From Mesocentrotus franciscanus (Eukaryota > Echinodermata > Echinoidea > Camarodonta > Strongylocentrotidae): 64,000 bases of DNA. Positions 1 through 64,000 of this stretch are shown piece by piece. The translations under genes and the position numbers were made by a program. A model generated the notes under the pieces. The model was given only the letters and a program-made list of their open reading frames with translations. It did not search any database and was not told the DNA's origin. The stretch lies in the NCBI GenBank assembly GCA_037976565.1, contig CP137672.1, forward strand, positions 29,765,218 to 29,829,217, in the 5' to 3' direction. The first letter of the stretch is position 1. Every line of letters starts with the position of its first letter.

Positions 1-11
1 AATAAGCGGGG

Positions 12-222
12 TACTACTACTACTACTACTACTACTACTAGTAAGGATAAGGAGCACTTTTTGTTGCTCAACGGGGGGAATAGTTCTGTTTTTTTTTAAA
101 CTCAATATCCACCCTTGAGCACCAGGGGAGGGGGACCGTCTTCTTTTTTTAACAAAAGAGGGTGTTTTTACTTGTTTTTTCTTTACAGGGGAGGGGGCCG
201 GGGCCCCCTGGATCCGCCACTG
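12..222. mobile_element. Fragment of a hAT-like nonautonomous element beside an ACT repeat
   Basis: After a short run of TAC triplets the sequence has a G-rich, pseudo-poor segment ending in ctggatccgccactg at 208-222. That end resembles the ends of the better-preserved copies at 6460-6683 and 41293-41709. The other end and the target duplication are not visible, so this is called a fragment by similarity only. Confidence 0.45.
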
Positions 223-269
223 ACCACCACCACTACTAATACTACTACAGCAACTACTATTACTACTTA

Positions 270-310
<41 letters not shown>

Positions 311-501
311 TAACTTAAACCTACAACAAAACCATTACTACTACTACTACAACAACAACTACTACTACTACTACTCTAACTTAAAACTACAACAAAACTA
401 CTACTACGACTACTACTACTACTACTACTACTACCACTAGTCCACTACTACTACTACTACAATTACTACTACTACTACCACTACCACCACTACTACTACT
501 T

Positions 502-535
<34 letters not shown>

Positions 536-538
536 AGT
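223..538. repeat. (ACT)n-rich trinucleotide microsatellite
   Basis: About 300 bases made almost entirely of ACT/TAC/ACC triplets with a few interruptions (for example aacttaaa...acaacaaaac twice). It has open frames in several registers only because of its composition. It is not coding. Confidence 0.9.
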
Positions 539-589
539 ACTATAATTCTATGGTATTACATTTACAAGAGCTTATAATGCTGACAGTAA

Positions 590-670
590 CAGTGTCGCGG
601 TTTAGTGGTTTATTCACTTTACTTTCATTCTCATGGTTGATGGTTCGAATCCCAGCCAGGCAATTGCAGG
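590..670 (+). repeat. tRNA-derived SINE-like head
   Basis: The stretch holds an A-box-like tttagtggtt at 601-610 and an exact B box ggttcgaatcc at 643-653, with tRNA-like spacing. No cloverleaf could be assembled with confidence, so this is best read as an internal RNA polymerase III promoter of a tRNA-derived SINE. It might instead be a decayed tRNA gene. Confidence 0.4.
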
Positions 671-680
671 GGTACTCATA

Positions 681-2900
681 TTTGCAGGGCTTTCTGACAT
701 AATGACTAAACTGTTGACTTTCGCATGCCCTCATCCTCCTATATTTTCACAAATTTTCCCCACCTGGATAGAGAGAAACAAAATAGATTAATTTCCTTGC
801 ATGAAAAGGACATTATGTGCCATGCCAGGGCTCGAAGCCTTCAAATCTCAAGTAAAGTGTTTAAACTACTCGATTGTGTCACTCCAATAGGTTTACCGGA
901 AGTGCGTTGACTTATCGGTGATTCCATGATATGTATGCCTAATGACACCAACAAAATTGTATAAAACAATAAGAATCATGTTTGTCTCTGCCTTAAAAAG
1001 CTGTTTAAGTTCATGCATTTCATTTGCATACAATCATCGCGTTATCAATTGCTCGAAAAATTATCACCCCTATGAAAGACATCATATCGTGAAAAGCAAT
1101 CATTAGTGATAACGAAAAAACAAACACTTATAGGCCCTGAAGGCAATATTGAAAAGGGCTATATGTCTCTTTGTTTTTATATTTCATCGCCTTTTGAAGT
1201 ACACTTCACTTCGTGATATAACTGATCAAAGATATGTTTATGAATATCACTGTTGGATTATTAATTAATGTACTCTATTAAGTATTAAAAGCGGAATGAT
1301 GTATGGCGATGCTTGTAGGATGGGGCCATTAGACCGATCGATAGCCCACGAGACCGACGGCCTACTACGCAAAGAGCCCATGAAAGCGACAGCCCCTTAT
1401 AGAGCGACAGGCCACGAGGCTGACAATGCAAAAATACATAGAGAAGTTCATGGAACAGATTGAAAAAGAAGATGAAAAGATGAAAAACAAATCAAAACAG
1501 AACAAAAAAATACAAAGGTATTAGAGAAAGAGAAAAGGTCAGAGAGGGAGAGAGTGAGAAAGCGAGAGAAAATAAAGAAACATACGGGAAAAATTGAAAG
1601 AAAATATAATGAAAGAAGGAAAAGAATCATGAGGATAAAAAGAAAACATGATAAAAATAGAAATGCATAGAAATACGTTCGGGAGAAAAGGTGAGAAGAG
1701 GAAGGTAGGGAGGGGGAAACAAACAAAGAATAATATCGACGGAATGATAGGACAATTCAATATCTGTCTCATAATTATGTCGTCGGTCTAAATAACCAAC
1801 TAAAAAGCGACATGGAGATCGTTGAGACAATGTCAGTCCCACTTCCTAGTGAACACTCTGAAAGGTGACATCGGCGGTCCCATTGGCTGTAATAATAATA
1901 ATATTTTGTTTAATTCTTATGAAGCGATTTTACAGAATACTGATCAGAGCGCTGATACAAAAAAAAAAATGAATTAGCAGGAGAACATCAAAATCTGCAA
2001 GGAGAAAGTAATTGTCATAGAATAAAAGCAGCGAAGTATATTATTTCGTTTGCAGTTAACGCTTTGTTTCTAGATTCACTAGCTTTGAATTATGACTAAA
2101 ATAGTGACATGATAATTGTAAATTTATATTTTCCTTTGTGTTAGTTAAATGTTCTGGGGCCATTCTTCACGGTATGGACGTCATAATATAAACATTGTAA
2201 ACTCCTAACTTTCATCGATCTCCCAACTTTATATGTACCTTCTCACAACTTTCCCGCTATTTGAAACGAAGAAGTACAAGAAAAGCCAATAAAAACCCTT
2301 AACAATCTAGATAAACCCAAAGAGCAGTTCTGAACATTCACAATTGTTTAATTAACCGTTGTCAAGGTCTCATTTCTTAAGTCGTCGAACTTGTTAATGA
2401 TGGCACCTCCCTCCAAAAAATGAAACCGTCATAAATTCAAGTCACAGATAACATGTGTCATGCCCTGGGGTGAACTCATACTGTAATCGGTTTTTAATCG
2501 GTACCTGGTTGAAGTAATGTGTAGTCTGCACGTAGGCCCAACGCCTGATTTGTTAAAACACACACGTGACGCGCCAAATATAGCTGATTATCATTTTCAT
2601 CTAATTGCGGTAGATGAAGAACATCAGTGTTTCTTCTTGTCACTTGTCATTTTGAGCTGGAATGTCTCGCTGGAGCTGCTGCGACGGAAATACGAATCAG
2701 AAAGAGTGTCTGCAAGTAATTGAATATTTGCCTATTCCATTTTGTTAATACTGTGGCAAATTCAAATTACTTATTTAACTTCCTCGAAGAGTTTCGTGAC
2801 GAATTTAGAGCACCATCAAATCTGAAAAAAATTCGGTAAGTCTATCACATTAAATTGAAAGTTTGATTAAGTAAGACAGATTTCATGTGAGGTAGGCCTA
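681..2900. other. Gene-free AT-rich stretch with a polypurine tract
   Basis: No coding region is recognised here. A strongly purine-biased tract runs from about 1446 to 1720 (GAGAAAG-type, A/G on the + strand). Before it, 1335-1425 has a loosely repeated 'gacaggccacgag' theme. The rest is ordinary AT-rich intergenic sequence. Confidence 0.6.
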
Positions 2901-2924
2901 TGAACCTTCTATTTAATAAAGTAG

Positions 2925-3000
2925 AAATGTCGTGGTCTAGTGGATAAGTCATCGGACTACTGATCAAATGGTTCGCGGTTCGAGGTCGCTAGGTCGCTTT
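2925..3000 (+). repeat. tRNA-like A box/B box, SINE head
   Basis: The segment has tggtctagtgg at 2933-2943 (fits the A-box consensus) and ggttcgaggtc at 2977-2987 (close to the B box). It is followed by AT-rich DNA. Anticodon and acceptor stems do not fold convincingly by eye, so it is treated as a tRNA-derived SINE relic and not a functional tRNA. Confidence 0.45.
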
Positions 3001-3399
3001 GAATCCGAATATTATGATTTGATCATAATTTATGAATGATGAATATTGTCATGAAAACAAAATAGGGATGGGGATAAAATAAAACGGTTAAAAATGAAAG
3101 CTAGAAAGACGAGGGGAAAGACGTTTGCAGACAACAGCAAGAAGGCAGTAGGCAATGGAGTGAAGTGAAATGGAGATTATAGTATGTAAGGGAAGGGGAA
3201 AATTCTTTTTCACAAATTGGAACAGAAGTCATCTTTTGTTATCTAAGTTTTCAAGCGGCTGCTTTTCAAGAAAAGAGAGTGATATGTGACTGTGCTGCAC
3301 CCGGGTTATAAATTAAGTAGGTACTTAATTTACGGTAGATACTAACAGTTTTTGCTCAATATTTTTTTTTTTAAAATTACCTTGACATTTTTGGATTAA

Positions 3400-3900
3400 G
3401 AATCTATAGAAACCAAAGTTTTATGAAGTGGAGAGACCTTTCCAATATAAAAGACAGTGGCAGAGATGAAAAATGCATCAATTAATAGATCAGATCTCAT
3501 TTAACTTTTGGACTGACATTTGGACTTCTTCCTAGGCTGCTGCAGCAGGAAAACAGTATATGTTATAAACAAAACATCAAAGAATAACATGATCTACGTA
3601 GATAAAGAAAAGCTAGAAGCAATTGACTTCATTGTTTCCTGTGTTTATTTCACCATTATTTTCAATGGAAAAGTATAAAACAAACTGAATTTGTGACGCA
3701 GTAGAACAGCAGTAGAACTTTTTGAAGTTTCTAAAGTAGAATAATTTCCTTGCTGGTTGTCGGCGAACGCTTGGAAATTAATCGGCGACTGATCGTTTAT
3801 CATTCGTCGATCAGCAGCCGATCTTTTCCCAGCCGAATATCGCCTAATAATAGTCGGCAAGCGCTAGGAATCAGTCGGTGATCAGTCGGCAATCAATCAG
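3400..3900 (+). repeat. Left arm of a long inverted repeat (partner 9930-10470)
   Basis: This arm matches the reverse complement of 9930-10470 over several hundred bases with indels. Landmarks shared by both arms are gatcgtttatcattcgtcga (3792-3811), the ttttcaatggaaaagta block near 3660, ctgctgcagcagga near 3537, and ttttatgaagt near 3420. The arms enclose about 6 kb that includes a decayed LINE. Confidence 0.7.
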
Positions 3901-4929
3901 AGAATTGTAGTCTACCCTTGGAAGACCAAACTTTTTCACAACTAGTTTAGTCGGAAAAAAGGTTTTCGATGCAGCAGCATTAAACTCCAGCCGACCAAAA
4001 TGCTCCAGAGACCAATCGTCGACCACTGCCAAAAACCTCTCTGCAATATATTACAACTAACTCCCGACCATTGGTAATGGTGGTTCTCGGGAGTCGGCGA
4101 CCGGTCTTAGCTCTCGTGTGAGTCTACAACTAGTTTGCAAAAAAATTATGATGGGCGATCAGTAAGTTGTAAGTATTCACTAAATTTATTTCTCAAAACT
4201 CCAATTCTTTATCGTACATAACATAGAAAGCAAAGCATTTTCATAGTCCTACTTTATGCAAACCGAAACATAATTATAACAAAGCTTTTTATCATTAGAT
4301 AAACGAACATAAATATAACATAACTAATTGTTCATAATTTCACAGTGTATATGACTAAAACATAGCACAGTTACATCATTGGAAAATATTATCGCACTAC
4401 AACTATTTTATTCCCAAAACTAGAACAAGCATTGCTTTTCTCAGAATAATAGTATTGTATAGCGCTCATATCTGTCAGACTTGACACTCCTGGCGCTCCC
4501 GAATACTGAATCGCCGGCGAAAACTGAATTTACTTTTAAAAAAATTATCAACATATTATCATACAGAATTATTTTTCCTTTATTAAAACACACAATTTAC
4601 CCCGAAACCCTCTCCCTTCCTTCCCTCTTCTCTAACTCCTTGTTTTCCTCCCTCCTCCCCCTCCATTCTACTTGGATGGTGTGGATAGGGAATGCATTCT
4701 GGGACAGGTTTCTTACTATATCGAAATGACTTGAGTAGTTGCCTTCGTTCCACCCCTACCTCGCTCTGCCTAAAACTTCCCAGTTTTCCCATTTTCTCAG
4801 ATGCAGGGAAAATTTATTTCTCATCGATGCCAAATTCTTTTCCTCCGATTCATCTTCCTTGAAACTGCGTTAAATTTCATCCACGTTTATAGATGAACTC
4901 CGTTCTCTTCCTACGAAAATCCAATACTT

Positions 4930-7900
4930 TACAAGAATTAAAATATGATTTACCAATTGCTCTTTTCCTTGATCAATTTATGTTATTCCTAAAAATATCT
5001 TTTCCCAACTTAGATTAGGTTTGGATATAAAGTCAAAAATATTATTACAGTCGTTCCATCCTATATCAAACGAACTTTTTCATCTTCAAAAAATAAGTGA
5101 CAAATGTCTCCTCTTCAAAATTGATACAAAATTAAAGTTGATTTGTGTAAATAATTCCATGCAGTAGTGGAATTCCCTTAATCGGCTACTTAAGATATTT
5201 TGTCTTGGTCTCTCAACATCGTTTTCAATATCTTTATGAAAAAAAAATATTTATCTTTTATCCTTACAAAAATCTTTGGCGTTACTGATTTTTGCTTAAG
5301 AAATTCCGTGTAGATTTATTTTGATACAATATCATTTATTGATATGATATTTTTTCCTAGTAAAAAAGCAATTCCCCGTAAATCATGAGCCGGATCACTG
5401 CCTTTTCTCATATTTCTTTTCCAGCTAATTAGAAGTGTTTCATAAATGATCTGTATCAGTTTAAAGTCATTTGAATTCAATCCCAGATGTTGGAAATATG
5501 CAAAAGATCTCAAGTTTCCACCTTGATCTATATTATGTTTTATTTTATATATATTTTTATCTAAGAAGTTTTTGTAAAATATATACTTCCATTTTACTCG
5601 CATGAATTTATTATTCAAAATTATCTCATTTTCTTTATATGGTTCATATTTCATCTGAAAATCCCTCGTATCCATCCAAACCAATACTATACAATTGTGG
5701 CAACGTTATCTTCAACAGTCCAAGGAGATAGTCACATAAAAATATGAATTTCCCTCCCAAGTGTTTTGAGGCATAATTAAAATACTGCTTCCATTTCATT
5801 TCATTAACTTCTGTAAGTTTATTGAACCCCTACATAACCCTCTGTGCTTTTATCAACAACTACAAATTCATAATTTTCAGACCTGGCAATCTACATACAA
5901 GGTATTTTGGATAATTGTATTCCTCCCACCCCACAAAAAAACCTTATCTAAATCCTCATATACCCATCATGGGTCCGGTGTGAGGGATGCCACATAAATG
6001 AATTTAGAATATACAAACAACTTTAATAACTGTACTTTACCCATCATTGTGAAATCTCTCTGCTTCCACCAACTCTTTATTTTACTTAGTATTTCTTTAT
6101 AATTAAACAAATATCTTTTACTTTTCCTTTTAGGGAAAAACTATCCCTAGAATCTGTACAAATTCTACTTTTTGACCAAAGGATATATATAACATAACTT
6201 TCTTTGTAGGGCACCTACCAACAGTATTTTGGTATTTATCATCGTTTACTCGGAGTGCGGATAGTTTTCTGAAATTCCCCAACAGTTTTATTACTTTTGT
6301 TACAGAGTCCTCATCTTGAACAAAATGGGTCATATCATCTGCATACATAACCTGCTTTACTTCCACCTCTCCAAACTTATTCCTTTGACACCCTTATTAT
6401 ATCGTATATTATGTGCCAGTATTTCTATACATAAGAAAAACAGATATGGAGACAGAGGACAGTAGCTGATCCAGGGGGCAGGGGCACGGGCCCCACCCTG
6501 GCACAAAAGAAGTAAAAGAGAGATAGTAACCACAATTGTACCTTTTATTTTTGCTCAAATGGGGGGGGGGGTTGAGTAAAAAAATAGTGCTCATTACCCC
6601 CCCTCCCCGTTGAGCAAAAACAAAATTAGTGCTCACTATCCCCCTTGGGCCCCCGCCCTCGCCGCCGGCTAGATCCGCCCCTGACAGAGGATCCCCCTGT
6701 CTAACAGCCTTTCTTCATTAAAATAGCCTGTCGAATTTCCTCCATTAAAGACACACCTTTGTGTGTTTATAGGCCCCTATACAGTTTTTTCATCAAAAAG
6801 AACATAATGTTTTGTATAGAAAGCTGTGCGACATCGAGTCAAAAGGCTTTAAACCCTGGCATGTTATTATGAGACGTATGAAAAACAACATCGTCTATTC
6901 TTTTAATCGCTTTTCCTATAGTTCTTTCCCTCATTAACCTTATTTGATCTATTATAGAACAATGTCTTCCAAGGCCTCTTTCATTCTTGTAGCCATTTCT
7001 TTAGAAACTCTTATAGTCGATATTTAATAAGGATATTGGCCTTTAATTTTGTAGTAAATGTGGATCATTCCCTTCTTTAGCTATTAGGATAATAATGGCC
7101 TGTTTCTGTGATGCCGATAGCTCTTCCGAGACATAGACTTCATTAAAGGCACCTATAAGTAAATATGTTATGTATGTCCAAAATATATTGTAAAATTTAA
7201 CTGTTAGCCCATCATTTCCTTGTGATTTATTTTGTTTAATTTCTTTCAGAACCTCAAAACATTCCTCTTCAAATATCCCTCCTTAACAATTTCCCAAAGT
7301 GTTCCCTTGTCAATGTTGGTAGATCTTTAACAAAAAGTCCCTATCAGATGCAGTTGTTTCTTCCATATCTTCCCTAGCGTAAAGTTTGGTTTAAAATGTC
7401 TTCCTCCTTATCAATAATTTCTCTGTCCTCATTGACTAACCTCTTAATGATACTTTTCCTTTTATTATTTTGTATGCAACAGGTGACTAAAGTATCTTGT
7501 GCCTCTTTTCTCACTTTCATACCATTTCTGCCCGGGATCGAATTTTAATCCCTTCATAAATATATTCATAACTGCCTGCGAGTTATTTTTTCTTATTTTT
7601 AATTCCTTAAATTTTTCTTCAGTTACTCCTTGAATAAGAATTTGTTCTAAAATTCGAAATTCTCTTTACGCTCTTCGATATATGGCCAATCTCTTTGAAA
7701 AAGCTTGTGTAAATTAAGCTCCTTATTTTCATTTGTCTATATATAATAGTCCCAGAGCACTCGTCTATCTATAATTTCTAACTTCAGTTCCTCCTTTAAT
7801 AGGATTATCTCATCTATCATCTGTTTAACATATTCTACGTTTGCACAAAGACTATTGTTAAATTCCCAATAAGATCCATTCTTCTTTTGTATATCCTGTT

Positions 7901-8640
7901 CTGTTTTATCGTAGAGAGACAGAAATATTACTGAGTGGTCGGGTGCGAAATAAGATACTATATCGCACCTAATAACCAGCCTTCCAGATCTTCAGATATG
8001 AGCCAATGGTCTTATCGACTTTGCATAAATGGATTATTTTTGGTGAAAGTGAATTGTTTTTTCAATTGTTTTCTTTCTCTCCATATATTTATTAACTGTA
8101 ACGCTTCCATAACCTCGCTTACTTCCTTACTAAATCTTTTTTGAGGGCTTTGCTTCACTCTTACATTATAAACTCACTCATAATTTCTAATCAAATTGAA
8201 ATCTCCCCTTATTAAAACATAATTATTAGTCCTATTTAGCTTGTTCAAGATTCTATATAGTTCCTGTAACATTTGTATTTGTTTTTTCTCTTTATCCCTC
8301 GTCGGAAAATATACGTCACATTACACCATCCTACACGCTTGAATTTCACAGTCTATTCATTTTAAAAATTTAACGTCCACTGTCGTCTTGCTCTATGTTT
8401 TTGAGTTTAAAGGTCTTGATTAGAATAAGTACCCCTCTGCTGTAAGTAGATCTGTTACTATAAAAACATGACCCGTCTTACATAGAACTCCACCTGTCCT
8501 CAATGTCCTAGAACTATGAGTTTCTTGTACAAATATAACATCCCCCTTTTCCTTGCACCAAATATTCTTCCTCTTTTGGCACTTTCTTTAAGTTATCTTT
8601 AGAAAGATACTTAATCGATCTCATTAAAAGAGATCGGACA
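4930..8640 (-). mobile_element. Decayed L1/Tx1-like non-LTR retrotransposon (ORF2 remnants)
   Basis: Read on the - strand from about 8640 down, broken frames show apurinic endonuclease signatures. These are GDVIFVQETHSS near 8535-8500, IRGDFNLI near 8205-8180, and PDHSVIF near 7945-7925. An L1-type reverse transcriptase core with YADD lies at 6345-6334, and a 122-codon open piece at 5684-5316 resembles the post-RT region. The order EN then RT is that of an L1-clade ORF2. Many stops and frameshifts separate the pieces, so the copy is inactive. A hAT-like element (6460-6683) is inserted into it. Confidence 0.75.
6460..6683. mobile_element. hAT-like MITE with 8-bp target duplication
   Basis: The element begins cagtagctgatcc and ends tagatccgcccctg. 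It is flanked on both sides by the 8-base direct repeat acagagga (6452-6459 and 6684-6691). An 8-bp duplication and CAGgggcggatcc-type ends fit nonautonomous hAT elements. The inside is G/C-run rich and has no transposase. Confidence 0.8.
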
Positions 8641-8649
8641 ATTTTAAGT

Positions 8650-9925
8650 CGTTTTCGCTGTGGCAATCATTACCTGCCGATTGTAGCTGGTAGATATTCA
8701 AATACTCCCAGGAAAATGAGGTTATGTACGCTTTGCAATTTGTAATCACTTGGGGATGAGTTTCATTACTTGTTTGTATGCCCTACCTTTCGTTCTGACA
8801 GAAAATTGTTAATCGATAAATATTTTATTGAAAGACCGAATACACTGAAAATGGATCAGCTTTTTAACTCCAATAATGTACAAACACGTTTAAACTTAGT
8901 AACATTCTGTCGAAAAATAATGCTTTGTTCTCATTAATTTAAGTATGTGCACAACACATGTTATGAGTTCAATATTAACTTTATGTTTCTCTTTTTTTGT
9001 CTTATATCAAATGATTAATTTGATATCAAGAATATTTTCAGTAATTCATTAATTCAAATATCAATTTACTGGTGCCAGTAACTTTCTTTTTCAATTTCTT
9101 CCATTAATTTTGGCATTAATTATCGTTGTATTTATTTTTATCGTGTATTTTTAAAATAATTATTATCATTATTAATATTATTATTAATATTGTTATAAGT
9201 ATTATAATAATTATCATTATTATCATCATAATTTTTCTGACTATTGTCGATAGTGTTATTTTTATTGATTAACATTAATTCGATTTAAATTGTATATTGT
9301 ACAGGGTTAAATTGACAAATTCAAACTGATTATAAACTTCTCCAATACCCCAATGTGGGTGACATGAGAATAAATTGTCATTGTCATTGACATTGTCACC
9401 ATATGCCAGCCAATCATTAAGTTAAAAGTTGACCTTACATTGATCTTTAACGGGATTATTTCAACATTGGTGACGGACCGTAAATCCAGCGACAAATCCC
9501 GTGAAAAATCCTATCAAGGGAGAATTTTCTAGTTTCGTTATAGGAGTTTTCACGGGATTTTTCACGGGATTTTTCGCGGGATAATTGATGACAGACAGCC
9601 AATTATGTGGATAACTATAATCTAGATAACTATTTTCCAGATAATTGGCCTCTGTCTGACACCGCCTAAGGATCAACAGTCGAGAACGGTACAACGAATC
9701 GTCTTCTTTCTCTAATAATTTAATGAAAGGTCAAATGTCAGCGCTGACTAAGTTTGACCAATCAGAGGCCTGGAAAATAGTCGGTCACAACATAATTGTC
9801 GGTGAAAAACCACCGACTAATGTTTCATGAAACGCCCCCCCCCCCATGTTCGCACCCCTAAAATACAATCCTAGATACGCGCTTGAGAGGTTTGTGCTGC
9901 CAGCTGCATCGGAAATCCTTTCTCA
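8650..9925. other. Gene-free stretch, AT-rich, with a relative of the 61-kb repeat
   Basis: No gene is recognised. Positions 9160-9235 form an (ATT)n-like AT-rich run. The stretch 9510-9590 repeats 'cacgggattttt'. Positions 9680-9735 (gagaacggtacaacgaatcgtcttctttctctaataatttaatgaaa, given here in part) and about 9840-9890 resemble the tandem array at 61035-61620, so the same repeat family is present at both places. Confidence 0.55.
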
Positions 9926-9929
9926 GACT

Positions 9930-10470
9930 GATTACCAACTTATCGCCGGCTGATCCGGGCGATCCCAGTGCTTGCTGACTATTACCGGGTGATATTTATT
10001 TGAAAAAGAGTCGGCAGCTGATCGACGAATGATAAACGATCAGTAGCCGATTTACTCTCCAAGTGATTACCGAACAACGACAACTAGCAAGGAATTAAAC
10101 TGTAGAAAGCTCTGTTTGATACTTTTCCATTGAAAGAAAATAGCGGACAAAAACAAAGAACATTTGATAATTTTGTATTGGAAGGAAAGACCGTAATCAA
10201 GAACACATGAAACTTTCACAAAATTAATTGCTTCTACTGTTTCTTCATCTACTTAGATTATGTTATTCTGTGAAATTTAACAAAAGAAATCCTATTCTTT
10301 CCTCCTGCAGCAGCCCAGTTAAAAGATCAAATTGTCAGTCTCCCAATTTAATAAAGTCTAATCTATTCACTGATACATCTAACTTAATATGTTAGTGTCT
10401 CTCATGTGGAAAAAAATACCCCAACTTCATAAAACCCCCCATTTTGGGGGGATTTTTTTTATAGATTTTC
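9930..10470 (-). repeat. Right arm of the long inverted repeat (partner 3400-3900)
   Basis: This is the reverse complement of the left arm with indels: cgacgaatgataaacgatca at about 10023-10042, the ttccattgaaag block near 10125, and cctcctgcagcagcc near 10300. It ends in a small local palindrome (cccccattttgggggg) near 10436-10452. It lies about 200 bases upstream of the first exon proposed for the NLR gene. Confidence 0.7.
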
Positions 10471-10685
10471 AAAACCAAAACCAACAGCAACGACGAAAAC
10501 TACAAAAGCAAACATATCAAGGTAATGTTTTTGACATGAATACATGTATTGCGCATTATCAATAATGTGCACTGTCATCATCATAATGATTTTATAGCCT
10601 AGATGCAGTTAAATCATCCATATCACATTGTCGCTGTAATAATGCTAATATTGAAATCAAGAACGTTTCACAACTCTCATTACAG

Positions 10686-10748
10686 GTATTTGCATTCTAC
10701 ATCTCCGGGACAAATATCTATTGACAGGATGGGAGGCACATTGACAAC
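10686..10748 (+). CDS. Candidate first coding exon of the NLR gene (start ATG at 10729)
   Basis: A pyrimidine-rich acceptor (ctctcattacag) precedes 10686 and a strong donor gtaagc begins at 10749. An ATG at 10729-10731 gives MGGTLT plus two bases of a codon. Those two bases join in phase to an acceptor at 11375-11376 (ttaatag), giving MGGTLTTQSQIY and then the DEATH domain with no stop. The alternative acceptor at 11386 would need a phase-0 partner, which this exon does not supply. The frame is also open upstream of the ATG to 10686, so the true start could lie in an earlier exon. This is an inference from phase matching. Confidence 0.5.
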
Positions 10749-11376
10749 GTAAGCTAACTGTTTATTATAGGTTTCTTGTGTCTTGGATAATCCTTGTCAC
10801 TAGTGTTATGTCACCCCTAGTAAAACGTTTATGTAGCCGTATTCGACATTCATCGAGCTAGCATAAGATAAGCACATAACAAAATACAGAGGATTACAAT
10901 GTTTTTCATATTTACCAAACTATTGTTTAAATGTGAAAAATTGATTTTGTGCAGTTTTAGAATAGTGGTTAGGAATCATGGTAATATGCATTCATGTCTG
11001 AGTGGGAAAAAAATAGAGAGAGAGCAAACATAGTGACCCATCAGTAGGCCTATGTATGTCCTGGCTGTCTTGTTGGTATTTCGATTTCATGTTAATTTGC
11101 TTCTTTTCCTAAACAACACCAATATTTATGACGATAAGGTTATCCCTTTAATGATAACCAAATCACGCATTTCTTAGAGTCAAACTATATTTTATTTATT
11201 GCAAGTATACTTTTCACCCATTTCTTTCCGTCTTTCAGTTCGGAAAAGTTACCATGCTCTTAGAATTTTCTCGTCATTGTTTAATCTTTAAAGAAAGGCT
11301 ACTTTGCGAGAATGAGCTCACATTTTAAAATAAACCTAATTCATGCCGAACAATCTCTTTCTTAATTGATTAATAG

Positions 11377-11675
11377 TCAATCACAGATTTACCAAGGTCG
11401 ATACGATGACACCATCTACAGAATAGCAGAAGCCATATCAGATGACAGGGATTTAAGGAAGCTTGGTTTGGCGCTAGGGCTCAGTCGTAGTGCGATCTTC
11501 AAGGCTATCACGAAAAACTGGGAAGAAGGCCCTAAAACCGCCGAAGGCAACAAGATGATGCTTCTCAAATGGGCGAAAACCATCAACCGATCCGAACTTC
11601 TACTTCCGGCTCTCAGATCAGCTCTCGATAGAGCTGGGTTAGCAGAGATAGCAGAATCATGTTTCCCAACTGTAG
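11377..11675 (+). CDS. DEATH-domain exon of the NLR gene
   Basis: The exon encodes about 100 residues with the amphipathic pattern of a DEATH domain. Helix 1 is TIYRIAEAIS, followed by LRKLGLALGLSRSAIFKAI, an NKMMLLKWAK helix near two thirds, and LRSALDRAGLAEIAE at the end. The 'LG..LGL', 'LL.W' and 'L..AL...GL..IA' spacings are those of the superfamily. DEATH domains recruit adaptors by homotypic contacts, and in echinoderm NLRs this is the usual N-terminal effector. The exon ends at g11675 before gtacgt, leaving phase 1, which fits every linker exon downstream and the NACHT exon. Two broken copies lie at 16461 and 17771. The 5' boundary could instead be 11387. Confidence 0.85.
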
Positions 11676-11837
11676 GTACGTTTATAGTTATACAATCCTT
11701 CATTTGTTTCGTTACCGAGTAGTTTTGAATATAACCCATCTACCTCCATCAGCACTTCTCAAGTAGAAATGCTATCGCTCCATATTTTAGGAAAAATATA
11801 AGTAATTAGATAACTCGAATTGGCAATGCATTTCACT

Positions 11838-11956
11838 TTAGATACGAAGAGTAGAGGAGAAAGAGGAAGTGGAAGAGGAAGAGGAAGAAGAAGGCAAGAA
11901 GAAGAAGGAGAAGAAGTAAACGAAAAAGAAAAGAATAAGAATAAAGAAAAGGAAAC
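11838..11956 (+). repeat. Polypurine (GAA/GGA)n tract, copy A
   Basis: About 120 bases are nearly pure A/G on the + strand. Equivalent tracts follow the two broken DEATH-exon copies (16710-16812 and 18176-18378), so the tract belongs to the triplicated unit and has expanded to different lengths. Confidence 0.8.
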
Positions 11957-12128
11957 TTTCCCCCGTATTCCTATTCAGTTCATAACTCTGGTATAGGCCT
12001 ATAGAAGGATATTCTGGTCATAGGTAGATTCAGACCATCTAAGTTACTAACAGAAAAAGGTGTCAGTCTCAGAGACCCAACACCTAGTCCTACGTCAGGC
12101 TGATTCCAGTCCGCCAATAGACCATAGA

Positions 12129-12279
12129 CAGGGGCGGATCCAAGTGGGGGCCGAATCGGACGCGGTCCCCTGTCCCTTCCCTCCCCCTTTTGGCGGCCTA
12201 AAAATTGGGGGAAGAGAGAGTGAAGGATGAAAAAGGGAGAAAAAAGAGAGAAAAGAAGGTAAAAGAGAAGAAGAGGAAA

Positions 12280-12328
<49 letters not shown>

Positions 12329-12787
12329 TCGCTGAGTAACGGGTCGGCAAGGTATTGCATGGGATGAAAACCCCACCCCCACCGCAAGCTATGCGTAAGA
12401 GAAGGAGAAGAAGAAACCGTGTGTTTCTATCGCTCAAGAGAGATATCTTGAAGGTTCTGAATCGCTAAAACTCGAGAGCATCCGGGGGCTCCGCCTCCTG
12501 GACGCCATCCGTAAAGATAGAAGTAGTTCCCAACAGAAAGAGAAGAAGAGACTGTGTTTTTCTATCGCTCCAGGCAGATATCTTGAAGGTTCTTAAACTC
12601 GAGAGCGTCCGGGGCTTCCGCCCCCAGTTCCCCTAACATGGGCTGGCTGCACCCCATCAGGGGCCCTATAGGTGGGCTCTGGGACTCACCCAGAAGAGGT
12701 CGCGCTTACGCGCTCGCAGTGCGCTTCGTGCACATGTTATAGCTTCAGGCAGACTTCGCTCCCTGGAAAATCTTGGATCAGCCGCTG
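12129..12787. mobile_element. hAT-like nonautonomous insertion in the first linker intron
   Basis: The left end is caggggcggatccaa and the right end ttggatcagccgctg. The paralogous segment near 18590-18620 reads straight through (agtccataaaccaaacattg) where this copy is interrupted (agaccatagacagggg ... gctgataaaccgaact). The insertion therefore came after the duplication. The inside contains a purine tract and a (GA)n run at 12284-12325. The target duplication is not exact. Confidence 0.7.
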
Positions 12788-13160
12788 ATAAACCGAACTT
12801 TGTCTAAAAGGAAGTACGATAACTGCACATTGCAAATCCTGAAAAAAATGACCACTTATTAATCGTGTCTGTCGCAAAAAGGAAGACAATTTTGTTGTAA
12901 TTAAAACTAATGCACCAAGCTATGAGGTAAAAGTATGACTGCACATAACAAATATCTCAAAACGGACAAATAACACATTTTTTTTTGTCCGGAAAGGGAT
13001 AATAGATCCCATGAAAAATAACTCATATGCCATATTGACCCAACATTATTATTATTACTATTATTATTATTTTTAAAATTTTAATTATTATTATTATTAT
13101 TATTATTTACATATTTATTTATTTATTTATTTATTTATTCTTTAAATTTTTGTACAAATA

Positions 13161-13191
<31 letters not shown>

Positions 13192-13758
13192 TTTTTGGAG
13201 GGGGGACTAGAAATAGGGCACGTTGGCATTATTTCAAGAGGGTATTATACCTCATTCCCGTTCCCGAAAGAATGCAAAATATTCTCGGGTTTTTATATAT
13301 ACAGTCGTACTAGTTTTTTCTGACAACATGTCGTGCATGGGCTTCAAGAGGAAAATAGGCCCGGCTCTTTAGGGTCGTCTGACAACGTCTTTCCGACAGT
13401 TTTTGTTTGTTTTTGCTGTTCTTTTTTGTTTTGTTTTGTACTTTACCATGATACTACCTCCTTTTGGTGATCAAACTAACTTTAAGGGGTCACCTCCTAA
13501 TTAGATTGACGGGATAACACTTTACGGACAGGTTTGTTGTTGGCCTGACTGGAAAACATAGTAAAAAAAACCAGGATACTAAATAGTGGAAGTAATTCAA
13601 CATCGTGTACCGTGTCTAAATTAAACAGAATTTAATTGGTATACATTTCTAAGCAGGTATGCTCAATTTTGACCCCACTCAATTGATGTCTGTTCGCCTA
13701 CTTTCGAATGATAAAACGCTAATTGATTATTATCACTGGTTTTTAAATGTGCATATAG
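12788..13758. other. Intron DNA shared with the paralogous unit; simple-repeat cluster
   Basis: Positions 12788-12990 resemble 18610-18880. A cluster of (ATT)n, (TTTA)n, (TA)n and poly-T lies at 13045-13196. Positions 13500-13758 match 17075-17353 and 19345-19565, the shared upstream flank of the three L1 exons. No other gene is seen. Confidence 0.65.
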
Positions 13759-13824
13759 ATGAAACTCCCCCAACACCGGTGAATCGACATGGTCAAGGAG
13801 ACTATACACGGCTTAATGAAGAAG
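13759..13824 (+). CDS. Linker mini-exon L1a (22 codons, phase 1-1)
   Basis: The acceptor is gcatatag and the donor gtaggat. Joined to the G left by the DEATH exon, it encodes DETPPTPVNRHGQGDYTRLN and then EE, a short polar proline-containing segment. Two sister exons with the same flanks occur at 17354 and 19566. Both boundaries are in phase 1 (a split glycine codon follows), so skipping it keeps the frame. It has no recognised domain and probably adds flexible length between DEATH and NACHT. Confidence 0.65.
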
Positions 13825-13909
13825 GTAGGATTTTATTGCAATGTATATACCTCACTTCAGAAATCTAGCCATCTGATTGGTCGAAATTGGAGTCGTGATT
13901 TAAACCATG

Positions 13910-14072
13910 CCCGCCTACCAGTCAATAGTCTTTTAAAAGTGCCCTCATACCCGCCTACCAGTCAATAGTCTTTTAAAAAATGCCCTCATACCCGCCTACC
14001 GGTCAATAGTCTTTAAAAAAATGCCCTCATACCCGCCTACCGGTCGATAGTCTTTTAAACAATGCCCTCATG
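13910..14072 (+). repeat. Tandem repeat, about 41 bp x 4
   Basis: Four near-identical copies of a unit beginning cccgcctaccagtcaatagt and ending gccctcata lie head to tail. They differ by a few bases and by the length of the A run. Confidence 0.9.
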
Positions 14073-14094
14073 CTGCGATAAAGTAAGAATTCTT

Positions 14095-15486
14095 ACACTC
14101 TAAAAAATCAAGTGCTAATTTTAGCACCTCAAGATTTGGAGGCAGCACCTGTAAGGGCACGCATAGGGACTGCCTAAATTGTGCTAAAGTAGCACTTGTA
14201 CACGTGCTATAATTCAACACCAGTCCAAGTGCTACTTTAAACACTTTAAGTGTAAGCCTTTTACACTTCTGGTGCTATTAGACGCATGCAGCTCGCAAAA
14301 ACCACACTTCTAGTGCATTAAATAACCCCTTTTAGAGCCCCAAAACGGCACTGCTAGTGCTAACACTTTTGCACCCAATATAGTGCTAAAGAACACACAC
14401 AAACAGGATGCACAAAATCACACCTGTAGTGCTGAAAACTCACCCTTCTGTTATTATTATTATTTTCAGCCTACTTTAAGCACCTAAAACATACCCTCAA
14501 GACGCCACATGTCACACTCATGGTAACGAATGGGTAGTCACATATATGAGTTAAAAAGACTCACTTCTTTATTGACAAAAACCATTGTAAAATCACAACA
14601 TCCCTTCAAAAGTAATACATGTATTTGTATCAAAGGGTAAAAACACAAAACTGTTTCATGCATACTGATAAAACATTAAAGCTCAACTCAGCTGCTCATC
14701 ACTGGAAAGTCATCATAATGGATAAACAGATCAAACATGATAAGCTAATACAACAACACTGCAGGATTCCAGCAGTCTGTGTCTGGTTACAGAGCATTCT
14801 CACATTAGGTTTACCTTACTGCAATCTAACTCACATGCATTTTATACATTGTGACATGTGTTATATATCAGAAGGTTCAATAAAGCCTGAAAAGTAACAA
14901 ATAATTTTCCAGGCCCGGTAAATAATAATGCTGTTTACATTATGTCTGCACTCCTAATTTAGTAAAGCCCTCATACAACCAAGACAAACAAAATACATAT
15001 TATTATGTTAGTCTGAAGTTTTTACTGTTACATTGAGATTGCACATTTCTATGTCAATTACATGCAGTGGTAGTCTTGCTGCCATGTAGAATGTTGGAAA
15101 TGGTATCATCATGCACATTCAAGCAGAATTATTAGGCAATGAAAAGAATACCTTCTCAGATCCCCGCTCTTTATAGCCGAGTGGCGACCTATCTCATTTG
15201 AATTTTAAATTACTTTGAATTTCTTTTGTGTGAAACACTGCCTTGCACCTGGAACGCTGGTGCGCCTGTGCATGGAGCGCCAGCACTACCGGTGTTTATT
15301 CAAGTGCTAAAACAGGCAGGGTCACACTTAGGGTGCAATTTCTCGAATAGCACGTGTTTCCAGCACTCATTTTTCTGCTCGTCATCGCTTCCCAAACGCT
15401 GCATGCACGCCAAGGGCTACACTTGGCACGTGTGGTGCAAATTTGTACCCAGCACCCGTGATTTAGCACTTCATTTTTTAGAGTGT
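14095..15486. mobile_element. TIR element with ACACTCTAAAAAAT ends
   Basis: The left end acactctaaaaaatcaagtg is mirrored at the right by cacttcattttttagagtgt. The 1.4-kb interior has many 'agtgcta/tagcac' words and no transposase. It lies in the intron after L1a and carries a short TTATTATTA run near 14450. The superfamily and target duplication were not settled. Confidence 0.7.
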
Positions 15487-15648
15487 AGTATATTTTTGTG
15501 TCAATTCGGTATATAAAAGATATAATGACTGCTTTAATATTCGAGGCATATTTGTTTTTATAGGCTCTCGCGGACGTTACATCCCCTTGAGTCTATAAAA
15601 ACAACCATCCCTCTCATAGCAGTCATTATACTATATTATAGCTCTTAA

Positions 15649-16402
15649 AGGGCAAGTCCACTCCAAAAATAACTTACTTTCAATAGAAGCAGAAAAATCA
15701 GACAAACCAATTAAAACAAGTTTGAGCAAAATCGGATAACTAATAAGAAAGTTATGAATTTGTAATGACATGAAAAACTTTGAAAATCACTACACAAATT
15801 GGTAACTTACTCATGAGTCTGTGACGTCATGTCATCACTATCCACTAATTATTTTCTTTATATTGATCACATAAATTTTCCCCCTAAGAATCTTATTTCT
15901 TCACACCAGCATCCAAGTTAGCTTGATAGTAATATGTTTTTGTGTGGATGCACTAATAAAGAGTAATTTTTCCAGTAAAATCATGAAAAATGTGAATTTT
16001 GATAAATTAATTATATAAAAATCAATAATTATGAATATACAATATTCAGAAAATAGTATCAATTCTTCAAAGTTCATAAAAGATTTTGTGAAATGTCATG
16101 CAAGCAATATGATACAAATCATATAACCTGGGCAAAGGCATGGGGAAATCAAGTTTTGGGGGATAAAAAGGGAAATTAATGGGATTAAACTATATAAAGC
16201 AATTGATAAATAGTGAGGACATGACGTCACAAACTGATAACCAAATTGGCAATTTGTGTAGTGATTTCCATTGTTCCATAGTTTTACATACTTAAATACA
16301 AAAATTCATAACTTTCCGATTTTGCTCAAACCTTTTTTGATTGGTTTGTCTGATTTTTCTGCTTCTATTGAAAGTAAGTTATTTTTGGTGTGGACTTGTA
16401 CT
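15649..16402. mobile_element. TTAA-inserted MITE (piggyBac-like target choice)
   Basis: The left end agggcaagtccactcc and the right end ggtgtggacttgtact form terminal inverted repeats that continue inward for well over 100 bases. Examples are aataacttactttcaatagaagcag at left and its complement at right. TTAA flanks both sides (15645-15648 and 16403-16406). The paralogous empty site reads ggctcttaagccaaaatag near 17439-17457. It is nonautonomous. Confidence 0.85.
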
Positions 16403-16460
16403 TTAAGCCAAAATAGGCACCGGAAGCGGGAGGGCTGAAGGGGTAGATGCCTGATCTGAT

Positions 16461-16544
16461 CCGATCTGATAATGCCAGTACTTACATCATCTCTGTTTCG
16501 ATCCGGGTTAACAGAGATAGTAGAAACATTTATCCCAAGTGCAG
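16461..16544 (+). pseudogene. Truncated DEATH-exon copy (unit B)
   Basis: Only the last quarter of the DEATH exon remains. It includes a segment reading LTEIVETFIPSAG before a retained donor gtgcgt at 16545. It matches 17920-18003 almost base for base and resembles 11595-11675. The upstream part is missing, being replaced by the ctgatctgatccgatctgat repeat region. It cannot encode a DEATH fold. Confidence 0.8.
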
Positions 16545-16699
16545 GTGCGTTTGTGGTTATATAATCCTTCATTCGTTTTGTTACTGAGAAGTAGTTCTGC
16601 ATATACCCATCTACTTCCCTCAACACTTTTCAAGTAGAAATATTATCGCTCTATATCAACAAAAAAAACGTAATTAGACGGCATGAAATGGGAATACAT

Positions 16700-17059
16700 T
16701 TCGCTTTACAGAGGAAGACGAAGAGGAAGACGAATAAGAGCACATGAAGAAGAAGAAGAGAAAGAAGAAGAAAAAAAAAAAGAAAAAAAGAAGAAGAAGA
16801 AGGAGGAGAGTAGGACAACTATTCTAAGGGGTAGTTGTCTGGGGGTAGTTGTCCGGGGGTAGTTGTCCTGGAGGGTGGTTGTCCTAGGGGGTAGTTGTCT
16901 GGGGGTAGTTGTCCGGGGGTAGTTGTCCTAGGGGGTAGTCGTCCTAGAGGGTGGGAGCCCTAGGGGGTAGTTGTCCTAGGGGGTAGTTGTCCTAGAGGGT
17001 GGTTATCCTAGGGGAGGTTATCCGGGGGATCGATGTCCAGGGGTAGGTGTCCGGATACG
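16700..17059 (+). repeat. Polypurine tract then G-rich minisatellite (unit B)
   Basis: Positions 16710-16812 are a GAA-type purine tract. Positions 16826-17059 consist of variable copies of a unit of about 16-19 bp around ggtagttgtcctaggg. The same minisatellite occurs at 19028-19330 and 29985-30152, each time ending in a ...gtaggtgtccggatacg segment. Confidence 0.85.
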
Positions 17060-17353
17060 GGTCGAGCTAATAGCTTGACGGGGTGACACTTTAAGGACAG
17101 GTTCTAATACTATCAGTGATACTAACAGTGCTTTTTGTTGTCGACATGACTGGAAAACATAGTTAAAAAAAACATGATACTAAAAAGTGGAAGTAATTCA
17201 ACATCGCGTACCGTGTCTAAATTAAACAGAATAACCAGGTATGCTCAATCTTGACCCCACTCAATTGGTGTCTGTTCGGCTACTTTCGAATGATAAAACG
17301 CTAATTGATAATAATCACTGCATTAACATTCATTTGTTTTTAATTGTGCATAG

Positions 17354-17419
17354 ATGAACATCCCTCAACACCGGTGAATCGACGTAACCAAAGAGACTCT
17401 ACACTGATTAGTGAACAAG
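17354..17419 (+). CDS. Linker mini-exon L1b (22 codons, phase 1-1)
   Basis: The acceptor is gtgcatag and the donor gtaggat. It encodes DEHPSTPVNRRNQRDSTLIS then EQ, homologous to L1a but more basic. The frame is open and both splice sites are intact, although the DEATH exon of the same duplicated unit is truncated. Transcriptional use is inferred from this retention and not shown. Confidence 0.6.
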
Positions 17420-17770
17420 GTAGGATTTTATTGCAATGTATGGCTCTTAAGCCAAAATAGACACCGGAAGCGGGAGGGCTGAGGGGGTAGATGCCTCTCT
17501 AAGTCAGGGGGCGGGGGGTCAATTTTTGTCGATCAAAGGCCCCTTGCAAGAGAAAAAAGAACACTGCTTGTTAATAGGCCTATGTAGATTGCAACGCTGT
17601 ATATATAATAAGCTTTCTAGTGCTCTGAAATGCGAATTTCTGCATTTCAAAATAACAATTTCCACGTACGGTCGCTAAACTCCTTCTTAAATACCGAATG
17701 CACTATGTTTCTTAATGGTAAAACCCGGTCTAGAATAGGCACCGGAAGTATAAGGGCAGATACTTCCATC

Positions 17771-18003
17771 TATCAATGATTTAAGGAGACTTGGTTTGGA
17801 ACTATGGTTCAGACACAGTGCGATTTAAAGGGTAATCACGAAAAACCGGGAACACGGTTCTAGATCCACCGATGGAAACAAGATGGTGCTTCTTAAATGG
17901 GCGAACACGCTCAAACTGTCCGATCTGAAAAAGCCAGGACTTACATCATCTCTGTTTCGATCCGGGTTAACAGAGATAGTAGAAACATTTATCCCAAGTG
18001 CAG
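17771..18003 (+). pseudogene. DEATH-exon copy with in-frame stop (unit C)
   Basis: Almost the whole DEATH exon is recognisable (LRRLGLEL at the start, GNKMVLLKWA in the middle, LTEIVETFIPSAG at the end) with a donor gtgcgt at 18004. In the frame that matches the intact exon, a TAA stands at 17826-17828 in the middle of the domain, so this copy cannot supply a full DEATH domain. Its 3' end is nearly identical to the fragment at 16461, showing a recent relationship between units B and C. Confidence 0.85.
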
Positions 18004-18175
18004 GTGCGTTTATGGTTATATAATCATTCATTTGTGTTGTTACTGAGAAGTAGTTCTGCATAATTATACCCATCTACTTCCCTCAACACTTTTCAAGTGG
18101 AAATATTATCGCTCTATATTTTAGAAAAAAATAAAACGTAATTAGACGGCATGAAATGGGAATACATTTCGCTCT

Positions 18176-18378
18176 ACAGAGGAAGACGAAGAGGAAGACG
18201 AATAAGAACACACGAAGAAGACGAAGAGAAAGAAGAAAAAGAAGAAAAAAGAAGAAGAAAAAGAAGAAAAAAGAAGAAGAAAAAGGAGGAAGAGGAGGAG
18301 GAGGAGGAGGAGGAGGAAGAAGAAGATTAGGAGTAGGAGGAGAGGAAGAAGAACAGGAACAAAAAGAAAAAAGAGAAA
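18176..18378 (+). repeat. Polypurine (GAA/GGA)n tract, unit C
   Basis: About 200 bases are almost purely A/G on the + strand (pyrimidines on the other). Apparent lysine/arginine/glutamate or serine/phenylalanine open frames here are compositional. It is followed to about 18990 by DNA paralogous to 11957-12124 and 12788-12990. Confidence 0.85.
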
Positions 18379-19027
18379 AAACTTTCCGCCGTATTTCCAT
18401 TGAGTTCATAACTCTGGTAAAGGCCTAAAGAAGGCATTTCTGGTCATATGTAGATAGCCTGTCACGCCATCGAACTTGCTCCTATAAGATATTCAGACCA
18501 TCTAAGTTATTGGCAAAAACAGTTATCAGTCTCCCTATAGCCGTCGGATTTAACCAACCGAGACCCCGACCCCTAATTCAAGCCGATTCCAGTCCATCAA
18601 AAGTCCATAAACCAAACATTGTCCAAAAGGAAGTACGATGGCAGCACATTCCAAATCCCGAAAAATTGGAAACAGAAATGTCAGTAGGAATTTTTTAATT
18701 ACATGTCAGTCGCACTTAAAAGTCAGGTGAATATTTGTCATAAAAACTCATTGATCAAGCTATATCATCAGGTTAAGATATGACTGTACATCACAATTAT
18801 CTCAAAACGGACAATTTGTTTTGTTTGGAAAGAGGTAATAGATTCTATGAAAAATAACCTAAATGCCATTTCGCTAAACCTTTTTTTTTTTTGGGGCTGA
18901 GGTAGAGTTTTTCATGGGCATGATACCTCATTCCTATAGGAATGTAAAATATTCCTTGGTTTGAATGGTATACAGTCATAACTGTTCCTTAAAAAAAAAA
19001 AAAAAAATCGTGCATGGGCTTCAAGGG

Positions 19028-19345
19028 GACATCTACCCCTGGACAACTACTCCTACACCCTACGACAACCATCCTCTAGGACAACTACCCCCGGACAACT
19101 ATCCAAGGGGTTAGTTGTCTGGGGGGTAGTTGTCCTGGAGGGTGGTTGTCCTAGGGGGTAGTTGTCTGGGGATAGTTGTCCGGGGGTAGTTGTCCTAGGG
19201 GGTAGTCGTCCTAGAGGGTGGGAGCCCTAGGGGGTAGTTGTCCTAGGGGGTAGTTGTCCTAGATGGTGGTTATCCTAGGGGAGGTTATCCGGGGGATCGA
19301 TGTCCATGCAGGGGGTAGGTGTCCGGATACGGGTCGAGCTAATAG
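19028..19345 (+). repeat. G-rich minisatellite with an inverted start (unit C)
   Basis: Copies of the ggtagttgtcctaggg unit run from about 19106 to 19290. The first about 75 bases (19028-19105, ggacaactacccc type) carry the unit in the opposite orientation, so the array is head to head around 19105. The end (tgtccggatacgggtcgagc) matches unit B at about 17048-17067. Confidence 0.85.
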
Positions 19346-19565
19346 CTTGACGGGGTGACATTTAAAGGACAGGTTCCAATACTATCAGTGATACAGTGCT
19401 TTTTGTTGTCGACATGACTGGAAAACATAGTAAAAAAACTAGGATACTAAATAGTGAAAGTTATTCAACATCGTGTACCGTGTCTAAATTACTACTTTCG
19501 AATGCTAAAACGCTAATTGATTATTATCACTGCATTAACATTCATTTGTTTTTAATTGTGCATAG

Positions 19566-19631
19566 ATGAACGTCCCCCAACACCGGTGATCCGACGTAAC
19601 CAAAGAGACTCTACACTCATTAGAGAACAAG
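19566..19631 (+). CDS. Linker mini-exon L1c (22 codons, phase 1-1)
   Basis: The acceptor is gtgcatag and the donor gtaggat. It encodes DERPPTPVIRRNQRDSTLIR then EQ. It is closest to L1b and keeps an open frame and both splice signals. The next linker exon begins only 277 bases downstream. Confidence 0.6.
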
Positions 19632-19908
19632 GTAGGATTTTATTGCTATTTATGGCCCTTCTGCTAACATAGGCGCCAGAAGCGGGAGGACTGAGGGTGC
19701 AGGAACCCCCATAAGTCAAGTCAAGGGGACACATTTCATTGCTCTAGTGATATTGATTAATTTTCGGAAAATCTGATGTTGTATGCCCCTGTCATCCCAG
19801 AAATAGCTATTCGACCCTATTTTCAGTAACTGCATATTTAAATGCACATCATCACATGAAAATCTTGCATATCCATCTTATAACGCTTACATTTATATTC
19901 ATATCTAG

Positions 19909-19979
19909 GAGGAAATCCCGCGCCACAGAGCGATTATTCGTGCCGCCAAAGTGCCTATGTACCGGAAATAAGACCTGGG
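19909..19979 (+). CDS. Linker mini-exon L2a, donor disrupted by a MITE
   Basis: The acceptor is atatctag. With the incoming G it encodes GGNPAPQSDYSCRQSAYVPE then IRPG, homologous to L2b-d (GGNPxxQS...). The other copies end in ...cag or ..aag before gtaat. Here the donor position is occupied by the left end of a MITE (from about 19974). The ancestral donor-like sequence ccaggtcatatctag is found only on the far side, at about 20265-20279. A GT inside the MITE end (ggg|gtgttt, near 19981) could act as a substitute. The status as a functional exon is therefore uncertain. Confidence 0.45.
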
Positions 19980-20268
19980 GGTGTTTCACAAAGACTTAAG
20001 TTGGACTTTAACTATGGCAGGCCATTCATGTTACTGGTTGCTCTCACCATTAGAGGAAAAAACCTTAGAAATTATAATCTTTAGATAATCCTTTTTCCTT
20101 CAATAATGAACTATCAATAAAATTGAATTCTGTAGATTTGTGACAACGATTTGTTTGTCCATTGAGAGACCAATGCCAGGAATGGTGAGAGCAACCATCG
20201 GCATGCACAGCCTGTCATAGTTCAAGTCCAACTTAAGTTGATATTAGTCTTTGTGAAACACACCCCAG
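19974..20268. mobile_element. MITE inserted at a linker-exon donor site
   Basis: The left end cctgggggtgtttcacaaag is mirrored by ctttgtgaaacacaccccag. The inverted repeats continue inward through acttaagttggactt and gagagcaacca. The sequences on its two sides align to the continuous exon-intron junction of L2b (24841-24905), which places the insertion at the splice donor. It has no coding capacity. Confidence 0.85.
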
Positions 20269-20269
20269 G

Positions 20270-21680
20270 TCATATCTAGTTTTCAACCATTACATTTTCT
20301 GTCCTTTATTAATCCGATTGATATATACATACATTCCATACACCCACATACACACACATCCCCCCACACACACACACCCAAACCCACACACACACGTATA
20401 TATATGCAGCAATAGAAATACCCACCTGAAAAGTGGGGTCGGGCGATCTCAAGTCGGTCTCATCTCACACTATGTTTTAATCATTATTATTACTATCATT
20501 AGAATGACAAATTATTATTAGAATTTTCAGAGATCAATAAGCACTACTAGACCTTTGAATTAACATTGTTGCTCTTAATGACTCAACAATCACAGGCAGG
20601 ATTTGTGTTAATTAGAGTAGCAACCAATGACGTTCTGAATAGTCTTATTCAAAGGTAGATTAAGAAAAGAGCTTTGAAGCAGAAATGAATTTTTTGGTAG
20701 AATTCACAAGCCAATGCTCCTCCCTCCATCATTTTTTCTCTCCCCTCTTACTCGTACGCTCATTTGCTGTATAATTGTGTATAATACACGGTGGAAACAC
20801 ATTACCTTTCCCCTACCGTGTGGCGGGTGGTAAGGGGGAGGGGGGTCGTCGCGTGTGGCGGACGGAATGTTTATGCTCCCAGCTTTGATCATGTCGATTT
20901 TGGGCACCAATCACCACCAATTTAAGGAAATTGTATTGTCTAAAAAATAAGATATATCGATTTCATGGTAAAAATATGACTTTATGGAAAATTGCATACT
21001 TTCACTTTTATTTTCAAGAACAATCGACTAAATTATGCCTTCGTGTCCTTTGAAATATTCATTCCATTTCTCTTCCTGAAATTTTACATAAGATTCATGA
21101 AACAAAACTGTCTGTACACCTGCCAATTGTAGGTGTACATGTAATTTTCCCTACATCTTATCCAAGTTTTAAGGAGCCATACATAGAATTATGAAAGAGG
21201 ATGAAGGAAGAGAATTTAGAACAAAGACAAATTCGACCGTCAGGCAAGACAAATTAGAATGAAATCTGATTAAAATTAACGGACAAGAGTTGTAATTGAT
21301 GAAGCCCAGGCTAACATTTGCACATTCGCGGATTCTCAGGACAAAATTGCAGTGCACAATGTTGAATTCGAATGAAAAGTTTCAAGTGGACGGGAAATCT
21401 TTTATTGAATATTTTGATAAAAATAGTTTTCATAAGATGTGCAGCTAAATTACTTTCCAGTAAATAATTTAATTCCGAAAAATCTCAATTATACATATTA
21501 AATCACTCCGAAATTGAATAAAATTAGATTAATTTCGGAGTGCGTTTATATGCAAAATTCTAATGGCAGACTTTAAAAAGTTTGTAAATGTAGATACCAA
21601 GGACATTTAATATCTCAGACGATTCAATATACAAAATCAGCTGTTAATCTAAAGGTGTGCCAAATTTTATGTTGTTTTAT
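20270..21680. other. Intron DNA, CA repeat, otherwise nothing recognised
   Basis: Positions 20270-20335 continue the ancestral L2a intron (parallel to 24847-24905). An interrupted (CA)n/(TA)n run lies at 20338-20405. The remainder is AT-rich with no gene or element that could be identified. Confidence 0.55.
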
Positions 21681-21681
21681 G

Positions 21682-22860
21682 ATAATAATAATAAACCATT
21701 CTTATATAGCGCATCTCACAACAATAATTTTAAGCCCCTATGCGCTCAGAAAAAAAGAAAAGAAGGGGTAACAGCAGACATGAGGGAAGAGAAAGAATAA
21801 CTGCTTTGTCATAACATTGTACTATTTTAACAAACGAAAAATGTGTTTTTTAAGCCACACTGTACTACTTGTAGCTACTTGCTCCATCTATTAAACAATG
21901 CCTAAGCGGTGCCTGTTGGTCCCCCATTATCCTCTTTTTGTTATGTTAATATTGACAGCTGAGTTGATAAGATAACCACCTGTCAGTGACCACGCTAACC
22001 TCTCTAATCCCTCCTGGCCAAAGTAGTACAGTGGGCCTTTAAGAGACTCTTAAAATTGTTTACTGTATCAACCTGCTTTAGATGATTAGGTAATTTTTCC
22101 ATAACTCTGCAGCTGCCAGTTGAAAGTATCTCGCACCATAGTAATTTGTTGATATTGAGGGAGGAACTGACAAGGATTTTGACTGAGAGCGAAGGTTTCT
22201 TGCTGGGCAATATTTTGTTATCAATTGTTGTAAGTAATCAGGGCTTAATCCTTGCATGCACAAGAACACCAATGTCAAAATCTTAAAATCAATTCGTTGT
22301 TTTACTGGAAGCAAATGAATTTTTTCTAAAACTGGGCTTATGTGATCATGAAGTCGAGTGCGAGTAACCAACCTTGCCGCAGAGTTTTGGATTCTTTGCA
22401 ACTTCTGAATTTCATTATCAGGAAGACCATATAAGATACCATTACAGGAGTCAAGGCGAGAAACTACATGAGCATGAATAAGTCTTTCTGTGTGCACCTC
22501 TTTGCATAAGAAAGGGACGAATTGTCCCAATCTTATGCAAAGCATATGATGCTGCTTTGCAGATATAATTCACATGAGCTGACAATGTCAAATGTTTATC
22601 TAGTCTCACACCAAGGTTTCGAGCTGAGTTAACAGAGTGTGTTATAGCGTTACCAAATGAAATGGTATCAATCCGATTGCATTGTCTACATTTACTTGTA
22701 AAGTGAAGGACCTCAGTTTTATCCTCATTGAGTTTAAAACCATTATGAGCCGACCAAATCTTGATATCTACCATACAAGCCTGGAGTTGCAAAACTGCTT
22801 CATTCTGACGACCTTTCTAGAATAGGACATATACTTGGGTATCATTGGATAAGTTGCATT
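21682..22860 (-). mobile_element. 5'-truncated CR1/L2-like LINE, reverse transcriptase C-terminal part
   Basis: On the - strand a decayed RT palm motif (NDTQVYV) lies near 22855-22835. It is followed by 'GFKLNEDKTEVLHF' (from about 22735) and 'LGVRLDKHLTLSAHV' (from about 22610). A second frame from 22545 holds 'SRLDSCNGILYGLP' and 'RIQNSAARLVTRT', typical of the end of RT in these LINEs. A frameshift joins the two near 22500. The 3' end has gcgctatataag and then TTATTATTA at 21682-21715, a usual tail for the family. The 5' part is missing. Confidence 0.8.
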
Positions 22861-23651
22861 TAGTTGGGGAATTTGTAAATTATGAAAATGTTCCTCTTTC
22901 ATAAATGGGCACTTAAACTACAAGGAAATATTTTAAACCGAAAAGTTGAATCTACATATCGAATCACCCCAAGTGCCTATAATATATGATTTTGGACTGT
23001 ATTTATATAAAGAGTGTTCATAGATACTGCGGCCATTTTGAAAGATGGCTTGTACGACCCCAATGTTAAAATCTAAGATGATATAAGACATCAATTTGCT
23101 TTGAGGCGAACGTGGGTGTTTAATAACAAAATGCGTTTATAATAAAACTTTCCAATTTTTTCATAGAATGGGCAACTGGAAACATTCAATTCTAAACTTT
23201 TCATATCGAATTACCCTCAAACCCATATTACTCACGACTTTGGGCTAAACTTATGTGAAGGATGCCCTGAGGACGGGAATTTTTATAAATGGCCTACACG
23301 GCCCTCAGGGACAAAATCTGAAAGATCTCCACTTTGTTTATAAGACCTACATATTATGTATATATATATATCTTTATGTGTATCAAATTGGTGCTGCTAT
23401 CATAAATTGCACAATTAGGGTAGCCTATATATAACGTTCCACTACTCCACTACTCCACTACTCCACTTCAACAAGCTATGCTAGTTGTTCCTCCTTTCTC
23501 GTGCTATTTCTATCATATTTGTCATCTCATTGTATATTTTTTTGTAATATACGTTTTCATTGTATTATGTTTTGCACGAGAAATAAAAATTATTTGAATC
23601 ATTGAATCATTCAGCATTCAGCCTATATTGGAAACCGACCTTTCTTTTGTT
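22861..23651. other. Intron DNA without recognised features
   Basis: The DNA is AT-rich. A small triple 'ccactactcca' repeat at 23439-23467 and a TATA run near 23357 are the only structures seen. Confidence 0.5.
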
Positions 23652-24457
23652 TATATAAACCTCTCAAAAAAGTTTTGAAACTCAAGTATGATCGACTATA
23701 TTCTTCGGTACTGTAATTATGAGGCTCCATGAAATGAGTGACTAACTAGGAGTAACTTTTAGTGACATAAATAAATCCCTAAAAAAAAAGTAAAGTTCGA
23801 AAACTCAAATAAGATCGATTATATCTATCTTGTTTTGGCATAATGTTTAGTATGAGAAAGTGAGTTTATTCTTGTTTAAATCATATCCAATATGTTATGA
23901 TTTTTCAGTCATGAAAAGTGCAGTAGATCAAAATAGGGGTCTTAGTCAAAAATGAAAAGTTGCAAAATGCACTGCTCTTGTTCGACTGTGTATTCAAATT
24001 GCCCTATTGCCCTGGCTTTTCAACAGTTCTTAAGCTAGGCATGATGCTTCAGAAAGTTGACGACCAAACAGTAAAGAATCTTGCCTGATAGGTCACCGTA
24101 GTGCATGAATTTCGATTTCAGATTCTTTAGAATTGGGCATGCATGGATGACCAGATGGGAACAACAGCCACACTGTCATTTACAAAAATCGCATTTTCTT
24201 ATGTCAAAGAAAGAAGAGTGCTCTGCATAACAATAAAACCAGTGCTATACGTTCATTTTCAAACTTTTCACTTTTGACTCTGACCTTTATTCTGATGTAC
24301 TGCTCACTCCATGGCTAAATCATAACAAGTATGGTATCATTTTAAAGGGGAATAAACAAACCTTCTGATGATAATAATCAAAGCGATTATGATGACATGA
24401 TAAGAGAGCTATAGTCGATCCATCCTGAGCTTCCAAACTTTTTGAGGGGTTTATATA
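23652..24457. mobile_element. 0.8-kb TIR element (TATATAAACCTCTC ends)
   Basis: Left tatataaacctctcaaaaaa and right tttttgaggggtttatata are inverted repeats, and the match continues inward (gatcgactata versus tatagtcgatc). Further in there are partial inverted matches around 23895-23960 and 24250-24310. It has no transposase, so it is nonautonomous. The superfamily is not assigned. Confidence 0.7.
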
Positions 24458-24777
24458 CTCTTTTAAGGACAGGATGTAATATCCGTATGTCTATTCTATT
24501 TACTGTATTTTGCACTTTGGCTAAAAATGAAGTTGGATGGTGTTTCCAATCTGATTTTTAAATACAGTGAGGCATATATAAGTTAACTACCTCTTTACCT
24601 CAAACTTCGAAAGATTCAATGGAATTGCTTTAATTTCATTACCTATTCACTATCCTCCCCCTCTCGAAAAAATACACATACATGTAAAAGCCCACTTCCC
24701 CTAGTTGAAGCAAAACAATTATAAAAAATTATTGCTATGACACATACGAAATAAATTGTTTTTATATTTATATCTAG

Positions 24778-24846
24778 GAGGAAATCCCGAACTACAGAGC
24801 AGTTATTCGCGCAGCCTAAGTGCCTCTGTATATGAAACCAATCCAG
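24778..24846 (+). CDS. Linker mini-exon L2b (23 codons, phase 1-1)
   Basis: The acceptor is atatctag and the donor gtaatatt. With the split glycine it encodes GGNPELQSSYSRSLSASVYE then TNP. It is serine-rich and uncharged in the middle. Upstream and downstream intron flanks match those of L2a, L2c and L2d, so these exons arose by tandem duplication of an exon plus flank. It has no known domain and is probably part of the DEATH-NACHT linker. Confidence 0.7.
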
Positions 24847-24904
24847 GTAATATTTTATTTTCAACTACTAAATTGTCCGTCCTTTTGTAATCCAATTGAT
24901 ATAT

Positions 24905-25115
24905 ACACACATATATATATATATATATATAAGTGCGAGAATTCTCAACTCTGACATGACAACGGGTGTTCCAGAATATGTAGGCGTGAATAAACACACA
25001 CGACAGCCCAACACACAAGCAAGAACCTGAAGAAGGCCTCACAAGCCGAAAGCTCGTAATAAAATTGTAAAGTACAGCTACGTCTCACGTTCCTAGACCA
25101 TTTTTTCTTCACGCC

Positions 25116-25152
<37 letters not shown>

Positions 25153-25170
25153 GCACACACACACACAAAC
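24905..25170. repeat. (TA)n and (CA)n runs around a short repeated segment
   Basis: (TA)n stands at 24911-24931 and 25117-25138, with (CA)n at 25139-25168. Between them, 24931-25115 contains a moderately GC-rich segment (ctgaagaaggcctcacaagccgaaagctcg) of a kind seen near Penelope-like and other repeats. The assignment of that segment is not certain. Confidence 0.6.
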
Positions 25171-25406
25171 GCACACACAAGGAAACAAACAAATAACCTC
25201 GACTCAACTTTCTCATCTTGACGAATGGATCAAAATAATAAAGTGAATCAAATTCAGTAGACGTAGATCGTGTCTTGCATAAACTGCGGAATAACTGTAA
25301 ATCCTCCGTTCACTCACTCCTGCCTTCCGCCACTTGAAATAAATCAATTATAGATAATGATTGATATGGCACCCATGAAATATAATATCTTTATATCTCT
25401 ATTTAG

Positions 25407-25472
25407 GTGGAAACCCCAAAGCACATATCCATCCACGCAGCCGGAGTGCTTCTGCACTGGAAAATGAACAAG
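25407..25472 (+). CDS. Linker mini-exon L2c (22 codons, phase 1-1)
   Basis: The acceptor is ctatttag and the donor gtaatatc. It encodes GGNPKAHIHPRSRSASALEN then EQ. It is histidine and arginine richer than L2b and closest to L2d. The intron before it is only 560 bases. Confidence 0.7.
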
Positions 25473-25639
25473 GTAATATCTTATTTGCAACTTTCCATGT
25501 ATTTCATCACAATTTGATAATAGGTCACTATAATTAGGTCCAAGAGTAACAACTATATCTCTTTAGATCGTGTCTTGCATAAAATGCGAAATAACTCTAT
25601 TTATCTAAGTATCTTCTCCCGGTTCGGAGGTTGATTGCA

Positions 25640-26330
25640 ACATCTCTCCATTTTACTCTTCTGCCATTATCTTCTGCCATTCTGGTGCCTCTTGCAGTTT
25701 TAGTCCACTCCAGTTCTTGACATTCTCTTCCCAGTTGATTCTGTGTCTCCCTCTCGGTCTAGTTCCTTCAATTCTTCCCTCCAACACATCCTTTAAGAGG
25801 CTTTGGTGCCTTTTAACATGACCAAAGTATTTGACTTTTTTCTCCTTAACTAATCCTACCAGTGCAATTTGGTTACGCCCTGCCATGTGCAATATCTCTT
25901 TGTTGGTTTTCATTCGTTTTCAGGATATTTTCATCATTCTTCTGTAAATCCACATTTCAAAAGATGTTATTCTATTTTCCATGGCATTGCTTATTGTCCA
26001 TGTTTCAGCTCCATACAATAGGACAGACCATACATAACACTTTACTAGTCTTAACCTAAGCGCAAATTTCACCTTTCTATCTGTGAATAAGTATTTCATT
26101 GCCAGAAATGTATTCTGAGCTATTTCTATTCTTCTTTTTATTTCTGCTTGGCATCTGGCATCATCTGTGATTTTTTGTCCTAAATAGATGTAATTACTGA
26201 CCTGCTCAATGATGTGTCCATCGAGTTTCAAACAGATTCTAGGCTTATTCTCTGTTCTACTAAAAACCATAGACTTAGTTTTCTTGACATTCATGCATAG
26301 ACCAAACTCTTCACTTTTGACTTTACGAAA
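25640..26330 (-). mobile_element. Non-LTR retrotransposon fragment (RT C-terminal end)
   Basis: On the - strand from 26294 the frame reads KTKSMVFSR, YIYLGQKITDDARCQAEIKR and LLYGAETWTISNAMENRI, then YFGHVKRH and GRHRINWEENVKNWS further on. This is the typical C-terminal tail of endonuclease/RT proteins of common invertebrate LINEs. An in-frame TGA at about 25921-25923 breaks the frame, and both ends are missing. It sits in the L2c-L2d intron, whose sequence on either side resembles the uninterrupted L2b-L2c intron. Confidence 0.8.
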
Positions 26331-26458
26331 TAACTGTAAATCCGCAATTCACCCACTCCACTCTGTGCCTGCATTACGCCCCTTGAAACGAAACAGTTAA
26401 AGATAAATATTGACATGGCACCACCCACGAAATAAAACATTTGTATATTTTTATCTAG

Positions 26459-26524
26459 GTGGAAACCCCAAAACACAAAGCCATCCACACAGCCAAAGTG
26501 CCTCTGCACTGAAAAATGAACTGG
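26459..26524 (+). CDS. Linker mini-exon L2d (22 codons, phase 1-1)
   Basis: The acceptor is ttatctag and the donor gtaatatt. It encodes GGNPKTQSHPHSQSASALKN then EL. The final phase-1 G joins gc of the NACHT exon, giving GGHE, so the NACHT exon itself starts with the same GG motif as the linker exons. Confidence 0.7.
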
Positions 26525-26550
26525 GTAATATTTTAATTTTTGTTATTATA

Positions 26551-26937
26551 CAGTGTGTCCCAGAAAAGGAAACCGGGTTTCATGGAAGAACTTGTTCTCT
26601 GGCTTACATCATTCATTTTCTACGCATGAGGTGTCATATGAAAGAGAAAATTATAAGTTTTTTAATATGTTTTTCTTTAACCCCCCCCCCCCAATATAAC
26701 TACGTTTACTACCCCATTCACTCAAAGTTGTAATTTGTGAGTGCACATGCAATTTCGGTAGCACCACTATCCTTCGGTTTAATTCAATCATGCGTGAATT
26801 ATGAATGGTAGGATTTGCATCTAATGAAAGAGGAGAAATGGAGCTCTTCATACATGTATATCTCATCAAGGAAATTATTAATTATGATACAAAATTTCTG
26901 CCATATAACTGGTTTCCATTTTTTCTGGGATACACTG
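26551..26937. mobile_element. Tc1/mariner-type MITE, TA duplication
   Basis: The left end cagtgtgtcccagaaaagg and the right end ttttttctgggatacactg lie between TA dinucleotides (26549-26550, 26938-26939). The flanking intron continues on both sides as in the other L2 introns (ggtatttcatcacagttt after the element, compare 25497 on). The same family occurs at 43654-44452. Confidence 0.85.
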
Positions 26938-26939
26938 TA

Positions 26940-29900
26940 TAGGTATTTCATCACAGTTTAATTACAGGTCACTACAGCAATATCTCTTTAGTCGGTGGAA
27001 GGAAGGAGAAAATTGAATCTTTTGCCACCACTTTCTCACTACCTCTGATGTAATGGTGGAAGGGTGCTATAATGTACTGTAATGATGAAATAACTCTTTA
27101 ACGTTTCTGGATTATCAATCCGGTGAAACCTCTTTTTGCATTTTTAAATGAGCCTTCATACGTTAAGTAAACTGCTCCATGAATTTTCACTGCTCGATGA
27201 TATATTTAAAAAAATCATTACATACATAAATAAGAACAATAAAATAAATTTAAAAAATACAACATCAATTTCGGCTTACCATTTAACGAATAAACTACTT
27301 ATTTCCTATTGAAAAAGTATGACTTAGCCTTTCAAAAATCATCAAAACTCAGACCAATTTATCTAAGCAGAGGGATAAATATAAAAAGTAAAGTTTATAT
27401 TCCGAACACAGATCCATAATTCCACAAATCAGGGACAGATATATTTTTCTTATAACTTGAATCTCAAACCTTGAGTTTTGGATCTTTATATATATGTAAC
27501 TATAGAGAACAATAAGATCTTTCGTAACTTTTATCACTATAATTATATTTGACGATTTTCAAAATATCAGATGGAGTTGTGAAAAGCACTTCAGAGTATA
27601 AGATCGCATGGTTTAATTCCACTGATTATAAAGTGAGAGAGATATTTCTATTTTCTAGAAGATATACCGACTGTAGACAGATATGGTCATGATTTTTATA
27701 TCAAACTGGTCTCCAAATTCTTATTAAATGGAGATGTAATAACTGGATATAACCAGAGGATTTTTGATGTTTTACTAGATTAGGTTGTTTGAACAACTCC
27801 CGCATACCAACTATAATCAATACTTGAAAACAAGTTATATAGAATAAATAAATCTATTTGATAAAAAAATGTCTCTTTCTAGGAATATAATTCTTTCAAA
27901 TTAAATGAAAAAAGTAATAGAATTGGTTCAATAATTAACATAACATTAATTAGTATCATTGCATTGATTGAATTATCACAATATGATGGCCATGTTACAT
28001 AAGACGCACATGTACATAATAATATCCCGTTTAAAATTTGGAGTTTCTGATGTAATTATATACAACAGAAATGTTCGTACGACTTACGCTATTCGGTGTA
28101 AAGATACGCCTGACAAAGAAGAAGAAGTGGAATGATCCGCACAATGTCCTTGCTGACGCTTGGACGGTGTGAATGAAGACACGATCGACATCGGACGCGA
28201 ATGAAATAATTACATGGATTTGAAATTGCGATGTCCTTCAATGAAAGTTTTAAAGTTATTTTTCATATACCAAATTGAGAGAGGTGTCTTTTCTCGAAAC
28301 TTGCCAGAAATTTGCCCATGTACCAGGAAAGTAATATGTGCAAAGAAGAGGCTTATACATTTGTTTAGTGAAAAGTTATAGCAACCCAAAGTTATTGGCT
28401 TGACTTCCACAAAAACGACATTTTGCACATAATTTATGTTATGTTGTTATTTTTATTTCCCGATAATAAAATCAGATAAAATACATACAAAGTAATCATA
28501 CAGAGAAAAGGGACAAAATACGGCTGGTAGCCCATTTTCAGCTGCAACTATATTGTTGCTGCTGGTCTTCCATGGGGCAAGTTTATACAATGTACAAAAT
28601 ATACATAATATTAGAAATGAACAGAATAAATAATTACAAAGTATCAGTCGAAAACATAATAATGTGTATTAACTGTATGCATATACATGTACGTATAAGT
28701 GTATTGAGGACGTGTTTGGTGTGTTTCAATCGAGTTTTGTAGATCAATTTTAACTAAAACCTCTAATCATCTAAAAACCTTTATATATCAATTTCATTGA
28801 GTTATGTAGTGTGTAAAAAATAAATTTTGAGCCGAAAACGTGTTTTTTATGGATAATATTTTCCCTCTAATTTTGACCAGTATCTCGGTATATTAACTGG
28901 ACGATAGTGATTTGGCATTAAAATACAGAAAGTTCAAAGGATTAGGAGTGCTGAGTGCAATTGATAAGTACTTCTATACTCTGTGATATTTCAGGAAATG
29001 TGGGCATAGGCAGTTGCCTTCCCCCCCCCCCAAACACACAGTCACTATTATATATTCCAACAATGGAAGTTTCTTGAACCCTCAGAAAATAAGAAGACAA
29101 TGCAGAACGCCGGAGCATTTATGTGGTGTTTTTAAATTTAAATTTTCAAAATATTTTCCTTAAAATATTATTTACAAAATACCTTTCATCCGAAAAGGGC
29201 TGTTTTTTTTGACGCCCTCTCCGATTTAGGGGTGACCGCTACAAAAAGAAAAAAAACTAAAACCTCTGAAATATTGTGTTTTATGATAAAATCTTTCGAA
29301 TATACAAGGTGTGCTTAGTTTGTGTGGTAGTGGCAACCAACTAAAAAACTGAACATATTTGACTTTGGCCCTTCGCTTAGTCGCTCTCTTGACCCAAACT
29401 TAGTCAACCGTCAATATCCTGCAAACTGACGAGATGAGAATTCTTTAAAAAAAAAGGAAATCTGAACAATCTGTACTATAGTCAAAAACCTTAGATAAAA
29501 ATACATTTCAGTAAAACGTGCTTCCGTAAGACCTTCACTGTGCGCGGATTATTATTTGAAGAGAGAAGGGCTCAAAACATTACCGTCCTCATAGGTTAAC
29601 AAGGGGGAAATAAGGATCGTGAGAATGGCTATAATTTCCCTAGTATGACTTTGAAATTGCGTAAATGTGATTTATATAAAATTTGAGACATGGACTACCA
29701 TTATATAAACTCGAAAAGCTGTGACGGCATAAATTTGCAGCAATAAATATGGGTGCTTTTGACCTCTTAAAAAAATCTCAACTGCCATAGGTTAACACGC
29801 AAAGACAAGTCTTTTAAGACTGATTGTCCTACCCCTAGAATCTTGTTGGAAGGATGTTTAATGGGAATTATATGAAATGTAAAGACATGCAAAAATAGAA

Positions 29901-29984
29901 GAGAGATCCAAAATGGTGAGGAGACTGTGCATCAACTTGAAGCAATAGGGTGCTTTTGGCCTTCGAAAAAAACTCAGATGCTCT
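26940..29984. other. Long AT-rich intron before the NACHT exon
   Basis: The stretch is without recognised genes. Positions 26940-27010 belong to the L2 duplication flank. The region 27180-28440 is very AT-rich with several short open frames that resemble nothing known. Positions 28440-28640 look like a reversed retroelement tail. A C run and a few poly-A runs occur near 29015 and 29440. Confidence 0.5.
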
Positions 29985-30225
29985 ATCCTAGAGGGTAGTT
30001 GTCTGGGGATAATCGTCCTAGGGGGTAGTCGTCCTAGAGGGTGGTTGCCCTAGGGGGTAGTTGTCCTAGAGGGTAGTTGTCCTAGAGGGTGGTTATCCTA
30101 GGGGTGGTTATCCGGGGGTGGTTGTGCAGGGGGTAGGTGTCCGGATACGGTCCATGACATCGGTACCGATCGTAGTGATCCTAGCATTCGTAGTGATCCT
30201 AGTAATCGTAATGATCCTAATCCGC
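29985..30225 (+). repeat. G-rich minisatellite, third site, and a short tandem repeat
   Basis: Copies of ggtagttgtcctaggg lie from about 29993 to 30110, ending gggtaggtgtccggatacgg as in the other two sites. It is followed at 30163-30222 by three copies of a 'cgtagtgatccta' unit. Confidence 0.8.
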
Positions 30226-31109
30226 CATCTGAAATAAATAATTACCAAAATAAGATGACGTTATATTCCTACTGATTACCTCGATTATATCGTATCTGTT
30301 TAAGAAATACAAATATAATCCATAATGTATATAGCTAGCCATGACATTAAGGAATAGTCTTCAATCCACAATCATCCAAGGCTTTGAGTAATAAGCATCA
30401 ATTTAAAAACCACCCGAGCAAACAGTCCTAAAAAGAAATTGGCAATGCAAATACAAAATCTATGATCGAGACTAGCAGAATAGAATTGAATTTATTTCTC
30501 AAATAAGGTTACCTCATCTTGGTAAACTATTCACGAGCAAACTGTCCTACTAACAATGCATAATTCATGAATGTGTTTAATTTTTAGGTGTTATCTTTCT
30601 TCAAATGACGTAGAAAGGCAAATATTAATTGAACCTTTAAGCATATTTAACGCTTCAGTTTTATCATCTAGTAAAACCGTCAATGCTACATAGAAACAAT
30701 CTTCATTTTTAGATAGCTGAAACCTCCTCGGTCAATGTATATCCATGTTAAAAAAGGTTAATTTAATTTCTCAAAACCAGACATTCATTTGACATACAAA
30801 TTGACAAAGTAGTAGGTAGATTAGGAATAAGCAAAATAACGCATACAGTCTGGAAAATTCTGCTTGAATAAAATGGCAGGCTACCTTCCCTGGCATCTTG
30901 GGTGTTGCCCTCTGGTTATCGTGCTGCTAGCAAAACCCTGCAGAACCATGCAGCCTAGACAATTAATGTAAGCAAACGAAAGGGCTATCCTAGCTTGTAG
31001 CACGCACATCCCATCCTTCCTGATACTTTTCCAACCTAGCAATAACCGTGACATAACAATAACAACTATGCCAAACCACCCTGCCTGACAATTACAAATA
31101 ATTGCAATA
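30226..31109. other. Intron DNA without recognised features
   Basis: AT-rich sequence. No exon with matching phase, element or repeat was identified. Confidence 0.5.
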
Positions 31110-31376
31110 GGCCATTTTCGTAATGTAACCAAATTTATAATACGAATATGATACGAATAATTGTATTTCGCTAGTCAGAATGCAAATGCATATACATGTA
31201 CTACGTGTTGCTAGGTAGTACAAGCCGCCATTTTTGTTCTACTTAGCAACAACCAATGTACAATTCGCATTCTTACTATTGAGATACATTTATTCGTAAC
31301 AGGTGAATGCAATATTTTGTATCGAGGCGCTTCACAAAGGCAAATGCATAAATTTGGTTACATTACGAAAATGACC
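31110..31376. mobile_element. MITE with TA duplication upstream of the NACHT exon
   Basis: The left end ggccattttcgtaatgtaac and the right end gttacattacgaaaatgacc are near-perfect inverted repeats of about 30 bases, flanked by TA (31108-31109 and 31377-31378). The length of 267 bp and the TA target fit a Tc1/mariner-like MITE. Confidence 0.85.
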
Positions 31377-31854
31377 TATTGTAAAGGATGCTTTTTACTC
31401 TGACAGAAGATATGTTTTTATTAAGGCAATATAATTTGTTAACGCATAACCTCCATTTTCACAAAGGTCTTTTCAACTCTTTATCATCAAATCTAATCAT
31501 TAAGGTGCATGTCCGCTTTGTTCATGTAGTAATTATTAGGGAATCGTGGTGTGGGTGAAGGCTACTTTTCTATTACGTTTTATCCAATTAACATTTTGGA
31601 AGCTGGATTTCGTAGATTCAGATTTATATTCAAATTCAGATTTATTCATATATCTTCAGATTCTAAATGTACAACGTGTTCATATAAATGACAAATTTGA
31701 CGAAATTTAAGGCCAGGCTGTATAAAATGGATACGACTTACCTAAATCACATTTACAGTTCAGTAACCATGGTATCCTTGCGTTCAAAACGTACCGATTA
31801 TGTTGTCAATGCGTATTCATCTAACATTCTCCTCTCCATTTTTTTCAATTTAAG

Positions 31855-33410
31855 GCGGCCATGAAGCGATGCCAGATGAGATAAGGACACTAAGAGAAAA
31901 GCTGAAGAATAGATATATTCACAAGTATGGTAACATCAAAACGTCACCTGTGGACCCTGATTCAAGCAAGGGGCTCCGAAAAATCTTTGTCAGCCTCGTC
32001 TTGATTTTGAAATCGAGCACGTCAATATTTGCTAAAGATCAGTCGATTGAAACCGATAAACTCTATGAGTTGCTCACGAAAAATACTATAGAGGGATTCT
32101 TAACACGTTTCGCATTCCTCGGCAAAGTCGGAGTAGGGAAATCGACGTTATTCTCTAAGATAGCCCTCGACTGGGCATTAGGTGATTGTCTTCAAGATGT
32201 TGATCTGCTTTTTCTCGAATCATTTCAAGACATGGAAAATAACCAGTCTTTTGGGAATATCGTAATGAATCACTTTCCCGATATGAAGGTAATCCGAGGG
32301 GACCGCATAGATCAATATATCGAAAATAACCAAAGAAAAGTAGCTATTTTGATAACTGACCTTAACGAGAAAAAAATGGATTTGACGGTTCCAAATAGCA
32401 AAAATGCTGTCGTTTCGATAGTCAGAGGAGATAGATATACAGAGACCCCAGTACTTATAACGACACTTCCTTATGTAGTTGATCTTATCAAAGGTGACGA
32501 CAACATTCGTCAACTATATACATTGATAGAGGTCCAGGGCTTTTCCAGAAAGGGCTCACATAATTATATCGATCAGTTTTTCCTACATAACAAAGATTCT
32601 GCTGTAAGCCTACACCAGTACATAAGATCAAACGCCCAAATTTCGGAGTATTTGACTCCTTATCCAATCTTCTGCAGTATGCTGTGTTACGTTTGGGAGA
32701 AGGTATCAACACAGGAAACCCTCAAAAAGCTTGAAACATTCTCGCAAGTGTTCAAGGAAATTTGCTTTTCTCTTGGAGAGCAATACTTCTCAAAACGTAG
32801 GAGCAGAACCCAAGAATATGAAGCCCACATGAGGAAGGTTTCCGATACCATTCGAGCCGTTGGTAAAATAGCCTTCGACGGCTTGATGGAAAATCAACAC
32901 AACTTCACAGAAGAGGTAATGGAACCATGTAAGGACGATGCATTAACCGCATGTGACATGGGTATTCTTGGTAGGGAAAGGAGACTGGTGTCTAGGGAAA
33001 AAAGACAAAGTCATGGAAAGCCATTCATCGAAGAGTTTTATTTTCCTCATGACCTCCTGCAGGAGTATTCAGCAAGCTCTTACCTTGAATCGCTGTTTCG
33101 CAACGATCCGTCAGAGTTCAACAGAATTCTGACGGATAGGGTACTCAGAGAGTACAAGAAATTCAAATATGTCTTGTTCTTCACTGCCGCACAGGGAGGT
33201 GACTTAGCAGCATCGGTGATGAAAGCCCTATGTCAGCGAGTTAGTGACATTAATTTCATCATGGAGGTTGCGTTTGAATGCCAAGATATAGACGCCCTTG
33301 ATCCTTGTAAAAACTTGTTAATTCACAAAAGATCTCTTGTACCAGTTCATTCAACCCAGCACAGCTTTTTAGCGACTGTGTTTGCATTAGAGACGTACGG
33401 GAAAGAAGTG
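31855..33410 (+). CDS. NACHT ATPase exon of the NLR gene
   Basis: One exon of about 519 codons, acceptor ttcaatttaag, phase-1 start (G|GC GGC CAT). Counting from the methionine at 31869, a pre-NACHT helical part occupies 1-80. Walker A GKVGVGKST is at 85-93. The Walker B region VAILITDLNE is at 158-167, where the usual DG.DE acidic pattern is degraded. The sensor-1 region LITTLP is at 196-201, with leucine where the family has arginine. PIFCSMLCYVW (266-276) and FYFPHDLLQEYSA (390-402) are the winged-helix and superhelical signatures. The NACHT domain binds ATP and drives receptor oligomerisation. The frame runs to a TAG at 33423, but the expected donor is GTGGTT at 33408 or GTTAGT at 33411, both phase 0, matching the repeat exons. 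Intact Walker A suggests ATP binding; hydrolysis may be impaired. Confidence 0.95.
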
Positions 33411-33425
33411 GTTAGTAACATTTAG

Positions 33426-34560
33426 TTGTGTGTGTAATATTTTTGGTAGCTCATTAATATGCCATACATTTCATATTAAGTAGCACATATTTATCTTTAC
33501 AGACAGTATATGTACCTTCAGGGTGCCACACACTTTTCATTTTCGGTCAGAAGTAAAATCAGGGGTATCAAAATCAAACTGTATCACAAGCTTTTCCTGA
33601 ATGAAAATATGTCGGATATCATTTTTTAATGATAAGGGAGTGAGGAAATTAACAAATTTTTAATATGGCGTTTAAAATAAGGTAATCCAAATTCAGAGGG
33701 TCAGCGCGTCAAGGCAATTTAAATGATTCTTACAAAATAATGAAAAGGAACTCTTTACCTTTTCCATTGATACATTTCTTGCATCATGGATGTCACACAT
33801 ATTATGTCATGTACATTTTTTATTGGAGACGAAGGGAACGAATTTCAATTTTGCAAGTTTTGGTAGCATAAATGGATGAATTGAATGCATTTCCTGATGT
33901 CACACGAATTAAGAACGTGTACATTGCTAATGAATATGATAAATTACATAATTTCAGGCAATAAATTGAAGAATAATTTTCTATCTCTTAATTCTGTTCA
34001 GTGTTGTTTTCGCTCTGCGCTAGTATCCCTATAACGAATGTTCTCTTCTTATCGACAAGAGCGCCGCCTGATATTCTCCTTGCTGCGGATGAGGCTAGTA
34101 CACGCTCTCGATATTTCCTAACATTAAACCCGTGTTGTTGTTGGGTTTTTTTTTTTTACTGTTGGATTTAACCTTTCTGAGAAATTTCCCTGAAAGCTCA
34201 ACAGTTTTGCTGCAAAATTCCCCATCTGGTGAAATGTTATGTGCTACGAAGATCTTCTTTCCATCGTAAGTTGAACCATCTTGCCAATGATAACCGATGA
34301 TTTCCAAATCAGCTAAATGTCTGACACCTGACCCAATCAACTGGGCAATTGGGTAAAGTGTCAATTTCATCCATTACCGAAGATTGCCAAAAAAAACCAC
34401 AAAAAAAAATGCTTTTAAAATTGGTCATAATCCGCGACAGAGCATTCGACCTTGCGCACCAGTGAAAGTATATTTTCAGTCTTTCATCCATCAGCGTCCA
34501 TTTACGAAGATTTGCAAAAACGTAATACACATCCGTCATATTCATTAGCAATGTACTCCA
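33426..34560. other. Intron after the NACHT exon; unassigned short open frames
   Basis: AT-rich. Two overlapping open frames on the - strand (34551-34309 and 34370-34095, 80 and 91 codons) resemble nothing I recognise and lie beside a LINE fragment, so they may be retroelement debris. No exon with phase-0 ends and the repeat consensus was found. Confidence 0.45.
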
Positions 34561-35215
34561 TCCTTTTTTAAAATAACGTTTTAGCCCTCCAATGGCTATT
34601 TTATTGAATCAAAATCAAACAAAACATTTTACAATTCAATGAAATCAAGTCTTACTTTAACTCAAATAAAACAAAATACTTTCACATTTCTCTCCCTACT
34701 TCATATAAACAAACGATGAAGTGCCTGCCACTTAGTAAAAAAATTGTTATACAAACCAGATATAGAATAAATATATCTCTCGTCTTCATAATATTGAATA
34801 ATTTTCTTCTTCAAAGAACTAAAATTTGGAATTTTGTTGTTAAGCTTTTGTACAAATAGTTGATGCTTAATCAAAGTCACCATGCAATTTAAAGCATCAT
34901 TTCTTTTGTCTTCAAAACCCAAAATTACATTTTCTAAATTAAACTCTAACTGTACTCGAGAACCATCATTTATCCATTTCACCGTTTCATTCCAGATTGA
35001 TTTACTGATTTCACAATTATAAAAGAAATGTACAATATCTTCAAGCTCTTTTTTACAAAACGAACATTTATCATTACTCACGATTTTCATCTTATACAGT
35101 TGCTTGTTCAAATACTCCATCATGCGTGAAATGGATGATGCAAGAAGGGAGTAATAGAAATACAAAGAGTTCCTCTTTATTTTTAAGCTGCATGAAATTT
35201 GTCAAAGTAACCATT
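34560..35215 (-). mobile_element. 3' end of an L1/Tx1-like LINE
   Basis: A 154-codon open frame on the - strand (35165-34701) contains KCSFCKKELEDIVHFFYNC, the zinc-knuckle-like zf-RVT motif that closes L1/Tx1-type ORF2 proteins. An AAAAT-rich tail follows to about 34560. It is 5'-truncated: no RT core is seen upstream. Confidence 0.75.
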
Positions 35216-36238
35216 AAGTAAATATTAAGCCTCTAAATATGGGTGGTATGGTATGGTATTATTTATTTATTCACGGTTAAAAACAAATACAATAATTGTG
35301 CCCGCATTCAGCAAAATGCTGTTTTTCAGCGAGACCGTGGATGACCTTAAAGTGACTGGGTAACATTGTTGAAGGTTGATGAAAATAATTGCATAATTTT
35401 TGTATAAAATGTTACTTATTATATTCCTCCTACTGTACTAACCCTCTGACATGCAAAAAATCCTGAAAAAATTCTCAAACCACAAAGATATCTATGGTTT
35501 TCTTTGAAGGCGTCACTGGTCAACACCCTCTAACAGTGATTAACAGTAAATTCTCCCAACTATTTTTGAATTTTTCCAACCGTTTTTCCATGAAAAAAAG
35601 ACATAAAACAGGCTATTAAAAATCTTTCAACACTTAAATGTATGGAATGGTATATAGAGCCAATTTATTGCTTTTTGACGATTTACATTCACCTAAAATG
35701 TAATTAAATTGTAAGAATATAGTTGGGAGAATTAAGGAATCGATCAGATCAGTTTTCCCAATTTGTATCATTAATAATGGTCCGTTTTCACTCAAATTTT
35801 CAGATTATCTTTAATTGTACATCTAGCATTGAAGTCATTACCTTAGCACCACTTTCTCTCATCTGAACAATGTTACCAAGTCCCTTTCACTTAAATAAAC
35901 CATGGAGAATAATATGTTATATCCTTAATTCAATCTATTCAAATAGGGTTGCATTGTTCCCAGTATATATAGAGGGCCGTTAATGAAAAACGAAGAACTA
36001 TAGTCATTCATGCATGTGAATCATGATATGTTGTGAATCAAAAAAATAAAATAAATTAAACCATGGTGAATGAAAGGGTTCTAACTCTAAACTCGACTTT
36101 TCCTCAGGGAAAGATTTTATTTATGATACCATGAACTCTATGCTAATTTCAAATGATATGATAACAAGACTCATTTACAGCGAATGTTCGGTATTGTACT
36201 TAAATACATGATATCATTGTATTATGTGTTCTCATCAG
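35216..36238. other. Intron DNA with a probable LINE tail
   Basis: Positions 35225-35345 (tatggtattatttatttattcacgg ... cagcgagaccgtgg) look like the 3' tail of another LINE. The rest up to the first repeat exon is AT-rich and featureless. Confidence 0.45.
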
Positions 36239-36427
36239 ATAGAGGAGGTGAAGCATATGCCCTCTGAGTTCACACTGGATGCCATGAGGACGTATTCTGA
36301 TAACTTTGTCAATTACTCAAGGGCTATCTTCGACATGCCAAATTTCCGATCACTTCAGCTGGCAAATAATAACCTGGAAAATGAGTGTTTCTACTCAACA
36401 ATGGCTGCCAAGGCGGAGAATTCACAG
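36239..36427 (+). CDS. LRR-like repeat exon R1 (63 codons, phase 0)
   Basis: The acceptor is gttctcatcag and the donor is gttttt after TCACAG, a weak site. The protein starts IEEVKHMPSEF and carries the shared core FDMPNFRSLQLANNNLEN. It is the longest and most divergent of the eight phase-0 repeat exons, with about seven extra residues before the core. It should follow directly on the NACHT exon. The core MP.L..L.L..V.L is one leucine-rich turn; the rest of each unit is helical in character. Confidence 0.85.
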
Positions 36428-37070
36428 GTTTTTATAAATTTAATTAAAGAAAAATCAATTGTATTGTCGTTGAGATATAATATGTACATCTTTGTCTAGG
36501 TTCAATAACAATGTAAACGCAGTAAACTAAGCACGCAATAAATCCAAACTCTATTCAATGTAGACCAATAAAAGTTATAATAATTGAACGTATAAAATCT
36601 ATAAATACCGTGTTAAAGTCCGGAGGTAAAACGATGTTATAACAAAATTTTGAAAACTATAGCTCCTTGAAGTTCACCTTTGAGTTCAACTTTAATTGAT
36701 GTAAAACTTGATCGTACATGTTATAAGCCGGAAGGCCTGCAGTAGTTTGGGTGAATAAAATATTTTAGAAAAATCCAATTTGATTGTAAAAGTACATGAA
36801 TAAACGATATATATGCATTTATTTAACGGGGTGAAAAAAAGATGACTAAAATTCGCCTCTACCATTTTCCTTCAAGTGTAAGTCGATCACTTATCTCCCT
36901 CAGTCAATTTGACCTATGATTTCCTTTCTTGCTTTGCGTCATCCTTCACAAAACGAGTATATTTTGTAATGCATTTTCCCATTTTCCGTTACCTTCTTTT
37001 CATGTCATGATCCCGATCGGATAATTGTGTTTCACTTCCCTTTATTGGTGACTACTTGTTACACCATCAG

Positions 37071-37238
37071 ATCACGACGCTAAGGCATGAGGGAGGATGT
37101 TTGGATCAAGCATCATCGTATCACTACGCGACAGCAATCGTTTCTATGCCACACCTCCAAAATCTGGAGCTGTGTGATGTAGAACTGTCCAGCAATGACT
37201 TCTACCCTAAGATGGCCGAAGGAGCATCAAAATCAAGA
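37071..37238 (+). CDS. LRR-like repeat exon R2 (56 codons, phase 0)
   Basis: The acceptor is acaccatcag and the donor gtaaac. It begins ITTLRHEGGCLDQASSYHYA and has the core VSMPHLQNLELCDVELS. It has an inserted residue before DFYPKMAEGASKSR compared with R3. The intron before it is 643 bases. Confidence 0.9.
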
Positions 37239-37576
37239 GTAAACCCAATCGAAATGATTTCATTCAACCCTGATTTCCTAGATAGTTTATCATGTTTATG
37301 TTGTAATTTACGATATTTATTTATTGTAAATTCGATTCATTATTCCCAGTAAAATATTACTCTTGATTATTGATCTTCAATATCATTTGATATGAACATC
37401 GACTTGAATGATTATCACATTTAAAGGTACTACATGTATTTAATTAATGAAAATGATCAAGTATAAAATTACCTGAATGGACACAGAGATGCTATTTATT
37501 AACGTTATCTATAGGAATGGGCATAAAAATTGGGATTTCTTTCAATTTAAAATTTGCGTGTATCCTTAATCTTCAG

Positions 37577-37741
37577 ATTATGACCCTGAAACATGAGAGA
37601 GGAAGTTTGAGTCGTGCTGCATCAGCCAAGTACGCCAAAGCTATCGTGTCTATGCCGAACCTTCAAACTCTTCAACTGAGTGATGTCAAGCTGAACGATG
37701 AGTTCTACCCGCAGATGGCTGATGGAGCGTCAAATTCAAGA
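37577..37741 (+). CDS. LRR-like repeat exon R3 (55 codons, phase 0)
   Basis: The acceptor is aatcttcag and the donor gtatac. It begins IMTLKHERGSLSRAASAKYA, core VSMPNLQTLQLSDVKL, end ADGASNSR. It is close to R2 and R4, and the three form the most similar subgroup, suggesting recent exon duplication or conversion. Confidence 0.9.
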
Positions 37742-38107
37742 GTATACTAAAATTACCTTTTCCACTCTTTCATTTTGTACACACGCTATAGTGTCATTGT
37801 CCCTTCTCTCGCTTACATGACTTAAGAATTTGACTTAAGTAAAAAAAAATTTGACCTATATACTTCCTTATGTAGTTAGGTTTCATCAATAATAAAAATT
37901 TACTGGAAATTAAATGATATAAAAAATAAAAACAGGTACTGTGATGTGGCTATGAAAAATCGTCCATATCACTTTTTTGGTTGTGTTTATTTTCAATATT
38001 TTTCTGTCATACGTTCGCCTATACACCATCAAATACATGCATGACGACAAATGCTGTTTTTTCCTTTGCCAACTTCTAATTTTGCATGTCTCCTGTCACT
38101 TCCCCAG

Positions 38108-38275
38108 ATCGTGACGCTGAAGCATGAAGGAGGGAAATTGGGTAAAGATGCTTCCAGGCAGTACGCCAAAGCTATCTTATCCATGCCAAACCTTCAAAAC
38201 CTGGAGATGTGTAATGTGAAGCTGAGCGATGACTTCTATTTGCCAACAATGGCTACCAAAGCATCAAATACGAAA
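38108..38275 (+). CDS. LRR-like repeat exon R4 (56 codons, phase 0)
   Basis: The acceptor is cacttccccag and the donor gtatgg. It begins IVTLKHEGGKLGKDASRQYA, core LSMPNLQNLEMCNVKLS, end TKASNTK, with one extra residue in the YLPTMA part. Confidence 0.9.
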
Positions 38276-38379
38276 GTATGGTGAAAAGAAAGTATATGGA
38301 ACACAGCGTTTCACAAAACTAAGCTAAGGCAATTTTAGATTCCTTGTGGATCACATATTGAAATGTGAGACCATGACAA

Positions 38380-39430
38380 TGATATATATATATATATACT
38401 ACGTAATCTGAACAGGATTTATTTAGGCACTACAATAGACTACTGAAATTGCCCTTATGATGATTTTTTTTGAAAGAAATTTTGCAATCGTGTTTTGCTC
38501 TTTTTTCATATATATTGAGGAATATGATTATAGTAGTTCCATCTAACCAAATTTTATATTAGCTATTTGCATAGGCCTTTGCAATAGATTATATCCTACA
38601 TATTTGCATACATACGTAATTCATGCAAATTAGTACAGTATTGGGAAATGGCATGATCCCATTGAAATCCGTTTCTTAAGCAATATCTCAAATGGCGGCT
38701 GGACTAGAATTCTAGAACTGTAAGTATGTGCGCGAGCCTGCATGTGCAATGACAATGGCAATGGCAAACTTAGGCATTGGTAAATACATATGATATCCAA
38801 CATGAAAGAATTGAACGATGTTGATCAATATAATTTACAAGATTACTTAATTTGTATTATTTGGAATGATATGAAAATATACCTAACTCACAACAAATAT
38901 CTTGTGTAAGTTATAAATGCATGAACAGCTAGATACTTTATTTTTGTCAGTTAATATCTAAGCAAACAGATACAGTGACACCATGATGTTTGATCAAGAG
39001 TATTAATCACAGGCACCAGTAAATTCTGCGCGTGTGCGTGTGTGTGTGTGTGTGTGAGTGTATGAAGGGAGCACGGAGTATAGGTAGCTACGAGCATTGG
39101 TGATAGGGATCAAGCGTGAACCCCCTGCAAATCATGCTTTTTTAAGCATCTATCACGCCATATTTCCGTATAAACAGAACAAAAATATTTGTAAACATTT
39201 ATGATCCAAATCTATTTTCTCTGGATATGGATCAAACTGCGCTACAGATAATATATTTATTATCTTTCCTATACCTTTCTTATTACTTATCCATGGGCTG
39301 CCATTTGACTTATTGTGTTATCTTTAGTCATCGTATCTTTTCCTATTCCACAAGCCTTGCACACACGTTTGTCTTTAAGTATACATTGGGCCTTTCACTT
39401 AATCTTTTATTTTGCCGGTCGTACAACCAG
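38380..39430. other. Intron R4-R5: microsatellites, nothing else
   Basis: (TA)n at 38382-38398, 'caatggcaatgg' near 38752-38765, and (GT)n at 39029-39056. No element or extra exon was identified. Confidence 0.6.
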
Positions 39431-39595
39431 ATTAAGAAGCTAAAACACGTAGGTGGAACTTTGGGCCAAGATGCATCCTCTCATTACGCGAAATGTTTGA
39501 GCTCCATGCCAAATCTTCAATCACTGGAGCTGGATAATGTGAAACTACACGATGACTTCTACAAAAAAGCATCTACAGAAGCAGCGAAATCAAAT
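39431..39595 (+). CDS. LRR-like repeat exon R5 (55 codons, phase 0)
   Basis: The acceptor is gtacaaccag and the donor gtaaac. It begins IKKLKHVGGTLGQDASSHYA, core SSMPNLQSLELDNVKLH, end TEAAKSN. The acceptor has few pyrimidines immediately upstream (gccggtcgtacaaccag), but the frame continues open 5' for 68 codons, which is probably chance. Confidence 0.9.
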
Positions 39596-39659
39596 GTAAA
39601 CCAAATATGTTATAATACTTTCTGTCTGAGATATAGCATTTTGTAATCAATAGACTGTA

Positions 39660-40401
39660 TAGTTGGATAAACCATACGTTTAACCGGAAGGATATTAACA
39701 CTTTCATACTATGTCTACTTAAGGCCAAATTTATTTGTTAAGTATCTTCTGCTCTCATGTGGTTGATGTGAAAGTTTTCTTTCAGCAATGGAAATTTTTG
39801 TGCATTCTGTTTTAAACCCCTATCTTTGCATTAATTCAATAAATGATGTGACATTATAAAAAAGCATGGACATTTCGTTTTACATTGTTAGGGTAAGAAA
39901 AATTACGTTTTAAAGCACAAAACCCTATAAATACTAGTATCTTTGCATGCAAACGTTGTTCCAAATACAACAAAACTTGGCTCATCGATGCTATTTGGTG
40001 ACATTCATGTAATTAGTGACTGGTGGGCAAAATCTGGCTAATGCATTTTGTTGTATATTGATAATAAATTGTTATAAATATTCGTGGTTTTCTTGATAAA
40101 TTACTGACTTCGAATAATTAATGAATTGGTTGGTTAGTTCATAGCTGGTTGCCGTGAACTTTTAAGTGCTAAATTATTCGCTTGCTGTTTACATATTTAA
40201 ACCGTTATATAAATACCGGTCTTTGAAAAAAAACTATTAAAAGCTTTTACTTACATGTCAGTTATTCTTACTCGACTATACGCAGTTCACGTGTGATTGC
40301 TGTCAAACATACATCACCACTTTAAGAAGTTTTTACATTTTACGAATGAGATAACTATTCACCTTATCATATAATTTGTAATACTCCTTCAATTTCATTA
40401 G
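39660..40401. other. Intron R5-R6 without recognised features
   Basis: AT-rich sequence. No repeat exon remnant or transposable element was recognised. Confidence 0.5.
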
Positions 40402-40566
40402 GTTGAGGAACTAAGACATGCAGATGCGGTATTGGGTCCTATTGCATCTTCTTATTACGGTCAGGGCCTCTTCTCCATGCGCAACCTTCGATCACTAGAA
40501 TTGGCCAGAGTGAAGCTGGACCCGGACTTCTTCTCAACTATGGGTGCGAAAGCATCAACATCAGAG
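40402..40566 (+). CDS. LRR-like repeat exon R6 (55 codons, phase 0)
   Basis: The acceptor is aatttcattag and the donor gtattc. It encodes VEELRHADAVLGPIASSYYG, core FSMRNLRSLELARVKLD, end AKASTSE. It starts with valine where the others have isoleucine, and the usual proline after the methionine is arginine. There is no methionine start and the exon is short, so it is visible only by homology to its neighbours. Confidence 0.9.
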
Positions 40567-41292
40567 GTATTCACAATTATGTTTTAATGGCAAATGAGAA
40601 CACGAAACAAGGGATAGACAACGGTGGTGCAATTTATGGAATTTTCATATTCCACATACACCCTCCTTGACTATAATCGAATGGTAATGTAGAGGGGATA
40701 TGACCATTTTACCCATACAATCTGTGGGTCACGAATACGTAATAATGTTGAACACATGATATTTACGGTTTAGATCTTACAGCAAAGACACAAAAAAGAA
40801 AAAGAAAAACCCCGCACACAAAACAATGAAAATAACAACATTCATCGGTATATAAATGTCAACAAGTGAGATTTCGGCATGAAAATGAAACTGCTTTCAT
40901 TTTGCAACTCTGACCTTCCCAGTTCTGTTCGTGGTAATATAACTTTGCTGCGAATTTTATGTTTAGGTTTATATCTCTGTTTATGAACAGTATTATGTAA
41001 CTATGTCAGAAACATCCAATTCTCTTTATTTCAAGCAATCCAAGGAATGCAAAATACGTGCACAAGAATGTGAACAAATTCTTCGTAAAGCAGTCTTGTG
41101 CATATTTGTTTACTGTAATTTAAGTAATATTCCCGCTAAAACTGTTCTTCATTTGTTTGAATTGTACTCTTAATGACATTAAAACCTCTTTAAGGAACAC
41201 CTTAATCATACTGACTTCGAACCATTCGCATTTGATAGAGAAGTACGCCTTGAAATTATATTTTAATGTAATGCAAATGACAGTGTTGTAGC

Positions 41293-41709
41293 CAGGGCGG
41301 ATCCACGGGCCGATTTTAACGGCCCGCCCCCCTTGCCCACAAAGCGGTAAAAAATAGGATGGTAACGTAAATTTTTTCTTTTTTTCAAACAAAACCCTTT
41401 TTCCCGCCGCCCCCCCCAAATTAAGTGGTTCTCCTCTCCACCATCCCCCTGCACCCCCGCTTATTCACCGGCTGAATGAATCGCTGCTAAATATTTTCTC
41501 ACGAATTGGACGGAAAAAAAATAGTGCTCTTACCCCCGGTTATTCACCGGCTGGCTGAGTCGCCGCTAAATTTTTCCTCAAAAACAGGACCCCAAAAAAT
41601 AAAAATGACTGCTCTTACCCCTCCCCGCTTATTCACCGGCTGTCTGAGTCGCCGCTAAATATTTCCTCAAAAATTGCCCCCCACCTGCCGCCGGCTGGAT
41701 CCGCCCCTG
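41293..41709. mobile_element. hAT-like MITE with exact 8-bp duplication
   Basis: The left end is cagggcggatccacggg and the right end ggctggatccgcccctg. The 8-base duplication gttgtagc is exact at 41285-41292 and 41710-41717. Inside, three copies of a unit around 'gcttattcaccggctg...gccgctaaat' stand at about 41457, 41538 and 41625. It lies in the R6-R7 intron. Confidence 0.9.
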
Positions 41710-41937
41710 GTTGTAGCACGGTCCATGGTTGGAGTAACTGATTACAGTAAGTGTAATATACTGCTCACGCACCATAGACTGTTAACAGTTTACGCCGACT
41801 CCATCATACGTAAATAAAGTAGGCATCAAGGAATATACACAATACATAAAGTACTTTAAAAGATTTGTTGTATGTAATGCCGTTTATCTCTTGCCATTCA
41901 TATTAAGATTGTTAGCTCTTATCCGTCATATCAATAG

Positions 41938-42102
41938 ATTACCAGACTGAGTCATATAGATGGGACTTTATCTTCTACGTCATCTTATAATTATGCGAAC
42001 GGTCTCTTCTCCATGCCACATCTGCGCCATCTAGAGTTGATCAGAATGAAGTTGTGCGATAGTTTCTTCAAATCTATGTCATCTGCAGCATCAAACTCAA
42101 AG
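41938..42102 (+). CDS. LRR-like repeat exon R7 (55 codons, phase 0)
   Basis: The acceptor is catatcaatag and the donor gtaaca. It encodes ITRLSHIDGTLSSTSSYNYA, core FSMPHLRHLELIRMKLC, end SAASNSK. It shares FSM with R6 and HIDxxL with R8, placing R6-R8 as a second subgroup. Confidence 0.9.
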
Positions 42103-42249
42103 GTAACAGACCACTAAGCCCGTTGCCAACGAGGCGCTATTCCAATACGCAAAAAAGGTGCCAATTGCTTGTTCAATTTAATAAAATTCTTTCCAAAGTA
42201 GGCCTAAGTACGGAAAATAGGTCGATCCTGATAATGACGATGGCTGAAA

Positions 42250-42300
42250 TGGAGAATGAAAAGATGGCAAGAGAGAGGAGGGAGGAGGGATGGAAAGAGA

Positions 42301-42336
<36 letters not shown>

Positions 42337-42370
42337 CTGAGAGAGAGAGAGAGAGAGAGAGAGAGGGGGA
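42250..42370 (+). repeat. (GA)n microsatellite
   Basis: Runs of GAGAGA at 42296-42332 and 42338-42366 lie in a purine-rich context. The serine/leucine or arginine/glutamate open frames around it are compositional. Confidence 0.9.
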
Positions 42371-42562
42371 AGAGGGGAGCAATAACACAAACTGACATAT
42401 AAGTAGGCTTATTTTATTGTAATGAAGAAATCATTTGAGCCTTGTACTTTCATAAACAAATGCATGTACATTAATAATACCATCTTGTGTCTACATTCAA
42501 TTGCATTTCAATTTCACAAGTTTCATTGACTTAAGTACGTCCTCTCTTCCATTGTTTTTCAG

Positions 42563-42727
42563 ATTGAGAAACTGAGGCATATAGATGCAGATCTGAGTGA
42601 TAATGCCTCATCTCACTACGCAAGAGGACTTTGTTCCATGCCAAAGCTTCAATCACTGGAGCTGCACAATGTTAAGCTGAAAGACGAGTTCTCAGCATCA
42701 CTGTCCGCTGAAGCAGCACGTCCAAAT
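42563..42727 (+). CDS. LRR-like repeat exon R8 (55 codons, phase 0)
   Basis: The acceptor is attgtttttcag, the strongest of the series, and the donor is gtacaa. It encodes IEKLRHIDADLSDNASSHYA, core CSMPKLQSLELHNVKLK, end EAARPN. The frame would end at a TGA six bases into the intron if the donor were not used. Confidence 0.9.
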
Positions 42728-43653
42728 GTACAATGAGTAACATATTTTTATATCGTGACTTTTATGAATATTATTTTAATGACATCATGATTACATTCTC
42801 ATCAAGTTACGGGTACGCTTATGTAGACGTACCATACAATGCCAGGGTAAACCATGAATCTACTTCTATGAATGCAATGTTCTGATTAAGTTTTAATAAC
42901 AATATTTACATAAATTATTTATTATTCAGAAATTTCAAAAAGAAGGATAAAACACGATATAGACATCTTATTCATACGGGTTTGAAGGGTGATTATATTA
43001 ACTGTACCCCTTCTTTCTGACACACCTGACACACGTTTTTCCCACTTTCTACACAGAGGCATTTTCATGAGACAGTTTCTGTGATTGGCTTTTTTGCTAG
43101 TGAATATTCATAAGTTATGCAAATTATTAAGATCGCACAATTCACAAGCGCGGTCATCTTTTGGACGCGTGAAAATACGATCAACTTCTTAAAAAGTTCC
43201 TGAAAATAATAATAATAATATTCCGCTTTCATATAGCGCTTAAAACATCTAAGATGTCTCTAAGCGCTTTACAGATATTCTATTATCCCGGTCATCGGAT
43301 TCAGTGCTTGCCCGCACACACTATGTGCACAGTCAATATCCACTCCCTGGGGAGCATTCCAGCGAGAAAATTTTTAAAATGAGTCAACTTTGTGACTTCT
43401 GAGGGATGCATGTTGATTTGGTCATATTGAAATGTTATGAAACTGACGTATATTTGTTCTCAGGAGTCAGGACCATGTTTTGAGGGGTAACAGGGTTGAT
43501 TTTCCCCTCAAGGGGAAGATGATCGCAGCTATTATTGCTGCACGACTGCTAGCCACAACTGCCGGGCCGTTGCCTGTCCGCGCCCCGGGGATCGACCTAC
43601 TGGGGCCTAATGTAATTGCTGAATGCTCCGATCAGCAGCGTACATACATTATA

Positions 43654-44452
43654 CAGTGCGTCCCAGAAAAACCGAAACCGAGAATTATCGATGTTTTATC
43701 ATAACTTAATTAATCACAATTATAATTAATAAATGACACATATTTGTAAAGCTTAGATCGTCTTCACTCATTTGATGCAAGTCATATGATGCATATTTCA
43801 CGCATGAGTGGTTACAATCAGTTTGAGGAGAGGGTACCAAAAAGTCATTTGGCGAACGGTATCTGAATTTCAAAGAGAAAATGATATTTCTAGAAAGTTC
43901 ATTTTCTGCCCTTTCATATGACACCTCAATCAGGAAAAATGAGCAAGGAATAAAAAAAGTTTTGTTTGTTTAAAGTAATGCTTGCATTTCCATAATTTTA
44001 GTAATATCCCCTTCACATAGGCCTACACGGATTTTTCTTACGAGTCCTTACGGATCGCACAAATTCACGGATCTTTCACGGATCCTTGCGATTTTGCCAC
44101 TTGTTACGAGTTATTGCGAGCTATTTACGGTTTATTACGGATTATTACGAATTATTACGATGTATTTACGGCAAAATTCCACGATTTGTTACTTGTTGTC
44201 ACGGATAACTACGAGCAACTTGCGATGCTTGCGATTGACTACGAGTTGGCGATCCGTAAGGACTCGTAAGAAAAATCCGTATATGTGAAGGGGGTATAAA
44301 CGAATTCGTTTTCACTGTCGCCTGCCGTAGCAACAAAAAGAGTTGAAAAAAGACTTAACTCCGTTTCGTTGACGATCAGCCATGCACAAAGAATACGACA
44401 TGCAACATAAAACATCGATAATTATCGGTTCCGTTTTTTCTGGGACGCTCTG
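43654..44452. mobile_element. Middle element: TA-flanked MITE
   Basis: The ends are cagtgcgtcccagaaaaacc and ggttccgttttttctgggacgctctg, with TA on each side (43652-43653 and 44453-44454). It is the same family as 26551-26937 by its terminal sequence, but made longer by a further insertion. Confidence 0.85.
44007..44296. mobile_element. Innermost foldback element
   Basis: Left ccccttcacataggcctaca and cggatttttcttacgagtcc are mirrored at 44246-44296 (ggactcgtaagaaaaatccg, tatgtgaaggggg). The middle repeats short words of the type 'tacggattattacga'. It lies wholly inside the MITE at 43654-44452. Confidence 0.85.
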
Positions 44453-44764
44453 TATAGGAAGACATAATATTGACATGACTGTGACGAAAACGATAAATTG
44501 AGAAAACGGAGATGTAAATAGCTGAAATTTCATTATCTCTTCATTGTATCCATATCTTTAATATATTCCCAGATTTATTCACTTCAAGATTTTCAAAGCA
44601 ATGATTTTCTGGTAATAATTGAATTGTTCGATCTTGATAATTTGTATAATTCATGAATATTCACTAGCAAAAAAGCGAATCGCAGAAACTGTCTCATGTA
44701 AATGCCTCTGTGTAGAAAATGAATAGGAAAAAGTGGGTCAGAAAGGAGTGGTACAGTAAATGGA

Positions 44765-45733
44765 AACACCCGGGTTTGAGTTCGTCTTTCCCACCGCTTC
44801 TTTCCTTTAATATTAAGGACACTTCTGGAAAAGGACTGGTGACATCTCACGAATTGGGGTCTGTATATTCATTGATAGAAACAGAATAGCAGTTGTAAAC
44901 ACTCTCTGCAATTCCCCCCTGAAACATCGCTTTCGTTATCCTTCCAGCTGTACCTATTCATACATGTTGCTTGAAAGAGGACAAAATAATTATCTTATAG
45001 AATTCGTTTTCCGAAAATAGAATATCGGCTGTTTATTACATTTCATGTCAGAACAAGCCTATCAGTTGTGGGTGTATAGGTGCTTGTCGTGTATTCAACG
45101 AAAGACTTTTATCTCCCGAATTTTTTTTGTGACCCCAAAACTGGTTATAAACAAACTCGATGACACTATATGGACCGTTTTGAAAGACATTTTCCAATCG
45201 TGGTTTGAATTTGGGGATTTTACTTTCCGTGTTTTGTTTTCTGTGTCAGGTGTTGACTAAGACTTACCATACAAATTCTTACGATCTCAGATATTTTATT
45301 TTATCTGGAAATCTTTGTAAAAAAAAAATCTTTCAGCAGTTTTGTCGGTACATCAGACATTTTGTCGGGTCATGTCTTCCAACAAAGTTTATAACATCTC
45401 TAGAATACTCCCCTAAAGCATGGTGGGCGGAAAGCGATTGCCTTCGTCCCCTTCGGTTGTCTTACTGTGTGAGAGTGACGGGGGCGTCGAGCCCTGGAAG
45501 CACTGGCTATTTGATTTCAGGGCGCGTGCTCTGATGGTCCCCGTCCTGTGGCAATTTCGCTTGATTAAGCGATTGTCCTGATAGGGTTAATCACAGAATT
45601 TACATTAATGCCAACTACAAAATGGAAGAAAACCACAAAAATTATATTCAAAACATAAACAGTGTCGTATGATTTTTGTTCTCCAGTTGCAAGCATTGGT
45701 GTTAGCTCACACTGTTTTCCTTCTTTTAAATAG
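44765..45733. other. Intron R8-R9, rest
   Basis: No recognised exon or element. Two overlapping open frames at 45045-45534 have no recognisable domain and fit no splice phase pattern. Confidence 0.45.
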
Positions 45734-45871
45734 ATTCAAACATTGGTCATGATGATGTGTACAGTTAACCGACGTATCCTGCGAGCTATGCTCTCTTTGC
45801 CACGCCTGCAATCTCTCAGCTTGATGAGCAAAGTCGAGCTTCCAGCTGACATAGACGGCATAAAGGCACTG
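45734..45871 (+). CDS. Shortened repeat exon R9 (46 codons, phase 0)
   Basis: The acceptor is cttttaaatag and the donor gtatgt. It encodes IQTLVMMMCT then VNRRILRAMLSLPRLQSLSL, ending DGIKAL. It keeps the I..L start and the SLPRLQSLSL core, but lacks the serine/glycine-rich middle and the AS.S end. It is probably the divergent last unit before the canonical LRR exon. Confidence 0.8.
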
Positions 45872-46421
45872 GTATGTGAAACCTAATTTTCAAAGAAAAA
45901 TATTTTCTATGTGGGATCAATATGTATATGACTCCCTTGAGATGAAAGTTAGTCAAAGAGACTTTGAATCTAAAAAAAAATAATCATTTGAAATATGAAG
46001 CAAAATAAGTGTAATAAAAACAATAATTATAGAGCAATGTTTTTTGTCTGCTTAATTGAATAGAGTGTTAGGTTGAATGTTAGTGCTAATAATTATAGAT
46101 TTGTAGAGATTTAAATCATGATTAATTTTCTAATATAGAATTTATTATTAATTTTTGTTTTCGCATTGTAACACAACTATTATAGAAAATTTTGTATGGG
46201 GAGCCACAACTGACAAATTTTCAATCACTGATTAAAAATGATGGAGAGTTGGTGTACTGACTATTTCGTTCCCCATGGCTCATAATTTTACCGTTCTGAA
46301 ATCTAGAGCAAAAATGCAAGGTGATGGAAGCTATAAGGAAAGAGGTTTTGCAAGTGATACTTCATTAGTAAATATCAATTTCGCCATGTTTAATATGTGA
46401 TTCCTACTTATTATCTTTCAG

Positions 46422-46777
46422 GATCTGGGCACCAGCTCTGTGAATAATCTGGCTCTAGATTGTCGTAGTGTGGATGGCCTGTGGAAGCTTGGGTTTCATA
46501 CATCATGTCAACAAGTTAAGAAACTAACTCTCTACTTCTACGACGAGGATCTTGACTCATCAGACACTATCACCACAGCGTGCTCACCATTCAAATATCT
46601 CACTGAGCTTCATATCCATTGGCAGAAAGCCTTTGATCCTGTAGAATTCTACAACGCCATAACGACATCATGTCCTCGACTCACTAAGCTGTCCCTTACA
46701 CGCATTAAGATGTACAACGAGAAGGCGGCTGAGATCATCCAATCTTTGACGAACCTTCCACACCTGACAATCGTAGA
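46422..46777 (+). CDS. Canonical LRR exon (about 118 codons)
   Basis: The acceptor is tattatctttcag, phase 0. It has four leucine-rich turns spaced about 27-33 residues: VNNLALDC, VKKLTLYFYD, LTELHIHWQK, LTKLSLTRIKMYNEKAAEI, closing with a LPHLTIV strand. This spacing is that of RI-like (NLR-type) LRRs, unlike the 55-residue units upstream. A donor GTGAGT at 46778 gives a phase-2 end. If unspliced, the frame would stop at once at TGA (46779-46781). Confidence 0.9.
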
Positions 46778-46778
46778 G

Positions 46779-48423
46779 TGAGTACAATCATATTCATTAC
46801 AGACTATTGCCATGCAAATAAACGTATTATCATCTTCATTTGAAATTAATAACCTTGGATTCAGATTCGAATCGATACGAATAAAAGCTTAAAGGTAATA
46901 CAAAATAGCGATTCTTTAAAATGTTGATATATATTTGGATACCCCTGAGGATGTATTATAAGCACTAGAAAATTTAGCCCCTAAAACACTTCTGCTTTCG
47001 AGAAAACTTGAATATCAAAATTTACCGGTGCTCCCAGTAAATTTTGATAAATTTCAAATAGCGCCTATACGGCCATCCGATGGTAGCTGCGACCATGGAA
47101 ATCTCAGAATATGCAGTTGTGATATATCATAATCTCCAAACGGGAATAGCCAATCGGTCGATTTTAGTAAAGAAACATTTTTTAAAGCTAAATTAATATC
47201 TTGACCTTGGGAGGGAGCTATACAACATAAAGAATTTATTATTTACAATTTCATCACTGTAGACTCGATTTCAACCGCGACAACGATCACTGAATATTGT
47301 AGGATCGCATATGCTTCCAATATGTTCATTTGAACCAAATTCATGACCCCATACCAAAACTTTGTATTACCTTTAATTTATTCGACACCAAAAACTTTGT
47401 AATATACGAATTGAAAATGTTAGACAACTACAATAAAACTATTTTATGGTTGTGGTTCTCATAATTTTGCATAGATACAGACACTTCGATATTACGGAGG
47501 TGTGCTTTGAAAATTATGCCCCCTTTTTTTGCTTGTCAGAGATCGTAAGGACACTTCTAAGAGCAAGTTCAGACTATATAATTTTATAGGAAACTCGTAT
47601 AAAATAACATCGTACAAAGAACCAACGTATAGCGAAAAGAGCGTACAGACTAGATAACAACATCGTATAAAGAAACTGGTTTTGACGAGGTCAGTTGACA
47701 TGACAGCCGGTCAATCATGAGTGCATGGTCACGCTAAGCCCTGCCAAATTATACGGTTTGTATAGGATACTTCGTTCAGACTACGACCGTATGCTGACTT
47801 TGTGTCGAGTTTCCGTTCGAACGATGCATAGACGGGTGTTTCATTATACGACGTTTCTTTATACGTCGTTCAAACTACCCAATTTTAATTACATATCATA
47901 TAGAAACGATGAATTTCGGTATTCTGAACGCAGGGTAACCCCCACGGAAATGATAGACCTCTATCTTCGCCGAGATTCTGGACACATAGAACCGTTCAGA
48001 AAATGTGAAAACCGCTGAATTTTATTTTTTACTTGTCAGAGGTTTGAAAGAGCATCAGTGTAATCCTCCGGCATCGCTCCTAGATATAGGACTTAAATAA
48101 GCCATAAATGTATCATGAACTTTATCAGAATCAAACAAAAAAACTTGTGATCTGATAATAAATTTCTACATCTGTATTGTTTTAGAATATTATGATAAAC
48201 GTAGATTGATATTTACAAATGTATAAGGAGATTCTGATGTTTACACCTCTCTTTTTTCGTGGTGTTCTATCACAATTTTCTGCGGGTCCTAATAGCGTCT
48301 TAAGAGCATCTGACGTTACCCGTGTACAGGTGAGTTGGTAGTAAACAGAATGGAAACATACCCTTTGCCATTTCCTGTTAACCAATAATAACGTCAAATC
48401 ATTTTTGGTCAAATATCCAATAG
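46779..48423. other. Intron without recognised elements
   Basis: AT-rich, 1.6 kb. Positions 47550-47900 repeat words such as 'catcgta(c/t)aaagaa' and 'tatacgacgtt' and may be an unrecognised element. No inverted ends were found. Confidence 0.4.
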
Positions 48424-48517
48424 GATGGATTCATGTTGGACAGACGAGTATCTGGACCCCATAATTGCTCAGGTGAACAATGAAGGCAGGCTGACTGTTA
48501 ATGTGACACATGGTCCG
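48424..48517 (+). CDS. Penultimate coding exon
   Basis: The acceptor is tccaatag and the donor gtaagac. It completes the split codon and encodes EMDSCWTDEYLDPIIAQVNN then EGRLTVNVTHGP, a segment with no known domain. The 1+93 base length restores phase 0. The fit of phase on both sides and a strong donor support it. Confidence 0.7.
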
Positions 48518-48901
48518 GTAAGACATACATTTTTCTCAATTGTCAGCCCTATAGTTCATATCTTTTGCTTTTAACATATATCCTTAAAGTGGATACAGTT
48601 GTTTCGTGTTAAGAATTTGAGCGCCCTGCTAGGGGGAAATAAGGGTAAACATGTAAATCAATTTTTAAAAAAATCAGAGAGGGCACAATTTAATCTATAC
48701 ACAATCTCAGTACATCATAAACTTGTTCAGTTTTGTTGAACCACGTGAAGTTGTTTGGCCCGTACATTTTATAATGTGTAAACATCAACCAAATGTATTG
48801 ATTTTCTTCCTTTTATACAATGTATAACTTCTTCGTCTTGTCACTCTCTTACTTTCTTGTTTTTATTTCTGTTGGTATGACTTTGATTTTATTGAATATA
48901 G

Positions 48902-48916
48902 GAAGACACACCCTAG
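48902..48916 (+). CDS. Last coding codons and stop of the NLR gene
   Basis: The acceptor is tattgaatatag, preceded by a T-rich tract (48840-48895). In phase 0 it reads EDTP and stops at TAG 48914-48916. A retained upstream intron would instead add a short tail ending before 48600. The exon is too short to be supported by anything except phase and splice signals. Confidence 0.5.
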   Translation, partial: EDTP

Positions 48917-50295
48917 GTTATATAACCAAGGCAACTAGAACATCAGGAGCATGGCTTCTTTTGGATGTGAATGAGATGTACATGAGGTGGTTTACACATA
49001 CTGTTAACTCTGTGTCTTCGCCTACAAACTGACTTTGATCGGACCCAGGTTCGAAACTGAGTCACCTCTTTCGGATGGTGATCGAGGTCAAAGGTCGGTC
49101 TCCAGACGTAAATAATCAGATGTGATTGATACACTTCAGTAAAACCCAGTTATACACATTATACACACTGTTCAGATAGAAGACCCCTCGTTCATGTCGG
49201 CCTACGCGCATACCAAATGCTAAATAAAGGAAAATGTCTCGTAATCATTGGCATGCATAACAGAATTTAATATTAGCCCCCTCCCTACACAATCTGTTAA
49301 TGTTTTGAGCTTGAGATGATGAATTAAAGTCCAAAAGAATTATAGTCTTTGCTATTTTAATGTAAGTAGTTTGAGCATTTGGGGAAAAGTTTGTATTACA
49401 CTATCAGAATTGTTCTTATTTTTTGGTTCAATGTAATTGTTATAAATAGTTTCTGTTGTGAAGGTAACTTCATGAAAAAGGAGAAAAAAAACACATTAAA
49501 GACGCTATTAACCTCTAACATATAAAAGGACAAAATGCTTCAGAACTTTTTGTCCGGCTGGACAAAGCTATACCCTCCTTTAGTGTGCATTGTTGACTTT
49601 TGAGAATTCCTAACTTATTTACCTTGATATCTATCAACATAATAAATAGAGACCTATCCAAGAATTGTAGTCAGTAAACGGCATGTAAAAGTTGTGACAT
49701 ATTTGAATCGGAATTAACCGATCGCAACACAAATTATTTCTAAATTGACGGATAAAGTCTTGTCAAAGCGACGCCGAAAATGTGATTTCTCGAAAAATCA
49801 CATAAAATTGATTCTTCTCAGAGTCTCATGTCAAAGAATTATCCAATGTGTATCAGATAATTTGAAACTCAGTTACAAGTCATGTGCAAAGTACTTTGTA
49901 AAACGATGTAAGATACCATACCTTATTGACTTTGTCTCCCTTCCTAGAGTGAGCCATTTTACTGTCGTAGCTGGTATCACTGATAATGCATGTACTTGTT
50001 GTTGGAAGAGTGGACGACGACCTTCTTTTGTTGTTGCCTTTTGTATACAGAGTAACAGAGTTATACTGTCTTGTGTACGTTATAATGTTTGTCAATACAT
50101 GAATATAATTTGTATTCCACTTCATTTACTATATGAATATTTAGTCCGTGTATGTATATTAACTTCTTCATTCATTATCGTAGTTAAACAACACCTGACG
50201 AAACGAACCTAATATATTCATGTATATGACATGACATATGACATGCAGTTAATTAAAGCTTATACAAATACTTGATGCATACATGTATAGTATAC

Positions 50296-50362
50296 ATATG
50301 GGATTATGTGATAAAATATGTATACATGTATAGTATACATATTTTATCACATAATCCCATAT
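50296..50362. repeat. Perfect 30-base inverted repeat, 7-base loop
   Basis: The arm 50296-50325 (atatgggattatgtgataaa...) is exactly reverse-complementary to 50333-50362, with loop atgtata. In RNA this would form one long perfect hairpin. It lies inside the predicted 3' UTR. Confidence 0.9.
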
Positions 50363-51851
50363 AGGGCTTGCAGCTGAGATTGTTAAGCCCCGGAAGATTT
50401 ACACATAACTTTATAATTTGAGTATACATAATGTACATCAAAAATCAGCCTGGCTATTCATGACCATGATCACATCAATGCTCAGAAGTGATACTTCAAA
50501 GGTTGACAGCCCTTATCCTGTGCCAAGGCAGGTTTGTCTTTGAGCAGTTTTAGAGGACGTAATGTTTTACTGTCATTTTTGTTTCAATTCGCCTATCATT
50601 CCTGATGAATCAACAATGAATTAACAACAGCAACAACAACAAAAATAAAGAAAAAAAGATATCATCATTAATTAATTTTACGAAGAATGTACCGTTCGGC
50701 AATGCTTGGTTGATAATTTGAGAGTTATGCTCATTGTAAGTTGTGCGTTTCTACAAAACCTACAATAGTATTACCTATCAGAGCATATAACCAATAAGCA
50801 TAATACGCTCATTTCCATTAACTTATTTATTATTAATGTTATATATGTAGATATGTACATATGTTTTTTATGCCTTGTATTGTCCTGTTTTTATCAGACA
50901 GTATCTTTAGCTTGAACGTTTGTTAGTGCTTATAATTATTTTAAAGTTTTTTTAATATTTTTTATAAATGGAGTATGTGATGCCACAAAATGTCACTCAA
51001 TTCTTTGGTTTAGTCTTAACACATTTGTAAATATTACTTTTTTTTTCTTACAAACAGTGCAAAATGTGTAATATGAAAATAGATTGAACAGAACTGAACA
51101 AATTGGATATTAGTTCAAAAAATTAATTGAATAGTTTAGGCAGCTCATGCATGATTTACATGGTTAATAATTATTTGTACGACTAACTCATCTCTACTTT
51201 AACCAAAGATAATACGACTGTACAATTTGTAGTTCATAATGATCCATTTAAAGCGGCATTCTGTGTACAAATTGTTAACTTATTGCGTGGAAACAAAACA
51301 GTTCAATAGAAAAAAACTTACGAGTCAAGAATTTATCATGAATGCTCCAGTTGGTTTGAAATATTAACATGTTGTGATATTATTGGTAAATTATGTTTGA
51401 ACTTCGAAGTCCTACTGACCCTGTTACTGTGTATTCATTGCGATTAGCAATGTGTTGGCCTATTAGATTTGTGTTACTCCAGGTTGAAAAATTACTTATA
51501 TTTGTCAAACTTTTATGATTGTTTATCATTTTGGACTGTATACATGATGTCTGACTTCATTATCTAAGAATTGTCAAGAACAACATTTTATTTTATTCAT
51601 TTTAAAACAAAGTCTTTCTGTGAGTATAAGTATTTTATTTTACAGGGTTTTTGTCAATGTTTGTAAGTTTATGTTTTTATGACTGATGTTTTATACATAA
51701 TTATGTTACACACATGTCTTGTGCTTACATGACAGTTGTCAGAGAACTTCTTTATGGTATTTGTTTTATTTTGTAATAACAGTGTGTCATTCTGAAATGC
51801 ATGTACGAAGGTGTTATTGACACATTTCTGTGGTAAGGTTCTACAAACAAT

Positions 51852-51857
51852 AATAAA
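51852..51857 (+). terminator. Candidate polyadenylation signal AATAAA
   Basis: A canonical AATAAA at the end of a long AT-rich stretch without other features, downstream of the NLR stop codon. Other AATAAA hexamers exist upstream, so use is not certain. Confidence 0.45.
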
Positions 51858-51880
51858 GGTTCGATATAAAATCTACGAAT

Positions 51881-52582
51881 TTATATCTGTTTATTTAACT
51901 TCTAAAGTCTTGCTCTTACTTTTCAATCTGGATGAACGCTTAAGCTCACGTTTTTAATTAAACGAGAATTTTATTACATCACAATTTAAGAAATCGTATC
52001 AGATTATGAAAATCGTAACCCCTTGAATGCTCTAAGACTCATTGGTGTAATTGATACGATGAGTGATAACACCCATATGAAGAGTCAGAAAGAGAGAACG
52101 ATAGATGGATATATAAATATATAATAGGCCTATACATATACAGAGAGAAAGAGAGAGGGGGAAGGAGAATTACATGTAGAGGGGGAGAAAGGAAGGGGAG
52201 ATACTAACAGAGAAAGCTACGGAAAGGGAGGAAACAATACTTATAAGTAGATGAACCATGACAAAGATATAGTAAGAGACAGGAAAAGAAAGAGACATGG
52301 AAGTAGAACAAGATATCAACATGATGAACTCTTATTAAAAAAAAAGTAAAACGAGATAGTGAGAGAGAGGATAGAAGAAGTATTAGGTGGGACAGAATAA
52401 TTGTAAGAGAGTACGGGTGACAATATAGTACGAATAATAACACTTTATAATAGAAGGGAGTAAAAGAGAAACAAGGAGGGGGAGGGTCGGGAGTAACAAA
52501 TTTTCTTCAATAAAATCCTGAAAACCAATAACTCGTATAGGATATATATGCCTACACCTCTTTCTCTTATAGTTACATGCAA
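51881..52582. other. Intergenic purine-rich DNA
   Basis: Positions 52140-52380 are strongly A/G biased with GAGAGA runs. No gene is seen. Confidence 0.6.
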
Positions 52583-52732
52583 GACCCCGTTTACAGTGAG
52601 CAAAAAGGCCGGGCCTAGCACTGTAAACGCGCAAAAGGCCAAATGCGAGGCCGAGCCTGCCACTGTAAACGCACAAAATTGCGGGGCCGAGTAGGCCGCG
52701 GCCCTGGCCTTTTCTCACTGTAAACGGGGTCC
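52583..52732. mobile_element. Small MITE with GACCCCGTTTACAGTGAG ends
   Basis: Left gaccccgtttacagtgagca and right ctcactgtaaacggggtc are inverted repeats. Two more 'cactgtaaacgc' words lie inside. It is 150 bp long with no coding capacity. Confidence 0.85.
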
Positions 52733-52866
52733 AAGAGAACATTTTTTTTGGTCCAGTTTTTCGCAACGACTCAGCCGGCCGCTGAATAAGAGGAGGGGAG
52801 AGCACATTTTTTGTGGGGGGTTTCCTCCGAAACACACACATTAAAAAAAATTGAGGGGGGGGGGTT
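52733..52866. mobile_element. Fragment of the hAT-like family
   Basis: The words cgactcagccggccgctgaataag and long G runs (as in 41457-41700, inverted) identify a fragment of that family. Termini are not seen. Confidence 0.5.
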
Positions 52867-55354
52867 AAGCCATTACTCAAGTTGTGCTACTTTTTATGAT
52901 GACATAATAATTCACTGCAATTTTATAGAAATAAACACCCATAACAGAAGTGATAATTCTGGAGATAAATATATCTGATTTATTGAATGAAAATCATATC
53001 ACAAAACACATAATTGTGTGCTTGTATCAATTCATTTGTAATTACATGTATCTCTGCACTGTTATCATGATTGCTGGTCAGTTTGCAGGCACAGAACCTT
53101 GTCAGTCATAATGCCAAACACAGGGTCTGAACCTCGAGACTATGTACTGCATTCCATAGGCCCAGCACTGCACTTGTCAAGCCCAAGTCTGACAATGTTA
53201 GGCTAGTCTTAAAGCCTCATGTTTCTCATATGCTCGTATTCATAAAGGTAGAGTGGAAGACTAAAAGTAAAAATGGTTAAAATGAGTCCAATGCGTTATG
53301 GATCGTTAAGTATCAAACTCTCTATTCTGAAAAAATGTCACTGTAATTCTGCAACAACAAGAATAAATAGCATGGAATTTATGTGAACATGATTTTTGCC
53401 TTATTCATTTAGTTTCAGAAATGATGTATTATCTATGGAATGAGGAGGTTGACACTTGGCGCTCCATAAGTCAGTGGATTAAATATATTAACTTTTACCT
53501 GGACTAAAGTCAGTATGCTTTTATGAATACTAGCTAGTGTCTGTGCCTGTGTACTGATGCTATGTACAACGTCCACTCTTTGGAAACTTAAAAATTATTT
53601 GCACATGATTGCAATGATTACAATGTAAGAAGAACAACCATCGCTTATATGATTCAAATCTTCATGTTTTACATCAAATGCATCTCCATTATCAATACTT
53701 ACAAAAGACAATCGTTGCCAGTATAAATATAACAATATAAAAACTTGTTAAACCTTGACTTCATCCAGAGATGATTATGTGCATCAGGAAATCACAAGAC
53801 GCAAAGAAAATAAAATCAGTTCATGTGATTAAAAAAAAAGCAAATTCAATTTCAAATCCATCCTATCTCACGTGAAATAACCCACCACAACACTCTAAAT
53901 AGAACATTTTAAGTTTGCTCTTATGGTTTTCTGCATGGATTTAGAGTTGGAACAATATAAAGCTACATGTATTTTTATATTTTCCATTGCTTCATTACCC
54001 AAAAGAACAAAGATTACATCTTTATACAACATCATGAAACAGTAGAACCTTGTAATAACGTTTCCTTGGGATCAAGGAAATAATCTTGTTAGATCGCAAA
54101 CCTTGTTTAAAAGAACAGTAGACAACAAAGGACTGGGACTAGCAAAATTACCCTATCATAACAAGAGTTTGATATAACAAGTGTTCTATTGAACTAGTTT
54201 CTACTGTACAGGAAAATCAGGCAAACACTTCCAAGGAAGCACATAAAGTAAAAACTTGTCATAGTGGCCACCTCTTTGATAAAGACCACCTGCCTAAACT
54301 GGTCACCTAGATTTTCTCCTTCGAGTGATTATGATCATTAGAATCAGTCTTGAAAGAAGACCTGTCTACTGTGTTTATTTTTGCTGTTTCCTCTACAGTA
54401 TGGCCTTTATAGACAGGTTTGACAGTATTTTAATTCAATTGAATCTTGTAGAAATGGCAGTACCGGTATAGAGTTATATAGTTATATCAACCACTCCGTT
54501 TTAAATATTTCAATTTTTTCAAATATTTCATATTACCTCAAGGTTACATGTATTTTAAAGACAGTATTTGGCATAGTATCAGGACCAATTTTCATCGAAA
54601 AGAAGTTACCATACCCAATGTGAAATGAGATTGATTATTTCAGAACTATAAAACCTAGATTAAACCTTGCATACAAAAACAAAATTACTCAGCAAAGTGT
54701 ATAACATTAAATATGAACAACCTTTCATTGTTGAATTTTCTAGACCTGTTCACATATGATGCTGCAAACCAACTAAAATAAAACATTTTCACATGTAAAT
54801 GAACAGCAACTGGGGATGAAAAAAGAGTAGCTGTGTAAACGCACCTTAACATACTCCCCGTTTCATGTTGACTACTGAATTCTCCAATTCCCATAGGCTT
54901 AATACATTGACCACCCGGAACCAGTAGGCAAAGGGTTAATCTATGCACTATATGATACAGAAATATGAAGTGCACTGAGCTTACGTCATTTTCTTTTGTA
55001 AGGGTAGTTGTATTTTAGGTAGTTTATGGTACCATGTGTGAACGAGGTCTCATACATGGCATTGCACATCTACACAAAATATGAATAATAAAAAATTAAA
55101 AACTCCAAATACATGTAACAATAAACACCAAAGGAGAGTAAGAGACCTGGGTGAATATCATCAACAACAAAAATGATTTGAAAACCAGACTAGGTGTTAT
55201 TTCATATCACAACATGTGATGAAAATGAAGTAACTGCATGAGAAACAGAATGTTATACATGCATCTTTCAAGACAATACAAGCTTCACTTGCTAGAAATA
55301 TGGTTTTGCAGGCATCCACAATGTAGAAGTATGGAGGTTTTTTTTTCTCAATCA
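52867..55354. other. Gene-free AT-rich stretch
   Basis: No exon, element or repeat was recognised. Open frames here are under 100 codons and without motifs. Confidence 0.5.
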
Positions 55355-55787
55355 AAAGGAAAGTCCACCCTGATATTTAGTTAGTTTGATAAAAGTAGGA
55401 AATGGGAGAAACGGATTCATGAAAGTTTGATCAAAATGCGATTAGAAATAAGTAATGTCTTTTTGAAGTTGTCATCAATGAAGCACAAATTGGCAACTGT
55501 GTGACACACTACTATCTTTCGAGGTCCTCTCCCATTGGCTCTGTACTGAAAATTTCATAACTGTCCATTTTTATGGTGTTTTTAGTACAATGCAAATGGG
55601 AGACGCCTAAGTTCATGAGATATGTTACATAGTTGCCAAATTGTGTTTGATCGATTGGAACTTCAAAAATTCAAAACTTTCTCTAATTTTCAATCGGATT
55701 TTGCTAAAACTGTCAAAGATCCGTTTCTCTAATTTTTCTGCTTTCAATCATAAAAAGCAATTTAATATCAGGGCGGACATTGCTTTT
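55355..55787. mobile_element. TIR element, AAAGGAAAGTCCACCC ends
   Basis: Left aaaggaaagtccaccctgat and right atcagggcggacattgcttt are inverted repeats that continue inward (gagaaacggattcatgaaag versus tcaaagatccgtttctc). The ends resemble those of the TTAA-flanked MITE at 15649-16402, so the two may be related families. Confidence 0.75.
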
Positions 55788-55789
55788 AT

Positions 55790-56999
55790 TAAAGTAAAGA
55801 AAACCAAGACACTAAAGGCATACAAATCAAACCACTGGATATCAAACATTTCACACAATATTAAAATGGCCTGAAGAATATAAAGTAATTCTTTGTACAA
55901 CTCATGCAGCTTAGACGGGAAGTCACCATTGTTGAAACTATGGTGACTTGTTTTACTTGTCTTTTCTACACTATAAAACAAACACTTTGTATTCAACGTA
56001 GTACAACAAATACTGTAAAGGCTCAGATACTAAAGCTATCTTTTAAACTGGTAAAAATAAAATTGATATATGTAAATACATGTATGTCGATAAGGCAACA
56101 AAAAGACGCGTTTAAAATGCAAAATGCAAAATGCATAATAGTTGGTGATACAGAAAACTTTCATTAGTTGGGGGTAATTATAACATAAAGTTGAAGCTTC
56201 CACCAATATTAAAATTTAGTAGGCAAGCTTTCATTCACTCCTGTGGACTTTCTCAAGCCAAGTGATTCACAGTTTCTTGCTGTCTGCTGCCTTGAGATCA
56301 CTGGAGCACTAGGTGACAATGAATAGCCAGAGTCCCTATTCAGTGAATAGTTAGTGATGTTTGTTCTTTAAAAGTCATTTTTTGTCATATCTGAATGAAA
56401 TTTTAGCTAAAATTAATGCCTCATAGAGAACGTGGTTCTACCTCTGTGTGATAAAGTTATGATTTTCAGCAATTATGCAGTTGTGTTCCAGACACATCTT
56501 TTTGTGCCACATTTCGCTAAGCTACCTAAGCTGCATGTTTTATAGGAAGCATGTTTCAACAATATAAAGATGTATCATATACATTCTGAATAAAACAATT
56601 CAACATCTAACATATACATTGATTTGTAATATTAAACTTCTTCTGCCATTTCGCTTCTAAATATGAGATGCAAATCACTCTTCTATTAAAGGTTGTAATC
56701 TCCCAAGAGAACTATACACACATATCCAGTTGAATCATGAAACAATGTGTAATTTAAAAAACAGGGTAAAAATATATTTCCTAGCACTAATTTTTCGAAA
56801 ATACACAAAAAATAAATAGTAATAATATATATATATATATAAATTCTTATTACACATGTATCATCACCTTTATATTCAGCACTATTAACATTATCATCAT
56901 CATGACTACTTCCATTATTACTGATTACTGTATTTTTACATTAAAGCCAATTTACTATATCCATGGCTCCACATTATTTTATTCAGGGTTTATTGTACA
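55790..56999. other. Gene-free AT-rich stretch
   Basis: A (TA)n run at 56826-56841 and a palindrome-like 'aatgcaaaatgcaaaatgca' at about 56117-56136 are the only structures seen. Confidence 0.5.
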
Positions 57000-57140
57000 C
57001 CAGGGCATCATTTCACAAAACTGTCACCAGAACAAGTTCGCCCGACATCCTATTGAAACGTGTGTTAATTTCAATGTACACGCTTCAATGGGATGTCTGC
57101 AAACTTGTACTTGTGACGGTTTCATGAAATGTTGCCCAGG
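57000..57140. mobile_element. Palindromic MITE, CCAGGGCA/TGCCCAGG-type ends
   Basis: Left ccagggcatcatttcacaaa and right tttcatgaaatgttgcccagg pair. The arms extend through gtcaccagaacaagtt versus aacttgtacttgtgac and meet near the middle (catcctattgaa versus ttcaatgggatg). Almost the entire 141 bases are one hairpin. The 110-codon open frame over it is an accident. Confidence 0.85.
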
Positions 57141-57719
57141 CTACTACTTGAATTTTATCATTGCAGCTATCCAGGGGGAGAGAATAAATCCTTATAAAAT
57201 TACAAAAACCTCAACCTCAAATCTTACAAAATGAAATTTCCTGTGATGAATTATCTTAGCCTATACCTTAAATCAAATACGTATGCATTGTCAGAATACA
57301 AAGGGCAGGGTGAAATTCGCTGGCACATACATACAAACAAGTAATTTTATCAATAGTAATCGGGCAATGATTGTTACCAGCAATAGATTTACATTTTCTC
57401 CTTCAGCTATTTTCATATCTCTATTTTTTTTCAAGGATTTATAGCAATCATAACAATTATCTAAATGCAACACAAGGCCGAGCATTTACAGAGCCCAGCA
57501 AATAAGCCATTTCTTTTAAAATTTAAAATACATATCAACCAAGGCCTTCTACAAGAAATGAATATGAGAATAAATCTACAACAGATTGTGTTAAAAAGTG
57601 CTCAATTCTGCCCCACAAATCAAATGCAAACATGTACATGCAAGTGTGTAAAATAATATTTAAATCTAGGTTTTACATTTTTTTCTCAAAGTTAAAAATC
57701 AATGTATTGAGAATTTGAG

Positions 57720-58198
57720 ACTACCTTCCCAGTTCTAAAGCACAAAGTGCAAACCACAACAACAATCAGGAGTACAAAATCTAAATCTGGATAAAGGCAG
57801 TCTCAACATTTTGTGAAAAAAGGGGCAGGGCACAATTCATAAATTTTCTGACATATAGCTATAAGATTTTTTATTTTCTTCAAGTGCCTATTGGGTTCAA
57901 AATCTGAATGGGGCACATCTTTTATTTTGCATACTGTACTTATAACCCACATCAGTTTTTTTTGTACAGGAGGGGGGGGGGGTGGTGTCATGTGAACCCC
58001 GCCACACCTCCCCTGGAGACAAAAACGGCCAGAAAATCAATGGACCTGATACAATCATAACTACATGAATATTTCAATAACCTTTGGTTGCACATTGAAC
58101 CTCAAGTTTACTGCACACTACAGTATCCAACATATTTAGTTTCTCAAAGTAGAAACAAAAATTCAGACAAGTTTTCCCTTTGCATGATTCATTAAAGA
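57720..58198 (+). repeat. Direct repeat, copy 1 (partner 61938-62408)
   Basis: Starts cttcccagttctaaagcaca, ends gcatgattcattaaa. It is about 90% alike with the second copy by eye, sharing a G-run at about 57970 (ggaggggggggg) and 'cacacctcccctggagac'. No long terminal repeat hallmarks (TG...CA ends, primer site) were seen. Confidence 0.8.
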
Positions 58199-59187
58199 CA
58201 TGTAGAAATTAGAAAAGACAAGGAAAATATCAGAAAAAAAATATAAAAGAAAGAGAGTCGATGTGCTGAAAGAAATTTGTTAACAAATTGCCCTGATTTG
58301 TAGTAAAAGTATATACATGTACTTGAATCGGCATAAAAAACAGCATCATTTGAGCAGAACCAGAAGGCATAACAGCACACACACCCTGCTTGGTAGAAAG
58401 ACTTTGGCTCGTTTACAGAAATAGTTTCATATTGGAGAAAAAGTTGAATTCTCAGTAAGGTGAACAATAATTTAAGAGCTTTCTGCATCATTTTATTCCT
58501 ATGTGGCAGATTATTTAAGCAATATCTCATGAAAAAAAAACATTGCTCCAGAAGTGCTCTTGTATCTGAACATGGGATGAAAGTCTGATTCAAAGCTTTC
58601 CATTGTTTGTGATATTCATTAAGTGAAAATTCATTAGTGAATTTGTTATAATTTTGATGGTTCCAAAATCCAAATCCCCATAACACACAACTGTTCCTAT
58701 TTATATACAACATAAAAGCAACCGTTCAAAATAACCTTACATGCTTTTTTCCTTGATGTAATTGCATGATAGATAGCCCACACTAAACATTACAAAAAAT
58801 TGTTTGTGTGAATGGGAACCTTGGAAGACTATCAAATTGAATATGCATGATTGCAGGAATAACCGAATACAAACATTTATAAATGTAGCAAAAAGGTGAT
58901 AAACACTAATAGGCACATCATAAAATATATTATTTGTCATTCCAATAATGATTACAAATCTCATGATTTTTTTTTCTTCTCATAAAAAAGCAAGTCTTGC
59001 AATCATTCTTCATGATATTTAATTACACATCATGATTAGACATTACTGGAGATCCATACCTACAATTCGGAAGAAGACTTCGCTCTGTAAGTTTTAATTC
59101 TTATTCTAACGACCGAAAGAAGCAATGCATAAGTAATCTTACTTTATCAAGTATGTACTCTACTGATAACATTGTTTTAATTGGCAG
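58199..59187. other. AT-rich stretch with an unassigned open frame
   Basis: A 173-codon open frame on the - strand (58713-58192) has no recognised domain and a low-complexity end, and is not called a gene. Nothing else was identified. Confidence 0.4.
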
Positions 59188-59437
59188 ACCTGTGTTGAGG
59201 CTACATCCCATGACACCAGAAGCCACTGGACCGACAGCCCATGGTCTTGGGGTCCTTCTAAGAATTTGTCAGATGGTTAATGAGACAGACAACCCACAAC
59301 GTGATCGCCTCGTGAGCCTCCTCACAACTTTTCAGAAGGTCCTTCAGACTGATATTGTTGGTCTCATGACCTGTTTGTATTCTGGGAGGTCCATGCGGCG
59401 ATCTGTTCTTGAATGGTTCATGAACACTGAACAATGA
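59188..59437 (+). CDS. Unidentified terminal coding exon
   Basis: After the acceptor attgttttaattggcag a frame (phase 2) runs 82 codons to TGA 59435-59437. It has balanced, protein-like composition: PMTPEATGPTAHGLGVLLR near the start, DNPQRDRLVSLLTTFQKVLQ in the middle, RRSVLEWFMNTEQ at the end. Compared with surrounding AT-rich DNA it is GC-richer and has few strings of one base. It looks like the last exon of another + strand gene, or a copied piece of one. I do not recognise the protein. No upstream exon for it was found between 52 kb and here. Confidence 0.5.
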
Positions 59438-60900
59438 ACGAATAATGGCTCATCAAGAAATTACACAATGCTTGGATGCTACTTTACAATCTTTTCCAGT
59501 ATTAAAACAGGACTACAAGTCTACAATATGAACACCAGATAAAAAAATTATTGTACTAGATAGAACAGTTCAGCCTTTTTTGTAAACCTTTTTTAATTTG
59601 GCATGTATGTGCTCTACATGTCCATCAAAAAACAAAAAAAATAATAACAATATTGCATGTAGATGTTTAATATTTCTTTAAATAATCTAATCTCACAAAA
59701 TATCAACGACAAAAAAAGAAGCATAGGTATTTCAGTTTTGACAAGCCTCGGTTATATAATGCATTTGTACTTTGTAGCAGTAATTAATTTAGAAAACATA
59801 ATTACTATTGTGAATCCCAGCTCCATACCCCTCTGTCAAGTGTTCTTACTAATCCATGACTCTGGGTTACAAAATACTAACACATAGAAGGAATAATCTA
59901 GGGATTTGACTGGCGGAGTGCATGCATGCACTAACCTACATTATTTTTACCATTCATGCATGCTTCACCGAATGTACAAATTTTGTCCAACCCAAATGGA
60001 TAACTCACGTTCGATCAAAGGATGTTTCATGTTTGAACATATTTATTCCATTCATTTGTGTTGAAAATCATCAGCGAATAATCAATGTTAAAATTTTAAA
60101 AAATGGAGCTTTACTGCATACAGGGAAACTTAACAATTTTCAGCCATCTACAGTACATATAATATATGTATATAATATAAACTTTGACTGTATCAATTGA
60201 TAACATGTGAACGAGAGCATTAAACCCAACATTTTGTTCACCTTAATTTGTATTACACGTATATATAACAAATATTCAATATTTTTGCATTGATGAGATG
60301 CAATAACTATATGGTTGAAAGATACAATGTTTCATTGAACTCATGAACTAGTTTCACTATCTCACTCATACATACATTTACATACTATTAGTTTAAGCTA
60401 TAAATATAAAGGGCAAACCTGATACAGCAGTCAGGCACTTCATAGAGTATCAAAACATAGGGGGATTTTTGTTTAAATATTTTTTTTTAAAGAGTATTCT
60501 CCTTTCTTTGGTCACCTCAATATTCCATCTTTGGGTTATAAAATGGTCTCTTTCTATGATGATATTACATTTTTTTGTTGTAGAAAAATGAATATTAGCA
60601 CATGTAGTTATTAATGAAAAGATTATAACAAGATAAAACCAGCACCATTGCACATGTATATAATCTGAAAGATCGCAAATTATTTGCAAAATGGAAGTAT
60701 GTATTTCATCAAAGAGGAAAGAGGTAATTTTTAAAGTGATTTACACTAAGAAAAAAAACGAAAATTGTTGTGAACATGACAACTACAGAAATAACATGAA
60801 GCACTTCTTTAAAAAAAACGCATAAAAAAAACACAGCAAAACCAAAACAAACAAACAGATGAATAATGCGCTACACAAACGCACACATCTTAACATATTT
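59438..60900. other. AT-rich, possible 3' UTR of the preceding exon
   Basis: The stretch is without recognised elements. Short open frames on both strands have no motifs. The nearest poly-A signals are not distinctive. Confidence 0.4.
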
Positions 60901-60908
60901 GTATTTAG

Positions 60909-60941
60909 AAAGAAAAAAAGAAAAAAAGAAAAAAGAAAAAG

Positions 60942-60974
<33 letters not shown>
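60909..60974. repeat. Poly-A/AAAAG run followed by (TA)n
   Basis: Repeated gaaaaaa units, then a pure A run to 60960, then (TA)7. Its appearance fits a retroelement poly-A tail, but no element body was recognised next to it. Confidence 0.7.
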
Positions 60975-61034
60975 GAAAGTCTCAAATGAATAGAGACTCA
61001 GAGATGAAGAAAAAAATTGCAGTAATGCGTAGGT

Positions 61035-61530
61035 TACGGGAGGGGCGAAAATGAATTCAAACAAGGATTAAGAGTAATAATTATTTAATGAAACATCAAT
61101 GCTTCCGCGCTTTTCGCGGGAGGGGCGAAAATGAATTCAAACAAGGATTAAGAATAATAATTTAATGAAACATCAACGCTTCCGCGCTTCGCGCGGGAGG
61201 GGGAACTGAATTCAGACAAGGATTAAGAGTAGAGAACTGTGCAACGAATCGTCTTCTTTCTCTAATAATTTAATGAAACGTCATAGCTTCCGCGCTTCGC
61301 GAGGGAGGGGCGAAACAAAAATTAAGAGTCGGGAACGGTACAACGAATCATCTTCTTTTCTAATAATTTAATGAAACGTTAAAGCTTCCGTGCTTCGCGC
61401 GGGAGGGGGAACTGAGTACAGACAAGGATTAATGATAGTCGAGAACCGTACAACGAATCGTCTTTTTTCCCTAATAAATTAATGAAAAGACAAATCTTCC
61501 GCGCCTCCCGCGGGAGGGGGGCAAAACCCG
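61035..61530 (+). repeat. Tandem repeat of about 75-125 bp, about five copies
   Basis: Each copy holds gcttccgcgcttcgcgggaggg and, in most, cgaatcgtcttctttctcta and aataatttaatgaaa. Copies begin near 61100, 61180, 61280, 61380 and 61490. The unit contains a small palindrome (ccgcgcttcgcgcgg). Related single-copy sequence stands at 9680-9740. Confidence 0.85.
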
Positions 61531-61937
61531 TTTACCCCCTCCCTGCACCCACCCCCTGTGGAGCGCGCTATGTAAGTGATTTGCACGATTTGCGTGCTCA
61601 CTACCACCTAAAATAAAATCCTAGCAACGCGCCCTCATAGTTCGTAGGAAAAATAATTTAGCCCCCGGCCCCGGGTTTATACGGTTAAATTTTAGACATT
61701 GGGACATTGGCATTAATATAGTTGTCGGTAATTGGTGGCTAGTTTTGTTTGTAATCGGTGGCCTCTACACCCCCCCCCACTGAAAAATGTCTAGTGACGC
61801 CCCTGAATATAAACATACATTTGTTTATGTACTGTTACATGATCATTCTTCATAAGTAATATTCTTCAATATTTTTAGAATAAAATCAGTTTTTGTGTCT
61901 CCAAAAGCAGTTAGCACTGTTTCTTACAGACCCTATG

Positions 61938-62408
61938 CTTTCTCACTACACCTTCCCAGTTCTTAAGCACAAAGTGCAAACCACAACAACAATGATGAAG
62001 TACAACATCTAAATCTGGAAAGAGGCAGTCTCAAAATTTAGTGAAAAAAGGGGGGAGGGCACTATTTTATATAAAGCTATAAGATTTTTTTCTTCTATAA
62101 GTGCCTATATGGTTCAAAATCTGAATGGGGCACATCTTTTATTTTGCATACTGTACTTATAACCCACATCGTTTTTTTTGTACAGGAGGGGGAGTGGTGT
62201 CATGTGAACCCCTCCACACCTCCCCTGGAGACAAAAGTGGCACGAAAATCAAAATGACCTGATACAATCATAACTACTTGAATATTTCAATAACCTTTGG
62301 TTGCACATTGAACCTCAAGTTTACTGCACACCACAGTATCCAATATACTTAGTTTCTCAAAGTAGAAACACAAATTTAGACAAGTTTTCCCTCAGCATGA
62401 TTCATTAA
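61938..62408 (+). repeat. Direct repeat, copy 2 (partner 57720-58198)
   Basis: It begins caccttcccagttcttaagc and ends gcatgattcattaaa, in the same order and orientation as copy 1, about 4.2 kb away. The main differences are a shorter G run and small deletions near 62065-62080. Confidence 0.8.
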
Positions 62409-62446
62409 AAATTCATTTCAAACGTGAACCCAGAATTATACTTTGA

Positions 62447-62478
62447 CCTAACCCTAACCCTAAATCTTAAACCCTAAT
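62447..62478 (-). repeat. Short interstitial telomere-like repeat
   Basis: cctaaccctaaccctaaatc followed by ttaaaccctaa is a short run of the CCCTAA telomere unit with decay. It lies just after the second direct repeat. Confidence 0.75.
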
Positions 62479-62679
62479 TGCAACCGTTACTCTGACCCTA
62501 TACTTTCGACAAAATAAAGCTCAGGAAAAAGTTGACACTGGAGAAAATATTGGATCACGGAACCTTAGCTACATGTATATTTGACCGAAAGCTTCAGTCT
62601 CTGATATCGAATGTTGCTTGATGAGACCTGTGTGGGAAAGGTTGACAAATGTCAGTTTTTTAAGAGGCGGCCTTCCCGG

Positions 62680-63575
62680 GGGGGGGGGCACTTTGTTAAG
62701 TAGGCTACCGAAAAGTGCCCCTTTTACTTTGACACGTGCCCCTTTTCCTTCGACAAGTTCCCATTTTCCTTTGCAATAAGTGTCCATTTTCCATTTTCAT
62801 AAGTGCCCTTTTTAATCTCTAGTAAGTGCCCCTTTTAACTTTTGATACGTGCCCCCTCCACCTCTGATAATTTCCCGATTCAAATCTGAGAGGTGCCCTT
62901 TTCCTTTGTAAGAAGTGCCCCTTCCCCTTTTATAACTACCCTTTTTTAACTCGGATAAGCGCACCATATATTTTTCACTTGTGCCCCTTTTCCTTTCTAA
63001 TAACTACCCTTTTTCTAACGATAAGTGCCCCATCTAAAAAAGAGCCCCTTCCCCTTCTTATAAATACCCCCTTTTCATCTCTGGTAAATGACCCTTTTCA
63101 GATACGAGAAGTTACTCCTTTTCACTTCGGAAAAGTGCCCCCTTCACCTCCGATAAATGCATCTATTAAAGTCTGATCGGTGCCCCTTTTCTTTCAACTA
63201 ATGCACATTTTCCTTTAGTATAAGTGCCCCTTTTCAGGTACAATAAGTGCCCCTTTTCGCCTCTGATAATTTCCCTTTTAACAATGTCACGAGCTCCTTC
63301 TCCTTTTTTAATAATGGACCTATCCCCTTTTCATAAATGTCCCTTTTCACCTTCGATAAATGCACCTATCAAACTCTGATGGGTGCCCCTTTTCCGTCCA
63401 CAAATGCCCATTTCCCATTCTCATAAGTGCCCTTTTTCATCCCTAGTGAGTACCTCTTTTTGTAGGTGTAAGAAATGCCCCATTTTCACCTCTGATAATT
63501 ACCCATTGTACTTTGACACGCGCTACTTTTTTTCTGATAAGTGTCCCCTTTTCCTCTCATCATTAAACGCACCCC
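62680..63575. repeat. Degenerate tandem array, about 30-35 bp unit
   Basis: About 25 or more diverged copies of a unit like 'gataagtgccccttttccttt' follow a G run (62679-62690). A matching 'ggtgtgccccccccccc' stands at 63970-63985. The G-run and C-run ends suggest that the array and the following AT-rich DNA belong to one element reaching the window end. Confidence 0.8.
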
Positions 63576-64000
63576 TAATTTCTAGCGACTAAGAGCAATT
63601 TCCCCCAAAGCTCGCTCGCATTTATATATATAATTATGTTACTTATCAAAGGTCTTTTCAGTCATCCGTTATGAGAATGTGCTTATAACCCCATCAGGAT
63701 TGGGTTTTTTCCTCTTTATAAGATGTAATTTTTCGCACTGCGACCTCACAAATCTTAAAATTTTCCTCGCTCGCAAATTAATATTTAGACCATCACACCC
63801 AACTGCAAAGTATGATTCTTAAGCAATATATTTTATGGTGTATAAAGAGAAACAAATATTGAAATCATCCCTGATAGTGTAATCACAATGTAGCGGTATA
63901 TACCAATGCCTAAAAAATTGTATATTTTCGCTTTGAGATTTCCCTTTGTATAGGTGCTCTTTTTTCTTGGTGTGCCCCCCCCCCCACACTTTGGAAGTCA

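Follow-up and report, generated by a model that had tools for sequence, protein, structure and literature searches.

Seven very short open segments lie in series between the DEATH and NACHT exons of a single sea urchin gene in the window, the whole 64,000-nucleotide stretch of Mesocentrotus franciscanus DNA analysed here. Are they exons, and what would they do for the receptor? All features described are on the plus strand. The probable first coding exon (10729..10748, MGGTLTT) combines an ATG with an AAC|GTAAGC donor and ends in phase 2, fitting the DEATH-domain exon (11377..11675, phase 2 to phase 1); by eye, its peptide resembles the N-terminus of the related P0003 (MGNSPTSQQ). The DEATH exon matches the Pfam Death profile at E=0.0025 (18.4 bits, under the cut-off of 22.6), AlphaFold2 predicts six helices for its product (pLDDT 82.5), and the best ten Foldseek PDB matches of this model are death domains or assemblies, with a probability of at least 0.98 and none at E<=0.001. 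As modelled, the product would carry the N-terminal DEATH-fold effector of an echinoid DEATH-NACHT-LRR NLR. The NACHT exon (31855..33410, phase 1 to phase 0) has the NACHT domain of this class, both by Pfam (PF05729, E=1.2e-11, 45.1 bits, cut-off 26.7) and by a tree in which it is placed with S. purpuratus and L. pictus NLRs. Walker A is present (GKVGVGKST) and Walker B is altered, reading ITDLNE where most relatives have LDGLDE, a change that would bear on ATPase activity and not on descent. Eleven LRR-region exons (36239..48517) were located by tblastn with P0001 and P0003, at 36239-36427, 37071-37238, 37577-37741, 38108-38275, 39431-39595, 40402-40566, 41938-42102, 42563-42727, 45734-45871, 46422-46777 (end read by eye) and 48424-48517; the first nine, for which phases were computed, are all 0-0. 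They align to C-terminal regions of P0001 and P0003 with precomputed LRR domains, and no LRR Pfam match reached the cut-off among the window ORFs scanned.

The seven mini-exons between DEATH and NACHT comprise an L1 set, L1a (13759..13824, DETPPTPVNRHGQGDYTRLNEE), L1b (17354..17419, DEHPSTPVNRRNQRDSTLISEQ) and L1c (19566..19631, DERPPTPVIRRNQRDSTLIREQ), each of 66 nt, and an L2 set, L2a (19909..19980, 72 nt), L2b (24778..24846, 69 nt, GGNPELQSSYSRSLSASVYETNP), L2c (25407..25472, 66 nt, GGNPKAHIHPRSRSASALENEQ) and L2d (26459..26524, 66 nt, GGNPKTQSHPHSQSASALKNEL). Read in the frame that the DEATH and NACHT exons impose, all seven are open and phase 1-1, and their lengths are divisible by three. 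This upholds the frame-neutral cassette of repeated linker exons proposed in an earlier note on this DNA, including phase 1-1 for the six exons with clear donors and phase 1 for the end of the DEATH exon and the start of the NACHT exon. The size class given there is right, but the exact range of 66-71 nt is not, the lengths being 66, 66, 66, 72, 69, 66 and 66; a split glycine codon, claimed for every exon, occurs in the L2 and NACHT exons, whereas in the L1 exons the first codon, split as G|AT, is Asp. With every exon 1-1 inside a phase-1 intron, any subset keeps the frame, though not any order, as had also been suggested, since cis-splicing cannot reorder exons. Donors are ordinary in six of the seven. 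In L2a the original donor has given way to the edge of a transposon-like (MITE-like) insertion that has terminal inverted repeats (inverted repeat I3, approximately 19977..20266 by eye), and both the 72 nt and the 1-1 phase of L2a depend on a GGG|GTGTTT donor at this edge. Its usability is uncertain, but it cannot be called unusable, because on a simple splice score it does no worse (-0.6) than the donor of L2d (-1.0).

Symmetric phase and an open frame are by themselves within chance. A splice-score scan, its thresholds set by the mini-exons themselves, returned eight open 1-1 candidates of 60-75 nt in the 20-kb intron, seven of them the mini-exons, and 14 on the plus strand of the entire window. 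Candidates of 39-120 nt occur at 0.84 per kb in this intron. Of seven paralogue introns, the five longer ones show 0.40-1.02 per kb and the two of 0.8-1.2 kb none. Such densities are what would be expected if the segments were pseudo-exons, intronic duplications happening to carry an AG, a GT and an open frame, and that reading also gains from the position of L1 inside a segmental duplication bearing DEATH scraps. One of these is a 3' scrap of the duplicated DEATH exon (16460..16543, unit 2 of the DEATH-L1 duplication), the other a truncated copy with one in-frame TAA (17778..18002, unit 3), and the sequence shows that the mini-exons multiplied by duplication, L1 together with the 3' end of the DEATH exon in one larger segment. 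Coding tests lend the exons no support: coding-like codon usage was not seen in the mini-exons (34th-79th percentile of a GC-matched intron null), and synonymous and nonsynonymous counts within the window fit neutrality. Indels were not significantly depleted (1 in 327 exon positions vs 8 in 930 flank positions, Fisher p 0.28); the L1b-L1c alignment is out of register, and the indel argument was dropped.

What does lie beyond chance is the homology among the mini-exons and their conservation in a sister gene. Self-similar candidate pairs number seven in this intron (five distinct exon pairs, two rows reusing L1b with a later donor) and zero in the seven paralogue introns. In neutral simulations, whose branch lengths we chose from intron identity, frame and splice sites survive in all four L2 exons in only 0.0005-0.04 of runs (the L2a donor excused), which counts against pseudo-exons; the L1 value of 0.36 is uninformative. 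The sister gene, 0.9 Mb away in the same genome and 51% identical in NACHT protein, contains five further copies of the linker exon, each 66 nt and open, inside a DEATH-NACHT intron that is phase 1 at both ends; one copy, S2, is dead, its GT donor gone. Copy number is thus seven in the window gene (one with an altered donor) and five in the sister (one dead).

The relationship is evident in DNA profiles comprising the exon, the 20 nt before it and the 12 nt after it. A profile of L1 only finds all five sister exons (E 6e-11 to 7e-5) and two of the four L2 exons (7.5e-4, 4.2e-3), one of L2b-d only finds all five sister exons (7e-8 to 2e-4) and the three L1 exons (2e-5, 0.02, 0.03), and one of the sister's four intact exons finds six of the seven window exons (6e-12 to 0.005). 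Since the profile of either set recovers members of the other, the two homologous sets of the earlier note, L1 x3 and L2 x4, survive as branches of one exon family rather than as separate groups. Other searches had a shorter reach: mini-exon peptides missed all the sister exons, the splice-score scan caught S5 and missed S3 and S4, and genome-wide DNA searches found near copies only (L2d finding L2d and L2c, L1b the three L1 exons, S3 the five sister exons), none reaching the other gene. Profiles stripped of flanks are weak between the genes (E 0.0025-0.09), so much of the cross-gene signal resides in the splice-site flanks. For five of the seven window exons aligned in register with three of the five sister exons, identity is 0.45-0.76 in exon bins and 0.61-0.75 over the first 12 donor-side bases, compared with a random-intron-pair background of 0.27 (sd 0.055), to which it drops outside exon and flanks; the two genes can be aligned over no more than the exon, some 20 nt before it and 12 nt after it. 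As the alignment is limited to exon and splice flanks, the seven mini-exons are very probably genuine exons. The sister gene is strong counter-evidence to chance pseudo-exons, an explanation we find scarcely credible.

A genuine exon might nevertheless be a relic, once used and now mostly skipped, the mRNA joining DEATH directly to NACHT. Relatives outside the clade do so, an example being the S. purpuratus P0002 sequence EETCLQGK-GEHGEMP, which matches what joining the p1 exons directly would give, and since these relatives manage without a linker exon a tether is not essential to the architecture. Copies evidently become damaged, S2 by loss of its GT donor and L2a by the insertion at its donor, and the two genes show no conservation of amino acids, dN exceeding dS in seven of the eight window-sister pairs computed. 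Yet original splice sites and frame are kept in four of the five sister copies and six of the seven window copies despite only 51% NACHT identity, and cross-gene similarity is confined to exon and splice-site flanks, which makes a relic quite improbable. Within the sister dN/dS is 0.35-0.55 (5-13 changes per pair, significance uncomputed). Divergence of L1a from L1b and L1c is greater in the exon than in the introns, a pattern that fits diversification better than a purely passive spacer.

No profile match below E 0.4 was found in 11 other paralogue regions (nine of 20 kb and two of 10 kb; the regions of p6, p9 and p12 contain no DEATH exon), which with the sister sample 12 of the 17 near-full-length paralogues at 47-51%. 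A protein search with model residues 60-275 gave 2707 candidates, none at E<=10, and hence no homologue of the linker in that database at word-based sensitivity. Across the genome the L2 start pattern occurs at 34 places with at most one mismatch, compared with 12 for a reversed control; of its five exact occurrences four are the L2 exons and one, on C5, is other sequence. In the clade member P0003 (4905-nt contig, 1309-aa ORF), about 50 aa of linker separate DEATH from NACHT, in keeping with a tether at this place. Its membership of the exon family was considered and rejected, the profile being unsupportive (311 of 2000 shuffles reach the score, 1754 having a score); the best pairwise shuffle score, 0.004 for L2c or 0.04 as best of four, is weak. 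A likeness of L1 to the S. purpuratus pre-DEATH peptide DDTPSTSG is not significant. Compared as protein models, S. purpuratus P0007, P0022 and P0023 likewise have an extra in-frame peptide (about 17 aa) at the junction, which P0008, P0009, P0013 and P0020 do not; it is single and unlike the mini-exons in sequence. The P0003 linker, being about two module lengths, would suit a mutually exclusive choice, in which one member is taken from an L1-type and one from an L2-type pool, as would the arrangement of two subfamilies in two blocks. However, all exons are symmetric, so including several breaks nothing, and the five sister exons cluster together in the exon tree, albeit with low support. We regard such a choice as very improbable.

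More serious is combinatorial alternative splicing, the earlier note's route to many receptors from one gene, in which subsets of the linker exons, in fixed order, would yield up to 64 isoforms from six exons or 128 from seven. The frame survives in all subsets, the exons are short (66-72 nt), the introns between them span 277-5330 nt and several splice sites are weak on the simple score. By analogy, the LRR exons of NLRP3, which share phase modularity with the mini-exons though in the LRR and not the linker, are described as alternatively spliced, the skipping of exon 5 being inactivating (PMC6642158). But duplication of an exon in a phase-1 intron is tolerated only with symmetric phase, so symmetry is no evidence for alternative splicing; symmetry (0-0) is also found in nine of the gene's LRR exons, and according to PMC13226650 the NLRP3 linker exon was not seen to be skipped naturally. 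We consider combinatorial splicing possible, if doubtful. Less likely still is an elaboration in which six or seven exons, included stochastically or under regulation, would make a dial of tether length from 0 to 133 (or 157) aa, so that, Walker B being degenerate, effector reach rather than ATP hydrolysis would set the signalling threshold.

The reading we prefer is that the mini-exons form a single family of linker modules of 22 codons in an ancestral phase-1 DEATH-NACHT intron, probably spliced in and mostly constitutively. Their product would be a long disordered tether rich in proline, serine and asparagine, of 133 aa if six exons are included, 157 if L2a is added, and in the sister 88 aa from its four intact exons. 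This tether may govern the reach and freedom of the DEATH domains from the assembling NACHT-LRR, and if it sets DEATH reach its length, determined mainly by genomic exon copy number, would tune effector assembly, by analogy with hinge-exon number in IgG3. That tether length evolves by exon copy number in this way, with exons mostly constitutively included, we judge reasonably probable.

Known systems offer partial parallels. That the linker between effector and NACHT influences NLR assembly is already known, and in the mammalian case there is a single linker exon: exon 3 of NLRP3 is described as one short exon encoding the 40-aa PYD-NACHT linker, its deletion turning a decamer into monomers and dimers with the inflammasome still functional (PMC13226650). 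It resembles the urchin linkers in joining effector to NACHT on a short exon, but it is not an array and the effector is PYD, not DEATH. The earlier note's statement that no such array is known from a described NLR was overstated, as precedent for repeated peptide exons N-terminal to NACHT is given by the zebrafish NLR-B30.2 (NLR-C) genes, whose N-terminal extensions are described as several repeats of a ~30-aa peptide of two main types, encoded on single exons (Howe et al. 2016, PMC4852459) and able to vary in repeat number (PMC11192531, Fig. 1 legend). The urchin gene has in common with this description short repeated peptides, one exon apiece, ahead of NACHT, but we did not count it among the zebrafish type, its modules being 22-24 aa rather than ~30 aa. 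The zebrafish genes are numerous, with a fish-specific Fisna-NACHT and often B30.2, Fisna being reported absent from non-vertebrate genomes (PMC4852459), whereas the urchin array is in two genes. In the literature searched we found no array of this arrangement in an echinoid. Human IgG3, too, builds an immune-effector spacer from repeated small exons, its allotypes having 2, 3 or 4 hinge exons and the shortest a higher, context-dependent ADCC (PMC7218058); it is a non-homologous, secreted antibody varying between alleles, while the urchin difference of seven to five is between sister genes.

Spacer length in an NLR would accordingly be able to evolve and could be scored by counting exons in genomes, here in two sister genes with different numbers of linker exons, the dead sister copy marking a past change in that number. 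If cells also vary exon number by splicing, an animal that lacks adaptive immunity would have a new means of diversifying its receptors.

A single gene spans from ~10.7 kb to beyond 48.5 kb of the window, and its nearest proteins are sea urchin NLRs, namely P0001 (Lytechinus pictus LOC135156326, 56%) and S. purpuratus NLRs (47-50%). It comprises, in order, a probable first coding exon, a DEATH exon (11377-11675), the mini-exons, a NACHT exon (31855-33410) and eleven LRR-region exons. The NACHT domain is unambiguous by Pfam. The Pfam Death score of the DEATH exon is under its cut-off, and the putative death-domain identity of the N-terminal domain rests on the AlphaFold2 model of its product, which has six helices (pLDDT 82.5), and on the top Foldseek matches to this model, which are death domains, none with E≤0.001. 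A reverse-transcriptase zinc-binding fragment (Pfam zf-RVT) lies within an intron (34704-35201, minus strand), and degenerate ~16-bp tandem repeats (TCCTAGGGGGTAGTTG-like) occur at 16827-17052, 19102-19281 and 29986-30142, all within the gene.

The seven mini-exons (L1a-c and L2a-d) are all present where the earlier note had placed them between the DEATH and NACHT exons, and the phase 1-1 structure it had described as plain in six holds for every one, each being also open in the required frame and divisible by three. The surrounding frame is likewise as it had been read, the DEATH exon ending and the NACHT exon starting in phase 1. Donors are ordinary for this gene in six of the seven; at that of L2a a MITE-like element bounded by inverted repeats (19977-20266) has inserted, and its edge supplies a replacement GT (GGG|GTGTTT) with phase unchanged. 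In a simple splice score this candidate donor is no lower than that of L2d. Phase symmetry by itself is not special, because open 1-1 candidates of 39-120 nt number 0.84 per kb in the DEATH-NACHT intron of this gene and 0.40-1.02 per kb in five of seven paralogue introns, the longer ones; it is the homology among the mini-exons that is special.

Tests of exon status within the window are weak. Mini-exon codon usage is not coding-like, synonymous and nonsynonymous counts are consistent with neutrality, and the nonsynonymous fraction itself shows no excess. L1a is 80% and 76% identical to L1b and L1c in the exon and 92% in flanking intron (nonsynonymous against intron changes, Fisher p 0.002 for each pair), and this excess of exon over intron divergence is absent between L1b and L1c. 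In neutral simulations, with branch lengths that we chose from intron identity, the fraction of runs that leave every copy intact is 0.0005-0.04 for the four L2 exons and 0.36 for the three L1 exons.

The evidence that we regard as deciding that the mini-exons are exons is comparative, and comes from a sister gene. Across the genome (773 Mb, 21 contigs) the DEATH exon has one close relative (C7:28899094-28899381, minus strand, 74% identity), the second-best match reaching only 52%. This sister DEATH exon lies ~22.5 kb upstream of a NACHT exon (C7:28875043-28876602, 51%), and the intervening intron, phase 1 at either end, contains five open 66-nt exons, of which four are intact and 1-1 and the fifth lacks a GT donor. 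When one sister mini-exon was searched against the genome, these five and no others came back; the window copies were missed, so the sensitivity of this search is limited. In a NACHT tree of 25 sequences the window gene pairs with P0001 (support 100), P0003 joins them (90) and the sister gene follows, these four being set apart from the remaining 21 at a support of 99.

L1, L2 and sister exons form a single family, since their DNA profiles recover one another: L1-only and L2b-d-only profiles each find all five sister exons, the former also matching L2c and L2d and the latter all three L1 exons, while six of the seven window exons are matched by the profile built from the sister's four intact ones. 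In the regions of 11 other paralogues, with 287 kb searched overall, mini-exon profiles gave no match below E 0.4. Profiles without splice flanks are far weaker (E 0.0025-0.09), and the flanks therefore hold part of the signal. In register, five window exons compared with sister exons S1, S3 and S5 show identities of 0.45-0.76 in exon bins and 0.61-0.75 over the first 12 donor-side bases (background 0.27, sd 0.055), falling to background more than ~20 nt before the exon and 12 nt after it. Besides the mini-exons, the only similarities from a gapped search of the whole intron were the DEATH pieces, a MITE common to both genes and one other match. dN exceeds dS in seven of the eight window-sister pairs computed. 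Residues change while frame, length and splice sites persist, which is the pattern that either a spacer or a diversifying segment should show.

L1b and L1c are embedded in repeats in which 3' DEATH-exon fragments also occur (16460-16543; 17778-18002, which has one TAA), and the L1 part thus arose by tandem duplication of a segment whose left edge lay inside that exon. What the L2 copies have in common is the exon and its near flanks. At 15644-16407 lies an element of ~0.76 kb, carrying inverted repeats of 93 nt, that has 89-92% matches in the sampled regions of six paralogues (p1, p2, p3, p8, p9 and p10).

Ten of ten paralogues, the sister gene among them, have a phase-1 NACHT acceptor, and inspection by eye gives the same phase for p11 and p12; phase 1 also holds for seven DEATH donors from six relatives. 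The p5 DEATH frame is broken close to its end, and p10 lacks a phase-1 donor at its first DEATH. Joining the p1 exons directly gives a junction identical to that of S. purpuratus P0002 which, with these phase-1 sites, indicates that a linker-free form is common, the exon array being a feature of one small clade. P0003 is probably derived from RNA, as its 1309-aa ORF occupies a 4905-nt contig, and has a ~50-aa linker at the DEATH-NACHT position; likeness to the mini-exons is weak in one comparison and not significant in another, so that membership of the family is predicted from tree position only. In S. purpuratus, P0007, P0022 and P0023 have at this junction an additional peptide of ~17 aa (ESAQYTVQQTEDCSKNK-like), missing from P0008, P0009, P0013 and P0020 and not found in the sampled paralogue regions; it is a distinct in-frame insertion in the linker. 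Elsewhere, upstream of the p3 NACHT exon there are two DEATH exons, ~10 kb from each other and both with phase-1 donors, p10 has two adjoining DEATH types, and a cluster of paired DEATH-like matches in long open frames, the largest of 786 aa (C10:25007681-25172569), is perhaps another DEATH-domain gene family.

Within the linker-exon clade ATPase residues apparently decay stepwise. The Walker B motif of the window NACHT (~32335-32370) is ILITDLNE, as against LILLDGLDE in most of the family, and Leu (TTLP) replaces the sensor-1 Arg (TTRP); P0001 has LVDLDL and TTFP, and the Arg is retained in P0003 (IADLDE) and the sister gene (MDDLDE).

By residue class, 78-91% of every module is disorder-promoting, and we take the modules to be spacers between DEATH and NACHT. 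NLRP3 has one 40-aa linker exon, from PYD to NACHT, that is required for the decamer cage, and the inflammasome still works on its loss (PMC13226650); IgG3 hinge exon number (2, 3 or 4) is associated with ADCC strength (PMC7218058); and zebrafish NLR N-terminal repeats are the closest described case (PMC4852459). Among the titles and abstracts listed by literature searches, none describes an echinoid NLR whose DEATH-NACHT linker exons are repeated, which is weak evidence of absence as most subscription journals lie outside their coverage. Six window exons would give a tether of 133 aa and the four of the sister gene one of 88 aa. Splicing choice among the mini-exons would be possible, with the frame kept; in the simplest model, the number of exons in the genome would set tether length.
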